A DNA stretch of 62,711 nt. Origin: Bifidobacterium breve (GTDB lineage Bacteria; Actinomycetota; Acidimicrobiia; Acidimicrobiales; Ilumatobacteraceae). Positions 1 to 62,711 of the stretch are shown piece after piece. Location of the stretch: the NCBI GenBank assembly GCA_945901725.1, contig CAMDLK010000004.1, forward strand, positions 1 through 62,711, written 5' to 3'. The notes beneath the pieces were generated by a model. That model did not search any database and had not been told where the DNA came from. It saw only the letters and a program-made list of their open reading frames with translations. The number at the start of each line of letters is the position of its first letter. The stretch's first letter is position 1. A program made the translations under genes and the position numbers.

Positions 1-3000
1 GGCTCGGGAACTGTGTCAGGTCTTATCTCTGGTTTGAACTGGGCCATCACCAATCATCAAGCGGGTGTGCCCGCAGTGGCAAACCTCAGCGTTGGTGCTG
101 CAGCCAGTTCATCCTTGAACACTGCAGTTGCCAATGCAGTTGCTGATGGAATCACAGTTGTTGTTGCTGCAGGAAACGACAACGCCAATGCATGTAACTA
201 TTCGCCAGCTAGTGCACCATCTGCAATCACCGTTGGTGCAGCTGTTCCATTAAATGATTCGCGCTCATCTTTTTCAAACTTCGGGACATGCGTTGACATC
301 TTTGCACCAGGTACAAGCATCCCGTCTGCGTACAGAGGTTCACCTACCGCTGTGGCCACCTTGTCTGGAACGTCAATGGCGTCGCCATTCGTTGCCGGTA
401 TTGCCGCTGTCTACTTAGAAACCCGAACGTCAGCCACGCCAGCAGCTGTCACTGCCGCGATCATCAACGCTGCGACACCCAATGTGGTGACGAACGCTGG
501 TGTCGGTTCACCAAACAAATTGGCGTATTCAGCATCGTTCGAACCCGCTCCCACACCAGCACCAGCTCCTGCCACAGTTCCTTCGGCCCCACTCTCGCTC
601 ACCGCTACCCCTTCATCGCAAGCGGTTTCACTTGCGTGGACGCTTCCTGCGTCTGATGGCGGATCAGCAATCATTGATTACAAAATTGAATATGCGTTGA
701 GTAGCAGCACTGCATGGACAGTCTTTGCTCACATCGCTTCCACCATAAGAACCGCGAATATCACTGGTCTGACAGATGGAACGAAATATTCATTCCGTGT
801 TTCAGCCGTAAACGCGATTGGCACCGGAATTGCGACCAGTGCTGTCTCTGCTACACCAATAGCTGCGCCTACGTTGTCTTCACCGCTTAATCTCACAGGC
901 ACAGTTGGCCGCCAAACAGCAACCCTGTGGTGGCAACAACCGTCTTCAATTCCTGGCTCAGCAATCACTGATTACATCATCGAGTCATCTGTCAATTCTG
1001 GTTCGACATGGACAACTGTTAATGATGGCGTGTCAATTAACAGAACCTTCACGGTCACAGGCCTCTCCGCCGTCGCTTACTCATTCCGTGTCAAAGCAGT
1101 GAATTCAACAGGCACAAGCCCTGCAAGTAACACAGTGGTACTCACGCCTCTTTCGATTGACCCTCCAAGTGCTCCACGTGCGCTTGCGGTGTACGCCTCG
1201 TTTAACGGTGCAACGTTGTACTGGGCAACGCCATCATCTGATGGTGGAAGCCGCATCACCGGATATCGCACTGAGTACTCCATTGACGGCGGGACAACTT
1301 GGACGACTTCCGAAGTTATTTCTGTCAGTCGCCGTTCAATGTCGTACACAAATCTTGTGGGTGGCGTGCTGCACAAGTTCCGTGTGTATGCAATCAACGC
1401 AGTCGGAACAAGCGTTACGTCGTCCGTAGTTGATTCAACCCCTGTTGCGGCCACTGTGTCATCTGAACCGCGCTTCTTTAATGGTTTCTTGTCGGGAACA
1501 AACGCCTACCTGTCATGGACGCGTCCTCTAATGACTGGTGGGTCTGCAATCACGTCGTACACCACATGGATGTCAACCGATAGTGGTGCAACTTGGCGAA
1601 GCATCGCTGTTACTAACGCAAATGTTCGTAACGTCCGAGTAAGCAGCCTCGCTTACGGTGTGCAGTATCAATTCCGCGTGACTGCAACTAATGCAGTTGG
1701 CATTAGCGCACCATCCTCGATTCTTCCGTTGGAACTACGTGGCATAGGTACACCGAACCCACCATCGTCAGTACGCGCCACAGTGAGCACAACATCAATC
1801 ACTCTTACATGGTCAGCAGTTGTCGCAAAGGCCGCTCCGGTTACGGACTACATCGTTGAATATCGCACTGATACTTCTGCGGCATGGTCCACATGGAATG
1901 ACGGAGTTTCAACTGCAGTTTCCGCAACTCTCACCAATATGACTCCAGACATACCGGTGTCTCTGCGTGTGAAGGCTGTCAATACATACGGAGCCAGCCC
2001 CGCATCAGCCATGGTGACTGTCACGCCTCGTTCTCCTGCCACTGCACCCACTGCTCCGTTGTCAGTTACCACCACTGCTGGCGACACGCGTGTTGCAGTT
2101 CGTTGGGTTACCCCATCAAGTACCGGTGGTTCGGCAATTACCTCGTACACAGTTACTTCGACACCTGGTGGATTTGCATGTACAACATCAACTAATGCGT
2201 GTGTAGTGACAGAACTAACTAATGGTGAGTCGTACACATTCACTGTGACAGCTACAAATGTTGTTGGCACCAGCGTGGCTTCCGAGCCGAGTGCTCCGGT
2301 GTCTCCAGTCGCAAGTGGTTCAACAACAATGCCTGCAGCATCGTGGGGGCTTGACCGCACTGATCAACGGGCATTGCCACTTGACAGTCAAATAACACGT
2401 GGTGGTACCGGTGCAGGAGTTTCTGCCTACATCATTGACACGGGCGTCTATGCCGCTAGTGCAGAATTTGTGAACAGAGTCGCTGGAGGCTTTACCGCAA
2501 TAAATGATGGGAACGGCACACATGATTGCCATAGTCACGGAACGCACGTAGCGGGAACGGTGGCTGGAAGCAAGTATGGGCTTGCAACTCAAGCAACAAT
2601 CATTCCTGTCCGAGTTCTGGACTGTAATGGTGGCGGTTCTACTGCTGAAATTGTTGCGGGCATTGATTGGATCATCCAACATCACGTTGCTGGCACTCCA
2701 GCAGTTGCCAACATGAGTCTTGGTTCCTTGGGGGGCGTTGATGTCGCAATCAATGATGCTGTAGCCCGAGGCGTAGCTGACGGAGTTACTTTTGTTGTCG
2801 CGGCAGGTAACAGGTACTCCGATGCGTGTAACTATTCACCGTCAAGTGAAGCTTCTGCCATAACAGTTGGCGCAACTGATTCAAGTGACTATTTTGCTGA
2901 CTTCTCTAACCGCGGATCTTGTGTTGATATCTTGGCGCCGGGTGTGCATATAGTTTCGGCCGCGATCACTAGCCCAACGGCTACTTCCAGCAAGTCGGGA

Positions 3001-3702
3001 ACATCAATGGCGGCTCCTCACGTTGCCGGAGTTGTCGCCAACATGTTGGGGCATGCTCCAACATTGACGCCGGCTCAAGTTGCATCCCAGCTGGTTACGA
3101 CTGCCACAAAGGCCACTCTCGGCAATCTTCCAGCGGGAACAACCAATGCATTGCTGTACCAACAGCCAGCATCGTCTAACTCATTCTCGCTAGCTGCAGA
3201 AGTTGAAAACACTGAAACGGTTGCAGACATCACTGCAGACGATTCTTCAATTGTTGTCTATGAAGAAGATCCAGGCGTTCCGCAAACTCCGACGACGACG
3301 CTGGCGCCGAAGATCAATGATGCTGTCGCGCCTACTCCTGCGAAAGAAACGCCGATAACACGCCCAACAAGCGACACTCCAGTTTCTGCGCCACCAGTTC
3401 CTAGCCAAGTAAGTTCTGCCCCGATTGCTGCACCACTACGAACTAGCGCAATGACAAACATCTCTATTGGCAAGATCACGAAAGTCGGCAAGCAATTGCG
3501 CGTCACGGTCAATGCGCCAAAGGGCTCAAAAGTCTCGCTTTACCGCAACGGAAAACTTGTCGGAAAAGGCGTGAAGAAGTTCTTCATGGTTCCCGTTTCA
3601 AAAGTCAAGAAGCAAAACTTCACCGCAGTGATTTCAGTAGCCGGGGCTTTTGTCTCCTCAGCGTCTGTGTCGCTACCGGTCCGCTCTGCATCACTTCGTT
3701 AA
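1..3702 (+). CDS. Secreted double subtilisin-like protease with FN3 repeats (5' end outside window)
   Basis: The reading frame is open from base 1, so the start lies upstream. The first S8 peptidase domain is cut: its Asp and His are missing, but the oxyanion segment AAGNDNA and the serine motif GTSMASP (about 367-387) are visible. Six fibronectin type III domains follow (about 565-2310), each with a central Trp and the ending FRVxAxNxxG. A second complete S8 domain has Asp in IIDTGV (about 2434), His in HSHGTHVAG (about 2530) and Ser in GTSMAAPHVAG (about 3000). A Pro/Thr-rich linker and a basic beta-rich C-terminal domain close the protein. Two protease domains flanking an FN3 stalk is unusual. 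It is probably exported and degrades extracellular protein. The next gene starts 3 bp after the stop. A relative with one S8 domain lies at 58222-59706. Confidence 0.9.
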   Translation, partial: GSGTVSGLISGLNWAITNHQAGVPAVANLSVGAAASSSLNTAVANAVADGITVVVAAGNDNANACNYSPASAPSAITVGAAVPLNDSRSSFSNFGTCVDIFAPGTSIPSAYRGSPTAVATLSGTSMASPFVAGIAAVYLETRTSATPAAVTAAIINAATPNVVTNAGVGSPNKLAYSASFEPAPTPAPAPATVPSAPLSLTATPSSQAVSLAWTLPASDGGSAIIDYKIEYALSSSTAWTVFAHIASTIRTANITGLTDGTKYSFRVSAVNAIGTGIATSAVSATPIAAPTLSSPLNLTGTVGRQTATLWWQQPSSIPGSAITDYIIESSVNSGSTWTTVNDGVSINRTFTVTGLSAVAYSFRVKAVNSTGTSPASNTVVLTPLSIDPPSAPRALAVYASFNGATLYWATPSSDGGSRITGYRTEYSIDGGTTWTTSEVISVSRRSMSYTNLVGGVLHKFRVYAINAVGTSVTSSVVDSTPVAATVSSEPRFFNGFLSGTNAYLSWTRPLMTGGSAITSYTTWMSTDSGATWRSIAVTNANVRNVRVSSLAYGVQYQFRVTATNAVGISAPSSILPLELRGIGTPNPPSSVRATVSTTSITLTWSAVVAKAAPVTDYIVEYRTDTSAAWSTWNDGVSTAVSATLTNMTPDIPVSLRVKAVNTYGASPASAMVTVTPRSPATAPTAPLSVTTTAGDTRVAVRWVTPSSTGGSAITSYTVTSTPGGFACTTSTNACVVTELTNGESYTFTVTATNVVGTSVASEPSAPVSPVASGSTTMPAASWGLDRTDQRALPLDSQITRGGTGAGVSAYIIDTGVYAASAEFVNRVAGGFTAINDGNGTHDCHSHGTHVAGTVAGSKYGLATQATIIPVRVLDCNGGGSTAEIVAGIDWIIQHHVAGTPAVANMSLGSLGGVDVAINDAVARGVADGVTFVVAAGNRYSDACNYSPSSEASAITVGATDSSDYFADFSNRGSCVDILAPGVHIVSAAITSPTATSSKSGTSMAAPHVAGVVANMLGHAPTLTPAQVASQLVTTATKATLGNLPAGTTNALLYQQPASSNSFSLAAEVENTETVADITADDSSIVVYEEDPGVPQTPTTTLAPKINDAVAPTPAKETPITRPTSDTPVSAPPVPSQVSSAPIAAPLRTSAMTNISIGKITKVGKQLRVTVNAPKGSKVSLYRNGKLVGKGVKKFFMVPVSKVKKQNFTAVISVAGAFVSSASVSLPVRSASLR

Positions 3703-3705
3703 CTA

Positions 3706-4947
3706 ATGACTGTCCGTCGTTCTGCGTTCGCACTCCTATGTGCCATCGCACTGACAACGGGGATACTGCCAACTGCACCAGCGGCGGCAGTGGAGACAAC
3801 CACCGACACAATCACCTGGCTTCCATGTGGCCCTATTGAATGCGGAAAGATCTCTGTTCCTGTTACTAAAGGACTCAACAGCAGCAAAACATTCTCGCTT
3901 TCCTTATACCGACGTGAAGCAACCTCGGGTTCATCGCCTCGCACATTGCTGCTGTTACCAGACCGCGAATACGGTCCTGATACCCGCACGCTGACTGAGA
4001 AAGCCGTACTCACATTCGGAACCGCCATTACAAAGTTCAATGTCATCTCCGTTGCACCGCGTGGTGAGGTCGATGCAGTGATGCCCGTTGGTAATGAAAC
4101 CAACATTGGCACGCTTGATATGGCAGACGATCTGGAAGCGGTTCGTTTAGCATTGAACCTAAAGAAAGTTTCAATTATGGGGTGGGGTAGTGGTGCCACC
4201 GCGGCCGCAGCCTTCATCATGCAGAACCCAACAAGAGTTCAAGCTGCTGTTCTTGATACTCCTATTGATCCGTCATCCTCAATGGTCAAGCAGGCTCAAC
4301 AACACATCACAGCAACAGCGCTTGGTGTTGAAACGGCCATGCGGTGGTGCGCTTCGCATCTGTCTTGCCCCATGAATGCCAATGTTGCCCAAGAGCTTGA
4401 CTTATTGAAAAGAAACATTCGGCTCGCACGTGTTGACACCGGCATCACGCAAATGGCAGTTGCTCGTGCCGCAGTACGCACCATTGTTGATGGTCATGCC
4501 CAAGAACTGTTCACTGCAATTACAGCCGCCAACAATGGCGAGTCGAGGTCGCTTCTCACGCTCGCTGGTACGGCACCAACCGTGTTGAATGCATATGGCC
4601 GCTGTGCTGATGTGTCACGCGCAGATGCAAAAAGAATTGCACAGGCACACGCTGCGGTAAAACCACACAAGTTCACCATCGGTTCTGAAGCAGTGCTCTA
4701 TGCCCTGTGCGCCCAGATTCCTAAATCAGAACAGCCCCTCGGAGCACTGAAGCCGGCAACACTAGCCACAGGTGCACGTGTGCTTGTCAACATTGCCCGT
4801 GGCGACCAAGTAACTGCACCTTCAGTCGTGCGCGCGATGGCAAAGAAGATGAAATGGACCTACGCGCCTGTCTATTCCAACAGGCACTTAGTCGTGGGCT
4901 ATGACAACGCCACCACAGTCGCTGCCCTCACGTTCCTCGCCAAGTAG
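3706..4947 (+). CDS. Secreted alpha/beta-hydrolase-like protein, TAP/S33 family, probably with displaced nucleophile
   Basis: 413 residues with a clear signal peptide (MTVRRSAFALLCAIALTTG, cleavage near APAAA). The fold resembles secreted tripeptidyl aminopeptidases (S33/TAP) of actinobacteria. There is an acidic-residue loop (RGDQVTAP) and a late His (NRHLVVGY) in the places expected for the Asp and His of the triad. The nucleophile elbow, normally GxSxG, reads GWGSG (codons 159-163, 4180-4194): the central position is Gly and the Ser comes one residue later. The protein may therefore be a non-catalytic relative, or use a shifted Ser. It starts 3 bp after the subtilase stop and is probably co-transcribed with it. 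Family assignment is moderate; loss of activity is inference. Confidence 0.75.
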   Translation: MTVRRSAFALLCAIALTTGILPTAPAAAVETTTDTITWLPCGPIECGKISVPVTKGLNSSKTFSLSLYRREATSGSSPRTLLLLPDREYGPDTRTLTEKAVLTFGTAITKFNVISVAPRGEVDAVMPVGNETNIGTLDMADDLEAVRLALNLKKVSIMGWGSGATAAAAFIMQNPTRVQAAVLDTPIDPSSSMVKQAQQHITATALGVETAMRWCASHLSCPMNANVAQELDLLKRNIRLARVDTGITQMAVARAAVRTIVDGHAQELFTAITAANNGESRSLLTLAGTAPTVLNAYGRCADVSRADAKRIAQAHAAVKPHKFTIGSEAVLYALCAQIPKSEQPLGALKPATLATGARVLVNIARGDQVTAPSVVRAMAKKMKWTYAPVYSNRHLVVGYDNATTVAALTFLAK

Positions 4948-4966
4948 GCGCAGAACGAAAAGCCGA

Positions 4967-5905
4967 TTACAGCTCGGCGAAGTCCCGAATCAGCGCAGCC
5001 AATTCCAACGGCGTATCACCTTGCACGCTGTGCCCGGCTTCCAAAACATGTTCAACCCGCGCATGAGGCGCACGCTTCACCAACTCTGCTTCGTCTTCGT
5101 CAGTCACTACTGATTGCTTACGCATTCCACGTACAAACATCAGCGGCTTTCCATAACCGGACACCACATCCCACAACGGCGCAGTAGACGGGCGCTTGTC
5201 GCCATCTTCCACGGCAGCTTTCATCTCTGGCAGTGGTGGTGCATCGGCACGGCGGTAACGCCACACCCATGAACCATCATCTTCTTGCAATGCATTATGC
5301 AAAATGCCACGGCGCAAACTTTCCACCGTACGTGTGGGGTTGAACTCAATCGTGCGCTTCAACAATTCTTCAAACGAAGGAAACGTTGCAGGCCCATTTA
5401 CAAAGTCAGTTATCTGCTTTGTCTTGTCTTGGTTCACACCTGGCGTGATATCTACCAACACCATCTTGCGCACCAAGTCGCCATGGTCACGCGTCAACGC
5501 CAACGTGGTGAGGCCGCCCAACGACATTCCAACCACGGCCAACGCATCAGGTGCCAACGCACGAATCACAGTGGCAATGTCCGCAGCATTCTGTTGCATC
5601 GGTAATGCGTCTGCACTAAACCCGGCAGCAGAATCAGAATGGCCATGGCCTGGCAAGTCAATGCACAGCAACGGCACATCAAGCGCCAATGCCACGGTGT
5701 CCCAGGTATGGGCATTCTGTGCGCCACCATGCAAGAACACAAGGCGCGGTGAACCCGTGCCCCACTTCAATGCAGACAGCTTTCGAGTGCCATCAACCGA
5801 TATGAATTCTCGGGAAACTACTGGGGGGCCCGCATATGCAATGCCATATTCCGATGCATTTTCATGAAACATCGAGAACTCGTCGTATGAGACTTTTTCA
5901 ACCAT
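4967..5905 (-). CDS. Alpha/beta hydrolase
   Basis: 312 residues, cytosolic. It has the oxyanion segment FLHGGAQNAHTW, the nucleophile elbow GMSLGG and the catalytic His in EAGHSVQGD near the C-terminus, so the Ser-Asp-His triad looks intact. Such enzymes hydrolyse esters, lactones or related bonds; the substrate cannot be read from the sequence. The ATG at 5905 is chosen because the divergent folB-folK gene starts at 5953, leaving 47 bp for two promoters. It converges on the secreted hydrolase gene ending at 4947 with a 19-bp gap. Confidence 0.85.
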   Translation of the reverse strand: MVEKVSYDEFSMFHENASEYGIAYAGPPVVSREFISVDGTRKLSALKWGTGSPRLVFLHGGAQNAHTWDTVALALDVPLLCIDLPGHGHSDSAAGFSADALPMQQNAADIATVIRALAPDALAVVGMSLGGLTTLALTRDHGDLVRKMVLVDITPGVNQDKTKQITDFVNGPATFPSFEELLKRTIEFNPTRTVESLRRGILHNALQEDDGSWVWRYRRADAPPLPEMKAAVEDGDKRPSTAPLWDVVSGYGKPLMFVRGMRKQSVVTDEDEAELVKRAPHARVEHVLEAGHSVQGDTPLELAALIRDFAEL

Positions 5906-5952
5906 GAAACGAGCGTAGTGAAAAGGGCCGCCATGCGGATAGACAGAGAGTC

Positions 5953-6819
5953 ATGGCACGTGACCATATCTATATCAATGGGCTTCGGCTCATGGCCTTA
6001 GTCGGTGTGTTGCCGCACGAGCGTGAAGGTCTGCAGCCTCTCCAAGTCGATGTTGATCTTGAAGTTGATCTCTCAGAAGCCGGCATCACCGACAACCTTG
6101 ACGACACTGCCAACTACGGCGCTATCTCTCAGGCCATCGCAGAAGTAGTTCGCGATTCAACAGACATCTTGCTCGAGCGTCTTGCTGCTCGCATCGCAGA
6201 CCGCGTCTTGCATTTCGATCACGTGGAAGTCGCAAACGTCACTCTCACCAAACTTCGCCCACCAATTCCAGAAGACCTCTTGTCATCTGCTGTGCGCATT
6301 GTTCGCAGCCGTGTCGACATGCGCGTCCCTGCTCGCCACCGCGCCATCATTGCGCTTGGTTCCAACCTCGGCGACCGCGTTGCCTACCTGCGCTTTGGTC
6401 TCGACAGTTTGTCGAACGTCATTGCACAGTCGCAAGTGTTCGAAACAGACCCGGTAGGTGGCCCTGACAATCAAGGCGCCTACCTCAACATGGTCGCCAT
6501 TGTCGATACAGACCTCGACCCGTTCGCACTACTGCGTCGCCTGCTACAAATTGAAGCCGATGCTCACCGTGTTCGCGTTGAACGTTGGGGACCTCGCACC
6601 CTCGACCTCGATATTCTCTTTTACGACGACTACGCCATCCACAGTGAAGAACTAACAGTTCCACACCCTCGTTTTGCAGAGCGTCGCTTTGTTCTTGAAC
6701 CACTTGCAGAAGTTGCAAGCGAACATTGTCCATCTAATTGGCGAGATCGTTTACCGCAATACGGCGTCTACCCACGCGGCCCTATCGACTCACTTGTCGC
6801 ACACGTCACCACTTCGTGA
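5953..6819 (+). CDS. folK: Bifunctional dihydroneopterin aldolase / HPPK (FolB-FolK fusion)
   Basis: 288 residues with two folate-pathway enzymes in one chain. Residues 1-120 match dihydroneopterin aldolase (MARDHIYINGLRLMALVGVL, then the NYGAI segment and a conserved LERLA helix). Residues about 128-270 match 6-hydroxymethyl-7,8-dihydropterin pyrophosphokinase, with IIALGSNLGDR and the signature RWGPRTLDLDIL. The two catalyse consecutive steps in making the pterin that FolP joins to p-aminobenzoate; folP itself lies at 11585-12478 on the other strand. The stop overlaps the GTG start of the following gpgS (GTGA), so the two genes are probably translationally coupled. Confidence 0.93.
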   Translation: MARDHIYINGLRLMALVGVLPHEREGLQPLQVDVDLEVDLSEAGITDNLDDTANYGAISQAIAEVVRDSTDILLERLAARIADRVLHFDHVEVANVTLTKLRPPIPEDLLSSAVRIVRSRVDMRVPARHRAIIALGSNLGDRVAYLRFGLDSLSNVIAQSQVFETDPVGGPDNQGAYLNMVAIVDTDLDPFALLRRLLQIEADAHRVRVERWGPRTLDLDILFYDDYAIHSEELTVPHPRFAERRFVLEPLAEVASEHCPSNWRDRLPQYGVYPRGPIDSLVAHVTTS

Positions 6820-7580
6820 CATCTATTGCACTTCTCGTGCCTGCCTTCAATGAGGCACAGGCCATGGCGCGCACCGCCCTTGTTATGCGCGAAGCACTTG
6901 ATGCCGGCGTTGTTTCATCTGCCACTGTTCTCGACGGTGGCTCTACCGACGGCACTGCAGAAGAAGCATTGCAATACGGCATTCGTTCTCTTCACATCCC
7001 CAGCCTGCAACCAGAACTTGGCCCCGTCTTAGGTAAAGGCGATTCGCTCTATCGCGGTGTCCATGCCGTCCCTGCTGATTGGTATGTCTTTCTTGACGCT
7101 GACCTTGGCAACATCTGTATTGATCACATCACTGCGCTCACACAACACATCGGCGAACCGAACATCTCATTCATCAAAGGTGGCTTTGTTCGTGTCGATG
7201 AACATGGCGAGCCCCGCGACATTCCCGCTGGCCGTGTAACAGAACTTGTCGGCCGTCCACTTCTTCGTCGCGCAGCACCACAACTGACGTATCTCTCACA
7301 ACCACTCAGTGGCCAAGTAGCTATTGAAGGGAACCTTGCACGCTCCCTTAGTTTTGTCACCGGATACGGCATTGAAATCGCAATGCTCATCGACGTGTTT
7401 CGCCTCGTCGGCACAGACGGCATCGTCGAAGCCGACATGGGCACCATCAACAACCGCTACAAGCCAGACGATGCTCTTGAAGATGTCCGCGACCAAGTTC
7501 TCGCCGGCGCCGCTCTACGAATCATCACCATGCCCGACTACGGCCTAGTCATGCACGGCCAAGTCACCAACCGCGACTAG
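6816..7580 (+). CDS. gpgS: Glucosyl-3-phosphoglycerate synthase-like glycosyltransferase
   Basis: 254 residues from the GTG at 6816, chosen because homology starts at SIALLVPAFNEA and the codon overlaps the folK stop. A longer reading frame from 6738 would only repeat folK sequence in another frame. Family marks are the GT-A start, VLDGGSTDGTA, the metal-binding DADL, GRVTELVGRPLL and FVTGYGIEIAMLID, all typical of GpgS (GT81), which makes glucosyl-3-phosphoglycerate for glucosylglycerate or methylglucose lipopolysaccharide. It is shorter than the mycobacterial enzyme (about 320 residues). Mycobacteria pair gpgS with folP2; here folP is about 4 kb away with an ABC operon between. Its TAG stop shares CTAG with the convergent ABC gene. 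Confidence 0.85.
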   Translation: MTSIALLVPAFNEAQAMARTALVMREALDAGVVSSATVLDGGSTDGTAEEALQYGIRSLHIPSLQPELGPVLGKGDSLYRGVHAVPADWYVFLDADLGNICIDHITALTQHIGEPNISFIKGGFVRVDEHGEPRDIPAGRVTELVGRPLLRRAAPQLTYLSQPLSGQVAIEGNLARSLSFVTGYGIEIAMLIDVFRLVGTDGIVEADMGTINNRYKPDDALEDVRDQVLAGAALRIITMPDYGLVMHGQVTNRD

Positions 7581-8545
7581 GTGGTGGGGCGCAAGATGTG
7601 GTCGAAAACGATTCCTACCTCTTGCCCCATGGTCCACTCGGTGCCAACCGTGTTGGTCATGGTCGCGCGAACAAGGCTTTCATCAACAGACATACGCACC
7701 ACCACAGTCTTAAGTGGGCCAGCAAACGAAAAACTCTGAACAATTCCACGATATGAATCTGGTTCAGCATCGCTCACAACCCGTGTGTGTTCTGGTCGCA
7801 CCAGAACCGCATGGCCACCTATCGTCACGGAATTTGTCTCACCGATAAATGTTGCAACGAAGTCTGTGCTGGGGTTGTCGTATACCTCTTGCGGAGTACC
7901 TACTTGTTGAATCACGCCGTTACTCATTACACACACGCGATCTGAGATAGTCAGAGCCTCGTCTTGGTCGTGTGTAACAAACAATGTGGTTGTGCCAGTG
8001 CGCTTCTGTAACGAGCGAATCTCTTCGCGCACTTCAACGCGGACCTTTGCATCTAACGCACTCAGCGGTTCGTCGAGCAACAATACGGTTGGCTCAATGG
8101 CCAACGCTCGAGCCAATGCCACACGCTGCTGTTGTCCACCAGATAATTGATGCGGATACCGATGACCAACATCAACAAGTCGAACCAGGTCAAGCATGTC
8201 AGACACCACCGACACACGCTTCTTCTTATCCATCTTGCGAATGGAAAGACCAAACCCAATGTTCTCTGCAACGGTGAGATGAGGAAACAAGCTGTAGCTC
8301 TGAAACACCATTCCCATATTGCGCTTCTGTGGTGGCACGGGTTCAATATTGTGGCCATTCATAATCAATCGGCCAGCATCAAATTTCTCAAACCCAGCAG
8401 CAACGCGTAATGCAGTTGTCTTGCCACAGCCACTAGGGCCGAGAATGGAAATCAGTTCGCCCTTTTCGACAGACAAAGTGAAAGCTGACAACGCCTCTAA
8501 GTCACCGTACTTTTTCGTAACGTGGGCAAATTCAAGTTGGCTCAT
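7577..8545 (-). CDS. ABC importer ATP-binding protein (PotA/FbpC type)
   Basis: 322 residues. The order is Walker A GPSGCGKTT, Q-loop FQSYSLFPH, signature LSGGQQQRVALARAL, Walker B VLLLDEP, D-loop SALD and H-loop VTHDQDEA, then a C-terminal TOBE-like region (about 230-322). This is the CUT1/MOI type ATPase that powers import of polyamines, ferric iron, thiamine, sulfate or sugars. It is the last gene of a four-gene minus-strand operon (lipoprotein, two permeases, ATPase), and its ATG overlaps the preceding permease stop by ATGA. The substrate is not determined. Confidence 0.92.
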   Translation of the reverse strand: MSQLEFAHVTKKYGDLEALSAFTLSVEKGELISILGPSGCGKTTALRVAAGFEKFDAGRLIMNGHNIEPVPPQKRNMGMVFQSYSLFPHLTVAENIGFGLSIRKMDKKKRVSVVSDMLDLVRLVDVGHRYPHQLSGGQQQRVALARALAIEPTVLLLDEPLSALDAKVRVEVREEIRSLQKRTGTTTLFVTHDQDEALTISDRVCVMSNGVIQQVGTPQEVYDNPSTDFVATFIGETNSVTIGGHAVLVRPEHTRVVSDAEPDSYRGIVQSFSFAGPLKTVVVRMSVDESLVRATMTNTVGTEWTMGQEVGIVFDHILRPTT

Positions 8546-9363
8546 GGTGTGATTCTGATTTCTTGTGAAGATGATGTCGGAGACTTTTTCTGAATTCGGC
8601 CAAGAACCATAAACAGAACAGTGGTCAGAACGAGCAGCAACAAGGCAACTCCCATGGCACCCTGGGGTTCGCGACCCTGGGCTTCCACCATGTATGTCGG
8701 CAGAGTGCGCTTCAGCAGCAGTGAAGATATAGCGAATTCACCCATCACCACAGCAAATGCCAGAAACGACGTTGTCAAGATTGCAGTCCAAAGATTCGGA
8801 ATCAATACTTTGCGAAAGGTCTGTTGCCACGAGGCACCAAGTGACCGTGACGCGTTCACCAAGGTATGCAAGTCAAGAGCTGCAAATCCCGCATCAAGAG
8901 TGCGGTATGCAAACGGCAAACACAAAATTGCATACAATGGCACAAGCCCGTAGTTGGTCGACACTATCCAGGGCACTGTGTCGCGGTAGGCGCCAGACAC
9001 TCCGACAACCAGCGCGATTGGCGGAACCACATATGCCAATAGCGACACTATTTCTGCAGCCATCTTCCACTGCACCGCACGCAAGTGAAGCCACAAGACA
9101 GTGGGAAGCAACAAAGCCAGAACCACCAAAACAGTGACAATGCCTAATCGCACGCTCAATAGGAATGCTGGTTGAAACTGGTCATCGCTGATGGTGTTCA
9201 TCAGCCCACGAATAGTCCACCGGGAAAACAAGGTATCGCGACCTAACAGCGACATTGGTACTCGTTGCATCGCAAAGCGAGTCATTGCCAACATTGGCAC
9301 TATAAAGAATGCGCCCACCACAATGATGACAGGCCATTCCCACGTTGTGCGGCGCTTGTTCAT
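8542..9363 (-). CDS. ABC importer permease, second subunit
   Basis: 273 residues from the ATG at 9363 (MNKRRTTWEWP), chosen because it overlaps the upstream permease stop by ATGA; an upstream GTG would only extend into that gene. About six hydrophobic segments are visible. The coupling helix is in the segment NASRSLGASWQQTFRKVLIP, matching the EAA motif of binding-protein-dependent permeases. With the partner permease it forms the membrane channel of the importer. Confidence 0.9.
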   Translation of the reverse strand: MNKRRTTWEWPVIIVVGAFFIVPMLAMTRFAMQRVPMSLLGRDTLFSRWTIRGLMNTISDDQFQPAFLLSVRLGIVTVLVVLALLLPTVLWLHLRAVQWKMAAEIVSLLAYVVPPIALVVGVSGAYRDTVPWIVSTNYGLVPLYAILCLPFAYRTLDAGFAALDLHTLVNASRSLGASWQQTFRKVLIPNLWTAILTTSFLAFAVVMGEFAISSLLLKRTLPTYMVEAQGREPQGAMGVALLLLVLTTVLFMVLGRIQKKSPTSSSQEIRITP

Positions 9364-10301
9364 GCTGTTCTCCACCGTTCTGCACGTCGCCGAAGAAGCA
9401 AGTAGCCAGTCATAACGAACAACAAGATCAATACCATCCATGCAGCAAGCGCATACCCAAGGTTGCCCTTACCCGTAATCGTGTTTCCCTGCAGATAGAA
9501 ACGAATCTGTACCGGCACCAACCGTGACCCACCACTTGACAAGGCATAGGCCGTTGCATAGGCACTGAAGGCATTAGCAAACAACAACAATGTGCCACCC
9601 AATAGCGACGGAGTGAGAATGGGCAAGCCAACACGGCGCCAATACTGAAATGGTGATGCACCAATATTGATGGCAGCCTCGCGCCACGTGGGGCGCAGCC
9701 CGTCGATGGCTGGCAACATCACCAGCAGCATCAAGGGAATCTGAAAATACAAATAGACAACGACAATTCCCCAGAAGTCGTAGATCTTGAAGCCGGCTCC
9801 GTAGAGGTCAATACCGTTGTGGTACAAGATGCGAGTAAAGAGCCCTTGTGCACCGAGCGATGCAATAAACGCAAAGGCCAAGGGGATACCACCCAGGTTT
9901 GCAGCAACTCCGGAAAACCCAGTCACTAAGTTGCGCAAGCGGCGGGGCCGTTCAATGCGCGACGCTGCCAGCGCAAAGAGAAATCCAATGATTGCTCCGA
10001 GTATTGCTGAATACAGCGACAGCTTCAGCGAAAACATAAATGATGAACGATTCGATGCGCTCATTGCTTCCACCATTGCTGATGTGGTGGACCCTGTCAC
10101 AGGGCGAAAAGCTTTGGTAAACAACACCACTGTTGGAACGAGAAGAAACAGCCCAACAAAAGTGAAGTAGGGAAGTATTGGTAATACCAACGATGGCGAC
10201 CAGTGCCCAGACGTGGCGGAGGCCCGGCTACCCGCCGGGCCTCCAGTTACGTTTTTCTCTTTAACAGGGGAGAACTTCAAGAGAAAATCGATCTCTGTCA
10301 C
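9360..10301 (-). CDS. ABC importer permease, first subunit
   Basis: About 313 residues if started at the GTG at 10301, which overlaps the stop of the lipoprotein gene by one base. Membrane segments begin at LVLPILPYFTFVGLFLLV; the EAA motif lies in REAAINIGASPFQYWRRVGLP. The start is uncertain. A perfect 11-bp stem (10218-10244) lies in the frame just before the first membrane segment. If translation instead begins at the TTG just after the stem (near 10195), the stem is intergenic. No strong Shine-Dalgarno is seen for either start. The permease identity is secure; only the first 35 or so residues are in doubt. Confidence 0.85.
   Translation of the reverse strand: MTEIDFLLKFSPVKEKNVTGGPAGSRASATSGHWSPSLVLPILPYFTFVGLFLLVPTVVLFTKAFRPVTGSTTSAMVEAMSASNRSSFMFSLKLSLYSAILGAIIGFLFALAASRIERPRRLRNLVTGFSGVAANLGGIPLAFAFIASLGAQGLFTRILYHNGIDLYGAGFKIYDFWGIVVVYLYFQIPLMLLVMLPAIDGLRPTWREAAINIGASPFQYWRRVGLPILTPSLLGGTLLLFANAFSAYATAYALSSGGSRLVPVQIRFYLQGNTITGKGNLGYALAAWMVLILLFVMTGYLLLRRRAERWRTA
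10218..10244 (-). promoter_or_regulatory. 11-bp perfect stem-loop between lipoprotein and permease genes
   Basis: GGAGGCCCGGC (10218-10228), loop TACCC, then GCCGGGCCTCC (10234-10244). In the direction of the operon it is not followed by a T-run, so it is not a simple terminator. A likely role is protection of the 3' end of the binding-protein mRNA, allowing more binding protein than permease, as in other ABC operons. On the plus strand a T-rich stretch follows, but there is no plus-strand gene to end there. Confidence 0.6.
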
Positions 10302-11461
10302 TATTTTTTGTCTGCGACGAGTGGACCCCACTGCTTAGCCAAAACTTCTTTGGCTGCTGCGATTTGTGCCTGTGAAGGGAACTTCAAGCCTTCGAGCAAC
10401 GATGCTGCTGGCAAGTTCTTCTTCATGTCTTCAGTGATTTTGCCTGCTGCTTCAAGAGCTGCGAATCGAGCGGGGATTGCTCCACCTTCGAGGTAACCAA
10501 GTGCACCTTCGTCAGAAATGATGTGGTCAATCCACAACTTCGCTGCGTTCGGGTGTGGGCTACCGGCAACAACGCCTTGTGCGTAGTATCCGCCGTAGAC
10601 GCCATCAGATGGAACCTTGATTGAAACAGTGATGCCGTTTTCGGTCAACTTTGGTGTGAGGCCTGGATAGTTGTATGTCCAGTCGATCCAGATTGGAGTG
10701 TCACCAGAAAGAACCGATGCTTCAGTCACGTCGGTGCCTGCCATGTTTCCAGCTGCTTTCAACTTTGCGAAGTACTCGATACCAGGAAGGATGTCGTCGA
10801 ACGAACCGCCGTTAGCGATTGATGCTGCCATCACTGATGCAAATGCTGCACCAGCTTCGCGAGGGTCACCGTTCAAAGCAACTTGGCCCTTGTACATCGG
10901 GTCAAGAAGTTCAGCAAATGATGTTGGAGCTGTCTTCACAATGGTGTCGTTTGAGCCAATGGCCATTACGCCGTAGTACGCAGCAACCCACTTGCCGTCA
11001 GGATCTTTCATGTCTGCAGGAATTTCATCAAAGCCACATGGCTTGTATGGCTCCCACAGGCCCTTGGTGTCAACTTCTTGCGCAATTGCAGGACTCACGT
11101 CAAGTGCGTCTGGCATATCTGGCTGACCCTTCAATGTCTCTACTGCAGTGAGTTCGTCTGCACTTGATGCATCTGGGTTAGCAACAGGGTTCTTCACCAT
11201 TGGGTACTTCACGCGGAATGCTTCGAGGATTCCCTTGTAGTTCGCCCAGTTGTCTGGCAAAGCGATGAGGTTTACTTGAGCCTCTGTGTCGGCTGCAGTC
11301 TTGATGTCAGCTGATGGACAATCTGAAGTTGCTGCCGGAGTAGTTGTGGCTGCTTCATCGGAACTTGAATCGCCACCGCATGCACCAAGCATGAGAAGCG
11401 AAGCAAGCGCAAATGCACCAACCTTCGATATGGATTTTGTGTTTAGTCGTGAGTTACGCAT
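10301..11461 (-). CDS. ABC importer substrate-binding lipoprotein
   Basis: 386 residues. The N-terminus is a lipoprotein signal (SLLMLGACGGDSSSDEA; acylated Cys in LGAC) followed by a Ser/Ala/Thr linker. The mature part resembles the PotD/FutA/AfuA superfamily of periplasmic-type binding proteins (polyamines, ferric iron, thiamine and related), with GLWEPYKPCGF, SFAELLDPMYKGQVAL and WIDWTYNYPG. It is the first gene of the operon with two permeases and an ATPase. The start ATG at 11461 is preceded by AAGG at a suitable distance. The substrate cannot be named from the sequence. Confidence 0.88.
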   Translation of the reverse strand: MRNSRLNTKSISKVGAFALASLLMLGACGGDSSSDEAATTTPAATSDCPSADIKTAADTEAQVNLIALPDNWANYKGILEAFRVKYPMVKNPVANPDASSADELTAVETLKGQPDMPDALDVSPAIAQEVDTKGLWEPYKPCGFDEIPADMKDPDGKWVAAYYGVMAIGSNDTIVKTAPTSFAELLDPMYKGQVALNGDPREAGAAFASVMAASIANGGSFDDILPGIEYFAKLKAAGNMAGTDVTEASVLSGDTPIWIDWTYNYPGLTPKLTENGITVSIKVPSDGVYGGYYAQGVVAGSPHPNAAKLWIDHIISDEGALGYLEGGAIPARFAALEAAGKITEDMKKNLPAASLLEGLKFPSQAQIAAAKEVLAKQWGPLVADKK

Positions 11462-11504
11462 GAGCCATACCTTGCCCTAAGCAGATTTCCATCGCGCTAC
11501 ATCA

Positions 11505-11530
11505 AGGTAAACACACGACCCTGTTTACCT
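11505..11530 (-). promoter_or_regulatory. Inverted repeat upstream of ABC operon (possible operator)
   Basis: AGGTAAAC (11505-11512) and GTTTACCT (11523-11530) form a perfect 8-bp inverted repeat with a 10-bp spacer, about 45-70 bp upstream of the lipoprotein ATG at 11461. Half-site centres are 18 bp apart, close to two helical turns, as for a dimeric repressor or activator. No regulator gene is adjacent. Apart from this, nothing else is seen in 11462-11584. Confidence 0.45.
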
Positions 11531-11584
11531 AAAGTCTGCGTGACACATGTTCGCGCGTTAGTTGCGCCCAACCGCGACTAGGGG

Positions 11585-12478
11585 TTAGGTGGTGGGGGCG
11601 CGCCACAGGGAACGGTCGAGCAATACATCGCTGCCCAGTTCCGCATGGCCTTGCAACACATCCCACACATCAAGAAAGTTACGCACTTCTTCAATGTCGT
11701 GCACGCGGTAGATACCAGCACGAGTCAATGTCAACGTGTGGGCAATAGCTGCCAACGTGCCGCTTAATCGTTCACGTGGTGGTCTACCTGTAATTGCCCC
11801 AATGAAGTCTTTACGAGACACCGGAAACAACACGGGCCGTCTGTATTCCAACAACTTCGACACATGACGCAACACATCAACAGTCTGAGCCGGAGTCTTT
11901 GCAAAGTCTGGGCCCGGATCAACAATCACTTGTTGGCGTGACACACCAGCAGCTGACAACACAGCCAACTTGTCGTCCATGAACGACAACACATCAGCCA
12001 CTACGTCTTCATACAAGTTCGCATCAGTTAAGCGCACCTTTGGCCTGCCACGGTTGTGCATCAGTATGTAGCCAGCGCCACGTGATGCCACTACCTCTGC
12101 CAGTTCCGGGTACAGCAACCCGCTGATGTCGTTAATGATGTGTGCACCTGCATCTAATGCCGCAGCAGCAACCGCTGGCCTATATGTATCGATGCTCATA
12201 ATGGCGTCTGTATTAGTAGCCACCCATTCGATCACTGGCGTAATGCGTTCAATCTCTTCGTCTTCGGAAATCTCTGGCACACCAGTAATGGCCGACTGCC
12301 CACCAATATCCAAAATGTCTGCACCCTGAGCCAACACTTCACGCGTACGTTCCATACGCGCTTCCACGGTTGCATACTTCCCAGCATCAGAAAACGAATC
12401 CGGCGTTGCATTGATAACGGCCATAATCATGGGCCGATCAATATCGATTGTGAGTCCGCGAGCTACCAACTGAGGCAT
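11585..12478 (-). CDS. folP: Dihydropteroate synthase-like protein
   Basis: 297 residues, a TIM barrel of the DHPS family. Conserved blocks are INATPDSFSD, DIGG, INDISG, VDPGPDFAKT, PVSRKDFIGAITG and YRVHDI. Two blocks differ from typical DHPS. The pterin/pABA loop normally reading DIGGESTRPG is DIGGQSAITG, so the usual Arg is absent, and the DPGxGFGKT block is DPGPDFAKT. In mycobacteria a divergent FolP2 next to gpgS does not act as an ordinary DHPS; this gene may be of that kind, or a functional variant. FolB-FolK is nearby on the opposite strand. A decayed copy of its 3' half lies at 21315-21490. Confidence 0.85.
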   Translation of the reverse strand: MPQLVARGLTIDIDRPMIMAVINATPDSFSDAGKYATVEARMERTREVLAQGADILDIGGQSAITGVPEISEDEEIERITPVIEWVATNTDAIMSIDTYRPAVAAAALDAGAHIINDISGLLYPELAEVVASRGAGYILMHNRGRPKVRLTDANLYEDVVADVLSFMDDKLAVLSAAGVSRQQVIVDPGPDFAKTPAQTVDVLRHVSKLLEYRRPVLFPVSRKDFIGAITGRPPRERLSGTLAAIAHTLTLTRAGIYRVHDIEEVRNFLDVWDVLQGHAELGSDVLLDRSLWRAPTT

Positions 12479-12492
12479 GCCCGCAACGCTAT

Positions 12493-13395
12493 CTACGTCA
12501 TCTTTGAGTTGGGGTTTTTCCCGGCCAAACGGTTGTGCACGGGAAATGTGTAGGAATCAACCAGGACTACGGGGACCGCATCCTTCACATCGCGTAGCGC
12601 TGGCCCGGTGGTGATTTGTTCGTCCCATCCAAAGGGCACGCGTGCAGAAGGAAACAAACGCACTTGAGTGTTCAAGCCTTGCTGCAACTGCCCAGACTCT
12701 GTTGCTACGCCGTACCTCTTATATAGCAACGTGATGTTCTTGCCATCTGCTTCAAAAGACATCTCTGGGCCGTTGTACCAGGCAACAACTGTGGGTGCGC
12801 CAGTGGGGGAGGCAGCAATGATGAATACTTGGTCGCTCACGTCGTAGCCATTGATGGTGTCATCGACTGGGTGGCGATGAGCAATCAATACTTCGTCATC
12901 GTTCACCACTGTGCGATACAGATCTATTTTTACTTGCACGCCATCAAGGTCGCGCACCATTTGTGCATCAAGTAAGCCAGAGGCTCGTTTCCAGCCATTA
13001 TTGTCTTGGAAACCAAACAGCGACATTTCTAATATCGCTTCTGAGTCTGTTTCATCCCAGTAGCTCTCTGTTGCTGAGAACATGAAGTCACCATGTTTTG
13101 TCTTAGCCACAGCACACAGATCAGTAGTGATATGAGTGTTTAATTCTGTACAGCTCAACACGTTCATTTGAAAGTCGTATTGCTCGATACCCCAACCGGC
13201 AGAGAAACTACTGCGCAACGTTTCTGCTGGCCGCACACCCGATGTTGTTGCATCATTCCCAGACGGCACAGTTGCATCAGAAGATGAGGATGGCTCTACA
13301 AACAGGGCCACTGCACCTGTACCTATTAATAGGAGAACGACCAGTAACCCCAACACGAGGTTGGTGCGCTTGGCCTCGCTGCGCTCTTTAGCCAT
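12493..13395 (-). CDS. Membrane-anchored protein of unknown function
   Basis: 300 residues from the ATG at 13395. A short basic N-terminus (MAKERSEAKRTN) is followed by one hydrophobic segment (LVLGLLVVLLLIGTGAVALFV), then a Ser/Thr-rich linker and an extracytoplasmic domain of about 230 residues with two Cys (in VLSCTEL and DLCAVA) that could form a disulfide. No catalytic motif is recognised. The start overlaps the end of the 57-residue gene at 13388-13561 by 8 bp, so the two are probably co-expressed. It lies 14 bp upstream of folP. Confidence 0.7.
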   Translation of the reverse strand: MAKERSEAKRTNLVLGLLVVLLLIGTGAVALFVEPSSSSDATVPSGNDATTSGVRPAETLRSSFSAGWGIEQYDFQMNVLSCTELNTHITTDLCAVAKTKHGDFMFSATESYWDETDSEAILEMSLFGFQDNNGWKRASGLLDAQMVRDLDGVQVKIDLYRTVVNDDEVLIAHRHPVDDTINGYDVSDQVFIIAASPTGAPTVVAWYNGPEMSFEADGKNITLLYKRYGVATESGQLQQGLNTQVRLFPSARVPFGWDEQITTGPALRDVKDAVPVVLVDSYTFPVHNRLAGKNPNSKMT

Positions 13396-13561
13396 GTCGA
13401 CGTTGCGCAGCTGCACCCAGCCAATACCCGATACTGCTCATGGCACCACCTGAGAACATCAACGCCACAGCCGGATCACCCGTAAACAGCGACAACACAG
13501 CTCCCACCAAGACACCAGCAATGGCAATACCGACATGAATCGTGTTCTTTGGATTAGCCAT
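13388..13561 (-). CDS. Small membrane protein, 57 residues
   Basis: This short frame (starts MANPKNTIHVGIAIAGVLVG, ends in GAAAQRRHG) encodes two probable membrane helices separated by the turn LFTGDPA. Its stop overlaps the ATG of the following anchored protein (ATGGCTAA), a good sign of real coupled translation. A 6-bp inverted repeat AACTAG/CTAGTT (13562-13576) sits immediately upstream of the start and could be an operator or part of the promoter. The function is unknown. The remaining 100 bp to 13663 shows nothing further. Confidence 0.6.
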   Translation of the reverse strand: MANPKNTIHVGIAIAGVLVGAVLSLFTGDPAVALMFSGGAMSSIGYWLGAAAQRRHG

Positions 13562-13663
13562 AACTAGAGCCTAGTTGTTTCGTGAACACAGAACCGGCCG
13601 ACGCTTAGGGAATGGACCCAAACAACCTTGATCTAAGCTGCGACCATGCTGAATGACTCGGTA

Positions 13664-13873
13664 TCAGTTGTTCTCCCTTGGCATCATGCCGAGACCATAG
13701 CAATAGCCACAGGTTTCATGATGATCTCCCAACAGGCCAGTCATTGAGCCTGCCCCTCCGCAGTATCCACACGGTTCGAACTCATCCCGGTCATCGTCAT
13801 CATCGAAGTCGTCCTGGTCGTCGTCTTCGTCCTCGAAATCCTCGTCGAATTCATCATCTTCGTAGTCGCTCAT
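13664..13873 (-). CDS. Small acidic protein with CxxCxGxG zinc-type motifs
   Basis: 69 residues in two parts. Residues 1-32 are almost entirely Asp and Glu; residues 33-69 carry CGYCGGAG and CGYCYGLG, two CxxCxGxG repeats as in the DnaJ cysteine-rich zinc domain, separated by 15 residues. One zinc site built from the four Cys is likely. A polyacidic tail with a minimal DnaJ-type zinc site suggests a partner-binding or chaperone-like role, but this is inference. The gene stands alone between the TPR gene and the anchored-protein gene pair. Confidence 0.7.
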   Translation of the reverse strand: MSDYEDDEFDEDFEDEDDDQDDFDDDDDRDEFEPCGYCGGAGSMTGLLGDHHETCGYCYGLGMMPRENN

Positions 13874-13903
13874 GACAAAAAATGTAGCAGAGGATTTGAA
13901 TGC

Positions 13904-14791
13904 CTATTGGCCGGAAATTCTCGAGATGGTGTGATTCACGATGGCTAAATGTTCTGCGACCTGATCATCGCCCAATGCCTGCTGCGCCCGTAGCCGGCGT
14001 CGGACCGCTTTGAGGGTGGGAAGAGCCACTTCACCAAAGGCATGGGTGAATTTCAATTCTGTCTCACGCCAGGTTGCAAGGGCTTCCTTTAGGTCACCAT
14101 TTCTCTCGAACATCGCCGCAATGTGCCACCAGATGTCAATGGTATTGGGGTGTTCTGATCCGAATTCGTTGGTGTATTCGACTAAGAGATCGAGAAGATC
14201 TTGCTCGTTGTTATCGCGTCGTGCTCGCACGACCGTGAGATTGTATTTGCTACTGCGAGTCCGTGAATCGTGTTCACCAAATGCTTCTTTCCGTTTCTCG
14301 TATTGGGAAGACACCAGTGAAATGGCCTTGTTTAGGTAGCCCGCGTCACAGTGCAAGCTCGCCAAATGACCGAGAGAATTCAGTGTTCCATTATCAAGCT
14401 CGCCAAACACAGCGACTCGCTTCTCGTAGGTCGACGTTGCGAGACGTAGAGCATCTTCTATTCGTCCGGCGCCGCCCAGGGCACGACATAAATTGCCGGC
14501 GCATGAAAAGGTATCTCTGTTCTCCCAGCCCAGCGTGCGAATGGCATCTTCTAACGCTGCCTCGAGAATAGTTACTGCTCTTGCATGAATATCACTGCGC
14601 CACAGCGCCCTGCCAAGGTACATGCGTAACTGGATGACAATTTGATCGTCTGCTGCGCACTGTTCAGAAGCTAGCGAGAGGAGATCCTCGAGTAACTGGA
14701 CTGCGCGCTCTGGGTGGGGGCCATCAACAATTTGGATCGCTTCTTCAAAACGGTTGTTGAATTCTTGTGTAGACATTGACTGATTACGCAT
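13904..14791 (-). CDS. Tetratricopeptide repeat protein
   Basis: 295 residues from the ATG at 14791, selected by the Shine-Dalgarno GGAGAGG six bases upstream; a longer frame from 14815 lacks one. Repeats are of the kinesin-light-chain type (TPR_10/TPR_12): A-L-x-L-A-x-x-x-Y-E-K-R with FGExD or LGWENRDTF turns, about five or six units. Such proteins are scaffolds. It follows the deacetylase-like and 120-residue genes on the same strand but has its own promoter region with a 26-bp motif shared with the phosphatase gene at 16328, suggesting joint control. Confidence 0.8.
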   Translation of the reverse strand: MRNQSMSTQEFNNRFEEAIQIVDGPHPERAVQLLEDLLSLASEQCAADDQIVIQLRMYLGRALWRSDIHARAVTILEAALEDAIRTLGWENRDTFSCAGNLCRALGGAGRIEDALRLATSTYEKRVAVFGELDNGTLNSLGHLASLHCDAGYLNKAISLVSSQYEKRKEAFGEHDSRTRSSKYNLTVVRARRDNNEQDLLDLLVEYTNEFGSEHPNTIDIWWHIAAMFERNGDLKEALATWRETELKFTHAFGEVALPTLKAVRRRLRAQQALGDDQVAEHLAIVNHTISRISGQ

Positions 14792-14833
14792 AATGGACCT
14801 CTCCGAGATGCTCACGGCCTGAGCACTTCTGTA

Positions 14834-14859
14834 TGGGTATAAAGTACCTTAAGGGTGTG
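14834..14859 (-). promoter_or_regulatory. Shared promoter motif, copy 1 (before TPR gene)
   Basis: Read on the minus strand, this 26-bp block has CACACCCTT, then GGTA, TTT and TACCCA. It matches the block at 16226-16251 at 22 of 26 positions in the same orientation toward its gene. GGTA and TACC form an inverted half-site pair around TTT. It ends 43 bp before the TPR start codon. A common regulator or sigma factor is inferred. Confidence 0.55.
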
Positions 14860-14873
14860 TCACGAGGTTCTGT

Positions 14874-15236
14874 TTATTTCTTTTGCTGCGTCATGACTAA
14901 CCAGTGTTCTCGTTTCTGTGTCAAAAAATCTGCGATCCTTTCCGAGTTCTCGTCACTAATCTGACCCGGACCGAAGAATTGTTCGAAGACCTTTTTCACG
15001 TTCTTACGCGAGATGGTGTTCGTCGTGAGGAGAACGAGAAGATCTGGTACTTCAGGGAGATATTCATGAGGTGCGATACGTCCACTAACGATCCTGACCG
15101 GGTCAAGTCGGTCAAGATAATCGTCGAGAACCACTGCTAACCATGCGTGCTCGGGGATGCAACAGTATCTGTTGTCTGAGGTGTTGCTTTTCTTTTTCTT
15201 ACCCATAGTTCTGTGGAATTTCTCTTTCTTACTCAT
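14874..15236 (-). CDS. Hypothetical protein, 120 residues
   Basis: Not recognised. A lysine-rich N-terminus (MSKKEKFHRTMGKKKK) is followed by a mostly helical region with two adjacent Cys (RYCCIPEHAW). Its ATG is 5 bp after the stop of the deacetylase-like gene, and AAGG lies within the end of that gene, so the two are almost certainly co-translated. No membrane segment or signal peptide is seen. It may be a partner or nucleic-acid-binding accessory of the deacetylase, which is inference from position only. Confidence 0.6.
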   Translation of the reverse strand: MSKKEKFHRTMGKKKKSNTSDNRYCCIPEHAWLAVVLDDYLDRLDPVRIVSGRIAPHEYLPEVPDLLVLLTTNTISRKNVKKVFEQFFGPGQISDENSERIADFLTQKREHWLVMTQQKK

Positions 15237-15240
15237 ATTG

Positions 15241-16140
15241 CTATTGACCTTTCTTAGAGTCTGTTTTTACGTTTTGTGCCCATGTGTTCAGGGTCATACG
15301 GTGCCATGCAGTGATGTCTTCGTATGTTTGGCCGCCCCAGGTGTATCCGCCGGCAAGGGCGAAGATCGCTGGAGTATCCCCGATGAACTCACGTACTGCG
15401 CGCTCGCGGTAACTGATCACTTCTTCTGTGACTCCATCATTGATGGGGTCCATTCCGCCGTTGTAGATGACAAAGTCAAATGGCTTGAGAGTCTTTGCGT
15501 ACTCGATGGCCTCACGAATTGATTGACGGTAATCCTCAACATCGGAATACATGAGAATGCTTTCGCCTGTAGGAGTCCACGAATCAAACCGGGATGTAGT
15601 GACATCAATCTGTACAACGTTGTCTGGCATGGTTCGCTGAATAATGTTCCAGGTTCCTCCGCCCGAGTGGGCATCGAAGTCCAGAACAAGAACTCTGGTT
15701 GCATTGAACGCGGTTACTGCGTACAAGGCAGCTGCCGCAAGTCCGTTGAACGTGCAAAATCCACAACCTCTTCCGTAACTCGCATGATGCAACCCGGAAG
15801 ACAAACTGCCTGATGTGCAGTTGTTGGTGAGTGCCTCGTAAGTTGCCGCAATGAGACCGGTGGTGTGTGAAACGGCCATTGGGAATAGACCTGGACCCCA
15901 AGTGAAACCTTGTGAAGTTGCAAGATGACGCGGTTCACCCGTACGAACGGCATTCACATAGATCTGGTCATGAATCAAGTTGATGTATTCGGTTGCGAGT
16001 GCCGTGAACTGAACTGGATCAACTAGTTCGAGTCCACGGATGGGGTCAACCAGAATGTCTTCTGCGATGTGCTTCGCCTTTTGGGTGGTCTCAGACCGGT
16101 GTTCTGACCCGACGTATGTGCAGTTGTAATAGATATTCAT
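15241..16140 (-). CDS. Histone-deacetylase-like amidohydrolase
   Basis: About 299 residues from the ATG at 16140 (MNIYYNCTYVGSEHR), the position where family members begin; an in-frame ATG at 16182 is an alternative. It has the arginase/deacetylase fold. The active-site His pair is in SGLHHASYGRGCGFCTFNG, zinc ligands are in LDFDAHSGGGT (Asp and His) and GGMDPINDG (Asp), and the catalytic Tyr is in LAGGYTWGG. All key residues are present. Bacterial members remove acetyl groups from lysines, polyamines or small amides; the substrate is unknown. It is followed by the 120-residue gene and is divergent from a dual-specificity phosphatase. Confidence 0.85.
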   Translation of the reverse strand: MNIYYNCTYVGSEHRSETTQKAKHIAEDILVDPIRGLELVDPVQFTALATEYINLIHDQIYVNAVRTGEPRHLATSQGFTWGPGLFPMAVSHTTGLIAATYEALTNNCTSGSLSSGLHHASYGRGCGFCTFNGLAAAALYAVTAFNATRVLVLDFDAHSGGGTWNIIQRTMPDNVVQIDVTTSRFDSWTPTGESILMYSDVEDYRQSIREAIEYAKTLKPFDFVIYNGGMDPINDGVTEEVISYRERAVREFIGDTPAIFALAGGYTWGGQTYEDITAWHRMTLNTWAQNVKTDSKKGQ

Positions 16141-16225
16141 TGTGTTGGTTGTTCTTTCTTGTGTGGGAGATGTGTTTGTCATTGGCTCGATCTGGATATA
16201 GGTATGTTCTACCAGAAAGGTGCGT

Positions 16226-16251
16226 CACACCCTTTTGGTAATTTGTACCCA
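16226..16251 (+). promoter_or_regulatory. Shared promoter motif, copy 2 (before phosphatase gene)
   Basis: The plus-strand block contains CACACCCTT, GGTA, TTT and TACCCA and matches 14834-14859 at 22 of 26 positions. It lies in the divergent region between the deacetylase-like gene and the phosphatase, 77 bp before the phosphatase ATG. Its left part overlaps an imperfect inverted repeat ACCAGAAAGGTG (16211-16222) / CACCCTTTTGGT (16228-16239), which could serve both directions. Confidence 0.55.
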
Positions 16252-16327
16252 AATAGAGATGGCCGACAGAAATTGGTCTCTTTAGTTGGTTCAGCACAGG
16301 GTTGAGCCACTATCCGAAAGGTGTCCC

Positions 16328-16963
16328 ATGTCCACACAATCTTCTTCCCTTAAGCGTCCGGTACGTCCCGAAAATCCATATGCAATGTGGCGGCAGATCT
16401 GTCAGGTGTCTGAATCACTTGCAGTCAGTGGTGATCTTCCTTCTAATCGAGTTCAAGCTCTCGAGCAATTGCGTCTTTGGGAAGCAGCGGGAATCACAGA
16501 CGTCTTCGACATGCGCGAAGAAGCGAACGACACAGAGTTCATTTGCAAGAACTCAACGGTCAATGGCCATTGGTTTGGTGTTGATGATGATGGTGGAAAA
16601 CGTGATGATGCATGGTTTCAAATTTTGTGCGATGCAGCGCGTGTCATTTTGAATGACACCACGCGTCCGCGGCGCATCCTGGTGCATTGTCACATGGGCG
16701 TGAACCGTGGACCTTCCGCGTTGTTTGCGATCATGTTGGCAACCGGTTGGGGCTCTCTTGATGCGTTGCGCGCTATTCGTGATGCGCGACCTATTTCGGG
16801 AATCATCTATGCACCTGACGCGATCAACTGGTGGGCACGTGAACAGGGTCATGACTCAGATGTTGTTGCCGACATGGTGGATGAGGTTGAGGCATGGTTG
16901 GATCGCAACCCACTTGATCTGTACTACGTGATTCGTTCAATCGGCAATAGAAGGGCGATCTAA
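16328..16963 (+). CDS. Dual-specificity / tyrosine phosphatase-like protein
   Basis: 211 residues from the ATG at 16328, preceded by GAAAGG. The phosphate-binding loop HCHMGVNRGPS fits the HCxxGxxR signature of Cys-based phosphatases, and a general-acid Asp is likely in VDDDGGKRDDAW. The N-terminal third (VSESLAVSGDLPSN, then LRLWEAAGITDVFDMR) is typical of the DSP fold. It is cytosolic. It is divergent from the deacetylase-like gene and followed after 9 bp by a Cys-rich small protein. Its promoter shares a motif with the TPR gene. A second, unrelated phosphatase domain occurs in the fusion at 27301-28737. Confidence 0.82.
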   Translation: MSTQSSSLKRPVRPENPYAMWRQICQVSESLAVSGDLPSNRVQALEQLRLWEAAGITDVFDMREEANDTEFICKNSTVNGHWFGVDDDGGKRDDAWFQILCDAARVILNDTTRPRRILVHCHMGVNRGPSALFAIMLATGWGSLDALRAIRDARPISGIIYAPDAINWWAREQGHDSDVVADMVDEVEAWLDRNPLDLYYVIRSIGNRRAI

Positions 16964-16972
16964 GGTTTCACC

Positions 16973-17158
16973 ATGGGTTTAGGAATGTATTTGTACTTTC
17001 GTCACCGGGCCAAGGTCCAGCGGCGAAAGTACGAACAGCAATTTGATGAACTGAATGAACGCACAAGTGGGTCGCCGTTCTGTTGTGAGTGCTGTGATTA
17101 CTGCGGCGATTGCACACTGGATGACTTATGTGTTTCCTGCCATGGCGACTACATATAG
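16973..17158 (+). CDS. Small Cys-rich protein, 61 residues
   Basis: It begins MGLGMYLYFRHRAKVQRRKY, followed by a charged helix and a C-terminal cluster of seven Cys within about 20 residues (FCCECCDYCGDC and CVSCHG), so zinc or another metal is probably bound. The Shine-Dalgarno AAGG lies 7 bp before the ATG. The start is 9 bp after the phosphatase stop, suggesting an operon. No family is recognised. The stretch from 17159 to 17335 holds only GC-rich sequence with no clear promoter. Confidence 0.55.
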   Translation: MGLGMYLYFRHRAKVQRRKYEQQFDELNERTSGSPFCCECCDYCGDCTLDDLCVSCHGDYI

Positions 17159-17335
17159 ATATAGAGGTGTTGAATTGGCCCTCTGAGACCATTCCGTAAT
17201 GCAACTTCCCGCGCGCGTGCATCACGGGCACGTGCGCCAGCGCGCGAGGACATTTCTTTTCCGCCAGTTGCAGCAAGGGTTTGCGAGGGGTCGAGGAGGG
17301 GATTTTGACAGGGGGTGGGTGTAGAGATTCCGGCC

Positions 17336-19699
17336 ATGGAAAAAAACACCCACACCAAATTGTTCATCGTTGAGTCACCTATCAAAGTAAAAACCATAGA
17401 AAAGTTTTTGGGCGGTGATTACATCATTCGTGCTTCGGTAGGTCATATTGCAGACATTCCGGAACGTGACGGCACGGTAGATGTCAGTAATGCATTTGCA
17501 GCTACCTATGTACTTACGCCGAAGGGTGCTGAGATAATCAGCCAATTGAAAAAGGACATGAAGCTGTGCAGTGAGATCATCATTGCAACAGACGCAGATA
17601 GAGAAGGTGAACTGATTGCAGCACACCTAGTTGAGTTCTTGAAGCCAAAGGTTCCTGTGAAGCGCATTGATTTTCATGCGGTCACTAAAGACGCCATCGA
17701 GGCAGCCATGCTGACGCCACGTGAGATTGACTACAACTTGGTTGAGGCTGCACGTACTAGGCGCGTCCTTGATCGCTTGTTTGGCTTTGAGGTGTCTGGG
17801 GTTACTCGCCAAAAGGTTCGTGGCAATACCACTGCCGGCAGAGTGCAAAGCCCAGCATTGCGTTTGGTGGTGGAACGAGAGCTTGAGCGGTTGGCTCATG
17901 TGAGTGCCATATATATGGACGTAGTGGTGAACAGTGAGACCGCACCATCGTTTCGTGCCACGTTGACAGAAGTAGCGGGCAAGAAGATTGCAACGGGTGC
18001 AGACTTTGATGCATCAGGTGCATTGATAAATGACGTGGCAGTGGTTGATGCGGCAACGGCGCAGCACATAGCTGAGGTGTTGAGTGCTCCGGCTGCCACG
18101 TTGGCGGTGCAAGACATTGCGGAGAAGGCAGCGACGCGTCAGCCACAGCCACCGTTTGTGTTGAGCAGTCTGTATCAAGAGGCAGGGAACAGGTTGGGTA
18201 TGAGCGTTGCTGAAGCACGCACTATCAGCCAGCAGTTGTTTGACAGTGGCCTGATTACATACCCCCGTACAGATAATCCAGTGCATGATGTGGGAAGCAG
18301 GCATGACATTCGCAATGCAATAGCTACAGAGTTTGGTGCTGACATGGTTGCGCCGTTTCACCGGTATGCATCTCACAAGGGCAAACACACTCAAGGTGCA
18401 CACGAAGCAATTCGTCCGACAAAGATGTCGGTGCAGTCGCCGAATGGGCTGAGCCCGCGTCAGGCTGCGATGTATCGCATGATTTGGCAACGCACCATGG
18501 CAAGCCAGATGGTGGAAGCAAAGGGTTCCACTGTGACCGTGCGTTTAGTTGGCGGAGACTCTGGCAGTGAATGGATCTTTTCTGCCTCTGGCACCACCTA
18601 CACACAGCAAGGCTTTCGTGTTGTGTATGCACCAAGCAATGAAGAAGACGATGCAGGGTCTCCGTTTCCGGCGCTTGCGTTAGGTGATTCGGTACCCATT
18701 CGTGATGCAGAAGCAAAGGAGCACCACACATTGCCACCTGCTCGTTTCACAGAGGCATCATTGGTGAAGGAACTGGAACGCCTAGATATTGGTCGCCCGT
18801 CTACGTATGCGTCGATCATTGCGAAGTTGCGTGACAGGTATGTATGGAGCAAGAAAGGTGAGAGGGCGTTGATTCCCACCATTACGTCGTTTGCAGTGCA
18901 TCGGTTGTTGATGGGCAGCTTTGCCTCGTTGCTTGATTACGAATTCACCAGGGGCATGGAAGACCAGCTCGACTTGGTGTCACAAGATGCTTCGTTGAAG
19001 ACAGCCACCTTGTCGGACTTCTTCTTTGGTGATGGGGCAGACAACCCTGGGTTGCAGACCTTGGTGTCTGATGCCATTGACAATGTGGAAGGGCGCGACA
19101 TGTTTGCATTGACGCTTGGCACTCACCCAGAAACCGGAGAAGTGATCACGGTGCGAGCAGGGAAGTTGTTTAAGAAGTCCTTCAGCCCGTATGTGGAATG
19201 TGGATTACTGAAGAAAGCGTTGCCAGACGAAACTGCATTCGATGAGTTCACCACTGAGAAGTTGTTGGCACTGCTGTCTGCCAGTGGGCCACAGTTGCTG
19301 GGTGAGTACTTAGGAGCACCGGTGTTCTTGCGGGTGGGCGCCAACGGCACGTTCTTTCAGCACGGAGAGAAAGGCTCGTTGCCAGAAGGGGCAACCAAGC
19401 CCCGAACCGCTGGATTGTTGAAATCAATGAACCCTGACACACCCTCTCTGCAAGATGCCATCCAGATGTTGGAGTTGCCTCGTGTTGTTGGTGTTGATGC
19501 CACCACAGGGGAAATCATCCACGGCCTGTATGGCAAGTTCGGGGCATACCTGCAACGTGGGGATGACACCCGTTCTCTGAAAGATGAAGAGCGTTTGTTC
19601 ACCATTACTAGCGAGGAAGCTATTGAGATTCTGAACACACCAAAGAAGCCGCGCCGTGCGCCAGGCAAAAAGTCGACCACCACCAAGAGGAAGAAATAA
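17336..19699 (+). CDS. topA: DNA topoisomerase I (type IA)
   Basis: 787 residues from the ATG at 17336 (MEKNTHTKLFIVESP); an upstream GTG at 17315 adds residues outside homology. The TOPRIM domain has FIVESPIKVKTIEKFLG and ATDADREGELIAAH. The catalytic Tyr is in GLITYPRTDN. The later domain has LERLDIGRPSTYASIIAKLRDR. C-terminal repeats and a lysine-rich tail (KKPRRAPGKKSTTTKRKK) replace zinc fingers, as in actinobacterial TopA, though the protein is shorter than the usual 900 or so residues. It relaxes negative supercoils. The YbjN-like gene starts 3 bp after it. Confidence 0.92.
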   Translation: MEKNTHTKLFIVESPIKVKTIEKFLGGDYIIRASVGHIADIPERDGTVDVSNAFAATYVLTPKGAEIISQLKKDMKLCSEIIIATDADREGELIAAHLVEFLKPKVPVKRIDFHAVTKDAIEAAMLTPREIDYNLVEAARTRRVLDRLFGFEVSGVTRQKVRGNTTAGRVQSPALRLVVERELERLAHVSAIYMDVVVNSETAPSFRATLTEVAGKKIATGADFDASGALINDVAVVDAATAQHIAEVLSAPAATLAVQDIAEKAATRQPQPPFVLSSLYQEAGNRLGMSVAEARTISQQLFDSGLITYPRTDNPVHDVGSRHDIRNAIATEFGADMVAPFHRYASHKGKHTQGAHEAIRPTKMSVQSPNGLSPRQAAMYRMIWQRTMASQMVEAKGSTVTVRLVGGDSGSEWIFSASGTTYTQQGFRVVYAPSNEEDDAGSPFPALALGDSVPIRDAEAKEHHTLPPARFTEASLVKELERLDIGRPSTYASIIAKLRDRYVWSKKGERALIPTITSFAVHRLLMGSFASLLDYEFTRGMEDQLDLVSQDASLKTATLSDFFFGDGADNPGLQTLVSDAIDNVEGRDMFALTLGTHPETGEVITVRAGKLFKKSFSPYVECGLLKKALPDETAFDEFTTEKLLALLSASGPQLLGEYLGAPVFLRVGANGTFFQHGEKGSLPEGATKPRTAGLLKSMNPDTPSLQDAIQMLELPRVVGVDATTGEIIHGLYGKFGAYLQRGDDTRSLKDEERLFTITSEEAIEILNTPKKPRRAPGKKSTTTKRKK

Positions 19700-19701
19700 C
19701 C

Positions 19702-20163
19702 ATGATAAAAACAGAGATAACCGCAGACGAGATTGTGTCGCTTTTGCACAGCCTGGGCTACCGGGCCTCATATGAACTAAACGACATCAACTTGATCGTA
19801 AGTTCTGCATCACAAGGCTTTGAATGGTACATACACATCAGTGTCACTGAGGAAAGTGAGGCATCGGATTTTCTGATCTTTTCTCACACACGGCTTGTCA
19901 GTCCGGTGCTCTTTCCTGTTGGCAAGATTTGCAACCAGTTCAACATAATCAGTCCCAACGGGGTTGCTACCTTCCGGATGGATGACAATCATGATCTCAC
20001 TGAAGATGTGATGATCTCGTTGGATTTCTCTGTGTCATTGACTGGGGGAGTCGCAGATGAATGGCTTGAGGATTCAGTCTCCATGTGGGATTACATCCTG
20101 GGGACTTTCGACAAGACAGTTCGCGAATGTGAAGAACCCGCTGCAACGGACGACCCGTTCTAG
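19702..20163 (+). CDS. YbjN-domain protein
   Basis: 153 residues. The pattern FNIISPNGVATFRMDD, then a mid-region rich in aliphatics and DFSVSLTGGVADEWLEDSV, matches the YbjN family (a type III secretion chaperone-like fold). Members act as pleiotropic regulators or protein-stabilising factors, and the exact role is unclear. It begins 3 bp after topA and is probably co-transcribed. The acidic C-terminus ends EEPAATDDPF. The 134 bp that follow show no gene. Confidence 0.6.
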   Translation: MIKTEITADEIVSLLHSLGYRASYELNDINLIVSSASQGFEWYIHISVTEESEASDFLIFSHTRLVSPVLFPVGKICNQFNIISPNGVATFRMDDNHDLTEDVMISLDFSVSLTGGVADEWLEDSVSMWDYILGTFDKTVRECEEPAATDDPF

Positions 20164-20297
20164 CGGCGATTACTTTGTGGTGAAGAATCTTCTCTTCATT
20201 CGAAAGATGAACGCCAAGATTGCATCCACTTGGTCGGCGGGGCATAGAGCATTTCCCGCTAGGAATAATCTGTACGGAGAGGTGCTATAAATAGCCA

Positions 20298-21092
20298 ATG
20301 AAAATTGCCACATGGAACCTAAAGCAGGCAGTCGCACCAAAGAAACCTTTACCGGTTCTTTGGAAATATGCTGAAGAAAAAATCGAAGCAGATGTCGTTG
20401 TCTTTACGGAGGCGAAAGTCCCTAAAGAAGGTGTTCCTGCCGGATGGACTGCAGTTTGGAAACCTGACGGCATCGGTGAACGTCGTCGATGGGGAACAGT
20501 AATTGCGGCTCGTAACGGCTATGAGCTGGTGGACGTTACCAATGGAGTTTCAGGGCGAGGCGGATTTTCCATTACACATACTTGGCCAGGCACAGTGGTG
20601 ATTACTGATGTCGTCAAGGATGGCGAGTGTGTCGCAACTGTTGTTGGCTTGTACGGAATCACTATGGATCTGAAGGGAAATTCCATTGGATCAGGCTTGA
20701 TCGCAGTTCCTTCTATTCTGGTGAGCCTTGAGGAGTTGTACACGTCTAGCCGAGGAGTGAAACTCATCATTGCTGGCGACTTCAACTTGTGGCCAGTTGA
20801 TATGCCTGATTTTCTCTGTGAAAGCTTCATTGATGTAGTTGGAGCAACTGCTGAATTGCGTGGTCCATTGGCAGGATGTTCGGGTTGCGATGTGGTGCCT
20901 GAAGAGTGTGGCCATATGTGGACACATAAAAATGGAAATAGTCCCAACGCTGCAGTGCAGAACCTGGACTACATCTTTATCTCGGGGCACTTCGCAGAAT
21001 TAGTTGTTGATGTCTACGGCGGTGTTGGTGATTTTCCCGATGCATGGGACATGAGCGACCATGCTCCAGTGGTTCTAGAGTTAGAGACCTAG
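20298..21092 (+). CDS. Endonuclease/exonuclease/phosphatase (EEP) family hydrolase
   Basis: 264 residues. EEP motifs in order are ATWNLKQA (Asn), FTEAK (metal-binding Glu), AGDFNLWP (Asp and Asn) and MSDHAPVVL (Asp-His). Family members cut DNA, RNA or phosphodiesters of small molecules. No signal peptide is seen, so it acts in the cytosol. It sits between topA-ybjN and the McrBC module; a nuclease role in defence is possible but not supported by anything beyond position. Confidence 0.8.
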   Translation: MKIATWNLKQAVAPKKPLPVLWKYAEEKIEADVVVFTEAKVPKEGVPAGWTAVWKPDGIGERRRWGTVIAARNGYELVDVTNGVSGRGGFSITHTWPGTVVITDVVKDGECVATVVGLYGITMDLKGNSIGSGLIAVPSILVSLEELYTSSRGVKLIIAGDFNLWPVDMPDFLCESFIDVVGATAELRGPLAGCSGCDVVPEECGHMWTHKNGNSPNAAVQNLDYIFISGHFAELVVDVYGGVGDFPDAWDMSDHAPVVLELET

Positions 21093-21115
21093 ATGGTTTT
21101 CTCAGGAAATGTACG

Positions 21116-21295
21116 ATGAGTGAAGTAGCGGCTCCCAATTGGTTCGTTTCGATCGCAGAATTAGGCCGTGCTTCAGCGTCGGAGATGAATTCAAAAGTTG
21201 GAGAGTCCTACCCAGTGACTGTCCTGTCAGTACCAATTGACCGCGCACTTTTGCACGGTAGTTCTGGTCACGGAATCGTTGGTTTCTTCAGATAA
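21116..21295 (+). CDS. Possible small protein, 59 residues
   Basis: The ATG at 21116 has AGGAAA six bases upstream and opens a frame starting MSEVAAPNWFVSIAEL and ending HGIVGFFR. No family is recognised. It could be a real small gene, a remnant of a longer one, or chance. It lies just upstream of the folP fragment in a region that looks rearranged. Confidence 0.3.
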   Translation: MSEVAAPNWFVSIAELGRASASEMNSKVGESYPVTVLSVPIDRALLHGSSGHGIVGFFR

Positions 21296-21314
21296 AGATC
21301 AAGTAGCACAGATT

Positions 21315-21490
21315 ATTGCGAACTAGCCCCCAAAGTGCCCCTCAGGCGTTCACGTGGTGGCCTACCCGTAATTGCACCAATGGAGTCTTTACGAGACAAA
21401 GTGAAGATCACCGGCCTACGGAAATACAAAAGCTTCGAGACATGGCCCAAAACGTTCACGGTCTGAGCAAGATCGAAGACAAGTAGGCTC
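21315..21490 (-). pseudogene. folP: Decayed folP (dihydropteroate synthase) fragment
   Basis: On the minus strand this stretch translates in one frame to a segment closely matching the functional FolP at 11585-12478. Aligned blocks include AQTVNVLGHVSKLL, then FRRPVIF, SRKDSIGAITGRPPRERL and GTLGA. I count about 38 of 48 identical residues, with DNA similarity obvious by eye (compare 11759-11905). The match ends in SSQ and a stop; there is no start and the rest of the gene is missing. It lies immediately upstream of mcrB (ATG 21497) and may mark a recombination junction of the defence module. Confidence 0.85.
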
Positions 21491-21496
21491 AGAGCT

Positions 21497-24301
21497 ATGG
21501 GTTACAGGGATGTCACTAGCCAAGACGCTGTTGTTGAAGCAATTAGAGAATTTGACACCTTTTCTGAACCTCAAGATTTTCTCAGTCTCTACGGCTTTGG
21601 AGTGGCTCAGATCTATGTGTTGCGATATGAAGGACGGAGTTATCCGCCTAAGGCGATACTCGGTGTTGCACACAAGTTTCAGTTTCCCGAGGTGGGGCAT
21701 TTGAAGAACTCAGATTTTTCTGGTGGTGAGGCCGGGGCGAATAAAGTTCTGCGTGGTTTGGGATTCGTGATCGAACAACAGTCTCTTGTGGATGAGAAGA
21801 ATGAGTTGTTCACTCAGATTAAGAAAATCTCACGTGGAAACGTTACCTCATACGGAAAGGCCCCTCATAAGCCATTGCTCTTGTTGCTTGCGGTACAAAA
21901 ACTTGCAAGGGGTGAGCAACGTCTCCTCGCCATTGACGACTGGACTCACGCGCTTCAGCCACTTTTGGATTCCGTCCTCCCCGATAGAGAAACGTCACCT
22001 CTTCAGCCCATATGGAAACTTGAATCTGCATTGTGGACAGTTGAATTGGATGGCGAAGAAGTTAGACAATCAGATTCAGTTGAAGTTGACGTCACACTAT
22101 TGAATCAAACCGGAGTTGTCGCTGGATTTACTGAACAAATTTCTTCGATTATTGCTCGCGTGAATTGTTTCGAAGAAATTGTGGAATTCATAATTTCAGA
22201 GTTTCTGTCAGAGATTCATGAAGATTTGAAGCAATACTTGAGAAACTTGAATGTTTCAAGCGGAATATGGTGGGTCAATCAGGGGACCACTTATGAGGAC
22301 GCTAAGAACTCTGGGCATGTCTGGGCTCCGTTGGTTCAAAAAAATGGAATTCCTGCTTCACACCATGCGATTCTCGAAGAATTGCGAGTGGGCGACATAG
22401 TTATCCATTACGCCAAAGGTGAGGTCCGAGCCTTGGGACAAGTGTTGAGTGAGGCTGACGTAACTTCGCGACCATTTCGTCATCCTGAGAAGGGTTGGGA
22501 AGGCGAAGGTCGTCAGGTATCTGTGCACTACTTCGAACTTGCTGAATCAATTTCATTAAATGAGATCAAAAGGAGACCCTCTGGGATTGGACCTTTTAAC
22601 AAAAATGGTGAAGTTAACCAGGGTTACATGTACCGACTTCCGATTACTTGGGCGCTCGATTGTAAAAATCAGTTTCAAGGGCGGTGGCCAGCGAACAGCC
22701 CCTGGGGGAAGGAAGGTCTTATGGATCAATTCAGCAGTCGCCTGACTGAGCTAGCCAGATGGTTGCTGGCGTTTCGTCAAATTGAAGAGTTTGAATCTAG
22801 AGAAATAGATTTCAAGATTGAGTTAAGTCAGCAACTACATAATGCTCTAACTTCACTTGACTTCTCTTCGTCAGCTTGGATCGATTCTTTGCTTAACGTG
22901 CTCTCTAGAAAAAATAACTTAATTGATTTTCGAGTCAGGGCGGGATTCAGGAGTCAATGCGAGTCCGATCCAGTCAGTGCAGCAACACTGCTAACGCAAT
23001 TGATTGACCAGACGAATGACCTATCTGACTGGATAGACGCCTTTTCGAACTGGAATACCGCAAATTCTGGCCACGGCACGAAGCTCTCACTTGTATCGGT
23101 ATTGACTTCTGCCTTCGATGTTTATGACAGTCCAGCGATAAATCACTCGTCTACCAAGAGAGTTCATGAACTCATTGGACGACATCATTCCCAGGGGAGT
23201 GCGTCTGAGCGTTATTTTGAGTATCTCGCGTTGATGGATGAGTTAATGGAGATCTGTTCCGGAATATGCCTCGAGAATGAGCAGGGAATAGAAAACCGTC
23301 TTGAGATGCAAGCTGCAATATGGCTACTTATTGCGGGGGTACCACATGTTTCATGGAATCACGAAACACAAACCAAATACTTAACTTTTATGGGTGGAGA
23401 GAATATGTCAAATGAATTGCAGGAACTGGCGGAAGATCTATCACTGAATGTCTTATTCCTTCAAGAGATACAAGAACTGCTTGAAGACAAAAGACAAGTC
23501 ATTTTCTATGGTCCGCCAGGTGCAGGAAAGACGTACGTTGCGTTAAAGATGGCGGAATCACTGAGTGATAAATCTGAAGATTCAGCAGCAGTAGAAATAG
23601 TTCAATTTCACCCTTCTTACGCATACGAGGATTTCGTCGAGGGATTTCGACCAACGGAGGAAGGGAGTTTTATCCTCAAAGAAGGAAAATTGCTCTCACT
23701 AGCACGAAGGGCGATGGCGAATCCTGGGCAGAAATTCTTTCTGATTATTGATGAAATAAACAGAGGAAACATCGCCAAGATTTTTGGTGAGATGTATTTC
23801 CTGTTGGAGTATCGAGATAGAAGCATTCAGCTTCAATATTCAGATTCAGATTTTCGGATGCCTACTAATCTCTATTTCATCGGGACAATGAACTCGGCAG
23901 ATCGCTCAATTGGACTAATTGATACAGCCCTTCGTCGACGTTTTCATTTTGTATCTTTCTATCCGACCCAAGATGAGATGAAAGATGTTCTTCGTAACTG
24001 GCTCGAGAAAAATGCGCCAGAAGTCAAATGGGTCGCTGATTTGGTCGACGACGCCAATCGGATGTTGAACAATCCGGATTTTGCTATTGGGCCGAGCCAT
24101 TTCATGAAACCAAATCTTGACGAGGCACTTGTGAGAAAGATTTGGCGTAGGTCAATAATTCCATATGTTGAGGACGTGTTCTTTAACCGGAAGGAAGAAG
24201 TCAGCAAATATGACTTAGATCGCGTTCGTACACTGAAGCGTCTTGCTCCCGAGATAGCAGCCGAAGAACTCGAAGAAGATGACAACGCCGCTTCTGCTTA
24301 A
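21497..24301 (+). CDS. mcrB: McrB-like restriction AAA+ motor with putative sulfur-binding and EVE domains
   Basis: 934 residues. Residues 1-95 resemble the ScoMcrA-type head (YGFG, SYPPKAILGVAH, DFSGGEAG, LRGLGF). Residues about 100-250 resemble the phosphorothioate sulfur-binding domain (HKPLLLLLAVQKLARG, later PIWKLESALWTV). Residues about 257-390 look like an EVE/PUA-type modified-base reader (GIWWVNQGTTYEDAKNSG, VWAPL, VGDIVIHYAKG). A helical linker (400-650) precedes the McrB motor: Walker A GPPGAGKT (672-679), Walker B FFLIIDEINRGN and the McrB-specific MNSADRSIGLIDTALRRRF. Rare codons (AGA, ATA, AGG) and AT-rich sequence suggest transfer. McrC overlaps its 3' end by 23 bp. The motor is certain; the two readers need profile confirmation. 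Confidence 0.85.
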   Translation: MGYRDVTSQDAVVEAIREFDTFSEPQDFLSLYGFGVAQIYVLRYEGRSYPPKAILGVAHKFQFPEVGHLKNSDFSGGEAGANKVLRGLGFVIEQQSLVDEKNELFTQIKKISRGNVTSYGKAPHKPLLLLLAVQKLARGEQRLLAIDDWTHALQPLLDSVLPDRETSPLQPIWKLESALWTVELDGEEVRQSDSVEVDVTLLNQTGVVAGFTEQISSIIARVNCFEEIVEFIISEFLSEIHEDLKQYLRNLNVSSGIWWVNQGTTYEDAKNSGHVWAPLVQKNGIPASHHAILEELRVGDIVIHYAKGEVRALGQVLSEADVTSRPFRHPEKGWEGEGRQVSVHYFELAESISLNEIKRRPSGIGPFNKNGEVNQGYMYRLPITWALDCKNQFQGRWPANSPWGKEGLMDQFSSRLTELARWLLAFRQIEEFESREIDFKIELSQQLHNALTSLDFSSSAWIDSLLNVLSRKNNLIDFRVRAGFRSQCESDPVSAATLLTQLIDQTNDLSDWIDAFSNWNTANSGHGTKLSLVSVLTSAFDVYDSPAINHSSTKRVHELIGRHHSQGSASERYFEYLALMDELMEICSGICLENEQGIENRLEMQAAIWLLIAGVPHVSWNHETQTKYLTFMGGENMSNELQELAEDLSLNVLFLQEIQELLEDKRQVIFYGPPGAGKTYVALKMAESLSDKSEDSAAVEIVQFHPSYAYEDFVEGFRPTEEGSFILKEGKLLSLARRAMANPGQKFFLIIDEINRGNIAKIFGEMYFLLEYRDRSIQLQYSDSDFRMPTNLYFIGTMNSADRSIGLIDTALRRRFHFVSFYPTQDEMKDVLRNWLEKNAPEVKWVADLVDDANRMLNNPDFAIGPSHFMKPNLDEALVRKIWRRSIIPYVEDVFFNRKEEVSKYDLDRVRTLKRLAPEIAAEELEEDDNAASA

Positions 24302-25502
24302 GGAATGGTCGCCAAAGAATATTCGCGACCTGACCGAGGAACAGACTAGAGACCTTCTCGGAATAAAGGGGATGAAGGTTGAGGTATGCCCAGATGGTTC
24401 GGTCAATGTTCGGTCAACCGAGAACATAGTCGGTTACCTTCGACGCGGGAAAACATCCGTCATTATCAGCCCATCAAAATGTAATGCATCGCACGTTCTT
24501 TTCATGATGGGATACGCGGAGAATCCACGAATGTTTCAAGATGGGCAAGTCGAGTTCGCTGACGACAGCAATTTGCTTGAGGCTTTCGTTACGGTCTTCG
24601 TACGCTCGGCCACAAAGGCAATCGAACGAGGAATGTTTCGTTCCTACACTGCCGTTGAAGACGATTTGACAGTGGTTCGTGGTCGAATACGTATGGGGGA
24701 GCAAATGTCTCGCCGATTCAGATTGTCTCCACCAATTGCTCTCTCATTTGATGAATTCACGGTTGACAATCAAGAGAATCGCCTCATCCGAAGCGCAATT
24801 GAATTTGCTTCAAAGATGCCAATTAGAAACCCGGAGACGACTAGAGGTATTCAATTCTTGCGAGCAATGTTTAGTGACGTCTCGATTGTTGAATTTGATC
24901 GTTCGTGGCTTCCACAACCAAATTGGAATCGTCTAAATGAACATCTGGAGTATGCCGTCAGTCTGGCGCGGCGCATTATTCAGAATTCATCGATTTCGCT
25001 AGAACATGGAGATTCAAGTTCTGACGAGTTCATAATCAATATGGCAAATGTATTCGAGGATTTTGTGGTGACCGCAATTAGGGAGCACTTGAAGTTGTCA
25101 AGGTCCGAAATGCCTAGGGCAAATGAAATTCACCCGCAGTTGTATCTCGATGAAGGACAGCTCGTTCGGCTTAAGCCTGATATCTCTCGTTGGGAGGGCA
25201 GTCGTTGCGTAGCAATAGGCGATGTGAAATACAAGCCCATCGCGGATGCCGGAGTTATTCACGCTGATATCTATCAACTTCTGGCATACGCGGTAGCAAA
25301 TGATTTACCCGAGGCGAGTTTGATTTATGCAATGCCAAAGAGTGAACAAGTAGGACTGAAACTGCTAAACACACACAAAATAGCCGGGGCTGATGCACGT
25401 ATTAATGTTTTCGCTCTTGATTTAACTACATCTCCAGGTGATGTACTTCGACAAATCGCCGAATTTTCAAAATCATTTGAACCTCGGTTGAGCAAAGTTT
25501 AA
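24279..25502 (+). CDS. mcrC: McrC-like restriction nuclease subunit
   Basis: 407 residues. The C-terminal PD-(D/E)xK nuclease core is visible as LKPDISRWEG, then AIGDVKYK and HADIYQLLAYA. The N-terminal half matches the McrC region that docks on the McrB ring. The ATG lies 23 bp inside mcrB, so the two are translationally coupled. McrC stimulates the McrB NTPase and cuts DNA after translocation. The stop is 5 bp from the convergent amidohydrolase gene. It shares the AT-rich composition of mcrB, unlike its neighbours. Confidence 0.9.
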   Translation: MTTPLLLKEWSPKNIRDLTEEQTRDLLGIKGMKVEVCPDGSVNVRSTENIVGYLRRGKTSVIISPSKCNASHVLFMMGYAENPRMFQDGQVEFADDSNLLEAFVTVFVRSATKAIERGMFRSYTAVEDDLTVVRGRIRMGEQMSRRFRLSPPIALSFDEFTVDNQENRLIRSAIEFASKMPIRNPETTRGIQFLRAMFSDVSIVEFDRSWLPQPNWNRLNEHLEYAVSLARRIIQNSSISLEHGDSSSDEFIINMANVFEDFVVTAIREHLKLSRSEMPRANEIHPQLYLDEGQLVRLKPDISRWEGSRCVAIGDVKYKPIADAGVIHADIYQLLAYAVANDLPEASLIYAMPKSEQVGLKLLNTHKIAGADARINVFALDLTTSPGDVLRQIAEFSKSFEPRLSKV

Positions 25503-25507
25503 GTGAC

Positions 25508-27253
25508 CTAGCGCCTACCGCGTAGCAATTTGCCGGGGAGTTCACCGGTGAATTCATCACGAGAGACGATTTGGGTGCCGTTGACGAATGTTGCTTCGTA
25601 GCCCTTGGCGTGTTGTACGAGGCGGCGGCCGTTGGCGGGGAAGTCATAAGCCATTGAAGGCATGTCGAAGTTGAGAGATTCATAATCAATCAAGTTCATG
25701 TCGGCGCGTAGACCAGGTGCAATGAGACCGCGGTCAGTAAGGCCATACATGGTTGCTGTTTGGTGTGTTTGGCGGTGCACCATGTGTTCGAGTTGCAAGC
25801 GAGGGCCACGGGCACGGTCGCGCACCCAGTGAGTGAGCAAGAAAGTGGGCATGCCGCCATCGCAGATGGCGCCGCAGTGTGCGCCGGCGTCGGATAAACC
25901 GTTGCGGGTGTGTGGGTGTTGCAACAACTCATGTGTCATTGACAAGTCACCATAGGAATAGTTGAAGAACGGCATGTAGATCATGCCTGTGCCGTTGTTG
26001 GCAAGCAGTTGGTCATACACCATGTCCATGGGAACAATGCGTTGCTTGGCAGCGAGGGCATCAATGGAATCGGTCTTTGGGTTTGGTTCGTAATTGATGT
26101 TGGCGTCTGTCACGGGGAACATCTTCCAGAGACGTGAGAGAACGATGTGTTCAAAGAAGCCATTGTCGCGAGGTACTTCATTGACGAACTTGTTGCGCAA
26201 TGTTGCGTCTTTGAGTGCTTTAACTTTTTGGTCGTGAGGCAAGTGTGCGATCTCTTGCCATGCAGGGTGGAAGGCAAGTGGGTGGAAGCTTCCTTCGAGG
26301 CACATGAGAACACCAATGGAACGGCCGGCTACTTGGGCAACGATATTGAGGCCGTCTTGTTGAGCTGCGTCTAGTTGGGTAAGGACTGTCTTCCATACGT
26401 CTGGCGCTGCATCGTCTTGGTTGAGGTTCACACTGACTGTGACGTTCGGGAAACTGCCGGCGAGTTCACGCATCCACGGCCATTCATCGACAGGGAGAAT
26501 CTTGTGTTCAGGTGCGAACTGAAAGATGCCGCCAGTTTTAGCGAGGCCTTGTGCAATGCCGAAGAGTTCGTTTTGTTCTGCGTGGGTGCCAGGAATGACG
26601 TCGCCCGCTTTTGTTTTGTGAATAGGGGTGCGGCTGGTGGAAAAACCAAGAGCGCCGGCAGCCATTGCTTCAGCAACCATTTGTGACATAGAGGCAATGT
26701 CGGCATCGGATGCCTGTTCGTTAGACGCACCGCGTTCACCCATGACATAGGCGCGTAGGGGACTGTGGCCGATTTGTGTGCCGATGTCGATGACGCGCGG
26801 TTGAGCATCAAGAGTGTCTAAGTATTCAGGAAACGAACGCCAACCCCATGTGAGACCTTCTGTCATTGCTGAACCAGGAATGTCTTCGACTGATTCCATT
26901 AACTCGATCAGCCATTCGTGGCGATCTTCATGCGCAGGTGCAAACCCAACACCACAGTTACCCATGACAACAGTGGTGGCACCGTGCCAACTGCTTGGTG
27001 TGAGCCAAGGGTCCCATGTTGCTTGCGCGTCGTAGTGGGTGTGAATGTCTACCCAGCCAGGAGTAAGTAAAAGACCATCAGCGTCGATGATGCGGTGTGC
27101 GTGAGCTGTTGGTGCTTTGCCGGCTGGCGAGACTTCGCGGATGATGCCATCTTCAAACATGACGTCAGCATTTGTCTGCGGTGCACCACTGCCGTCGACC
27201 AGTTGTGCGTTACGAATGACGGTTTTCTTGCCGGTCTGCTCGGTGAGGCTCAT
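25508..27253 (-). CDS. Amidohydrolase, N-acyl-D-amino-acid deacylase family
   Basis: 581 residues. The metal-dependent amidohydrolase signature is WVDIHTHYDAQATWDPWLTP, followed by TTVVMGNCGVGFAP, EHKI and NGLSDAGAHCG, typical of the D-aminoacylase / amidohydrolase 3 family. These enzymes hydrolyse N-acyl-D-amino acids or related cyclic amides. No signal peptide is seen. It stands 47 bp downstream of the ADP-ribosylglycohydrolase-phosphatase gene on the same strand. The substrate is undetermined. Confidence 0.85.
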   Translation of the reverse strand: MSLTEQTGKKTVIRNAQLVDGSGAPQTNADVMFEDGIIREVSPAGKAPTAHAHRIIDADGLLLTPGWVDIHTHYDAQATWDPWLTPSSWHGATTVVMGNCGVGFAPAHEDRHEWLIELMESVEDIPGSAMTEGLTWGWRSFPEYLDTLDAQPRVIDIGTQIGHSPLRAYVMGERGASNEQASDADIASMSQMVAEAMAAGALGFSTSRTPIHKTKAGDVIPGTHAEQNELFGIAQGLAKTGGIFQFAPEHKILPVDEWPWMRELAGSFPNVTVSVNLNQDDAAPDVWKTVLTQLDAAQQDGLNIVAQVAGRSIGVLMCLEGSFHPLAFHPAWQEIAHLPHDQKVKALKDATLRNKFVNEVPRDNGFFEHIVLSRLWKMFPVTDANINYEPNPKTDSIDALAAKQRIVPMDMVYDQLLANNGTGMIYMPFFNYSYGDLSMTHELLQHPHTRNGLSDAGAHCGAICDGGMPTFLLTHWVRDRARGPRLQLEHMVHRQTHQTATMYGLTDRGLIAPGLRADMNLIDYESLNFDMPSMAYDFPANGRRLVQHAKGYEATFVNGTQIVSRDEFTGELPGKLLRGRR

Positions 27254-27300
27254 GAGGTCAGTGTAGTTGTGGGGCGCTTAGCCCCGACACACGCGCGGTC

Positions 27301-28737
27301 CTAGCTCTGCCACTCGTCGTCGAGGAAGTTGGTGAAATCTTCAGTCCAGGTTGCGTAATGAGGCCAAATGCCTTCAACCCAGTCGTGAGCAGCGTCGTGA
27401 TCAACATTCTCGTGGCGCATGTACCAGGCCTTGAGAATGAGGCCAGTGCGGCTGCGTCCACCGTGACAGTGAATGAGAACCTCACGGCCTTCGCGAAGGA
27501 ACGCATCGATTGAGTCAACAGCATCTTTCACGATTGAGTTCAGATGAGTATTACGAGCATCTTTATCGATGAGGTAGAACTCGCGTCGATAGGGAAGATG
27601 TTCTAAACGTCCGTATGTGCGGCACAGTGAAATGACGCCTATGTTGGAATCTGCACTTGGTGCGCCGGTCATGTTGCTTGCAAAGATTCCGGCATCGTGC
27701 AACATGGTGGGCTTGATGACGGATTCAAGTGGGGTCTCACGTTTTGGCGGGAGACCAAGTAGTCGGTGCGCTGTATCGAGCAATGTGCCGATGGTGTACT
27801 TCTTGATAGTTCCATCTGGTTGGCGCACACTGCCGTTGACATACGTGGTCCAACGAGAAGGGATCTGCTGGATTCCGTAGAGCGCGCCGCCAATTGCACC
27901 AGTAACGGCCGCAACGGTGTCGGCATCGTCGCCGAGGTTTACTGCAGTAGTGACAGCTTCTTCAAATGATGACGTTGTGCGAACACACCAGATTGCTTGT
28001 GCGATACATGTCCATACTGAACCGTTGCCGTGGTAACCAAGAAGTGTTGGGTTCCATTGATCACTCAACATGTCGGCGTAGATGTCGTGCTGTGGACCGC
28101 TCACAATGTCAAGAATGTCGACAAATGAGTCATCGAATGAGCCAGAGATGATGATGCGACGAATGAGTTCAGCAACAATGGCCGCACCGTACGATGCGCC
28201 TTCTTCATAGTGAGTGAGATCAGACTGTTGACGTGCAATCTTTGCTGTCCTCGGGGCACCCCATCGAACGCCGGCAATAGCGATTGGCACGATGCGCATG
28301 ACGGAGCCATTACCTGCTGACTGGCCGAGGTAAGCGTGTGCTTCTTCTGCTGCAGTCATGTAGTCAGAGTGGCTCAGTGAAACACGAGTGGTGTTTCCAA
28401 TGTCGCGTGCAGTTTCTGCCCACGCTTTGAAGTGATTCCATGTTGTCTCTGGATCAAACTTTCCATCGACAAGTGATTCAGCAAGAGCGAGAGCCATTTG
28501 TGTGTCATCAGTGAATTCACCTGGCGCCCAATTGAAACTGCCACCACCAATAAGTTCTCCTGTGCCGCTGACAACAGGAGTAGGGAAGGTGCGCAAGTAT
28601 GTGCCGGGCTCATCAAACTCAAATGGAGCGCCGAGTGCATCGCCAACTGCGGTTCCAACTAACGCGCCGAGAATGGCATGCAGTTGACGTCGGGTGAGGT
28701 TTCGGGGATCGAGTGGTTCTTTTGTTATCTGTGTCAT
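27301..28737 (-). CDS. ADP-ribosylglycohydrolase fused to dual-specificity phosphatase
   Basis: 478 residues with two enzymes. Residues 1 to about 335 are an ADP-ribosylglycohydrolase: GALVGTAVGDALGAPFE, the metal site FTDDTQMALALAESL, NGSVMRI and GDDADTVAAVTGAIGGALYG. Residues about 345-478 are a Cys-based phosphatase with IHCHGGRSRTG. The first removes ADP-ribose from proteins or nucleic acids; the second could act on a phosphoprotein or on ADP-ribose 1''-phosphate-like products. The fusion suggests processing of one doubly modified substrate. All key residues appear intact. The start ATG at 28737 is preceded by GGAGG. Confidence 0.88.
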   Translation of the reverse strand: MTQITKEPLDPRNLTRRQLHAILGALVGTAVGDALGAPFEFDEPGTYLRTFPTPVVSGTGELIGGGSFNWAPGEFTDDTQMALALAESLVDGKFDPETTWNHFKAWAETARDIGNTTRVSLSHSDYMTAAEEAHAYLGQSAGNGSVMRIVPIAIAGVRWGAPRTAKIARQQSDLTHYEEGASYGAAIVAELIRRIIISGSFDDSFVDILDIVSGPQHDIYADMLSDQWNPTLLGYHGNGSVWTCIAQAIWCVRTTSSFEEAVTTAVNLGDDADTVAAVTGAIGGALYGIQQIPSRWTTYVNGSVRQPDGTIKKYTIGTLLDTAHRLLGLPPKRETPLESVIKPTMLHDAGIFASNMTGAPSADSNIGVISLCRTYGRLEHLPYRREFYLIDKDARNTHLNSIVKDAVDSIDAFLREGREVLIHCHGGRSRTGLILKAWYMRHENVDHDAAHDWVEGIWPHYATWTEDFTNFLDDEWQS

Positions 28738-28822
28738 GGGGCCTCCGTGGTGTTAGGCGAATAGGGTATGACAGACTATAAACGGAGGGTGTGTGGGGGT
28801 TTCCTAAAGCCTTGCAGTGATT

Positions 28823-28872
28823 GGCTTTTGCAAGAAAAGCAAAAGCCCCGCGATTTACACCAAGGGGCTTTT
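28823..28872. terminator. Overlapping alternative hairpins downstream of 28737 gene start region
   Basis: Two mutually exclusive stems share 28841-28847. One is GGCTTTTGC (28823-28831) with GCAAAAGCC (28839-28847). The other is AAAAGCCCC (28841-28849) with GGGGCTTTT (28864-28872), the latter ending in a T-run on the plus strand and starting with an A-run, so it could act as a terminator in both directions. This belongs to the 523-bp gene-free stretch 28738-29260, whose other contents are listed separately. Confidence 0.5.
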
Positions 28873-28921
28873 ACTCAGACTTGTCACTCCAGAATCAAAT
28901 TCTAGGGCTTCCAAGTTTTAT

Positions 28922-28942
28922 GTTGACTTCGTCAATTCAAAG
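28922..28942 (+). repeat. 21-bp inverted copy of the tRNA anticodon-arm region
   Basis: The sequence beginning GTTGACTTCG at 28922 is identical over 21 bp to the minus-strand sequence of the tRNA-like gene at 29089-29109 (positions 26-46 of that RNA). The two copies are in opposite orientation, about 150 bp apart. Each holds the small palindrome TTGAC-TTC-GTCAA, but the identity extends 8 bp beyond it. Confidence 0.85.
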
Positions 28943-28961
28943 TTAAGTGTATACGAAAAAA

Positions 28962-28991
28962 CAGAGGCGGAACCTTGCGGTTCCGCCTCTG
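28962..28991 (-). terminator. Rho-independent terminator of the tRNA-like gene
   Basis: A perfect 13-bp stem (arms 28962-28974 and 28979-28991, loop TTGC) is followed on the minus strand by six T residues (28956-28961). It is the classic form of an intrinsic terminator and lies about 70 bp past the 3' end of the tRNA-like gene at 29062. Confidence 0.85.
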
Positions 28992-29061
28992 ACTACTTGG
29001 CCTGTCCTGCGACGTCAATGCAGTAGAGCTGTGCACAAGCACCGCCGTTTGTTTTGTGAGG

Positions 29062-29133
29062 AGCCGACGAGCGGAATCGAACCGCTACCTTTGAATTGAC
29101 GAAGTCAACGTGCTGCCATTACACCACATCGGC
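29062..29133 (-). tRNA. tRNA-like gene with non-canonical anticodon arm
   Basis: 72 nt. The acceptor GCCGATG pairs with CGTCGGC (one G-U), the discriminator is U and CCA is not encoded. The D arm (GTGT-AATGGCA-GCAC, with A14, G18-G19, A21) and T arm (AGCGG-TTCGATT-CCGCT) are canonical and resemble bacterial tRNA-Gly(CCC/UCC). Positions 27-43 do not form the usual 5-bp stem and 7-nt loop. In standard register two pairs mismatch and position 37 is C. A shifted register gives four pairs and an 8-nt loop TTCGTCAA. Another gives a 5-bp stem with a 3-nt loop. It may be a pseudo-tRNA, an expanded-loop tRNA or a tRNA altered by recombination. Identity is left open. Confidence 0.6.
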
Positions 29134-29175
29134 CTCGACAGTTATGTGTGAATCGGGTTTCAGTTTTGGAAAGAG

Positions 29176-29205
29176 AATGGCCCGACGCTTTCGCATCGGG
29201 CCATT
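29176..29205 (-). terminator. Terminator downstream of hisN
   Basis: AATGGCCCGA (29176-29185) and TCGGGCCATT (29196-29205) form a perfect 10-bp stem; the loop can pair further (GC with GC). On the minus strand it is followed by the pyrimidine-rich TCTCTTTCC. It lies 56 bp past the hisN stop and just before the tRNA-like gene, so it separates the dxs-hisN unit from it. Confidence 0.7.
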
Positions 29206-29260
29206 GACGGGTTTGTGTACTTATAAGTGTACCGAGAGGTACTGCTAGTGGAAAGAGAAC

Positions 29261-30046
29261 TTAGGAGTTCAAGATTGCGATGACATCGTTATGCAACGCA
29301 GTGTTAGTGGAGATGGCAGAGTCGGCGCGCCAGTTAGGTGTGCCTGTTCGATCTGACAATGTTCCGCCAGCTGCGTGAACGATGGGGACTAACGCTGCGA
29401 TGTCGTAGGGCTCTAGGCCGATTGCATCGACTGCGATATCAACTGCACCTTGAGCGACCAGCATGTGTTGCCAGAAGTCGCCAAAGCCACGGACACGTTT
29501 CACGGTTTGTGTGAGGCGTGCAATATTCTGGCTCTTGCCGGCACTGTTCCATGCGTCGTTTGCCGTAATAGAGAGGTGAGAGTCATAGAGCGAAGTGACA
29601 TCGCTGACATGAATGGCGTGTCCGTTGCAAAATGCTCCACTGCCTTCGTAGCCCCACCAGCGAGTTGCCATGGCGGGTGCAGAGACAACACCAAGTACGG
29701 GGCCGCGGTCGCGATGGACGAGACCAATCAAGGTTGCCCATACGGGAACACCGCGTACGAAGTTTGATGTGCCGTCAATGGGGTCGATGACCCATGTGTA
29801 TTCACCATCGCCACCAGAGCCATGTTCTTCTCCGTACCAAGCGTGCTGAGGGCGTTGTGCACGAATGAGATCCATGATCAGGGTTTCAGTGCCGCGATCA
29901 ACTTCGGTGACTTCTGTTTGGTTTGCTTTGAGGTCGACAGTGAAATTGCGTGCTGCAAAGCGGGGGAGAGTGAGAGCGTCGGCAGCATCGGCAAGTGACA
30001 ACGCGAATTGCAGTTCAGCTGCGAGGTCTATTGCGTTCGAAGTCAT
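29261..30046 (-). CDS. hisN: Inositol monophosphatase family protein, probable histidinol-phosphatase
   Basis: 261 residues from the ATG at 30046; a GTG two codons upstream is an alternative. Metal sites are GEEHG, WVIDPIDGTSNFVRG and EPYDIAALVPIVHAAGG. The segment after the DPIDGT motif (FVRGVPVWATLIGLV) is typical of the HisN subgroup that dephosphorylates L-histidinol phosphate, rather than of SuhB. It begins 9 bp after dxs and is likely co-transcribed with it. Confidence 0.82.
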   Translation of the reverse strand: MTSNAIDLAAELQFALSLADAADALTLPRFAARNFTVDLKANQTEVTEVDRGTETLIMDLIRAQRPQHAWYGEEHGSGGDGEYTWVIDPIDGTSNFVRGVPVWATLIGLVHRDRGPVLGVVSAPAMATRWWGYEGSGAFCNGHAIHVSDVTSLYDSHLSITANDAWNSAGKSQNIARLTQTVKRVRGFGDFWQHMLVAQGAVDIAVDAIGLEPYDIAALVPIVHAAGGTLSDRTGTPNWRADSAISTNTALHNDVIAILNS

Positions 30047-30055
30047 AGCCACACG

Positions 30056-31996
30056 CTATTGCATGAGGCGGGTGACGGCTGCGGTAATTCCGGCAGCGTC
30101 GAGGCCGTAACGGGCGAGAATCACGTCGGGCTTGTTGTGCGGGATGAACTGCGTGGGAACACCGAGTGATTCAACACGAGTTGCTGGGTTTACTGCATGA
30201 ATGGCTGTTGCAATAGATGCGCCGATGCCACCATCAAGGATTCCGTCTTCGGCAGTAAGAACTGTGGTGTGTGATGCAGCCAGTGAAATCATGGAGGGGT
30301 CTAGTGGTGCACAGCAACGAACATCAATGAGAGTGGCATTGATGCCAGCGGCAGTAAGCGACTCGAGTGCTTTTTCTGCAGCGCCAACCATTTTGCCGAT
30401 TGCAAGAATGGCAATACGGCCATCACCAGAAGCGAGTGTGTGTGAGGTGGTGCCGGAACCGATTGCAGCATTGCCGACGGAACGTGCGGTGCCTTTCGGG
30501 TAACGAATAACTACAGGGCCACTGCTTGACAGGGTCATTGCGTCGTGAAGCATCTGTTGCAGTTCTTCAAGGCTTGACGGTGCAAGAACGCGCATGCCGG
30601 GAACTTTGGAAAGAAGCGCCATGTCGTAGACGCCGTGATGGCTTGGGCCATCGTCGCCGGTGATGCCTGCGCGGTCGAGACAAAAGACAACAGGAAGACG
30701 ATGCAATGCAACGTCGTAGACAACTTGATCCCATGCGCGTGACAAGAACGTGGAATACAAAGCAACAACAGGGCGTAAACCGCCCATGGCCATTCCGGCT
30801 GCTGCAGTTACTGCGTGTTGTTCTGCAATACCAACGTCGAAAAACCGATCAGGGTATTTCGCTTGGAAGTCAAGAAGTCCGGTTGGGCCTGGCATTGCGG
30901 CGGTGATTGCGACAACGCGTGGGTCTGCGGCGGCTTCACGCAGAATCGCCTCGCTGAAGGCACCGGTGTATCCAGCGACTGCAGTTTTTGCTGGACCATC
31001 TATGGGGTCGAACTTTGGTGTGTCATGCAGATGCTTTTCGTCATCATCTTCGGCAGGTGAATAGCCCTGGCCTTTGTGCGTGAGAACGTGAACAACAATG
31101 GGGCCTTCGTCTGTGCGGGCAAGGGCAGCGTTGAAAGCTTTTTCAAGTTCTGCAATGTTGTGACCGTCGAATGGGCCAATGTATTGAATACCAAGAGCCT
31201 CGAAAAAAGCTGGTGGTTGCAAAAACTCACGCACAGCAGCTTTGAATGCTTCCATTCCTTGTTCCGCTTGCTTACCAACAACAGGAATGTCTCGTAGGAA
31301 GGCTTCGATCTTGCGTTGGCGTCGCACATACACCGGGTTGAGGCGAATCTTTGTGAGACCACGCGATAATTTGCCGGTGACACGATCAGAGAGAGTAGCT
31401 ACTTCCATAGTTTCAGCCTCGAAGCTTGCGGCTGACGAGAGATTGGAAATTGTTGGTGCGTAACTGCGGCCGTTGTCGTTCAGCACAATAATGACGCGAC
31501 TCTTTGAATGGCCAAGGTTGTTCAGCGCTTCATACGCCATACCGCCAGTCATGGAACCATCGCCGATGACGGCGACGATGTGTCGGTGCGGTGCAACACC
31601 AGCGTCACGTGCAATGGCTAAACCGTGTGCGTACGACAAGACAGTTGATGCATGACTATTTTCAATGAAGTCGTGGCGCGACTCTTCACGGTTTGGGTAT
31701 CCGGAGATTCCGTCTTGTTGGCGCAGACCGGCAAAACCAGATTTACGGCCAGTGAGAATTTTGTGCACGTACGCCTGATGCCCGGTGTCCCACAAGATGG
31801 GGTCTGTTGGGCTTTCGAAAACGCGATGCAAAGCAATGGACAATTCAACTGCGCCAAGGTTCGAACCCAAGTGGCCGCCTGTTTCGCTAACGGCGTTGAC
31901 AATGAAGTCGCGAATCTCTGATGAGAGCGTTGACAATTCATCTGTCGTGAGGCCACGAAGATCGGCCGGTTGGGAGATGCGGTCGAGAATAGCCAT
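30056..31996 (-). CDS. dxs: 1-deoxy-D-xylulose-5-phosphate synthase
   Basis: 646 residues from the ATG at 31996 (MAILDRISQPADLRGL). The family start is ISQPADLRGLTTDELSTLS. Thiamine diphosphate binding is in GDGSMTGGMAYEALNN, the transketolase middle domain in DVGIAEQHAVTAAAGMA and the C-terminal part in GKMVGAAEKAL. It joins pyruvate and glyceraldehyde 3-phosphate in the first step of the MEP isoprenoid pathway. The SDR gene at 32058 is divergent, leaving about 60 bp for promoters. Confidence 0.95.
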   Translation of the reverse strand: MAILDRISQPADLRGLTTDELSTLSSEIRDFIVNAVSETGGHLGSNLGAVELSIALHRVFESPTDPILWDTGHQAYVHKILTGRKSGFAGLRQQDGISGYPNREESRHDFIENSHASTVLSYAHGLAIARDAGVAPHRHIVAVIGDGSMTGGMAYEALNNLGHSKSRVIIVLNDNGRSYAPTISNLSSAASFEAETMEVATLSDRVTGKLSRGLTKIRLNPVYVRRQRKIEAFLRDIPVVGKQAEQGMEAFKAAVREFLQPPAFFEALGIQYIGPFDGHNIAELEKAFNAALARTDEGPIVVHVLTHKGQGYSPAEDDDEKHLHDTPKFDPIDGPAKTAVAGYTGAFSEAILREAAADPRVVAITAAMPGPTGLLDFQAKYPDRFFDVGIAEQHAVTAAAGMAMGGLRPVVALYSTFLSRAWDQVVYDVALHRLPVVFCLDRAGITGDDGPSHHGVYDMALLSKVPGMRVLAPSSLEELQQMLHDAMTLSSSGPVVIRYPKGTARSVGNAAIGSGTTSHTLASGDGRIAILAIGKMVGAAEKALESLTAAGINATLIDVRCCAPLDPSMISLAASHTTVLTAEDGILDGGIGASIATAIHAVNPATRVESLGVPTQFIPHNKPDVILARYGLDAAGITAAVTRLMQ

Positions 31997-32057
31997 GGGT
32001 TCCAAGGCTATCTCTCGGGGTCGTCGCGACCCTAGTGACAACAACTACGGTGCCCAT

Positions 32058-32825
32058 ATGGCTGACATCTTTGATCTGAACGGAAAAGTGGCTTTGGTCA
32101 CTGGTGGCAATGGGGGCATTGGGCTTGGTATGGCTCGCGGCCTTGCAAGTCGTGGGTGCGACATTGCAATCTGGGGCACAAATGCCTCGAAGAATGCAAC
32201 GGCTCGAGCAGAACTTGAAGCAATGGGAGTACGTGTGGCGGATTTCATTTGTGATGTGGGTGACCAATCACAAGTAGAGGCCGCATTTGTTGCAACGGTG
32301 GAAGCACTCGGCCGTGTTGATTCGTGTTTCGTGAACGCTGGTGTTGGTGGCCGTGCAGAGAGTTTCGTTTCCATGACTGATGACGAATGGCATCGTGTGA
32401 TGCGTGTGAACTTAGATGGTGCGTTTTATACGGCACAAGTAGCAGTGCGTCACATGGTTGCTGCGGGTAACGGCGGGGCAGTGGTGTTTACGACATCTGG
32501 TTCTGCGTATTACGGCCAAGCACGTGGACAGCATTACGGAGCATCTAAAGCTGGCGTAATTTCCATGATGAAAGCAATTGCTGTTGAACATGCACGTCAT
32601 GGCATTCGGTGCAATGCAATTTTGCCGGGCTGGATTGAAAGTGAAATGACCGAAGCCGCATTGGGCTGGGATACGTTCATTGCAAAGGTGTTGCCACGCG
32701 TGCCGTTGCGCCGGTGGGGAGACCCGAATGACTTTTCAGGAATCGCTGCGTACTTTGCAAGTGATGCAAGTAAGTATCACACTGGCGATGTGATCACCAT
32801 TGACGGCGGCTACCACAGCTTCTAA
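32058..32825 (+). CDS. Short-chain dehydrogenase/reductase
   Basis: 255 residues from the ATG at 32058 (MADIFDLNGKVALVTGG). The cofactor motif is TGGNGGIG, then NAGVG, catalytic Ser in TTSGSAYYG and YxxxK in HYGASKAG; IDGGYHSF closes the fold. It is an NAD(P)-dependent classical SDR of the FabG type. The upstream in-frame extension to 31785 lies inside dxs and is not used. It converges on the PAP2 gene with a 3-bp gap. The substrate is unknown. Confidence 0.9.
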   Translation: MADIFDLNGKVALVTGGNGGIGLGMARGLASRGCDIAIWGTNASKNATARAELEAMGVRVADFICDVGDQSQVEAAFVATVEALGRVDSCFVNAGVGGRAESFVSMTDDEWHRVMRVNLDGAFYTAQVAVRHMVAAGNGGAVVFTTSGSAYYGQARGQHYGASKAGVISMMKAIAVEHARHGIRCNAILPGWIESEMTEAALGWDTFIAKVLPRVPLRRWGDPNDFSGIAAYFASDASKYHTGDVITIDGGYHSF

Positions 32826-32828
32826 AAA

Positions 32829-33758
32829 TTAGGGCGTGTTGCTTGTGGGGTGTGCGGAGCGAAATTGTTTGAACTTGGCGTCGAGGCGTCGTTGATTAAT
32901 TGTGTGGAATAGGGCACCAAGGCCAAAGCCGCCAGCGAGCGCGAGAATTCCGCCGACGCCATCAGCCCAGAAATGGTTTCCGGTAACGACGATGCAAAAC
33001 AATGTGAGCGCTGGGTATAAGAGAACAGCAGCACGAATCCATTTGCGTCGCGCGAGAGGCCAAATTGCAAACGCGCACCATGATGCCCACCCGATGTGAA
33101 GGCTTGGCATAGCTGCGTATTGGTTTGATCGTTTTGCAATGCCGCCAGAATCAAAATCCCACGGGCCGCCGTAAACCTTCAACGTGTCGACAAAACCGAA
33201 TTCGGTTGCGCCGTTGTAGTTACGCAGTTTCGTAGGGATGCAGTCGCCACCGAACGTTGTTCTCACGATTTCCTTTCCGGCAACAACAGTGGTTGCGGTG
33301 CCAGGGCACGGCGCATCGAGAAGGCGGGGCGGCATGAGAGGAAATAGGGCAAAGCCGATGATGGCAAGACCAGTCATAGCGGCGAGTGCATTGCGAAACA
33401 TGGGAAAGACGTCTTTGCGGCGGTGGAACAGAACGAAAAAGACGCCGATAGTGACGACGAAATGGGCGGTGCCGTAGTAACTATTCATTAACTGGATTAC
33501 CCATTTGTATGGCAGGAACCATTCTTGAATTGATTCCTCGTGGTAGAGCCCGACGGCACGTTCAAATCGGATGACCCTCATGGCGTTAGTAAAGGAATGC
33601 AGTGGAACGTCGTCGCCACTGACGCGAATGGACCCGAATCGGTTGCGGGTGAGGGAATAGATGAAATAGAACGCCCCCATGATGAGGATTTCTTTCCACC
33701 ACCACGTGCGGTGCTCGCGCACCTCCTCTGGTTCAGGGATAGGGGTGTCATCGGTCAT
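32829..33758 (-). CDS. PAP2-superfamily membrane protein (inositolphosphotransferase-like)
   Basis: 309 residues with about six membrane helices. The phosphatase-type motifs are AAMPSLHIGWA and TGNHFWADGVGG, the PSLH...H...D pattern of PAP2_3/AUR1-type enzymes that act on lipid phosphates or transfer inositol phosphate. A charged N-terminus (MTDDTPIPEPEEVREHRTW) precedes the first helix. It may act in phospholipid or glycolipid synthesis at the inner membrane. It is divergent from tldD by 58 bp. Confidence 0.8.
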   Translation of the reverse strand: MTDDTPIPEPEEVREHRTWWWKEILIMGAFYFIYSLTRNRFGSIRVSGDDVPLHSFTNAMRVIRFERAVGLYHEESIQEWFLPYKWVIQLMNSYYGTAHFVVTIGVFFVLFHRRKDVFPMFRNALAAMTGLAIIGFALFPLMPPRLLDAPCPGTATTVVAGKEIVRTTFGGDCIPTKLRNYNGATEFGFVDTLKVYGGPWDFDSGGIAKRSNQYAAMPSLHIGWASWCAFAIWPLARRKWIRAAVLLYPALTLFCIVVTGNHFWADGVGGILALAGGFGLGALFHTINQRRLDAKFKQFRSAHPTSNTP

Positions 33759-33816
33759 GATGTCTCTACATTAGGTCGCTCGGAGCTGGGGCTCACGCCG
33801 TCAGTAGGATGGAAAG

Positions 33817-35232
33817 GTGAGCCTTATTGATCTGTCACATGAGTTCGATTCCAGCGTTTTGTCGCGGGTACTAGCAAAGGGGCGGTCCACTGGGGCCGGG
33901 TTCTCCGAGGTGTTTATTGAAGATAAACGCTCGATGGGGGCAAGCCTTGACGACGGGCTGGTTGAGCAAGTGTCTAGTGGCCGTGATTCAGGTGCTGGTA
34001 TTCGCGTTATCAATGGCGAGACCACAGGGTTTGCCTACACAGCTGATTTGTCTGAAGCAGGGCTGATGGCTGCTGCCGGTGCAGCGGCTGCTGCAGCAAG
34101 TACTGGTGATGGTGGAACACACACCGTTTCACTGGGAACTGCAAAGCGTCACCCCGTGAACACAGTGCGCATTGCGCCACAGAGCGTGCCGAAAGCACGC
34201 AAAGTTGAACTGCTGATGATTGCTAATGATGCAGCGCGCGGAATTGATTCAAGTATCGTGCAAGTGTCGGCTGGGTATTCAGATGCAACTCGTCGTATTC
34301 TGATTGCAAACTCCGATGGAGTTTTTGCAACAGATGAACAAGTGCGCACAATCTTTCGTGTGAGCGCAGTTGCCAATGGCGATGCAGGAATGCAAACCGG
34401 TTATGACTCGTTGGGCCACACCATTGGTTTTGAATTGTTCGAAGAAGAAAACATTAATGAATTGGCAGAGCGCGCAGCTCGCCAGGCTGTTACCAAGTTG
34501 CGGGCACGTCCTGCACCAAGTGGTGCGTTGCAGGTTGTTATCAAGTGTGGATCAGGCGGAGTGTTGTTTCACGAAGCATGTGGTCATGGTTTAGAAGCAG
34601 ACCTTGTTGCCCGTGGTGCCAGTGTGTATGCAAACCGCGTAGGTGACCAAGTGGCGTCGCCACTGGTAACGCTGGTTGACGACGGCACCATGAGCCGCGA
34701 GTGGGGCGCAATTGGAATTGATGACGAGGGCCATGAGAGCCAGCGCAATGTTCTGATTAAAGATGGTGTGCTTACCGATTACATGTGGGATCACATTCGT
34801 GCCAACAAAGAAGGTCGTGCACCAAGTGGTAACGGACGTCGCCAAAGTTACGAGCACTTGCCAATGGTGCGCATGACTAACACGTTTGTGTTGAACGGCA
34901 GTGATGAGCCAGATGACATTGTGCGCGCAACTGAATACGGCGTATACGTAGCCAAGTTGGGCGGCGGACAAGTCAACACTGCAAGCGGTGACTTTGTGTT
35001 CGGTATGACTGAGGCGTATCTCATTGAGAACGGACAAATCACGGAGCCATTGCGTGAGAGCAACCTGATTGGTAACGGACCACAAGTGTTGGCAGACATT
35101 GACATGTTGGGTAACGACTTTGCAATGGGTAACCCAGGCATGTGCGGTAAAGACGGACAAGGCGTGCCAGTAGGCGATGGTCAGCCAACATTGCGCGTGA
35201 AGTCGCTCACCATTGGTGGCACTGCAGCATGA
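33817..35232 (+). CDS. tldD: TldD metalloprotease subunit
   Basis: 471 residues from the GTG at 33817 with AGGAT and GGAAAGG upstream. The zinc motif is HEACGHGLE. The late segment MWDHIRANKEGR and the C-terminal IGGGQVN-like loop (AKLGGGQVNTASGDF) are typical. TldD and TldE form a heterodimeric protease that degrades unfolded peptides and matures some modified peptides. tldE follows with an ATGA overlap. Confidence 0.93.
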   Translation: MSLIDLSHEFDSSVLSRVLAKGRSTGAGFSEVFIEDKRSMGASLDDGLVEQVSSGRDSGAGIRVINGETTGFAYTADLSEAGLMAAAGAAAAAASTGDGGTHTVSLGTAKRHPVNTVRIAPQSVPKARKVELLMIANDAARGIDSSIVQVSAGYSDATRRILIANSDGVFATDEQVRTIFRVSAVANGDAGMQTGYDSLGHTIGFELFEEENINELAERAARQAVTKLRARPAPSGALQVVIKCGSGGVLFHEACGHGLEADLVARGASVYANRVGDQVASPLVTLVDDGTMSREWGAIGIDDEGHESQRNVLIKDGVLTDYMWDHIRANKEGRAPSGNGRRQSYEHLPMVRMTNTFVLNGSDEPDDIVRATEYGVYVAKLGGGQVNTASGDFVFGMTEAYLIENGQITEPLRESNLIGNGPQVLADIDMLGNDFAMGNPGMCGKDGQGVPVGDGQPTLRVKSLTIGGTAA

Positions 35233-36566
35233 GCCGCCACACCGTTGATGATCTGCAAGCAATTGCAGATGCCATTGTTGCTATGGCTGAACCTGGCGAA
35301 CAGATTGAAGCAAACGTTGCGCGTTCACGCGAGACAGATATTCGTGTGTACAACGGTGAACTAGAGCATTTCGTTTCGGCACAGAGCCAGGGCATCAGCG
35401 TGCGGGTTATTAAAGATGGTCGTACGGGTTCATCGCATGCCGGCACGCTTGATGAAACTGCATGGCGTGAAGTGCTTGCTGAAGCCCGTGAGAACGCCAC
35501 TTTGGGTGGCGTTGACGAATGGGCAGGGCTTGCTGAACCAGACGGTGTTGCTATTGTTGAACAAGAACTGTGGGACGACACTCTTGACGCGTTCGACACT
35601 GCGAAGAAGATTGAGATTGCCAAAGAGCTTGAGCGTGCAGCCGTAGGTGCAGACCCGCGGGTGCGCATTGATGATTCGAACTACTCAGATGGTGCAACAG
35701 AAGAAGCGTTTGCAACAACCATGGGTATCCGCAGCAGTGGACGTTCGAATAGTTGCTACGCAAGCGTCAGCGTGATGGCTGATGATGCTGGCGAAACTCA
35801 AACTGGTTGGGCATATGCGCTTGGCAAGAACCCTTCAGAGTTTGATTTGGCAAAAGCTGGTGTTGAAGCAGCGAATAAAGCAACCGGTTTGCTTGGTGCA
35901 GTAAAGCCACCAAGCAAGCGCACAACTGTTGTGCTTGACCCAATGGTGACGGCCCAGTTCCTTGGCATCATCGGATCTACCTTGAACGGTGAGAGCGTGG
36001 TGAAGGGCAGAAGCTTGTTTGCGAATCGTCTTGGCGAAGCAGTGGCAAGCCCACTGATTACTTTGGTTGATGACCCGACTGATTCACGTGCGTACACAGC
36101 TTCAGAGATTGATAGCGAAGGTTTGGCAGCTCGCCGCAATGTGTTGATTAAAGACGGCGTATTGCAGATGTTCGTACATTCGTCGTATTCAGCACGTCGT
36201 GCCGGCACAAAGAGCACAGGTAATGCTGTTGGTGGTGGAGTCGGATGCTTGGCATTGCAGCTAACGCCAGGCACGAAGACTCAGGAAGAACTCATTGCAG
36301 ACATTGAAGAAGGCGTACTTATTCAGAGCGTGCAAGGTTTGCATTCTGGTGTGAACCCAATTTCTGGTGACTTTTCTACCGGTGCTTCTGGCGTCATGAT
36401 TCGTAATGGCAAAGTTGCTGAACCAATTCGCGAGTTCACTATTGCTTCAACACTGCAGCGCATGTTGCTTGACGTGTTGGCAATTGGAAACGATGTCGAC
36501 TGGTTGCCAATGCGTGCAGCCGGCGTATCAATGGTGATTGCAGATGTCACCATGAGCGGGGCGTAA
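35229..36566 (+). CDS. tldE: TldE/PmbA protease subunit
   Basis: 445 residues, with its ATG overlapping the tldD stop (ATGA). It has the PmbA fold without the HExxxH motif: ETDIRVYNGELEHF, later VLDPMVTAQFLGIIGSTL and GVNPISGDFSTGASG. It is the non-catalytic partner that gates access of peptides to TldD. No precursor peptide gene is evident next to it. A PHP-family gene starts 6 bp after its stop. Confidence 0.93.
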   Translation: MSRHTVDDLQAIADAIVAMAEPGEQIEANVARSRETDIRVYNGELEHFVSAQSQGISVRVIKDGRTGSSHAGTLDETAWREVLAEARENATLGGVDEWAGLAEPDGVAIVEQELWDDTLDAFDTAKKIEIAKELERAAVGADPRVRIDDSNYSDGATEEAFATTMGIRSSGRSNSCYASVSVMADDAGETQTGWAYALGKNPSEFDLAKAGVEAANKATGLLGAVKPPSKRTTVVLDPMVTAQFLGIIGSTLNGESVVKGRSLFANRLGEAVASPLITLVDDPTDSRAYTASEIDSEGLAARRNVLIKDGVLQMFVHSSYSARRAGTKSTGNAVGGGVGCLALQLTPGTKTQEELIADIEEGVLIQSVQGLHSGVNPISGDFSTGASGVMIRNGKVAEPIREFTIASTLQRMLLDVLAIGNDVDWLPMRAAGVSMVIADVTMSGA

Positions 36567-36572
36567 CTGCTC

Positions 36573-37301
36573 ATGGGCAATGCGGCCGCGGCTGCAATAG
36601 AGCGCCATCCTCATTTGGCAACGCCATGTCGTGATGGTTATGTGCGCGTGGATATGCATTCACACACAATGTTTTCGGGTGACTCCACTACAACGCTTGA
36701 CGAAATTATTGAATCGGTAGTGGAAGCCGGCATTGACGTGCTGTGTGTAACGGACCACAATGCCATTGAAGGTGCAGTGCGGTTGCAACGTGAACTTGAG
36801 GGCGACGGAATTTGCCGAGTGATTGTTGGTGAAGAAGTACGCACGCATACCGGTGAAATAATTGGGCTGTTTCTTACGGAACGTATTTCGTTTGGTGACA
36901 ATGCTGTTGATACTGCAACACAGATTCGTAAACAAGGTGGGGTTATGTATGTGCCACACCCGTTCGACCCGATGCGTCGCAACCTGACTGAAGCGTCATT
37001 GATTGAACTGACAGACCTTGGGTTGGTGGATGCAATTGAAGCCCATAACTCAAAGACCTCATTGCAGTCGTTGAACAAGCGGGCACGTGAGTTTGGTGAA
37101 TCACGTGGGTTGGCTTTGGGCGCTGGTAGTGATGCCCATGTGCCGCATGCATTGGGTAGTGCCTTTGTGGAAATGCCCGACTTTGATGGGCCAACTGATT
37201 TCTTAGCGAAGCTTGGTGAGGGCGTTTTGGTTGGCCATCACTGGGATATGCATCGTCCGTGGAGTGCACGCATTGTGCCTTCCGTTACGGAAGAGTATTA
37301 G
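36573..37301 (+). CDS. PHP-domain phosphoesterase
   Basis: 242 residues. The metal-binding motifs of the PHP family are RVDMHSHTMFSGDS, CVTDHNAIEG, PHPFDP and GAGSDAHVPHALG. Members hydrolyse phosphate esters, including histidinol phosphate and nucleotide derivatives; this one carries no polymerase or other domain. It follows tldE by 6 bp, perhaps in the same transcript. The TAG stop overlaps the stop of the convergent P450 gene by 4 bp. Confidence 0.85.
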   Translation: MGNAAAAAIERHPHLATPCRDGYVRVDMHSHTMFSGDSTTTLDEIIESVVEAGIDVLCVTDHNAIEGAVRLQRELEGDGICRVIVGEEVRTHTGEIIGLFLTERISFGDNAVDTATQIRKQGGVMYVPHPFDPMRRNLTEASLIELTDLGLVDAIEAHNSKTSLQSLNKRAREFGESRGLALGAGSDAHVPHALGSAFVEMPDFDGPTDFLAKLGEGVLVGHHWDMHRPWSARIVPSVTEEY

Positions 37302-38515
37302 CGGTTAAGCAACACCGGAATTTCGCGTGGGCCGCGTACTTGACCGTTTGCCCACGTTGTTTTCTTTGACATGTCGAGTGAGTAGTTCGGGAATGCACGA
37401 AGCCATTCCTGGAACGCCACCAACATTTCCAAGCGCGCAAGGTTTGAACCTGCGCAACGATGAATGCCAACACCAAACGCCACGTGGCGATTGTCTTGAC
37501 GATCAAGTTGGAAGATGTGCGCATCTTCGAATGCCGCAGGGTCGTGGTTTGCGGCGGGGAAGGTGACAAGTGTTTGTTCACCGGCGCGCATTGGGCAACC
37601 AGCAACTTCAACGTCGTTGATTACTTTGCGGGCCATGGTGACAGGTGCGTAGTAACGAAGTACTTCTTCGTTTGCGGTGGTCCATAGCGGATCATCGTTC
37701 GGAACTGCGACGAGGCGTTGTACTTCATCGTTGTGTTGGGCGAAGTGCCAGAGGCCTGAACCAATTGCGCTCCATGTGGTGTCGATGCCTGCGATGATTT
37801 GCAAACGGATGTAACCAATCTTGATATCCCATGCAACTTCTATGCCATCAATTTCTGCATTCGCAATTGTGGTGAGAAGGTCGTCCTTCGGATTGACGAG
37901 ACGATCTTTCAAGATGGCATCGATGTAGTGCGTCATCTCTGTGAGAACCTGGATACGAACTGCGTTGTCCTTCGGAGCTAACTGGAAGTTCTTGTAGATC
38001 CAGTCACGAAACAAGTCAGCATCTTCTTCTGGAAGGCCGGTAAGAATGCAAATACCGTGCACGGGAATGTTCTGTGTGTATTGCACTGCAGCATCAACTG
38101 CGTCCATGCCGTCGAGGTCTTTGATGAGCTTGCGACAGTAATCGCGCATTTCTTGTTCCATTGCGGCAACGGCCTTTGGGTTGAACGCAGGAAGAATGAC
38201 GCGACGGTGTCCGTGGTGGTCTGGCGGGTCAGATGTAATTGGTGGCGCTGCTGCACGTGGTGCATCGGGGCGACCAACATTGACCCAAATGGAAGAGAAG
38301 TCTTCTGTGTTGTTTGCAATGTCGCGTACTGCTTCCATGGTGACGGGCATGAATGCACGGCCATAGCGTTCTGTGGAACCGACGGGGCATTGTTCACGTA
38401 CGTCGTTCCAGATTTCGATGGCGTTCTCGCCCCAACCATCATCAAGCCAGTCCCAGTCATTCACCCAGTCTTTGACTGGTGCTGATTCGATTTTGTCGTC
38501 TGATCCGTATGCCAT
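37298..38515 (-). CDS. Cytochrome P450
   Basis: 405 residues from the ATG at 38515 (MAYGSDDKIES); a GTG four codons upstream is possible. The I-helix is AGIDTTWSAIG, the ExxR motif EEVLRYYAP, and the heme-binding loop FGVGIHRCAGSNLARLEM with the Cys ligand. It is a soluble bacterial P450, probably working on steroid or terpenoid-type substrates like similar actinobacterial enzymes, but its own substrate is unknown. No ferredoxin gene is adjacent. Confidence 0.9.
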   Translation of the reverse strand: MAYGSDDKIESAPVKDWVNDWDWLDDGWGENAIEIWNDVREQCPVGSTERYGRAFMPVTMEAVRDIANNTEDFSSIWVNVGRPDAPRAAAPPITSDPPDHHGHRRVILPAFNPKAVAAMEQEMRDYCRKLIKDLDGMDAVDAAVQYTQNIPVHGICILTGLPEEDADLFRDWIYKNFQLAPKDNAVRIQVLTEMTHYIDAILKDRLVNPKDDLLTTIANAEIDGIEVAWDIKIGYIRLQIIAGIDTTWSAIGSGLWHFAQHNDEVQRLVAVPNDDPLWTTANEEVLRYYAPVTMARKVINDVEVAGCPMRAGEQTLVTFPAANHDPAAFEDAHIFQLDRQDNRHVAFGVGIHRCAGSNLARLEMLVAFQEWLRAFPNYSLDMSKKTTWANGQVRGPREIPVLLNR

Positions 38516-38588
38516 GGCAATTCCCACTGGTAGTCGTTAGACCAAGAGAATAGTCAGGAATGTACGGGTGTGCGACTTGGACATATGT

Positions 38589-39218
38589 CTAGGTGGCAAG
38601 TACTAATGAGGCGTCGCCGTTGCGTGATGCGGTGGCAACAACTGCTGCAGATTCTGCTGGAACCGCAATAGTGATGCCATTAGTAGGCGATACCTCAATA
38701 ACCAAGGCTCCTGCTGCAATAACAGTGTCTGCGGTTACAACATCAACATGGTCACCGGCAATAACTGTGGGGGCCACAAGGTCGGTAGGCATGGCTACCC
38801 CTCGCCATCCGGAAGGAATCTGAATACGGGCATTATCACGAATGATCATTGACGTAGAAATTGCAGTGCGAGAGGAGAGTGCAATTCGGGTTCGGGCGTT
38901 GGTGGGAATTTTTGTGAGCGCATCAGGTGGCTGAATTGCAAGTGGTAGTGCAACTCGATGAGTGTTTGCATTGGTGAGTGATTCACCGGCAGCAAGGTTG
39001 CTTGATGTAACCAGGACAGATGTTTGTGATGTCCATTGAAGTTGTGAGGTTCGCGTTGAATGCACCGTGCGTGCCACAAGAAAACCAATGACAACAGATA
39101 CCACGAGAACTGCAATGAGTTGAGCGCGACGTTGAATCTGCAATGCACGAATGAGCACATTAAGAAGTGTGGTGAATTGCGCGATTGCAGTGCGCAGAAA
39201 AAAAGTAAGTGATTTCAT
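38589..39218 (-). CDS. SAF-domain membrane protein (CpaB-like)
   Basis: 209 residues. A basic amphipathic N-terminus precedes one membrane helix (LIAVLVVSVVIGFLVA). The outer part holds a SAF domain (VLVTSSNLAAGESLTN, then GWRGVAMPTDLVAPTVIAGD), as in CpaB/RcpC pilus assembly and related beta-clip proteins. No pilus genes are nearby, so a pilus role is not supported. It is 33 bp downstream of the FmdB-like gene on the same strand. Confidence 0.75.
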   Translation of the reverse strand: MKSLTFFLRTAIAQFTTLLNVLIRALQIQRRAQLIAVLVVSVVIGFLVARTVHSTRTSQLQWTSQTSVLVTSSNLAAGESLTNANTHRVALPLAIQPPDALTKIPTNARTRIALSSRTAISTSMIIRDNARIQIPSGWRGVAMPTDLVAPTVIAGDHVDVVTADTVIAAGALVIEVSPTNGITIAVPAESAAVVATASRNGDASLVLAT

Positions 39219-39251
39219 AGGAACCCTTTCAGGTAACTATGTGTGCACTAC

Positions 39252-39545
39252 CTAGTCAGAAGAGGAAGATGATGGCGAAGGTGTGGCTGCTGGTGCAGGA
39301 GCTGCCGCGCTGGAGGAAGAATCGCCAGATGAGCTAGGGGCAGGAGTGCTGCCTGACTTGCCGCTGTCTGTTTTGTAGAAGCCGCCACCTTTGAAGGTGA
39401 TGCCGACCGGGAGAAAGACTTTTTTGACAGGGCGCATGGTGCCGTCGACAGGGTGCGTGGCCTCGGTGAGCGAGTCTTCTGAGAAATCTTGGAAAATCTC
39501 GACTGTTTCGCCTGTTTCAACGAATTTATACACGTATGTGGGCAT
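39252..39545 (-). CDS. FmdB/Ruc-like protein without zinc-binding cysteines
   Basis: 97 residues from the ATG at 39545 (MPTYVYKFVETGETVEIFQ). The frame of the FmdB zinc-ribbon family is obvious: MPTYVY start, FSEDSLTEA, KKVFLPVGITFKGGGFYKTD, then a Ser/Ala/Pro-rich tail. The four Cys that normally bind zinc are all absent. In mycobacteria the protein in this place beside galU (Ruc, Rv0991c) is a redox-regulated chaperone depending on those Cys. This version cannot bind zinc in that way. It is divergent from galU. Confidence 0.85.
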   Translation of the reverse strand: MPTYVYKFVETGETVEIFQDFSEDSLTEATHPVDGTMRPVKKVFLPVGITFKGGGFYKTDSGKSGSTPAPSSSGDSSSSAAAPAPAATPSPSSSSSD

Positions 39546-39612
39546 TGGGGTCTCCGGGGTTGGCACTCAGGTCCATCGAGTGCCAAATGGTATCTGGCTA
39601 GCGTGGGATTCC

Positions 39613-40482
39613 ATGAGATCGCGTACCGCTGTTATTCCCGCCGCGGGCCTCGGGACCCGCTTCTATCCGGTCACGAAGGCTGTGCCGAAGGAATTGTTGC
39701 CAATCGTGGATGTTCCTGTCCTGCAGCTGGTGATGGACGAAGCCATTGCTGCTGGGGCTGAACACATCGTGCTGGTGTCTCATGTTTCGAAGACTCCGGT
39801 GGAGGCGTACGTTGCGCCGTCGGCCGCCGTGATTGACAAGGTGCGTGCCAGTGGGCGCGAAGACCTTGCGAACAGGTTGGCGCGCATTGGTACTGATGTG
39901 CGCGTGAGCGTTGTGTACCAAGATGCGCCGCGCGGACTTGGCCATGCCGTTGGGTGTGCACGAAGTGCAGTGGGTGACGAGCCGTTTTCTGTGTTGTTGC
40001 CAGACGAAATTATGGGTGATGCAACGTTGTTAAATGCACTGGTTGATTCGTGTGAGAAAAAAGGTGTTGGTGCTGTTGGCCTGATGCGTGTGCCGATGGA
40101 ACAGGTATCTGCATACGGTGTGATTACGCCGTCAGCGTCGTCGCCAGATGAAGGTCCGTACGACATTGTTGATGTGGTGGAAAAACCTGCACAAGCAGAT
40201 GCGCCGAGCAACCTGATCATTATTGGTCGATATGTATTGACACCCGATGTGTTCGAAGCGATTGATGCATTGAAGCCGCATGCAAATGGGGAACTGCAAC
40301 TGACTGATGCGTTGCGTGCGCAATCGTTACGTTCGCCGTTAACTGGCATGTTGAACCGTTCGCAGCGGTGGGATACAGGCACGCCAATGGGTTGGCTAAC
40401 TGCGGTTGTAGATATTGCACTTGCGCGGCCTGACATTGAGCCAGGCTTTCGCGCGTGGCTGACGCAGCGCCTCGGCGACTAG
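39613..40482 (+). CDS. galU: UTP-glucose-1-phosphate uridylyltransferase
   Basis: 289 residues from the ATG at 39613; an in-frame extension from 39391 overlaps the divergent gene and is not used. The nucleotidyltransferase start is AVIPAAGLGTRFYPVTKAVP followed by KELLPIVD; later VLLPDEIM and VEKPA. It makes UDP-glucose for cell-envelope polysaccharides and glycolipids. galU, moeA and a GlpR-like gene recur together in actinobacteria. Its stop overlaps the convergent 40479 gene by 4 bp. Confidence 0.93.
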   Translation: MRSRTAVIPAAGLGTRFYPVTKAVPKELLPIVDVPVLQLVMDEAIAAGAEHIVLVSHVSKTPVEAYVAPSAAVIDKVRASGREDLANRLARIGTDVRVSVVYQDAPRGLGHAVGCARSAVGDEPFSVLLPDEIMGDATLLNALVDSCEKKGVGAVGLMRVPMEQVSAYGVITPSASSPDEGPYDIVDVVEKPAQADAPSNLIIIGRYVLTPDVFEAIDALKPHANGELQLTDALRAQSLRSPLTGMLNRSQRWDTGTPMGWLTAVVDIALARPDIEPGFRAWLTQRLGD

Positions 40483-41042
40483 CTGTCGCTGTCGCGACGA
40501 AACGTATTGTGCTCGTCAAGGACTAATCCGAATTCATCAACCGTTGCTGCGTGCTGGTCACCTGTAAGCAATGATGTGTATTCCCACGCATGTTCATCAT
40601 GTCGCGTGTAGCGCTGTGGAGTCTTCACGATGCCAAGTGTTTCTACATTGATTGTGATTACTTGCAGATCGGCAGTGTGGCCAATTTGTAATGGCAAGCG
40701 GTGAGTAATGATGGAGTTTGTAAACGGCGTACCAGCGAAATCAATGTCGACACAGCCGTCAAGTTCGGTGCGGTGTTCACCGTTCATTTCGCCCCACTGG
40801 CCATGACCATCTGTTGCAAGCCACAAGTCGGGTTCTGGTAAATCACGGAACAACAACATTTGTTGCACTATCCATAAAGCAGACATACGTACAACGGCGA
40901 CTGCTCTGTCTGAGAGAAGTCCGATTTCTGCAGTCCAGCCTTCGTTTTCCCATCGCAAGTCAACAGAACTACCTGGCGAGCCATCCCACCGAGACCAAGC
41001 AGCCTGATGCCCTGAAGCAGACGGGGCCTTGTACAACGACAT
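40479..41042 (-). CDS. Putative glycolipid-binding protein
   Basis: 187 residues from the ATG at 41042 (MSLYKAPSASGHQAAW). The pattern LDGCVDIDFAGTPFTNSI, then PLQIGHTADLQVITINV, PQRYTRHDEH and DEFGLVLDEHNTFRR matches the putative glycolipid-binding family (formerly DUF1089). No signal peptide is present. The role is unproven. It is divergent from moeA, with 69 bp between the starts. Confidence 0.72.
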   Translation of the reverse strand: MSLYKAPSASGHQAAWSRWDGSPGSSVDLRWENEGWTAEIGLLSDRAVAVVRMSALWIVQQMLLFRDLPEPDLWLATDGHGQWGEMNGEHRTELDGCVDIDFAGTPFTNSIITHRLPLQIGHTADLQVITINVETLGIVKTPQRYTRHDEHAWEYTSLLTGDQHAATVDEFGLVLDEHNTFRRDSDS

Positions 41043-41111
41043 GTAATAGGTATATCGCAGGATTGGACTGAAAAGTGGTGGGTGGCTTCGTTCACAGGTA
41101 CCGTTTCGCCC

Positions 41112-42362
41112 ATGACTCCACTGCACGACGTTCGCACCATGGTGCTGGCCCGTTGTGCGGTTGCTACCCCTGTGCGTGCTGCGCGAGCAGATGCCGCAGA
41201 TTGCATTGTTGCGCAAGATGTTGTGGCAACAGAACAGGTGCCACCGTTTGCGAATACTGCTGTTGATGGTTATGCCGTGCGATCTGCCGATGTTGCGCGC
41301 GTTCCGGTTGAGTTGCGCGTGATTGGTGAACTTGCTGCCGGAGCTGCACCCACCATTGCGGTGACAGCGGGTACCGCGATTCGCATCATGACTGGTGCAC
41401 CAATTCCTGAGGGGTGTGATTGCGTTGTAATGGTGGAAGACACCGAACGAGTTGGCGCTGACAACGTGAACATTTTGAAATCAGTTCCGGCTGGTGCTGC
41501 AATTCGTGCAGCAGGTTCTGATGTTGCAGTGGGTGCAACGGTGGTTACGGCTGGCATGCGTGTGACGCCGATGATTGAAGGCGTGTTGGCAAGCATTAAT
41601 GCAAAACATGTAGTGGTGTACCCGCGCGTGAAGGTTGGAGTCATCTCCACTGGTGATGAATTGGTTGATGATGGGTCGCCACTAGGTGTCGGGCAGATTC
41701 GGGAATCGAACCGCACAATGCTCGTGCGCATTGTGGAAGAAGCCGGCGCAACAGCCATTGACCTCGGCATTATTCGCGACAATGAAGATGAACTGGAAGC
41801 GGCATTGCGCAGCGCTGTGAGCACTGGTGGTTGTGATGCGCTTGTTACCAGCGGTGGCGTGAGTATGGGTGACTACGACATTGTGAAAGCAGTGTTGTCT
41901 CGTATTGCAGATATGAACTGGGTGCAAATTGCCATGAAGCCTGCAAAACCATTTGCATTTGGAACACTTCAAAATCCAGCCGGAGTATCGATTCCGATTT
42001 TCGGTTTACCAGGAAACCCTGTGTCGTCGTTAGTGAGTTTTGAACTTCTTGCACGACCAGCGTTACGCACCATGATGGGTTTTGGTGCAGCGGCTCACCG
42101 CCCCGAAGTGTTGGCAATTACAGATGATGCGGTGAAACGAAACCCTGACGGCAAGGTGCATTTCGATCGTGTGCACGCATCGTGGGGTACTGATGGCCGA
42201 GTGCATGTGAGTCGTAAGAGCGAACAGGGAAGCCACCAGTTGGCTACAACTGCGGTTGCTAATGCCCTCATGATGGTTCCCGATGGCAATGGACTCGTCG
42301 CAGGGGACAATGTGATGATCACATTCATTGGTGCTGATGCTGGGCCAACGGCCGCCCAGTAG
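41112..42362 (+). CDS. moeA: Molybdopterin molybdotransferase / gephyrin-like MoeA
   Basis: 416 residues from the ATG at 41112 (MTPLHDVRTMVLARC). MoeA domains are seen in VPPFANTAVDGYAVR, IMTGAPIPEGCDCVVMVED, ISTGDELVDDG, VTSGGVSMGDYDIVK and FGLPGNPVSS, then the beta-barrel C-terminus. It inserts molybdate into the cofactor. The moaA gene is 31 bp downstream. In corynebacteria a MoeA relative (Glp) in this galU-linked position works in cell division with the membrane protein GlpR. A GlpR-like gene lies at 47096, so a dual role is possible. Confidence 0.92.
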   Translation: MTPLHDVRTMVLARCAVATPVRAARADAADCIVAQDVVATEQVPPFANTAVDGYAVRSADVARVPVELRVIGELAAGAAPTIAVTAGTAIRIMTGAPIPEGCDCVVMVEDTERVGADNVNILKSVPAGAAIRAAGSDVAVGATVVTAGMRVTPMIEGVLASINAKHVVVYPRVKVGVISTGDELVDDGSPLGVGQIRESNRTMLVRIVEEAGATAIDLGIIRDNEDELEAALRSAVSTGGCDALVTSGGVSMGDYDIVKAVLSRIADMNWVQIAMKPAKPFAFGTLQNPAGVSIPIFGLPGNPVSSLVSFELLARPALRTMMGFGAAAHRPEVLAITDDAVKRNPDGKVHFDRVHASWGTDGRVHVSRKSEQGSHQLATTAVANALMMVPDGNGLVAGDNVMITFIGADAGPTAAQ

Positions 42363-42393
42363 TCACAGGTTGATTACTGCGTAGGATTGCCCC

Positions 42394-43392
42394 ATGGATC
42401 TTGTTGACAGCTTTGGGCGTGTGGTGCGTGACCTGCGTATCTCTGTCACAGACCGCTGCAATTTCCGCTGCACCTATTGCATGCCAGCTGAAGGCATGAC
42501 CTGGTTAGACCGTTCTGAAGTACTGACATATGAAGAGATCGAGCGAGTGGCTCGTATCTGCGTGGAGAAGTTCGGTGTGGACAGTCTGCGTTTGACTGGT
42601 GGGGAACCAACAGTGCGTGCGCACTTGCCACAACTGATTTCAAAGCTTGCTGCGTTGCGCCTGCTAGACGGAACGAAGCCAGATATTGCTCTCACAACGA
42701 ATGGCGCAACCTTGCGCAATATCGCACTTGAACTGCGCAATGCCGGCCTTGACCGCATCAACGTAAGCCTCGACAGTCTGAAGCCAGAGCGATTCTTTGC
42801 CATGACACGCCGTGATGAACTGCACAACGTGCTAGCAGGAATTGCAGAAGCGCAAGTTGCAGGGTTTTCTCCAATGAAGGTGAACGCAGTTGTAGAACGT
42901 GGCGCAAACGACGACGAAATACTTGATCTAGTTCGTTACGGCCGTGACAACAATGTTGAAGTGCGCTTCATCGAGTTCATGCCGCTTGATGCCACCAATG
43001 AATGGGAACGCAACAAGGTTGTGAGCCAAGATGAAATTGTTGCCGCTATCGCAGCAGAGTTTCCGCTGGAACTAATGCCGGCTCGTGGAGCAGCACCAGC
43101 AGACCGTTGGCGCTTCCTTGATGGCAAGGGAACCGTTGGCGTGATTCCTAGCGTCACGCATCCGTTCTGTGGTGACTGTGACCGCGTTCGACTGACATCT
43201 GACGGACAATTCCGTACGTGCTTGTTTGCAACTGATGAATCTGACATTCGATCACTGTTGCGCAATGGCGGAACAGATGCAGAGATTGCTGAACTGATTC
43301 AAGTCGCTGTCGGAGCTAAATGGGCCGGACACCAAATCAACCAAGTGAATTTCATTCGGCCGAATCGGTCAATGAGCCAAATAGGTGGGTAA
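42394..43392 (+). CDS. moaA: GTP 3',8-cyclase (MoaA)
   Basis: 332 residues. The radical-SAM cluster is in DRCNFRCTYCMP (CxxxCxxC), the second iron-sulfur site in FCGDCDRVRLTSDGQFRTCLF, and the C-terminus ends in MSQIGG with the essential double Gly. It converts GTP to 3',8-cH2GTP, the first molybdopterin step; moaC at 46391 encodes the partner. It overlaps no gene, and the enoyl-CoA hydratase starts 4 bp after its stop. Confidence 0.95.
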   Translation: MDLVDSFGRVVRDLRISVTDRCNFRCTYCMPAEGMTWLDRSEVLTYEEIERVARICVEKFGVDSLRLTGGEPTVRAHLPQLISKLAALRLLDGTKPDIALTTNGATLRNIALELRNAGLDRINVSLDSLKPERFFAMTRRDELHNVLAGIAEAQVAGFSPMKVNAVVERGANDDEILDLVRYGRDNNVEVRFIEFMPLDATNEWERNKVVSQDEIVAAIAAEFPLELMPARGAAPADRWRFLDGKGTVGVIPSVTHPFCGDCDRVRLTSDGQFRTCLFATDESDIRSLLRNGGTDAEIAELIQVAVGAKWAGHQINQVNFIRPNRSMSQIGG

Positions 43393-43396
43393 CACT

Positions 43397-44194
43397 ATGT
43401 CGCACGACCAAACTGGCGAATTCGCAAACATTCGGGTACTCGTTGAGATTGACGGCCCCGTTGCAACGTTGACATTGAACAGACCAGACAAACGCAATGC
43501 CATCAATATGGGAATGTGGGCAAGCATTGATGCGCAAGTCAGTGCTCTAACAGCTAATCCAGATGTTCGAATTCTTGTGGTGCGAGGCAGCGGTGATCAC
43601 TTCTGTGCGGGTGCTGACATTACGGAACTGACAAACGGCCCTGGTGGGGAATATGCACGCATCAACTGGGCAGCAGAAGAAGCATTAGCCAATTTCCCTG
43701 GTCCAACCATTGCTGTTATCCGCGGCAATTGCGTGGGTGGTGGAGTTTCAATTGCAACGGCATGCGATATTCGACTAAGTAGCGATGATGCAGTGTTTGG
43801 AATTACGCCTGCCAAGTTGGGAATTGTGTACCCCACCAACGCTCTCGAGCGTGCTGTGCGAGTGATTGGTGGTTCCGCCACGAAGCACCTGATGTACACG
43901 GGCGAACTGATTGATTCCGCACGGGCATTGCGAATTGGACTAATTGATGAGTTGCATACCGTTGCTGCGCTTGATGCGCGCGTTGATGTGTTGGTCGCTG
44001 TTCTCCTCGAGCGTTCTTCATTAACGCAAGTGGCGAGCAAAGCAATGATTGACGAAGTGGTGCGCGAAGGCAAAGTGAAGCCAAAGACCACCTTGCAGTG
44101 GGAAACCGAGATGGATAAGAGCGGCGAAGTACGCGAAGGCGTTGCTGCGTTTTTAGCGAAACGACCAGTGCGCTGGCCGTGGCGTCGTCACTAG
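43397..44194 (+). CDS. Enoyl-CoA hydratase/isomerase family protein
   Basis: 265 residues from the ATG at 43397 (MSHDQTGEFANIRV). Crotonase motifs are RPDKRNAINMGMW, the oxyanion segment GDHFCAGADITEL and RGNCVGGGVSIATACDIRL. It acts on acyl-CoA thioesters, as hydratase or isomerase. Two other crotonases occur at 54711 and 55554. It starts 4 bp after moaA. Its TAG stop shares CTAG with the convergent rhodanese fusion. Confidence 0.9.
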   Translation: MSHDQTGEFANIRVLVEIDGPVATLTLNRPDKRNAINMGMWASIDAQVSALTANPDVRILVVRGSGDHFCAGADITELTNGPGGEYARINWAAEEALANFPGPTIAVIRGNCVGGGVSIATACDIRLSSDDAVFGITPAKLGIVYPTNALERAVRVIGGSATKHLMYTGELIDSARALRIGLIDELHTVAALDARVDVLVAVLLERSSLTQVASKAMIDEVVREGKVKPKTTLQWETEMDKSGEVREGVAAFLAKRPVRWPWRRH

Positions 44195-45558
44195 TTCTGC
44201 ACCTGCAGAATTGCTTCAAAGCCACCGAGGACATCACTGACATCGCGAAAGCCATTGGCGCGTAACACGCTTGCAGCAATTGATGATCTGTATCCACCGG
44301 CGCAGTAAACAACTGTGGGAACAAGCGGATCTATTTCAGAGAGTCGCTTACGTAATTGCGATACGGGGATGTTTGAAGCGTCGGGCAAGTGGTTGATTGC
44401 ATATTCGCCGTCTCCACGAACATCGACTATTTGCAAGTTGTCAATCTCATGTCTCCGTGTTGCGAACTCTTGAGCCGTCAGTCGTGATGCACGACCAACT
44501 TCACTAGGAACATCAGCCAAGTTGTCTGCGATGAATGAACCGACAACGCGGTCGTAACCAATGCGTGCAAGGCGTACTTTGGCTTCCAGTTCCATTCCGG
44601 CATCAGTGATGATGACAATGTCTTCGTCTGGCCTGATTACCGAACCTGCGTATTCCGCGTACCTACCAGCAAGTCCGACGTTCACTGACCCATGTAGATG
44701 GCCTGCAGCGAAGAACTGTGATTCACGAGTGTCAATGATCTGTAAACCCTTGTCGCGTGCATCAAGCAGTTGAGTAACGGTTAACACGGTGGGTGAGACA
44801 TGCTCGTCAAGGGTGTCGCGATCCTTTTGGTTCAACACCGCGTCGTAGATGAAATAGCCAGGAGCCTCTGGTTGGCCTTCAGTAACGGCAGCAACAAACA
44901 AGTCAGCATCAGTGAATTGCAATGCGTAGTTATCGCGACGTTGTACACCCATGGTGGATGACGTTTCGGTTGACAAGTTCTTTCCACATGCACTGCCTGC
45001 GCCGTGGGCAGGGAATACGCGGGTGGGGTCTGGCAATGTCAGCAGCTTGTTCTGAATAGATGCGAACAACATGTGCCCAAGTTCGTCTGCGGTTTTTCCG
45101 ACACTGACAAAGAGGTCTGGACGACCAACATCGCCAATGAACAGAGTGTCGCCAGTCAGTACGCCGTAGGGGACAGCATTGCCGTCATGTTCATACACAA
45201 CGTATGACGCAGACTCTGGAGTATGTCCGGGAGTAAGGCGAGTTTCAATCACAACGTCACCGAGAACAATGCGTTCACCCTCTGCAAGCAACTGAGCTGC
45301 AAACTGTGGTCGGGCTTCCGCACCGAAACAAATTGTGGCACCAGTGGCTTTGGCAAGTTCAAGATGACCAGACAAGAAGTCCGCATGAAAATGCGTTTCA
45401 AGTACGTGGGTAATTGTGAGGTTTAATTCACGTGCACGGTCAAGGTATTGGTCAATATCGCGTTGGGGGTCTACGACAACTGCCTTGCCAGTTGATTGGT
45501 CGCCCACTAGGTATGAGGCATGTGAGAGGCATTCAAGGTAAAACTGTTCAAAGATCAT
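44191..45558 (-). CDS. Persulfide dioxygenase-rhodanese (MBL fold, CstB-like)
   Basis: 455 residues from the ATG at 45558 (MIFEQFYLECLSHASY). An upstream ATG at 45585 lies inside the operator and is not used. The N-terminal MBL domain has ETHFHADFLSGH and TPGHTPES and iron-binding residues of ETHE1-type persulfide dioxygenases. Then come two rhodanese domains: the first lacks the active Cys (IITDAGMELEA), the second has VVYCAGGYRSS. This order matches CstB, which clears persulfides to thiosulfate. The divergent CsoR/CstR-type regulator and operator support control by sulfane sulfur. Confidence 0.9.
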   Translation of the reverse strand: MIFEQFYLECLSHASYLVGDQSTGKAVVVDPQRDIDQYLDRARELNLTITHVLETHFHADFLSGHLELAKATGATICFGAEARPQFAAQLLAEGERIVLGDVVIETRLTPGHTPESASYVVYEHDGNAVPYGVLTGDTLFIGDVGRPDLFVSVGKTADELGHMLFASIQNKLLTLPDPTRVFPAHGAGSACGKNLSTETSSTMGVQRRDNYALQFTDADLFVAAVTEGQPEAPGYFIYDAVLNQKDRDTLDEHVSPTVLTVTQLLDARDKGLQIIDTRESQFFAAGHLHGSVNVGLAGRYAEYAGSVIRPDEDIVIITDAGMELEAKVRLARIGYDRVVGSFIADNLADVPSEVGRASRLTAQEFATRRHEIDNLQIVDVRGDGEYAINHLPDASNIPVSQLRKRLSEIDPLVPTVVYCAGGYRSSIAASVLRANGFRDVSDVLGGFEAILQVQN

Positions 45559-45586
45559 GGGGTTCTCTTTCTGGGATACCTCCATG

Positions 45587-45602
45587 ATACCCTAAGGGGT
45601 AT
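45587..45602. promoter_or_regulatory. CsoR/CstR-type operator
   Basis: ATACCC-TAAG-GGGTAT is a perfect 6-bp inverted repeat with a 4-bp spacer, between the divergent dioxygenase-rhodanese and regulator genes. It has the ATACCC/GGGTAT form of CsoR/CstR sites. It lies 25 bp before the regulator start and 29 bp before the dioxygenase start, so one bound protein could repress both. Confidence 0.75.
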
Positions 45603-45626
45603 AACTTTCGTCTGAAGGAGACAGCG

Positions 45627-45896
45627 GTGAAGATTGAACAAGACGTCCTTGATGGTTTACAGAAGCGACTTGCCCGTATTGAAGGCCAAGTACGTGCTGT
45701 GCGCACGATGATTGAAGATGGTCGTGAATGCCGCGACATCATTACGCAGGTATCTGCCGCCAGTACGGCGCTTGACCAAGTGGGATTCCGTTTGTTGTCC
45801 GCCGGCCTTCAGCAGTGTTTGCAAGACCCGAAACAAGCCAAACGTGATGGCTTTGATCTTGAAGAAGTAGAAAAGCTCTTCCTCAAGCTGGCGTAG
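45627..45896 (+). CDS. csoR: CsoR-family repressor, probably CstR-type persulfide sensor
   Basis: 89 residues, GTG start with a strong GAAGGAG upstream. It has the all-helical CsoR fold: LQKRLARIEGQVRAVRTMIE, then a Cys in GRECRDIITQVSAAS and a second Cys in GLQQCLQD. Copper-sensing CsoR needs a His four residues before the second Cys; here that place is Gly. Two Cys without His is the pattern of CstR, which senses persulfides, in keeping with the divergent persulfide dioxygenase-rhodanese gene. Copper sensing is unlikely. Confidence 0.85.
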   Translation: MKIEQDVLDGLQKRLARIEGQVRAVRTMIEDGRECRDIITQVSAASTALDQVGFRLLSAGLQQCLQDPKQAKRDGFDLEEVEKLFLKLA

Positions 45897-45917
45897 CGCA
45901 CGCTGTTCGGCGAGCCG

Positions 45918-46319
45918 TTAGTTGAGCGACGCCACCATAAAGGTGACAAGTGCAGCAAGAATGCCAATGCCGTAAGTGAGTGAAATGCCAATCATCCATC
46001 TGGTGTTGGTGTCGATCTTCTGAGCGAGCTTGTCGATTCGGTCGTCGAGCCTTGCTTCAAGCTTGTCGATTCTTGCTTCAAGTTTGTCGAACCTTGCTTC
46101 GAGCTTGTCGATTCGGATTTCGAGTTTGTCGATTCGGTCGTCGAGTCGTGCTTCAAGTTTGTCAATCCTGGTTTCAATACGATCAAAATCGCCCGTGCGG
46201 GCAACGTCGTACCATCCTCCTGGTGGCAGGTGTTCCATCAATGTGTTAGCCACTGCTTCTCCGACGTGAGTTCGTAATCCGGAAAGCATGTCTAACCGGG
46301 CTGTCTCGCTGATTGTCAT
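45918..46319 (-). CDS. Coiled-coil membrane-anchored protein with heptad repeats
   Basis: 133 residues from the ATG at 46319, preceded by GGAAAGGA; upstream residues in the longer frame are unlikely. Residues about 47-105 are near-perfect heptads built on RIDKLEA and RLDDRIDKLE, a long coiled coil coded by 21-bp DNA repeats (about 46020-46170). The C-terminus is one membrane helix (WMIGISLTYGIGILAALVTF). It may be a tethered spacer or sensor. The function is unknown. It is divergent from moaC. Confidence 0.75.
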   Translation of the reverse strand: MTISETARLDMLSGLRTHVGEAVANTLMEHLPPGGWYDVARTGDFDRIETRIDKLEARLDDRIDKLEIRIDKLEARFDKLEARIDKLEARLDDRIDKLAQKIDTNTRWMIGISLTYGIGILAALVTFMVASLN

Positions 46320-46390
46320 AGTAAGTCCTTTCCAGGATCTGTCAAATGCGATGTGTGCGGGAGAGCAAGATTTCGGCATAACCTGACCAC

Positions 46391-46870
46391 ATGAGCGAGC
46401 CAACCTTCAGCCATCTCAATGAATCGGGCCAGGCTCACATGGTCAATGTGGGTGGCAAAGACATCACTAGCCGTCGGGCAGTTGCCCGGTGCAACGTTCA
46501 GATGTCGCCAGCAACGTCGGCTGCCATCACCTCTGCATCGCTTCCGAAAGGCGACGTCATTGCTACTGCCCGCATCGCTGGCATCCAGGCTGCGAAGAAA
46601 ACGAGCGACCTGGTTCCTCTTTGTCATCCCCTCATGCTCAGCGCAGTTACCGTCAACATTTCGGTAGGCGAGGGTGTCGTGTCTATCGAAGCGGTTGTCG
46701 AAACGACCGGGCAGACCGGTGTCGAGATGGAAGCACTCACCGCGTGTTCGGTAGCTGCCCTCACCATCTATGACATGTGCAAGAGCGCAGACAAGTCGAT
46801 GGTGATCGGCGAACTGGCACTGTGGGAGAAGTCGGGCGGACGCTCTGGCACCTTCCAGCGCCCTGAATAA
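46391..46870 (+). CDS. moaC: Cyclic pyranopterin monophosphate synthase (MoaC)
   Basis: 159 residues. Motifs are [19 protein letters not shown], then [20 protein letters not shown], the active-site region CHPLMLS and [19 protein letters not shown] followed by YDMCKS. It rearranges the MoaA product to cPMP. It is separated from moeA-moaA by about 3 kb. Confidence 0.95.
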
Positions 46871-46888
46871 AGACCAGTTATGCCCTGT

Positions 46889-46913
46889 GAAAATGTCCTA
46901 ATTGGTCATTTTC
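46889..46913 (+). terminator. Imperfect hairpin downstream of moaC
   Basis: GAAAATG (46889-46895) and CATTTTC (46907-46913) enclose a partly paired centre; 10 of 12 base pairs match over 25 nt. A T-run (CATTTTTG) follows a few bases later, so it is a plausible terminator for moaC. The rest of 46914-47095 shows only the probable promoter of the GlpR-like gene and no gene. Confidence 0.5.
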
Positions 46914-47095
46914 AGCCATTTTTGAGCCAAACAGCTCGTTTTTGGAGCCCACAGAGGCATCAAAGGTCGCAGGGTAGACAAATCCTCACTAGAATTTCAC
47001 AGTCGTCTTAGGACGGCACTCGCCAATGCATCCAGCATCGGCTCGCGATCACGGTCGACTATTTCTATTCCCTAATCAAGGTGATTAATTCGTAC

Positions 47096-47668
47096 ATGAG
47101 TCAACTAGTTCTTCTTATCGTCGGCGCAATGTGGATGGCAGTGTTGCTACCTCCACTTCTTCGCTCACGCTTTGATACTGGCGCAGGTTCATCCGTTTCT
47201 GATTTCCGTCGTCAGTTGCACACGCTTCAGCGCTCGCAAGCTCCTGGCACTCAGTCGCCTATGCGCGCCATGGCTCGACCATTGTCGTCTTCTCCTCGTC
47301 TCTCAGCCCCAATGGCTCGTCCTTCAGCACAGGCCCCTCGCCTTATCGCTAGCGATGGCGTTCTTGCCGCCGAGCCTCGCCACCGTCGCACTCATCACAC
47401 AGCTGAACTTCCTCGCACTCACTTTGCTTCCGAGACAGCCTTTATGTCGTCTCGTGAAGTGGTTCGCCGTCGTCGTGTGAATGTTCTTTACGGAATGGTT
47501 GCCGCTACCGGTATCTCATTGTTCCTTGGTCTCACCACCGGCAGTACCGCCATGCTGTACCTGTTCACGGTTTCATTCCTTGGTCTCGCGGCTTACTGCT
47601 ACATCCTTGTGCAGATCCGTAACCAGGAATACCTCCGCCGTTATTACGGCCAACGCCACGCCGCGTAA
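47096..47668 (+). CDS. GlpR-like transmembrane protein
   Basis: 190 residues from the ATG at 47096 (MSQLVLLIVGAMWMAVLLPP); AAGGTGA lies upstream. An N-terminal helix is followed by a cytoplasmic Ser/Pro/Arg-rich loop of about 110 residues, then two helices (VLYGMVAATGISLFLGLTTG and MLYLFTVSFLGLAAYCYIL) and a basic tail. This layout, and the position near galU and moeA, match GlpR, the membrane receptor for the MoeA-like protein Glp in corynebacterial cell division. The match rests on topology, the LLPP-R junction and gene neighbourhood, not on a search. Confidence 0.65.
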   Translation: MSQLVLLIVGAMWMAVLLPPLLRSRFDTGAGSSVSDFRRQLHTLQRSQAPGTQSPMRAMARPLSSSPRLSAPMARPSAQAPRLIASDGVLAAEPRHRRTHHTAELPRTHFASETAFMSSREVVRRRRVNVLYGMVAATGISLFLGLTTGSTAMLYLFTVSFLGLAAYCYILVQIRNQEYLRRYYGQRHAA

Positions 47669-47751
47669 TTCTCGCCGTCCTGAACGGACTGTGACGCTTG
47701 GCGCATGCGCCTCTAGACTTTCCACTTCGTACTTACACGGGGGATTTTCTC

Positions 47752-49458
47752 ATGGCACTTTCATGGACAGAAGCACAAACAAAAGTTTTGGCCGCAGGGT
47801 CAGGTACTCCGTTTGAACTAATGGAAGCCGAGATCCGCGGCGTGAAGATGGACATCTTCAAGAACTGCCCGCCGAACCTTGCACTCGTATTGCAGAATGC
47901 GCGCAACTTTGGTGATGCAACTTTCATTATCTATGAGGGTGAGAAGTGGACCTTTGAAAAGACCATGGACCAGGTCGATGGTCTGTGCCATCTGCTGGTG
48001 AACACTTATGGCATCAAGAAGGGCGATCGTGTCGCTGTTGCCATGCGTAACTTCCCTGAATGGATCATGGCGTTTGCTGCAATCATTTCTATTGGTGCTG
48101 TCAATGTGTCATTCAATGCATGGTGGACCGAAGACGAGATGGACTTCGCCTTGCAAGACTGCGGCGCAAAAGTTCTGATTGGTGACCAACAGCGCATTGA
48201 TACAGCTCATGCTTCATGTCGTAAGCACGGCATCAAGATGTTGTGCGTTCGCCCAGAGCGCGAACTCGGAGCCGATGTTGATGATTGGGCCGCCGTTGTA
48301 AAGACCGGACTCGGACCATTGGTTGCAGATATCTCACTTGATGACGATGCAACGATTCTGTACACATCAGGAACCACAGGTCGTCCGAAGGGTGCCGTTT
48401 CTACGCACCGTGCAGTTCTTAGTGCGCTCATGGCGTTCTCGGCACGTAACGCCGTATTGAAGTTGGCATCTGATGAACCAGAAGCGCCTGCAGATCCGTT
48501 CCCGCCATCATTCATTCTGATTGTGCCTCTTTTCCACGTCACCGGTTGTGTGCCCGTGATGTTGAGCTGCTTCATGGCTGGCCTCAAGCTCGTCATCATG
48601 TACAAGTGGGACGCTGGCAAGGCATTGCCAATCATCGCTGAAGAGAACATCACAAACTTCGTCGGTGTACCGACTCAGTCTTGGGACCTTGTGAACCACC
48701 CAGATTTCGACAAGTACGACACCAGCAGCCTTCGTGCAGTTGGCGGCGGTGGCGCACCAGCCCCTGCAGCACTTGTTGACAAGGTTGACAAGGCCGTGAA
48801 AAAGGGAAGTCCACAATTGGGATACGGCATGACCGAAACCAATGCGTATGGTCCTGGTAACACCGGCAAGTTCTACACCGATCGTCCGACAAGTACTGGC
48901 CGTGCCACATGGCCAATGCGCGTAGAGATTCGTGACCCAGAGACCTTCAAGACTCTCGGACCAAACGAGATGGGCGAGATCTGCATGTTCGGCCCAATGT
49001 TGATTCGTGGTTACTGGAATCGCCCGGATGCAACGGCTGAGACAATTGTTGACGGTTGGTTGCGCACTGGTGACGGTGGATACATCGACGATGAAGGTTT
49101 CTTGTTCATCAAAGACCGCATCAAAGACATGATCCTTCGCGGCGGAGAGAACATCTACTGCGTTGAAGTTGAAGGCGCCATCTACGAGCACCCTGCTGTG
49201 TACGAAGTTGCCGTTTTTGGTATTCCTCACGAGCGCCTCGGTGAAGAAGTTGGCGTCGCTATCTTTCCGAAAGAAGGCGTGTCGCTTACCGCTGATGATT
49301 TGTGGAAGTTCCTTGACGGAAAGATTTCATCGTTCAAGGTTCCGAATCATGTCGTGATCATGAATGAGCCGTTGCCGCGTAACGCTGCAGGAAAGTTCTT
49401 GAAGACCGAACTGCGTGACCTTGTAGGCAAGGGCACTCTCAAAGCCGAGACCCGCTAA
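47752..49458 (+). CDS. AMP-dependent acyl-CoA synthetase
   Basis: 568 residues from the ATG at 47752 (MALSWTEAQTKVLAAG). The AMP-binding motif is ILYTSGTTGRPKGAV, followed by GYGMTETNA, the hinge DGWLRTGDGGYIDD, FIKDRIKDMILRGGENIYC and the catalytic Lys in NAAGKFLKTELR. It activates a carboxylic acid to its CoA ester through an acyl-adenylate. The chain length is unknown. Its stop overlaps the convergent MFS gene by 4 bp. Confidence 0.92.
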   Translation: MALSWTEAQTKVLAAGSGTPFELMEAEIRGVKMDIFKNCPPNLALVLQNARNFGDATFIIYEGEKWTFEKTMDQVDGLCHLLVNTYGIKKGDRVAVAMRNFPEWIMAFAAIISIGAVNVSFNAWWTEDEMDFALQDCGAKVLIGDQQRIDTAHASCRKHGIKMLCVRPERELGADVDDWAAVVKTGLGPLVADISLDDDATILYTSGTTGRPKGAVSTHRAVLSALMAFSARNAVLKLASDEPEAPADPFPPSFILIVPLFHVTGCVPVMLSCFMAGLKLVIMYKWDAGKALPIIAEENITNFVGVPTQSWDLVNHPDFDKYDTSSLRAVGGGGAPAPAALVDKVDKAVKKGSPQLGYGMTETNAYGPGNTGKFYTDRPTSTGRATWPMRVEIRDPETFKTLGPNEMGEICMFGPMLIRGYWNRPDATAETIVDGWLRTGDGGYIDDEGFLFIKDRIKDMILRGGENIYCVEVEGAIYEHPAVYEVAVFGIPHERLGEEVGVAIFPKEGVSLTADDLWKFLDGKISSFKVPNHVVIMNEPLPRNAAGKFLKTELRDLVGKGTLKAETR

Positions 49459-50681
49459 ATTTTGACGGCCTCTTCGGGAGGCCTGACATTGCGAAACATC
49501 ATTAGCAACAGCAAGTCGTATGCAATTTTACAGGCTGCACAAATAAGTAGCGGCCACGCAAAGTTTGATTGATCAAGCATCCAGCCAGCTGCGAGTGGGG
49601 GTAGGGCCGACGCAAGGCTGCGTGGAACATTTGTGATGCTGGCGGCTGCTGCACGTTCGTGTGGCTGAACTACTGCCATTACGTAACTGGTGCGCACGGG
49701 AACATCCATTTGCGACAACAAACCACGCAGAATGAATAATCCCATTGCCCACCACACATTTGGTGCAAGCACCACTGCGACCAAAAGAATGCTTGCCGGA
49801 ATGTGTGTGAACACCATGGTTCGTACAAGTCCGATGCTGCGAGATACTCGTACGGCTAGCAATGAAGAAATCGCCGACAAGATTCCTGCTGAGAAAAAGA
49901 TGATGCCGAGAGTTCCCGGCGAGAGATCGAAACGGCGGTACACCCACAACGCAAAGATCGCTTGAGTTGCAAACCCTCCACCGAAGGAATCAAGGCTGAA
50001 CAGTGCAGCAAGTGTGTAGACAGTCTTGCGTGATTTTGTACCAAGTGCTGAATCAGCTTTTGTAGAACGCGAGCGACTTGCTGGCGACAACCGTGAATAG
50101 ATAGCGAGTAGCAATAAACCAGCGACTCCATACAGCACGAAGGCTGCGCGCCTGCCAACTTCTGAATCATGCCCCATCGATGTGGCGAGCCAAATGGGAA
50201 TACCAGCGGCCAGTGCGCCGAGAGCGCCAACAAGAGAACCAACCAAGTTGAATACTGCGAATACCCCAGTGCGGTCAGAATCGGTCACCGTGGCAGACAA
50301 CGTTGCTTGCTCGAGTGGCAGAAAGACGCTGACATCGCCGGCGCTCGGGTTCATTGTGCCGATGGCGGCCACGATGAGTAACACAACGAACGGGGTGCTG
50401 AGGCCGAAGGCAATTCCGGTGACAACCATCAGCCACGATGAATATGCCAAGAGTCGTTCAATAGAAAAGCGGTGTGCAGTGACGCCCACTGCCAGGGTGA
50501 GTGCGGCTGAACCTAGAAGTGATGCAGTAACAACTGCGCCAATCTGAACACCAGAGAACCCAAGGTGCAGTAGGAATGCAGGAAGAACTACGTATGCGAT
50601 GCCATCAACGAATGCCCGTACACCGCGAGTGGCGATGATGAGCTTTGCATCAGAGCTTGCAGAGGCAGGTAGAAATGCGAT
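49455..50681 (-). CDS. Major facilitator superfamily transporter, start codon unclear
   Basis: About 408 residues with roughly 12 membrane helices. The obvious first GTG (50489) would remove the first two helices. The same frame continues upstream with typical MFS sequence (IIATRGVRAFVDGIAYVVLP, then AFLLHLGFSGVQIGAVVTAS) to about 50690, where the only upstream codon with initiation-like sequence is ATC at 50681; no ATG, GTG or TTG occurs. Either a rare start codon, a frameshift from the overlapping pepN end, or a sequence error explains this. The substrate is not clear; MFS drug or sugar exporters have this size. Confidence 0.75.
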   Translation of the reverse strand: MAFLPASASSDAKLIIATRGVRAFVDGIAYVVLPAFLLHLGFSGVQIGAVVTASLLGSAALTLAVGVTAHRFSIERLLAYSSWLMVVTGIAFGLSTPFVVLLIVAAIGTMNPSAGDVSVFLPLEQATLSATVTDSDRTGVFAVFNLVGSLVGALGALAAGIPIWLATSMGHDSEVGRRAAFVLYGVAGLLLLAIYSRLSPASRSRSTKADSALGTKSRKTVYTLAALFSLDSFGGGFATQAIFALWVYRRFDLSPGTLGIIFFSAGILSAISSLLAVRVSRSIGLVRTMVFTHIPASILLVAVVLAPNVWWAMGLFILRGLLSQMDVPVRTSYVMAVVQPHERAAAASITNVPRSLASALPPLAAGWMLDQSNFAWPLLICAACKIAYDLLLLMMFRNVRPPEEAVKI

Positions 50682-50682
50682 G

Positions 50683-53208
50683 TTAGGCCTTTAGGGCATC
50701 TGCGACGATGTCAGATTCGCGACGGCGAAGGTCTGTGTTGACGCGTTGGCGTTCAAGAACTTGATCAAGCATCTTGCCGGCTTGTGCGATGGGGTGCTCA
50801 GAGAAGAACGACTGGATGTCTGCTTCCATTGCATCTGAGTTCAACGTTGATGTAGCGCTTGCCATGCGGATGATGGTGTTGCCAGGGAAGGCATCATTTG
50901 CATGTTGCCAGTTCTGACGAACAAAGTTCCAGGCCTGTTCTCCGTGCTTGCGGTTTGCAATACAACGATTCAGAAGGAACGGAGCATTCTGGGTTTTTAC
51001 TTCGCTTGTTAATGCGAAATCACAGGTGCGTGCAATAAGTTCAGCACTGTCGAATTCAGCAAGTGCATACAGCATGCGAATTTGCTCTTGCGGTGTTGAT
51101 GGGTCGCGGTAACGGCCAAGGAACCATTCGTAATCTGTGGCGTCGCCAGTAGCTGCCACAACGTTTGTTGCAGCGGCGACCAGTTCTGGCTCTGTCACGG
51201 TGTTGTTAAACAAGATGTCACGACATTGGCGCTGAGCCTCAGCATCCTTGCCGTGAATCGCAAGTAGTTGAACAATGAGGCCGCGAAGTTTTGCAACCAA
51301 GTCTTCTTCGCCAGCAACTGGTTTCCAACCGAAGTGGGCGATTGCAGGTGAAACCAACGTTTTGATGAATGAAGCAAATGCTGGCTCTGATTCTGTTGGC
51401 ACAATGCGTGACAGAGACTTCAGAGATGCTGCAATTGTTTGCCACACAGCAAGGTCACGTTCGTTGGTGAAGCCCTGCAGGAATGAAATGTAGGCATCTG
51501 AGCTCATGGCGCCAGCAACGACTGCGTTCCACGCATCATCGACCAAGTTGTAACGCTCGAGAGTGTCAAGTGAAGACAAAGTTGAACCGGTGATGCGTAG
51601 CAAGAGATCTGCTGAGTATTCAACGCGATAGAACCCCGGGCCATTGGCATTGACCACAATTGTGGCTGAGGTGTCTGAGAGCGGAATACGAATCTCATCC
51701 GACTCAAGCAGAACCTTGCTTGTTGCATTGCCGATGCGCACGTGGATGGGCACAACCCACAAGGTGGCGTCTGGGCTGTTATCAAAGGTGAACTGGCGCT
51801 GAGAAAGCACCAAGTCTTTCCCGTCAATTCGAACAGATATCAATGGGTATCCGGCTTGCCAGATCCATGAGTCCATGAGGCGTCGTACGGGAACGATAGG
51901 TCCGCCATCAGTGCTGACTACATGCTCAATTGCATCCCACAGGTCATTGGTCTCTGTGTTGCCGTACGCGTGAGTTTTTAAGTAATGGCTGACGCCTGCG
52001 CGAAACCGGTCTGGCCCGATGTATTGCTCGAGCATGCGCAAGATGGCGCCGCCCTTTTGATACGTGAGCACATCAAACATGCCATCTGCATCTGCAGGGG
52101 AGTTGACGGGGAATTCGATGGTGCGGGTTGAGTGCAATGAGTCAACATCGAATGCTGCGCTGCGGTCTAGACCAAATGACGTCCACAGTTTCCATTGCGG
52201 CATGAACGCATCGCAGGCTGCGTATTCCATAAATGTTGCGAATGCTTCGTTCAGCCAAATGCCATTCCACCAGCGCATGGTGACAAGGTCGCCAAACCAC
52301 ATATGTGCGAGTTCATGGGCAACAACAAGTGCCACAAGTTCTTGTTCAACTTGTGTTGAAGTTTCAGGGTCAACCAGCAGCAACACTTCACGGAATGTGA
52401 TGCATCCGACATTTTCCATTGCACCAGCAGCGAAGTCTGGCAATGCAAGAAGATCTACCTTGTCGCTTGGGTACGGCACGCCGTAATAGGTCTGGAACCA
52501 ATCTAGAGCAAAGGTGCCAGCGCGCATTCCGAATTCGGTGAGGTGAGATTTTCCAGGCACGTGAATGATGCGCACGGCAATATCGCCAACCATTTCGGTT
52601 GCGGTTGCTTCGAGTGGACCAACAACAAATGCCACCAAATATGTGGACATGATCATGGTGTCAGCGAACCAGATGCGTGTGAGGCCATTGGCAAGAACTT
52701 CACGTTTTGTTTCACTGCTATTCGACACTGCGAGGAATTCGCTCTTAATGGTGAGGTCGATGGCAAACACTGCTTTGAAGTCAGGTTCGTCGAAGCAGGG
52801 GAATGCGCGACGGCAATCAGTTGATTGCATTTGTGTGGTGGCGATGGTGCGAACAACACCAGAGTCGTCAGTAAAGGTTGACCGGTAAAAGCCACGCAAC
52901 TTGTCGTTAAGGATGCCTGTGAATGCAATTGCGATTTCGCATGGGCCCTTAGCAACATCTGCACTAATGATGAGACGCTCTGATTCTTCATGCAATATGA
53001 ACGACGCGGTGATGCCGTTAACAGTGACCGAGGCAATATCAAGTTCTATGGCGTTTACGACAATCTCAGATACCGCTTCCGTTGCTTCAGCAGAGATACG
53101 AACTGTGCCAGTGAATGATGCGGCATCAAGATCTGTGGTCAGAGACACTTCGTAGCGCGAAGGCATAACGGTGCGGGGGAGGCGAAAGGGATTATTAAGG
53201 TGGCTCAC
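50683..53208 (-). CDS. pepN: Aminopeptidase N (M1 family)
   Basis: 841 residues. The exopeptidase motif GAMENVG and zinc motif HELAHMWFGD with the third ligand in NEAFATFMEY are intact; the Tyr that stabilises the transition state is probably in LTYQKGGAIL. The C-terminal half is the ERAP-like helical domain. It removes N-terminal residues from peptides in the cytosol. It is divergent from the PfkB kinase gene, 47 bp apart. Confidence 0.95.
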   Translation of the reverse strand: MSHLNNPFRLPRTVMPSRYEVSLTTDLDAASFTGTVRISAEATEAVSEIVVNAIELDIASVTVNGITASFILHEESERLIISADVAKGPCEIAIAFTGILNDKLRGFYRSTFTDDSGVVRTIATTQMQSTDCRRAFPCFDEPDFKAVFAIDLTIKSEFLAVSNSSETKREVLANGLTRIWFADTMIMSTYLVAFVVGPLEATATEMVGDIAVRIIHVPGKSHLTEFGMRAGTFALDWFQTYYGVPYPSDKVDLLALPDFAAGAMENVGCITFREVLLLVDPETSTQVEQELVALVVAHELAHMWFGDLVTMRWWNGIWLNEAFATFMEYAACDAFMPQWKLWTSFGLDRSAAFDVDSLHSTRTIEFPVNSPADADGMFDVLTYQKGGAILRMLEQYIGPDRFRAGVSHYLKTHAYGNTETNDLWDAIEHVVSTDGGPIVPVRRLMDSWIWQAGYPLISVRIDGKDLVLSQRQFTFDNSPDATLWVVPIHVRIGNATSKVLLESDEIRIPLSDTSATIVVNANGPGFYRVEYSADLLLRITGSTLSSLDTLERYNLVDDAWNAVVAGAMSSDAYISFLQGFTNERDLAVWQTIAASLKSLSRIVPTESEPAFASFIKTLVSPAIAHFGWKPVAGEEDLVAKLRGLIVQLLAIHGKDAEAQRQCRDILFNNTVTEPELVAAATNVVAATGDATDYEWFLGRYRDPSTPQEQIRMLYALAEFDSAELIARTCDFALTSEVKTQNAPFLLNRCIANRKHGEQAWNFVRQNWQHANDAFPGNTIIRMASATSTLNSDAMEADIQSFFSEHPIAQAGKMLDQVLERQRVNTDLRRRESDIVADALKA

Positions 53209-53254
53209 CCAATAAAGGCTAGTGGGGTGCGCCCTGCGACTACCGTAGAGAACC

Positions 53255-54295
53255 GTGCCACGTAGTCATCCTTTCACCGCCCATATTCCGTCTCTCACCA
53301 ATAAAGAGGGAATTCTGTACGACGTTGTCGGAGTGGGTAATGCCCTCGTGGACATGATTGCCATGGTTGATGACGCTTTCCTTGCCTCTAACGACATGGT
53401 CAAGGGTTCGATGGCACTGATTGAAACAGATCGGGCCGTGCACTTATCAACTGCTGTCGGAGCGAGCACGCGTACCAGTGGTGGTTCTGGTGCAAACACA
53501 ATTGCTGGTATCGCAAGCCTTGGCGGAGTCGTTGCCTTTATAGGCAAGGTAGCTAACGACGAATTCGGTGATGAATTTGCTGCAGATATGAAAACTGTTG
53601 GCGTTGATTTCCGTAGTGGAGCGCCAGACTCGTCTGTTCCAACAGGGCGATGCATCATTGCTGTTACGCCTGATGCACAGCGCACAATGAATACGTTCCT
53701 GGGTATCTCTACTCAGTTGTCATTCTCAGACCTTGATTCAGACATTATTTCTGCAGGCGCAGTGCTGTATCTCGAGGGATATCTGTTTGATCGCGATGAA
53801 GCAAAAGATGCATTCCGCAAGGCAGCGGCAGTTGCGCACGCATATGGCCGAGTGGTGTCTCTGACATTGTCTGATTCGTTTTGTGTTGATCGCCACCGCG
53901 CCGATTTTCAATCATTGGTACGAAATGACATTGATGTGTTGTTTGCCAATGAGGATGAGTTGAAGTCACTCTATGAAACAACAGACTTTGACGAAGCGGT
54001 AGAACTCTTGCGCCGTGATTGCCATATTGCTGCCGTTACTCGCAGTGAAAAGGGATCAGTTGTGGTTACACGCGACGATATTCATTCAGTTCCTGCAGCA
54101 CCTGTTGCAAGTGTCGTGGATACCACTGGTGCCGGAGACTTGTTTGCCGCCGGCTTCTTGCGCGGCTTGACGCAAGGCAAAGATCTCACCAGTTGTGCTC
54201 GCATTGGCGCCATTGCGGCTGCTGAAGTGATTTCACACGTTGGTCCACGGCCATTGGTGTCATTGGCATCACTGTTGCCAGCAGATTTACAGTAA
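53255..54295 (+). CDS. PfkB-family kinase (adenosine kinase-like)
   Basis: 346 residues from the GTG at 53255. The motifs are GGSGANTIAGIASLGG, GKVANDEFG and the catalytic DTTGAGDLFAAGFLRG. The start of the fold (YDVVGVGNALVDMIAMVDD) is typical of adenosine and sugar kinases of this group. The phosphate acceptor cannot be settled from the sequence. The queF gene begins 19 bp after its stop. Confidence 0.9.
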   Translation: MPRSHPFTAHIPSLTNKEGILYDVVGVGNALVDMIAMVDDAFLASNDMVKGSMALIETDRAVHLSTAVGASTRTSGGSGANTIAGIASLGGVVAFIGKVANDEFGDEFAADMKTVGVDFRSGAPDSSVPTGRCIIAVTPDAQRTMNTFLGISTQLSFSDLDSDIISAGAVLYLEGYLFDRDEAKDAFRKAAAVAHAYGRVVSLTLSDSFCVDRHRADFQSLVRNDIDVLFANEDELKSLYETTDFDEAVELLRRDCHIAAVTRSEKGSVVVTRDDIHSVPAAPVASVVDTTGAGDLFAAGFLRGLTQGKDLTSCARIGAIAAAEVISHVGPRPLVSLASLLPADLQ

Positions 54296-54314
54296 CCCCC
54301 GTAGCCTTTATGGC

Positions 54315-54707
54315 ATGAGCGATACTTCAGCACTCACCGTTCTCGGTCAAACAGTTCACCATGCCATTGCACACGTGGAAGTGTTTCCAGCGCCCGCGCA
54401 TGTTTCTTCAGTCACGTTCACCACTGACGAATTGTCATCAATCTGCCCGGTGACACAGCAGCCAGATATTGCAACTGTTGTTATCGAATATGAGCCAAAT
54501 GAATTCTGTATTGAGTCAAAGAGCCTCAAGCTGTACCTGTGGGGTTTCCGTGATCGTGCCGTTTTTGCTGAAGCATTAGCGGCTGAAATTGCGGCTGAAG
54601 TTATGGAAACTGCCAAACCGTACGCAGTGCGCGTGCACCTCACACAACGTCCACGTGGCGGTATTGAAGTAAGTGCTGTTGCTGAAATGTTTAGCGACGC
54701 CGACTAG
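54315..54707 (+). CDS. queF: NADPH-dependent 7-cyano-7-deazaguanine reductase
   Basis: 130 residues from the ATG at 54315 (MSDTSALTVLGQTVHHAI). QueF-I marks are the Cys in SSICPVTQQPDIATVVIEY and the motif CIESKSLKLYLWGFRD. It reduces preQ0 to preQ1 on the way to queuosine in tRNA. No queC, queD, queE or tgt gene is in the window, so the precursor is made elsewhere or imported. Confidence 0.9.
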   Translation: MSDTSALTVLGQTVHHAIAHVEVFPAPAHVSSVTFTTDELSSICPVTQQPDIATVVIEYEPNEFCIESKSLKLYLWGFRDRAVFAEALAAEIAAEVMETAKPYAVRVHLTQRPRGGIEVSAVAEMFSDAD

Positions 54708-54710
54708 CAA

Positions 54711-55493
54711 TTATTGCTTGCGTCCACGTTCCATAATTTTGGCGCGGCGCTCTTCAACCTTTTTCGGATCAAACTGAGCTTTGCGCCATGCGCGACCATC
54801 TTCTGATTCGCGTTCCCACTTCTTCTTCTCAGCTGCATGGCCGGCATAGGTAGAACGAATCTGACGAACACCGTCTTGTTCGTTTCCAATGATGTCAAGA
54901 GCAATAGAACGTGTGAATGGCATGAGATCAACGTGAGGCACCACATGGTTAACAAGTCCGAATGCCAATGCTTCTTCTGCCAACATGAAGTTGCCTGTGA
55001 AACTCATTTCGCGAGCTCGACGTACACCAATTGCTTGAGGCAACAACACGGTGAGACCCCAACCAGGCATGACGCCAACGCGGGAGTGCGTATCACCGAA
55101 TTTTGCATTCTCTGATGCAATAAGGAAGTCACAGTTCAACGCAAGTTCAAAACCGCCAGTGATGGCAACTCCATTGACAGCGCCGATGAGGGGCTTCTTC
55201 ACATGAGGAAAGGGGCCACGAGCTCCTGATGAATTCTTTGAACCATCTGCACCTGTACCGCGCAAGTTGCCGCCAGTGTCACCAAGTTCTTTGAGGTCGA
55301 GTCCTGCACAAAACGCTGGGTCTGTACCCGTGAGGATGATGACATCAACAGAGTCGTCTTTGTCGGCTGTCTTCATGAGGGCTGGAAGCAACTTCAGCAC
55401 CTCGCTGCTGAGGGCATTGCGGGCCGCTGGCCTATTCATGGTGATGGTGGCGATGCGCTCGCTCACTTCGTATAAAACAACGTCTGTACTCAT
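54711..55493 (-). CDS. Enoyl-CoA hydratase family protein
   Basis: 260 residues. Crotonase motifs: RPAARNALSSEVL, the oxyanion segment DPAFCAGLDLKELG and GAVNGVAITGGFELALNCDFL. The C-terminal tail is unusually rich in Lys and Arg (KKWERESEDGRAWRKAQFD), as in a distinct subfamily. It is divergent from the next crotonase gene at 55554, with 60 bp between; the two may act in one acyl-CoA pathway. Confidence 0.9.
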   Translation of the reverse strand: MSTDVVLYEVSERIATITMNRPAARNALSSEVLKLLPALMKTADKDDSVDVIILTGTDPAFCAGLDLKELGDTGGNLRGTGADGSKNSSGARGPFPHVKKPLIGAVNGVAITGGFELALNCDFLIASENAKFGDTHSRVGVMPGWGLTVLLPQAIGVRRAREMSFTGNFMLAEEALAFGLVNHVVPHVDLMPFTRSIALDIIGNEQDGVRQIRSTYAGHAAEKKKWERESEDGRAWRKAQFDPKKVEERRAKIMERGRKQ

Positions 55494-55553
55494 GCCTTCA
55501 CCGTAGGCGACCGAAGGGGAAAATACCTAGGCCGGTGTGCGAAACTAGCAACC

Positions 55554-56309
55554 ATGAGCCTTGTACTACTGACCGTTACTGACGGCGTCGCAACCCTGAC
55601 CTTGAACAACCCTGACGAGCGAAACACTTTGACAGCACCGATGGTGGCTGAAATTCTCGCTGCCATGGACACGATAGAAGGTGACCCTTCCATTGGTGCC
55701 ATTGTTGTCACCGGAACTGCTCCAGCATTCTGTGCTGGAGCGAACCTTGGCAACCTTGCTACGGCATCGGGACAGAGCCTCGGCACTATTTACGAAGGGT
55801 TCTTGCGTATTGCTCGCAGCCCGTTGCCAACAATCGCAGCAGTGAATGGTGCGGCTGTTGGTGCAGGAATGAACTTGGCGCTTGGCTGTGACGTGCGTAT
55901 TGCTGCACGCCGCGCAAAGTTCGATACGCGCTTCTTGCAGATCGGTATTCACCCAGGCGGTGGACACACATGGATGTTGCGCCGCATTGCAGGACCACAA
56001 AATGCATTCGCCACTGTGGTGTTTGGTGAAGTTCTTGATGGTGCCGAAGCAGAACGTATTGGTCTTGTTTGGAAATGCGTTGACGATGATCAATTGCTGA
56101 TTGAAGCACAAAAGATGGCAGCACGTGCTGCAAGTGTTCCGCGTCCGCTATTGGAGAGCGTCAAGAAGACTATTCAAGACATGGCAGATGTGGATACACA
56201 TCCTGAAGCAGTCGAGCGCGAACTCGTGCCTCAGCTATGGAGCACTAAGCAACCATGGTTTGCAGAGAAAATTGCCGCGATGCAGGCAAAGATCACTAAG
56301 AAAGCGTGA
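55554..56309 (+). CDS. Enoyl-CoA hydratase family protein
   Basis: 251 residues. Motifs: NPDERNTLTAPMV, the oxyanion segment TAPAFCAGANLGNL and AAVNGAAVGAGMNLALGCDVR. Glu residues usual for hydration are not clearly in the standard place, so it could be an isomerase or another crotonase. It overlaps the 3' end of the convergent secreted-protein gene by 14 bp. Confidence 0.88.
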   Translation: MSLVLLTVTDGVATLTLNNPDERNTLTAPMVAEILAAMDTIEGDPSIGAIVVTGTAPAFCAGANLGNLATASGQSLGTIYEGFLRIARSPLPTIAAVNGAAVGAGMNLALGCDVRIAARRAKFDTRFLQIGIHPGGGHTWMLRRIAGPQNAFATVVFGEVLDGAEAERIGLVWKCVDDDQLLIEAQKMAARAASVPRPLLESVKKTIQDMADVDTHPEAVERELVPQLWSTKQPWFAEKIAAMQAKITKKA

Positions 56310-58158
56310 TGCGAATTTTCTGTGCCGAGTTTCCACCTGGACCCGAAGGCTCAACTTGGATATCAAAATCACTTGGGGCTGGTGCCCACGCAATATTCTT
56401 TGGTGGCGCTCCGTAACACTTGGTACCGATTGCCCACTGCAAGATCATCACTGGTGGGTTCGCGGTGTCGATAGGCGTATCGGACGTCATGGTGGTGTCA
56501 GTGCTTGTTAATGCATCGCACTTACCGACTGCTGGAGTTCCATTCGGAATGTCTGGCGTGAACTTGAATCCACCGAGGTCGTAGAAGTCTCCGGTTTCAC
56601 CGTCCATTGCTAAACGTTGTGGGCGGTACACCTTGAGGAACAGTGTTTGTGATTGTGACACACTGATTATTGGTTCTGTAATGCGTGCACCCTCTGGGCC
56701 AGTTGTTGTCTTTGTGTAGTCGATGTTCGTGTAGTTAACCCCGTCGTTGCTGTACGCAATGAACATGGGGTGAGTAACAAACACAAAGCCAGGGCTTGAA
56801 GTGAATTCGTATTTCTTGCCGTCAGCTGTTTCTACCTTCATCGAGAAGGTGTCTTGGCCGGTTGGAAGAGTTTCCCCAAACGTGTAGGGCGATCCGAATG
56901 AGTAGCCACTTGCGTCAGTTCCGCACATTTTGCCGGCACCGATGAGCCACTGGTAATCGCCTGTACCGCATGTCTTGGAGAGCTCCACATAATCGGTTGG
57001 AGCGTATGAAACGTCAATGCCTTTGAGGAAGGAACGGGTCACTGCCGAACCACAGACTTGAGTAATGGGGGAGAACACCATGCTCATTGACTTTGTGATT
57101 GTTGATGCGATATTTACTTTGTCGGCTTTGAAACCGCCAACACCATATGCGTTGATTGTTCCGGCATAACCACCTTGTGTGGCTTTGTAGTTGGTAAAGA
57201 TTTTAAAATCAACTGCACCACATGTTGTTGTGCCGTCGTCAGCTGCAGCTTTTGGTGCTGGAGTGCTGGAGTCTGCTGAGTCAAGAACAGCGTCACCATC
57301 GTCGTTCACGTCGAAGGCATTAGGAATTCCGTCGTCGTCTGCATCGCCACCGAGAGTTTCATCTTTATTGACAACTGCACCTTGTTGCGTTGGCTGACCA
57401 GCGTTTGGCTGACCAGCGTTTGGCTGACCTGCATTCGGTTGTCCGGTTGCTGGCTGCCCGGCGTTTGGCTGACCAGGAGTTGGCTGGCCGGGGTTTGGTG
57501 GTCCGATCTCTTTACTGTCAGGTCCACACGTTGCAGTGCCGGCTGGTGAACACGGATCACCAACTGCAGTTGCGCTGACGCCGTAGGACTTAATTGCAAC
57601 ACCAGAAGTTTTACCGAATGTGCCAACACCGGTAGGACGTCCTTTTGATGCACTGACTTGTGCACCAACAGAAGTATCAGCACTTGACGAAGTGGCTGAT
57701 GCTGTCGCGTAACCCTGCTTGCCTGCGCCCACTTTTTTCACTGTGAGCGTGCCGAGTTTTACTGATGTAGAAATTGACTGCTTCAGACGTGTGTAGACGC
57801 GTGATGCGCTCGTTGCGCTTTTTCCTTTGTGACCAATTGTTACCGGGCCGAAGTATGAACCTTTTGATGTGCCTGTGCCATTTACCAACTGAAGCGATGT
57901 GCCACCAATCGATGCGGTGGCAGGAGACTTAAGTGTGATCTTTTGATTAGTTCCAGTGACTTTCTTTGACGCAAGAAGACGACCGCTGCCAGAGATAAGA
58001 AGAACAGTGAGATTCTTTCCACCTTTAACTGTTGCAGTAACTGAATAGGTCTTGCCGAAAGTTTGCACACCTGCTGCAACGGGTGATGCGAGTGCCATGG
58101 TTGCGGTGATGGCGGTGACTGCGAGAACTGAGCTGAATTTACGAGAGAGAACGTTCAT
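56296..58158 (-). CDS. Secreted protein with GQPNA repeats and calcium-type motif
   Basis: 620 residues. The signal peptide is VLAVTAITATMALASPVAAG. Residues 30-215 are beta-rich and Ser/Thr-rich. A low-complexity stretch has seven GQPxx units (DNA repeat about 57391-57500). It is followed by a thrombospondin type-3-like calcium segment (GDADDDGIPNAFDVNDDGD). The C-terminal half has six or so Cys for disulfides and no recognised catalytic motif. It is divergent from the subtilase gene at 58222; the subtilase might process or act with it. Confidence 0.8.
   Translation of the reverse strand: MNVLSRKFSSVLAVTAITATMALASPVAAGVQTFGKTYSVTATVKGGKNLTVLLISGSGRLLASKKVTGTNQKITLKSPATASIGGTSLQLVNGTGTSKGSYFGPVTIGHKGKSATSASRVYTRLKQSISTSVKLGTLTVKKVGAGKQGYATASATSSSADTSVGAQVSASKGRPTGVGTFGKTSGVAIKSYGVSATAVGDPCSPAGTATCGPDSKEIGPPNPGQPTPGQPNAGQPATGQPNAGQPNAGQPNAGQPTQQGAVVNKDETLGGDADDDGIPNAFDVNDDGDAVLDSADSSTPAPKAAADDGTTTCGAVDFKIFTNYKATQGGYAGTINAYGVGGFKADKVNIASTITKSMSMVFSPITQVCGSAVTRSFLKGIDVSYAPTDYVELSKTCGTGDYQWLIGAGKMCGTDASGYSFGSPYTFGETLPTGQDTFSMKVETADGKKYEFTSSPGFVFVTHPMFIAYSNDGVNYTNIDYTKTTTGPEGARITEPIISVSQSQTLFLKVYRPQRLAMDGETGDFYDLGGFKFTPDIPNGTPAVGKCDALTSTDTTMTSDTPIDTANPPVMILQWAIGTKCYGAPPKNIAWAPAPSDFDIQVEPSGPGGNSAQKIRITLS
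57391..57500 (-). repeat. 15-bp tandem repeats coding GQPNA units
   Basis: Seven imperfect 15-bp units, the clearest being TGGCTGACCAGCGTT twice at 57391-57420 (plus strand). They lie in the coding sequence and give a flexible Gly-Gln-Pro linker. The number of units may vary between strains. Confidence 0.8.
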
Positions 58159-58221
58159 TGCTATTTCCTTTTTCGGGGTTATTGAGACCTTGAAACTTAT
58201 TCAACGGTAGCATTTCCTTTT

Positions 58222-59706
58222 GTGAATGTGAAGCGATTGATTGCTATGTGCATCGTCGCAGCGGGAGTCAGTCAAGTCCCTGCCTCAATGGCCCTGACGG
58301 CCCCTGTGGGGCCACTGTGGCACCTTGACCGCATCAATCAGGCCACGGCACCCTTGGACGGAAATAGTGCTCTTGGTCCGCTAACGGGACAGGGAATTGA
58401 CATTTACGTTGTGGACACTGGAATCAGGCCCACCCATGAGCAGGTCGTAGGCAGGGTGCTGCCAGGAATCGACATTCCTACAGATAGTGGTTCATCGAAG
58501 GTAAGCCCCGTGACGTCTGATTGCGACGGACATGGAACGCATGTTGCCGGACTTGCGGCTGGTTCAACGGTTGGTGTTGCTCCTCAGGCGCGCCTGATTG
58601 CTGTGCGTGTTCTTGACTGCAATGGCGACGGAGAAGTTGCAGACGTGGTTAGTGCGCTTCAGTGGGTACGTGCACATCATCGATCGGGCGTAACAGCTGT
58701 TGTGAATTTAAGTTTTGGTGTTGACCTCGGAGATGACGGAACTTCCATTGACCGCGAAGTGCAAGCTCTCATTGATGAAGGAGTTGTAGTCACTGTTGCG
58801 TCTGGAAATGGCGACGCCGCAGGGCGGCCCATTGATGCATGCAAGATCGCACCGGGCGATGTGCCAGACGCGTTGACGGTTGGTGCAATAGGTAGTGCAG
58901 ATCTTGTCTCGTATTACTCAAATAATGGGCCATGTGTTGACTTGTATGCACCTGGTGGAGACAGGCTTCGCGGACTTGAGTCTGCATGGAAAGATTCCGA
59001 TACGGATTACGAATTTGATGTTGGTACGTCAATGGCGTCGCCATTAGTTGCCGGGTATGCAGCACTGCTCGCCCAACAACAGCCGGGCCTGTGTGCCACA
59101 ACAATTTCGCAGGCCATTGTTGATCGTTCAACCAAAGGTGTGATCGCAGGCATGACTGCTGATTCTTTTAACCGTTTGCTGTTTGTTGATACTGCACCGA
59201 TTACATCTACTGCCCCTGGCGAAGCATCACACGTAATGATCACGACGGACGCACAGTCCATTGTGGCGAGTTGGGACCCACCGTGCGATGGCGGCTCTGC
59301 TTTGACCACTACAAAGGTTTCTCTATTGAGTAACGGCAAAGTTGTGAAGCGTACAAACCTGCCCGCTGGTACAAATGCAGTTCGATTTACAGGCCTCACA
59401 TTGGGAAAGAAATATCAAGTTGTCATAAAGGCGAGCAATGCAATTGGTGAAGGGATTGCGACATCACGAATCACCACGATGCCAGTGCGGCGTATTTTTG
59501 CCGGCCAGTCAATTGACCCATCTTTGCTTGGCTCGTTAACTAGTGATTTGCCTTTGATCTGGTCGGTGTCACAAACCTCAAAAAAGATATGTCGTTTGCA
59601 GACGGCCCCGTTCCGTTTGGTAGCCCTACGCAAAGGCACATGCCGAGTGGGGCTTCGTGGCATTAAGGGCCAAGATGCTGTTATCCGTTCCTTACGCATT
59701 GACTAA
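58222..59706 (+). CDS. Secreted subtilisin-like protease with FN3-like domain
   Basis: 494 residues from the GTG at 58222. The signal peptide is MNVKRLIAMCIVAAGVSQVP. The S8 triad is intact: Asp in IYVVDTGIRPTH, His in DGHGTHVAGLAAG and Ser in VGTSMASPLVAGYAAL, with the Asn loop VASGNGDAAG. One FN3-like domain (about 330-420) and a C-terminal Cys-containing domain follow. The catalytic part resembles both domains of the protein at 1-3702 (same DCNG...GTAVVNLS style), so they share an ancestor. Confidence 0.92.
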   Translation: MNVKRLIAMCIVAAGVSQVPASMALTAPVGPLWHLDRINQATAPLDGNSALGPLTGQGIDIYVVDTGIRPTHEQVVGRVLPGIDIPTDSGSSKVSPVTSDCDGHGTHVAGLAAGSTVGVAPQARLIAVRVLDCNGDGEVADVVSALQWVRAHHRSGVTAVVNLSFGVDLGDDGTSIDREVQALIDEGVVVTVASGNGDAAGRPIDACKIAPGDVPDALTVGAIGSADLVSYYSNNGPCVDLYAPGGDRLRGLESAWKDSDTDYEFDVGTSMASPLVAGYAALLAQQQPGLCATTISQAIVDRSTKGVIAGMTADSFNRLLFVDTAPITSTAPGEASHVMITTDAQSIVASWDPPCDGGSALTTTKVSLLSNGKVVKRTNLPAGTNAVRFTGLTLGKKYQVVIKASNAIGEGIATSRITTMPVRRIFAGQSIDPSLLGSLTSDLPLIWSVSQTSKKICRLQTAPFRLVALRKGTCRVGLRGIKGQDAVIRSLRID

Positions 59707-59818
59707 ATGTCCCGTTAATAAATAGGCCGCAAAAGCGGTATCGCACACGTCTGACGAGGTGTACATTGCGAACAGGGAACCAATGTGATTCCCTCTTGGA
59801 CTCCTTAAGGAGGCAGCG

Positions 59819-60127
59819 GTGAGTAATCGAAATCGCAACCAGGATCGTGCACCTGCACCGCGTGAAGAATTGCGGGCACATGCCCACAATGAACGTCACC
59901 GCGTGCATAGCGAACTTCACTTAGCGGAAGAAGCGTTGCGGCATGGTCTCGAACCACTAGATGTGGAAGAGCCAGGTCCTGAATGGAAACCGGTTCATCA
60001 TCATGATCCACTTGTCGGCATTGAAAAAAGCCGCAAGCACGTGTTGAAACACTGGAAGACAAAAGAATGGAAGCGACGAAAGACTGTTCGTCGTCAGCGT
60101 GCTCAAGCGCTCAATTCTCCACTCTAA
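59819..60127 (+). CDS. Small basic His-rich protein, 102 residues
   Basis: GTG start at 59819 with a strong AAGGAGG upstream. The N-terminal half is charged (REELRAHAHNERHRVHSELH) with many His; the C-terminal half is Lys/Arg-rich (KHWKTKEWKRRKTVRRQR). It may bind nucleic acid or metal, but no family is recognised. The Shine-Dalgarno lies in CTCCTTAAGGAG, a palindrome that could hide it in a small hairpin. A small AGGGAA...TTCCCT inverted repeat (about 59776-59795) also lies in the 112-bp leader. Its stop overlaps the convergent rimJ-like gene by 4 bp. Confidence 0.55.
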   Translation: MSNRNRNQDRAPAPREELRAHAHNERHRVHSELHLAEEALRHGLEPLDVEEPGPEWKPVHHHDPLVGIEKSRKHVLKHWKTKEWKRRKTVRRQRAQALNSPL

Positions 60128-60753
60128 GGAGTTATCCAGCCTTCAACGAAGTCGTCACGACGTTCGTTCCACTCTTCAATGGTGATGCCGTAACGCACGT
60201 GGTCTTCCCATGTGCCGTTGATTTCAAGGAACCGTTCAGCCACACCTTCAGTGCGGATGTCTAGTTTTTCCATGACACGACGCGAATTGCTGTTGCGTGG
60301 AATGATGCAGATTTCAAGACGATGTAAGTGAAGATTCTCAAATGCATATTGTGCAAGCACGACTAACGCTTCACCCATGAGTGAACGTCCTGCGCGCGAT
60401 TTATCAATCCAGTAGCCGATGGTGGCAGATTGAAATGCACCACGAACAACGTTGTTCAAATTGATTTCCCCAGCGAAAGCGCCGTCGACAAATATTCCGA
60501 AGGCATATTGTGAACCGGCAAGTCGTTCGCGGTCACGTGCACCACACCGAGCTGCAAACACATCGCGGTTTTGTTCAGGGTCTGGGTGATGCACCATTCG
60601 CATTGGTTCCCACACCGTTAACCATTCGCCGTTACGACGACGCACTTCGCTCCACCCTGTGAAATCTTGGGGAACCAACGGACGCAGCACAACGCGACGG
60701 CCATACAAACGAAGCCCAACATTGGAAGGTCGAGATGGATGGACCGCGGTCAT
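60124..60753 (-). CDS. RimJ/RimL-type GNAT acetyltransferase
   Basis: 209 residues. GNAT features are ATIGYWIDKSRAGRSLMGEA (acetyl-CoA site), HRLEICIIPRNSNSRRVMEK and the C-terminal LEINGTWEDHVRYG, typical of RimJ-like N-terminal acetylases. In mycobacteria a rimJ gene stands between moeA1 and the GlpR-like gene; here it is displaced by about 13 kb. The start overlaps the ppx stop by ATGA, so it is coupled to ppx. Confidence 0.88.
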   Translation of the reverse strand: MTAVHPSRPSNVGLRLYGRRVVLRPLVPQDFTGWSEVRRRNGEWLTVWEPMRMVHHPDPEQNRDVFAARCGARDRERLAGSQYAFGIFVDGAFAGEINLNNVVRGAFQSATIGYWIDKSRAGRSLMGEALVVLAQYAFENLHLHRLEICIIPRNSNSRRVMEKLDIRTEGVAERFLEINGTWEDHVRYGITIEEWNERRDDFVEGWITP

Positions 60754-61664
60754 GAATTCAGTCTGACACGAGAAGCGACCCCATCGAGAAGTCCGCGGGT
60801 TGACACAGTGATCTCTGAGAGGTGAAGACGGCGCATGGTGGCAACCAAAATGCAGCAGCCGGCCACAATGATGTCTGCTCGGTCTGAGCCAAGACCGGGG
60901 TTCTGCACACGTAGCGCAAGCGGCTCGGTTGCGACCGTGCGAAATACGTCTTCTGCGGCGTCACGTGACAACGACATGCCATGCAGTGCAGAGTCGTCAA
61001 ATTCGTGCAGTCCTAGTTCAACAGCAGCAATGGTGACGATGGTGCCTGCAACACCCACGGTGCGCATTGGAGAACCAACGACGGGGTGGTCACGTGTGAT
61101 GTCTTCAAGTTCATCTGACACTGCACCAATGAGGTTGGTGAGGTCTTCGGGGCGCGGCAAGTCTGACGAAATATGGGAGTCGGTTGATGTGACGGCACCG
61201 AATGGGATGCTGGCAAAGATTTCGATTGATTCTGTTCCGACTGTGTATTCGGTGCTGCCTCCGCCGATATCAATTACCAAGGTGGGTGTATCGATAATGG
61301 GTAGCCCGATGAGTGCCCCAGAGAATGTCACGGCTGCCTCATCTGATTCAGAGAGCACTTCAAGAGTTAACTGAGTTTTTTCTTTTAGCAAGTCGCTGAA
61401 GGTGGCAGTGTTGCGTGCGCGACGGCATGCAGCAGTTCCCACTATCTGAATCATGGTTGCGCCAAGTGATTGTGCGGTTGCTACGTACGAGGCAATTACT
61501 TCAACCGTTCGAGTCATTGCTTCAACTGAGAGTTCTCCGGTTGAGTAAAGCCCTTCACCAAGACGTGTTGATGTAATAACGCGAGTGACTTCCGTGCCGT
61601 GCTCATCAATGACGAGAAGGTTCGTAGAATTTGTACCTACGTCGATAGCTGCAACAGTCTTCAT
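60750..61664 (-). CDS. ppx: Exopolyphosphatase / guanosine pentaphosphatase (Ppx/GppA)
   Basis: 304 residues, ASKHA fold. The first phosphate loop is AAIDVGTNSTNLLV, the second LVIDIGGGSTEY. A conserved GVAGTIVTIAAVELGL segment also fits. It hydrolyses polyphosphate and/or pppGpp. It lacks the extra C-terminal HD domain of long Ppx. It is in an ATGA-coupled row DUF501-ppx-rimJ. Confidence 0.9.
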   Translation of the reverse strand: MKTVAAIDVGTNSTNLLVIDEHGTEVTRVITSTRLGEGLYSTGELSVEAMTRTVEVIASYVATAQSLGATMIQIVGTAACRRARNTATFSDLLKEKTQLTLEVLSESDEAAVTFSGALIGLPIIDTPTLVIDIGGGSTEYTVGTESIEIFASIPFGAVTSTDSHISSDLPRPEDLTNLIGAVSDELEDITRDHPVVGSPMRTVGVAGTIVTIAAVELGLHEFDDSALHGMSLSRDAAEDVFRTVATEPLALRVQNPGLGSDRADIIVAGCCILVATMRRLHLSEITVSTRGLLDGVASRVRLNS

Positions 61665-62149
61665 AATGGTTGTGCGTAAGTGACGCCACGTTCGTCAAGT
61701 TGTACGGCCACCCATTTGCCTACGGAGTCATCGCCTCCCGCAAGCCAATGCGCAAAATGAGCATGTAAGCATTTGACGCCACGTCGTGTGCCACCGACTC
61801 CGGCAGAAGGGCGTGGCCCTTCATGTGTCGCGGGGATCATTGCATCACGTCGTTCTTGATATCGAATATGAATGGCGTCAATTGCTTCAAGACCAATGAT
61901 GGCTTCAACGGTGTTGACGCCTCCGTCAGCTTCTAACGTGCTGACAGCATGAACCTCTGTGTCGCCGACGAGCCAGTACAAGGTTGGCATCGGTGTGCCG
62001 TCTTCTAAGAGAGGGGCATTCATCAGAACAACGGGAGCACCATCAGCAGCGCGAACTACAACGCGAAAATCGCCTTGCGGAATGCGCCCAATCAGGGCAG
62101 TAACGGCGGCGAGATCTTCAGCTGAAGGGGAAGCGCCCGGTAGTTGCAT
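61661..62149 (-). CDS. DUF501 family protein
   Basis: 162 residues. The pattern IGRIPQGDFRVVVRA, then PMPTLYWLVGD, the Gly-rich SAGVGGTRRGVKCLHAHFAH and LAGGDDSVGKWVA is that of DUF501, a conserved actinobacterial protein. In mycobacteria it stands between ftsB and ppx2. Here ppx follows, but the upstream gene is coxG. Cys and His residues (CLHAHFAH) hint at metal binding. The stop overlaps the ppx start by ATGA. Confidence 0.85.
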   Translation of the reverse strand: MQLPGASPSAEDLAAVTALIGRIPQGDFRVVVRAADGAPVVLMNAPLLEDGTPMPTLYWLVGDTEVHAVSTLEADGGVNTVEAIIGLEAIDAIHIRYQERRDAMIPATHEGPRPSAGVGGTRRGVKCLHAHFAHWLAGGDDSVGKWVAVQLDERGVTYAQPL

Positions 62150-62152
62150 GAA

Positions 62153-62711
62153 TTAGCGAACGACAAGCCACACAAGAACAGCAACTACAACGACGACAAC
62201 AGGAATAGCACGCTTGAGAATTGGGCTACCAGCTGCGCTGAGGAGATCAAGAGGTGCGACTTCTGCGCTTTCGATGGTGCGAACGCCTTCAGTTGGTTCT
62301 GGTGCTGCTGCTGTGGCTGGTTGTTCTGCAATCAGTGCATTCAGGTTGACAACAAACTGGGCAAGCAACTTGTCGCTGATGTCTGCCATTGCACCGCGAC
62401 CAAACTGGGCAACTTTTCCTGTGACGGATAGATCTGTGTTGACAGTGACAGAAGTATTGGATGCATCGACTGCAGTCATCTCAGCCGTGATAATTGCTGA
62501 TGCATTGCCTTTGCCGGTGGTGTCGCGTCCTTCGCCTTTGAGTACTACTTTGTGAGCGACGTCATCGCGCTCAATAAAATTTGCTTGGCCTTTGAACTGT
62601 GCCTGAATCGGACCGACTTTGACTTTGACGACTCCGCGGTATGTTTCGCCTTCGATTTCTTGCAGCTGAGCGCCAGGGAGGCAGGGTGCAATGCGCTCGA
62701 CGTCAGTCAGG
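62153..62711 (-). CDS. coxG: CoxG-like SRPBCC protein with C-terminal membrane anchor (5' end outside window)
   Basis: The frame runs to the right edge, so the start is missing. The visible part has LTDVERIAPCLPGAQLQEIE, then GVVKVKVGPIQAQFKG and FGRGAMADISDKLLAQFV, the START-like domain of the CoxG family, then an Ala/Pro linker and a membrane helix (AIPVVVVVVAVLVWLVVR). CoxG anchors carbon monoxide dehydrogenase and related molybdenum hydroxylases to the membrane. Mo-cofactor genes in this window fit. Its hydroxylase partner is probably just beyond the edge. Confidence 0.88.
   Translation of the reverse strand, partial: LTDVERIAPCLPGAQLQEIEGETYRGVVKVKVGPIQAQFKGQANFIERDDVAHKVVLKGEGRDTTGKGNASAIITAEMTAVDASNTSVTVNTDLSVTGKVAQFGRGAMADISDKLLAQFVVNLNALIAEQPATAAAPEPTEGVRTIESAEVAPLDLLSAAGSPILKRAIPVVVVVVAVLVWLVVR

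Follow-up and report, generated by a model that had tools for sequence, protein, structure and literature searches.

The window (the whole 62,711-nucleotide stretch of DNA that was analysed) contains an mcrB-like gene followed on the same strand by an mcrC-like gene (Table 1); the 3' end of the former and the 5' end of the latter have 23 bp in common. An earlier note, made from the sequence alone, had described an McrB of 934 residues with a ScoMcrA-like head, a sulfur-binding domain (SBD), an EVE/PUA-like block, a helical linker and an intact motor with MNSADR, overlapped by an McrC with an intact PD-(D/E)xK core. The reading frames lie exactly where it had placed them, and all of these elements were recovered by homology searches or structure prediction except the linker, which is indeed helical but represents a conserved domain common to other McrB proteins.

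Table 1. Features of the mcrBC locus and its surroundings (positions in the window; residues of the encoded protein).
Feature	Position	Strand	Remarks
mcrB-like gene	21497..24301	+	934 aa, ATG start; head-SBD-EVE-helical-AAA+ GTPase motor
ScoMcrA-type head domain	21497..21787	+	residues about 1-97; phmmer 5zmm; head-only relatives L063, L064, L066
SBD	21788..22237	+	residues about 98-247; pocket H124, K125, Q170, P171, K174
EVE (PUA-superfamily) domain	22250..22726	+	residues about 252-410
EVE pocket residues			T265, A269, W276, P278, W334, Q375, Y377
Conserved helical domain	22757..23395	+	residues about 421-633; common to other McrBs
McrB AAA+ GTPase motor	23417..24238	+	residues about 641-914
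mcrC-like gene	24279..25502	+	407 aa, ATG start; PD-(D/E)xK core D301, D315, K317
folP fragment	21324..21468	-	immediately upstream of mcrB; 77% identity to 11746-11890
Insert holding mcrBC	13578..25507	.	~11.9 kb vs uninterrupted congener G017 (L081); left boundary approximate to within some bases

The clearest homology is that of the motor, in which residues 641-856 match E. coli McrB (6hz4) with an E-value of 1.2e-42. Walker A (GPPGAGKT at 672), Walker B (FFLIIDEINR at 747) and the NxxD signature (MNSADR at 798) are all present. No HNH family was listed for this protein in the domain scan, and as its C-terminus is the McrB motor it does not classify as a ScoMcrA-type HNH phosphorothioate endonuclease. 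The adjacent McrC matches PF10117 (E 6.6e-52), its assignment being based also on structure chain 6ut5_G, and contains an intact PD-(D/E)xK core (PD...DVK at 300-317). We infer that the pair is a Type IV (modification-dependent) restriction system of the McrBC type that would cleave DNA; its presumed use of GTP, its translocation and its cleavage are taken over by analogy from E. coli McrBC. A CoCoNuT or RNA-targeting system was ruled out by the intact NxxD-type signature and PD-(D/E)xK core, since CoCoNuT GTPases are reported to have NxD instead of NxxD (PMC11090510); the abbreviation SBD in that paper stands for the Hsp70 substrate-binding domain.

The N-terminal part of the McrB, comprising head and SBD, aligns over residues 10-211 to residues 10-207 of ScoMcrA (5zmm; phmmer E 6.5e-14), and residues 107-247 match the NCBIfam model NF045808 ('phosphorothioated DNA-binding restriction endonuclease') with an E-value of 5.1e-15. 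The corresponding score of 55.3 bits lies under the 180-bit whole-protein cut-off of this model, of which only positions 6-149 of 284 are aligned, presumably because the HNH half is missing. A chance match of head and SBD was ruled out by profiles built without the window sequence and 500 shuffles, the SBD profile giving 59.6 bits for the McrB and 4.0 bits for the best shuffle. The predicted fold of head and SBD points to the same family, as the top 13 Foldseek hits are all SBD or ScoMcrA chains.

The sulfur pocket of ScoMcrA (His116, Arg/Lys117 and Pro165) corresponds in the alignment to H124, K125 and P171. Among 23 SBD relatives, 12 of which are similar proteins from viral contigs, His is found at position 124 in 21, Lys at 125 in 22 and Pro at 171 in all 23, and K174 aligns with an Arg in 20. 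Changing the ScoMcrA equivalents of H124, K125 and P171 is reported to abolish or strongly reduce phosphorothioate (PT) binding, while binding is kept in R117K and A168R causes no substantial loss (PMC6224610). The lid of the pocket (Tyr164 in ScoMcrA) is Q170, hence neither Tyr nor Met; the relatives have Met (13), Tyr (8), Phe (1) or Asp (1) at this position, and none has Gln. Tyr occurs in only 7 of 23 homologues according to PMC6224610, the main text of which contains no Y164Q variant. The ScoMcrA base-contact loop SRGRR is not conserved in the 5zmm alignment. The structural model is of low confidence near P171, with mean pLDDT values of 57 (residues 161-170), 60 (171-180), 48 (111-120) and 54 (191-200), and below 63 throughout the head; because it is weak around the lid, the pocket assignment is based on sequence and not on geometry. 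Judged by the alignment, the SBD keeps the sulfur-contacting His, Lys and Pro residues, and it probably binds Rp-phosphorothioated DNA.

The atypical lid and the non-conserved base-contact loop would also fit an ordinary EVE-McrBC, in which EVE is the sole working modification reader and the head and SBD, without sulfur recognition, are general DNA-binding or assembly elements. EVE-McrB is indeed described as the commonest architecture of EVE domains in defence systems, found in nearly 300 genera (PMC7641849). However, the pocket of an SBD without use should have decayed, whereas H124, K125 and P171 have been kept here and K174 stands where most relatives have Arg; we regard this explanation as unlikely, albeit worth keeping in view.

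The second putative reader was identified by a match of residues 257-384 to the EVE domain of the EVE-HNH endonuclease VcaM4I (6yex; E 1.6e-10). An EVE profile built without the window gave 122.9 bits for the McrB and 2.4 bits for the best of 500 shuffles, and the predicted PUA-like fold (mean pLDDT 82) matches 6yex in Foldseek (1.2e-13), notwithstanding that the Pfam EVE model scores only 13.1 bits (E 0.095), under its 23-bit cut-off. The VcaM4I residues T11, W22, P24, W82, Q128 and Y130 (described in PMC7897488) correspond to T265, W276, P278, W334, Q375 and Y377, and the aromatic cage and wedge (P278, W334, Y377 and Q375), together with T265, are present. At the position of Glu15, which contacts the cytosine N4, the McrB has A269; Glu is found there in 14 of 16 EVE relatives and Ala in none. 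Both alignment and model indicate that most of the base-flipping cage is kept, and the domain would flip a modified base, in all likelihood a cytosine derivative, out of the helix. With Q170 and A269 both atypical, the exact ligands of the two readers may differ from those of the characterized proteins.

The substitution at 269 is an argument for a McrBC directed by phosphorothioate, with the SBD as its true reader and an EVE domain that has ceased to select a modified cytosine and provides generic DNA affinity or reads another base. In vitro, the activity of VcaM4I on 5hmC DNA is clearly impaired by E15A (PMC7897488). However, the same paper reports that the VcaM4I EVE domain tolerates single exchanges to alanine very well; moreover, the remaining cage residues are intact here, and the nearby E267 or D268 might replace the Glu15 contact. 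We consider such a phosphorothioate-directed system improbable.

The helical domain between EVE and motor was recognized by a profile built without the window, with 81.3 bits for the McrB and 8.8 bits for the best of 500 shuffles. Elsewhere it occurs with EVE (L070 and L071) and with a close motor (L112 and L113). The two proteins with EVE, from genomes G413 and G323, were rejected as representatives of the same system, as they have the order helical-EVE-AAA, a distant motor and no SBD match.

The earlier note had also stated that SBDs occur mainly on HNH nucleases, and this holds in two profile surveys of 702 genomes: as read from the DNA of each locus, an HNH domain shares the frame with the SBD in 34 of 37 other matches, three are short or partial, and none is joined to a McrB motor. 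Most of these SBD-HNH relatives are encoded by frames of some 280-425 aa; a 702-aa frame (G634), considered as a second SBD-McrB, has an SBD followed by HNH and no motor. The domain order head-SBD-EVE-McrB was not encountered a second time among the genomes surveyed, making the architecture a singleton here. A search of the genome contigs with the whole McrB gave two relatives, both in the motor only. Viral contigs yielded one motor relative, 13 SBD loci and seven EVE loci, and no match to the helical domain; in a Pfam scan of 10 of these 20 SBD or EVE loci HNH_2 was found in nine, and the EVE protein L100 showed no family. No match was found in phages. In plasmids, a search with only the SBD yielded two weak matches (E 0.3), and 40 of 716 records were covered in another search. 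In the motor tree the nearest motors show no head, SBD or EVE; as the node of the window has a support of only 0.21 and many of these loci are cut upstream, the tree was given no weight.

The closest counterpart of the N-terminal half is ScoMcrA (Sco4631) of Streptomyces coelicolor, with the order head-SBD-SRA-HNH (PMC6224610): head and SBD are likewise followed by a base reader of the PUA superfamily, but EVE replaces SRA, and a McrB motor with McrC replaces an HNH nuclease that needs no accessory proteins. ScoMcrA is reported to cut both phosphorothioated and Dcm-methylated (5mC) DNA, i.e. two marks with one chain (PMC3009677). The homologous SBDs of SprMcrA and EcoWI (PMC7461809) also belong to single-chain HNH enzymes without a motor, and VcaM4I combines an EVE domain of the same type, with most cage residues in common, with an HNH effector and no SBD. 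E. coli K-12 McrBC and Thermococcus gammatolerans McrBC share the motor/nuclease architecture and the NxxD-type signature, but their reader is DUF3578/ADAM (5mC) or YTH (6mA) according to PMC11090510 and PMC7641849. The EVE-McrB systems of Bell, Wolf and Koonin (2020) likewise place an EVE reader on a McrB motor; the terms SBD and ScoMcrA are absent from the main text of that survey (PMC7641849), and no description of an SBD on McrB was found in the literature searched. What is new is the McrB motor under an SBD with an EVE partner, as one enzyme restricting PT and 5mC DNA is already known in ScoMcrA.

We propose, with slightly better than even confidence, that this is a Type IV McrBC whose McrB bears a ScoMcrA-like reader cassette, by which phosphorothioated or base-modified foreign DNA would load one and the same motor. 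Binding by either the SBD or EVE would load the McrB hexamer, GTP hydrolysis would be stimulated by McrC, and the complex would translocate until McrC cuts, possibly at a distance. Neither dndC nor dndD was matched in the own assembly (87% complete), in line with the earlier remark that the window holds no dnd genes, but control genomes likewise gave no match over the cut-off and so do not vouch for the sensitivity of these searches; nor was a C5-methylase gene (PF00145) found in this assembly. As no such genes were found there, either mark would point to DNA of foreign origin. Since one mark is enough for ScoMcrA to act, an OR gate is more likely than an AND gate. The more specific picture of a phosphorothioate-triggered, GTP-driven translocating machine, in which one hexamer could be loaded through the SBD or through EVE and McrC would cut DNA with either mark, or with a sulfur mark and a modified base placed far apart, is put forward tentatively and has somewhat less than an even chance.

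The system might also be a coincidence detector, in which cleavage depends on the presence of both marks or on two sites with one mark each, a reading for which the dependence of E. coli McrBC on two distant methylated sites counts. The location of both readers on one chain of a hexamerising motor (PMC6344862) would also agree with it. Against it, ScoMcrA, with the identical order of readers, is reported to cut on either mark alone (PMC3009677), and DNA with both marks should be rare; we consider an AND gate very improbable.

Readers of phosphorothioate of the SBD family, both here and in the literature, are mainly found on HNH enzymes with cleavage near the mark. If mounted on a McrBC motor that translocates, such a domain could exert its effect at a distance and be modulated by another reader on the same chain. 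If the proposed function is correct, the range of systems directed against sulfur-marked DNA is wider, the two-mark reader cassette of ScoMcrA would be a portable module exchanged between unrelated effectors, and the McrB would be a natural protein in which one could measure directly how a backbone reader and a base reader cooperate.

As the assembly is a draft genome of 112 contigs and the architecture occurs in no other genome surveyed, the N-terminal half could in principle derive from another gene through an assembly error. Such a chimeric ORF is extremely unlikely: the 934 codons form a single uninterrupted frame, the helical domain occurs with EVE in two other proteins (L070 and L071) and with a close motor in two more (L112 and L113), and the GC content of every domain (head 47.1, SBD 43.3, EVE 48.2, helical 43.5, motor 42.8 and mcrC 45.9%) is below the 51.7% of the window. 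The folP fragment upstream of mcrB is possibly a scar of acquisition. It also separates mcrB from the nuclease-like gene at 20298-21092, which was rejected as a third component, as it has only a general endonuclease/exonuclease/phosphatase match. At the site of the insert, congener G003 has a HaeIII-like endonuclease and a C5 methylase (a 5mC restriction-modification pair) and congener G016 an HNH gene, which we count in favour of a defence setting for mcrBC.

The mcrB and mcrC reading frames were borne out at the coordinates and with the overlap described in the earlier note (see table). The effector half is of the expected kind: the C-terminal part of McrB is an McrB motor (match to 6hz4, E 1.2e-42) with a Walker A motif at residue 672, Walker B at 747 and MNSADR at 798, and McrC matches PF10117 (6.6e-52) and has a PD..DVK nuclease core at residues 300–317, so that motor and nuclease are intact, as had been claimed. 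The supposed helical linker (residues 421–633) is a helical domain kept in other McrBs rather than a mere linker (81.3 bits with a profile of six relatives). In the McrB-like proteins of two loci (L070 and L071) this domain precedes the EVE domain, whereas in the window's McrB it follows it, which indicates that the blocks have been shuffled.

The N-terminal half contains the two reader domains named in the earlier note, a ScoMcrA-like head with a sulfur-binding domain (SBD) and an EVE domain, a modified-base reader of the PUA superfamily. McrB residues 10–211 align with residues 10–207 of ScoMcrA (5zmm, E 6.5e-14), the Streptomyces coelicolor phosphorothioate/5mC HNH endonuclease; since this is a single alignment, head and SBD come jointly and in the same order. 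Residues 107–247 match the NCBIfam model for phosphorothioated-DNA endonucleases (E 5.1e-15, under its whole-protein cut-off). Residues 257–384 match the EVE domain of the EVE-HNH endonuclease VcaM4I (6yex, E 1.6e-10), the match to Pfam's EVE model being weak (E 0.095). With profiles built without the window from 23 SBD and 16 EVE relatives, McrB scored 59.6 and 122.9 bits, respectively; the top scores among 500 shuffles were 4.0 (SBD), 2.4 (EVE) and 8.8 bits (helical domain). For a predicted head-SBD structure (13 sequences, mean pLDDT 63), the top 13 Foldseek matches were all SBD or ScoMcrA chains (best E 7.9e-05); pLDDT was 73–85 in 11 of the fifteen 10-residue blocks of residues 101–250, low in four (111–120, 48; 161–170, 57; 171–180, 60; 191–200, 54) and below 63 in the head. 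The predicted EVE structure (eight sequences, pLDDT 82) retrieved VcaM4I at 1.2e-13, followed by further EVE and YTH domains. On sequence comparison and predicted folds, the McrBC system with both an SBD and an EVE domain is real and its anatomy well supported, its function being a prediction.

ScoMcrA has the layout head-SBD-SRA-HNH (PMC6224610). McrB shows the same order of head, SBD, base reader and effector, but with EVE in place of SRA and the helical domain and motor in place of HNH. The EVE and SRA domains share a superfamily, and each of them flips the base that carries the modification (PMC7897488); ScoMcrA cuts phosphorothioated as well as Dcm-methylated DNA (PMC3009677). EVE-McrB proteins are well described (PMC7641849). 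In PMC10853773, where the SBD is treated as a wHTH domain and an SBD-SRA-HNH protein is suspected of reading base modifications too, the main text does not contain 'McrB'; that of an McrBC census (PMC11090510) contains neither 'phosphorothio' nor 'sulfur'. No description of an SBD on McrB was found in the literature searched for SBD with McrB, EVE or McrBC, subscription papers lying largely outside it. The joining of SBD and EVE to an McrB motor is a new combination in a type of system already known.

No second case of the whole architecture was found outside its own genome in 61 relatives, 395 class genomes (searched with a motor and an N-terminal query) and 396 phylum genomes, overlapping sets that each include that genome; nor was an SBD-McrB found in the plasmids, phages or viral contigs searched. 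An SBD profile gave one match each in 24 of 376 genomes of the phylum, the window's among them, and 14 matches in 13 of 326 genomes from the phylum to which a Prevotella record belongs; because the initial pass scored only some candidates in many genomes, weak SBDs may have gone undetected. SBDs are mainly found on HNH nucleases, as had been stated: an HNH domain lies in the same frame in 34 of 37 other SBD matches, the remainder being a 145-residue SBD-only frame (G113), a partial match at a contig edge (G575) and a weak, incomplete match spread across frames (G545). None of 36 stretches (2.0 to 6.0 kb) around the other matches contains an McrB motor. The genus already has SBDs, since congener G026 has a separate gene (L077:4003–4911) for an SBD-HNH protein of ~300 residues.

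The sulfur in ScoMcrA is enclosed by H116, R117, Y164, P165 and A168; binding is abolished by R117A/G or P165N, whereas R117K is neutral, A168R causes no substantial drop and Y164M binds more strongly (PMC6224610). The aligned residues of McrB are H124, K125, Q170, P171 and K174. Among 23 SBD relatives, including 12 similar proteins from viral contigs, 21 have His at 124, 22 Lys at 125, all 23 Pro at 171 and 20 Arg at 174, and position 170 holds Met in 13, Tyr in 8, Phe in 1 and Asp in 1. With H124, K125 and P171 kept and Q170 atypical, the pocket core is retained by alignment and its lid is unusual. The main rival reading is an EVE-McrBC in which the SBD is silent; Q170 and the SRGRR base-contact loop of ScoMcrA, not conserved in the McrB alignment, would fit it, and the kept core argues for binding.

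VcaM4I holds the flipped base between P24, W82 and Y130, with contacts from T11 and E15 and Q128 as wedge (PMC7897488); the equivalents are P278, W334, Y377, T265, A269 and Q375. The next rival, a phosphorothioate-McrBC in which EVE has drifted, could draw on A269: Glu occupies this position in 14 of 16 EVE relatives, and E15A was one of two first-round alanine variants of VcaM4I whose activity on 5hmC DNA was clearly impaired (PMC7897488). The other cage residues are kept, which speaks against this rival. Both pockets, singled out for checking in the earlier note, therefore have their core or cage, but each with one atypical residue, so that the exact ligands may differ.

We propose that the system most likely restricts incoming DNA with either mark. 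A reader domain would bind marked DNA, the McrB hexamer would load, GTP hydrolysis would be stimulated by McrC, and translocation would be followed by cleavage. Each of these putative steps is borrowed from E. coli McrBC and ScoMcrA; the present observations concern domain content. In line with the absence of dnd modification genes from the window stated in the earlier note, dndC and dndD were not found in its assembly (87% complete), but neither exceeded the cut-off in any of 14 control genomes, leaving the search without a positive control and its sensitivity unproven. PF00145, the C5-cytosine methylase family, was likewise not found in this 87% complete assembly, and exceeded the cut-off in 10 of the 14 control genomes.

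In one congener (G017, locus L081) the amidohydrolase gene (ortholog of 25508–27253) leads, uninterrupted, into a short stretch and on to a secreted-protein gene and folP, which correspond to about 13.6–11.6 kb in the window. This contiguous arrangement indicates that the window holds an insert of ~11.9 kb near 13578–25507, including mcrBC. GC content is 42.8–48.2% in each mcrB domain and mcrC (window, 51.7%). The folP fragment directly upstream of mcrB looks like what recombination with the corresponding locus of a relative would leave behind. In G031 the amidohydrolase gene is at once followed by the secreted-protein gene, and the same site holds a HaeIII-like endonuclease and a C5-cytosine methylase in G003 and an HNH gene in G016. 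These different contents place mcrBC in a spot with differing restriction genes in close relatives; the DNA of one of these would be 5mC-marked, given its methylase gene at this site. The amidohydrolase/secreted protein/folP junction is variable in the genus (window, L080, L081, L083, L084). The fusion gene beyond the amidohydrolase gene had no tblastn match in eight congener stretches, several of them short. The histone deacetylase-family, phosphatase-like and topoisomerase IA genes are odd company for a defence insert.

Coordinates of mcrBC and accompanying features in the window
Feature	Position	Strand or orientation	Remarks
histone-deacetylase-family gene	15241-16182		in insert
dual-specificity-phosphatase-like gene	16286-16963		in insert; below its Pfam cut-off
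topoisomerase IA gene	17315-19699		in insert
folP fragment	21324-21468	same as resident folP	145 bp, 77% identical to 11746-11890
mcrB	21497-24301	+	ORF; 934 residues
mcrC	24279-25502	+	ORF; 23 bp in common with mcrB
ADP-ribosylglycohydrolase + dual-specificity-phosphatase-like fusion	27301-28737		between IMPase-like gene and amidohydrolase gene

The ScoMcrA head domain also occurs as stand-alone frames of ~110 residues (L063, L064, L066; L108 and L114 are further head loci), at least twice near mcrB genes; the L108 stretch also holds mcrB and mcrC. Short head matches were seen in 26 of 40 plasmid entries among the matches listed, mostly enterobacterial, one lying between IS26 copies. On a Microvirga plasmid, an unannotated head match lies directly upstream of a DUF3578 McrB-like gene.
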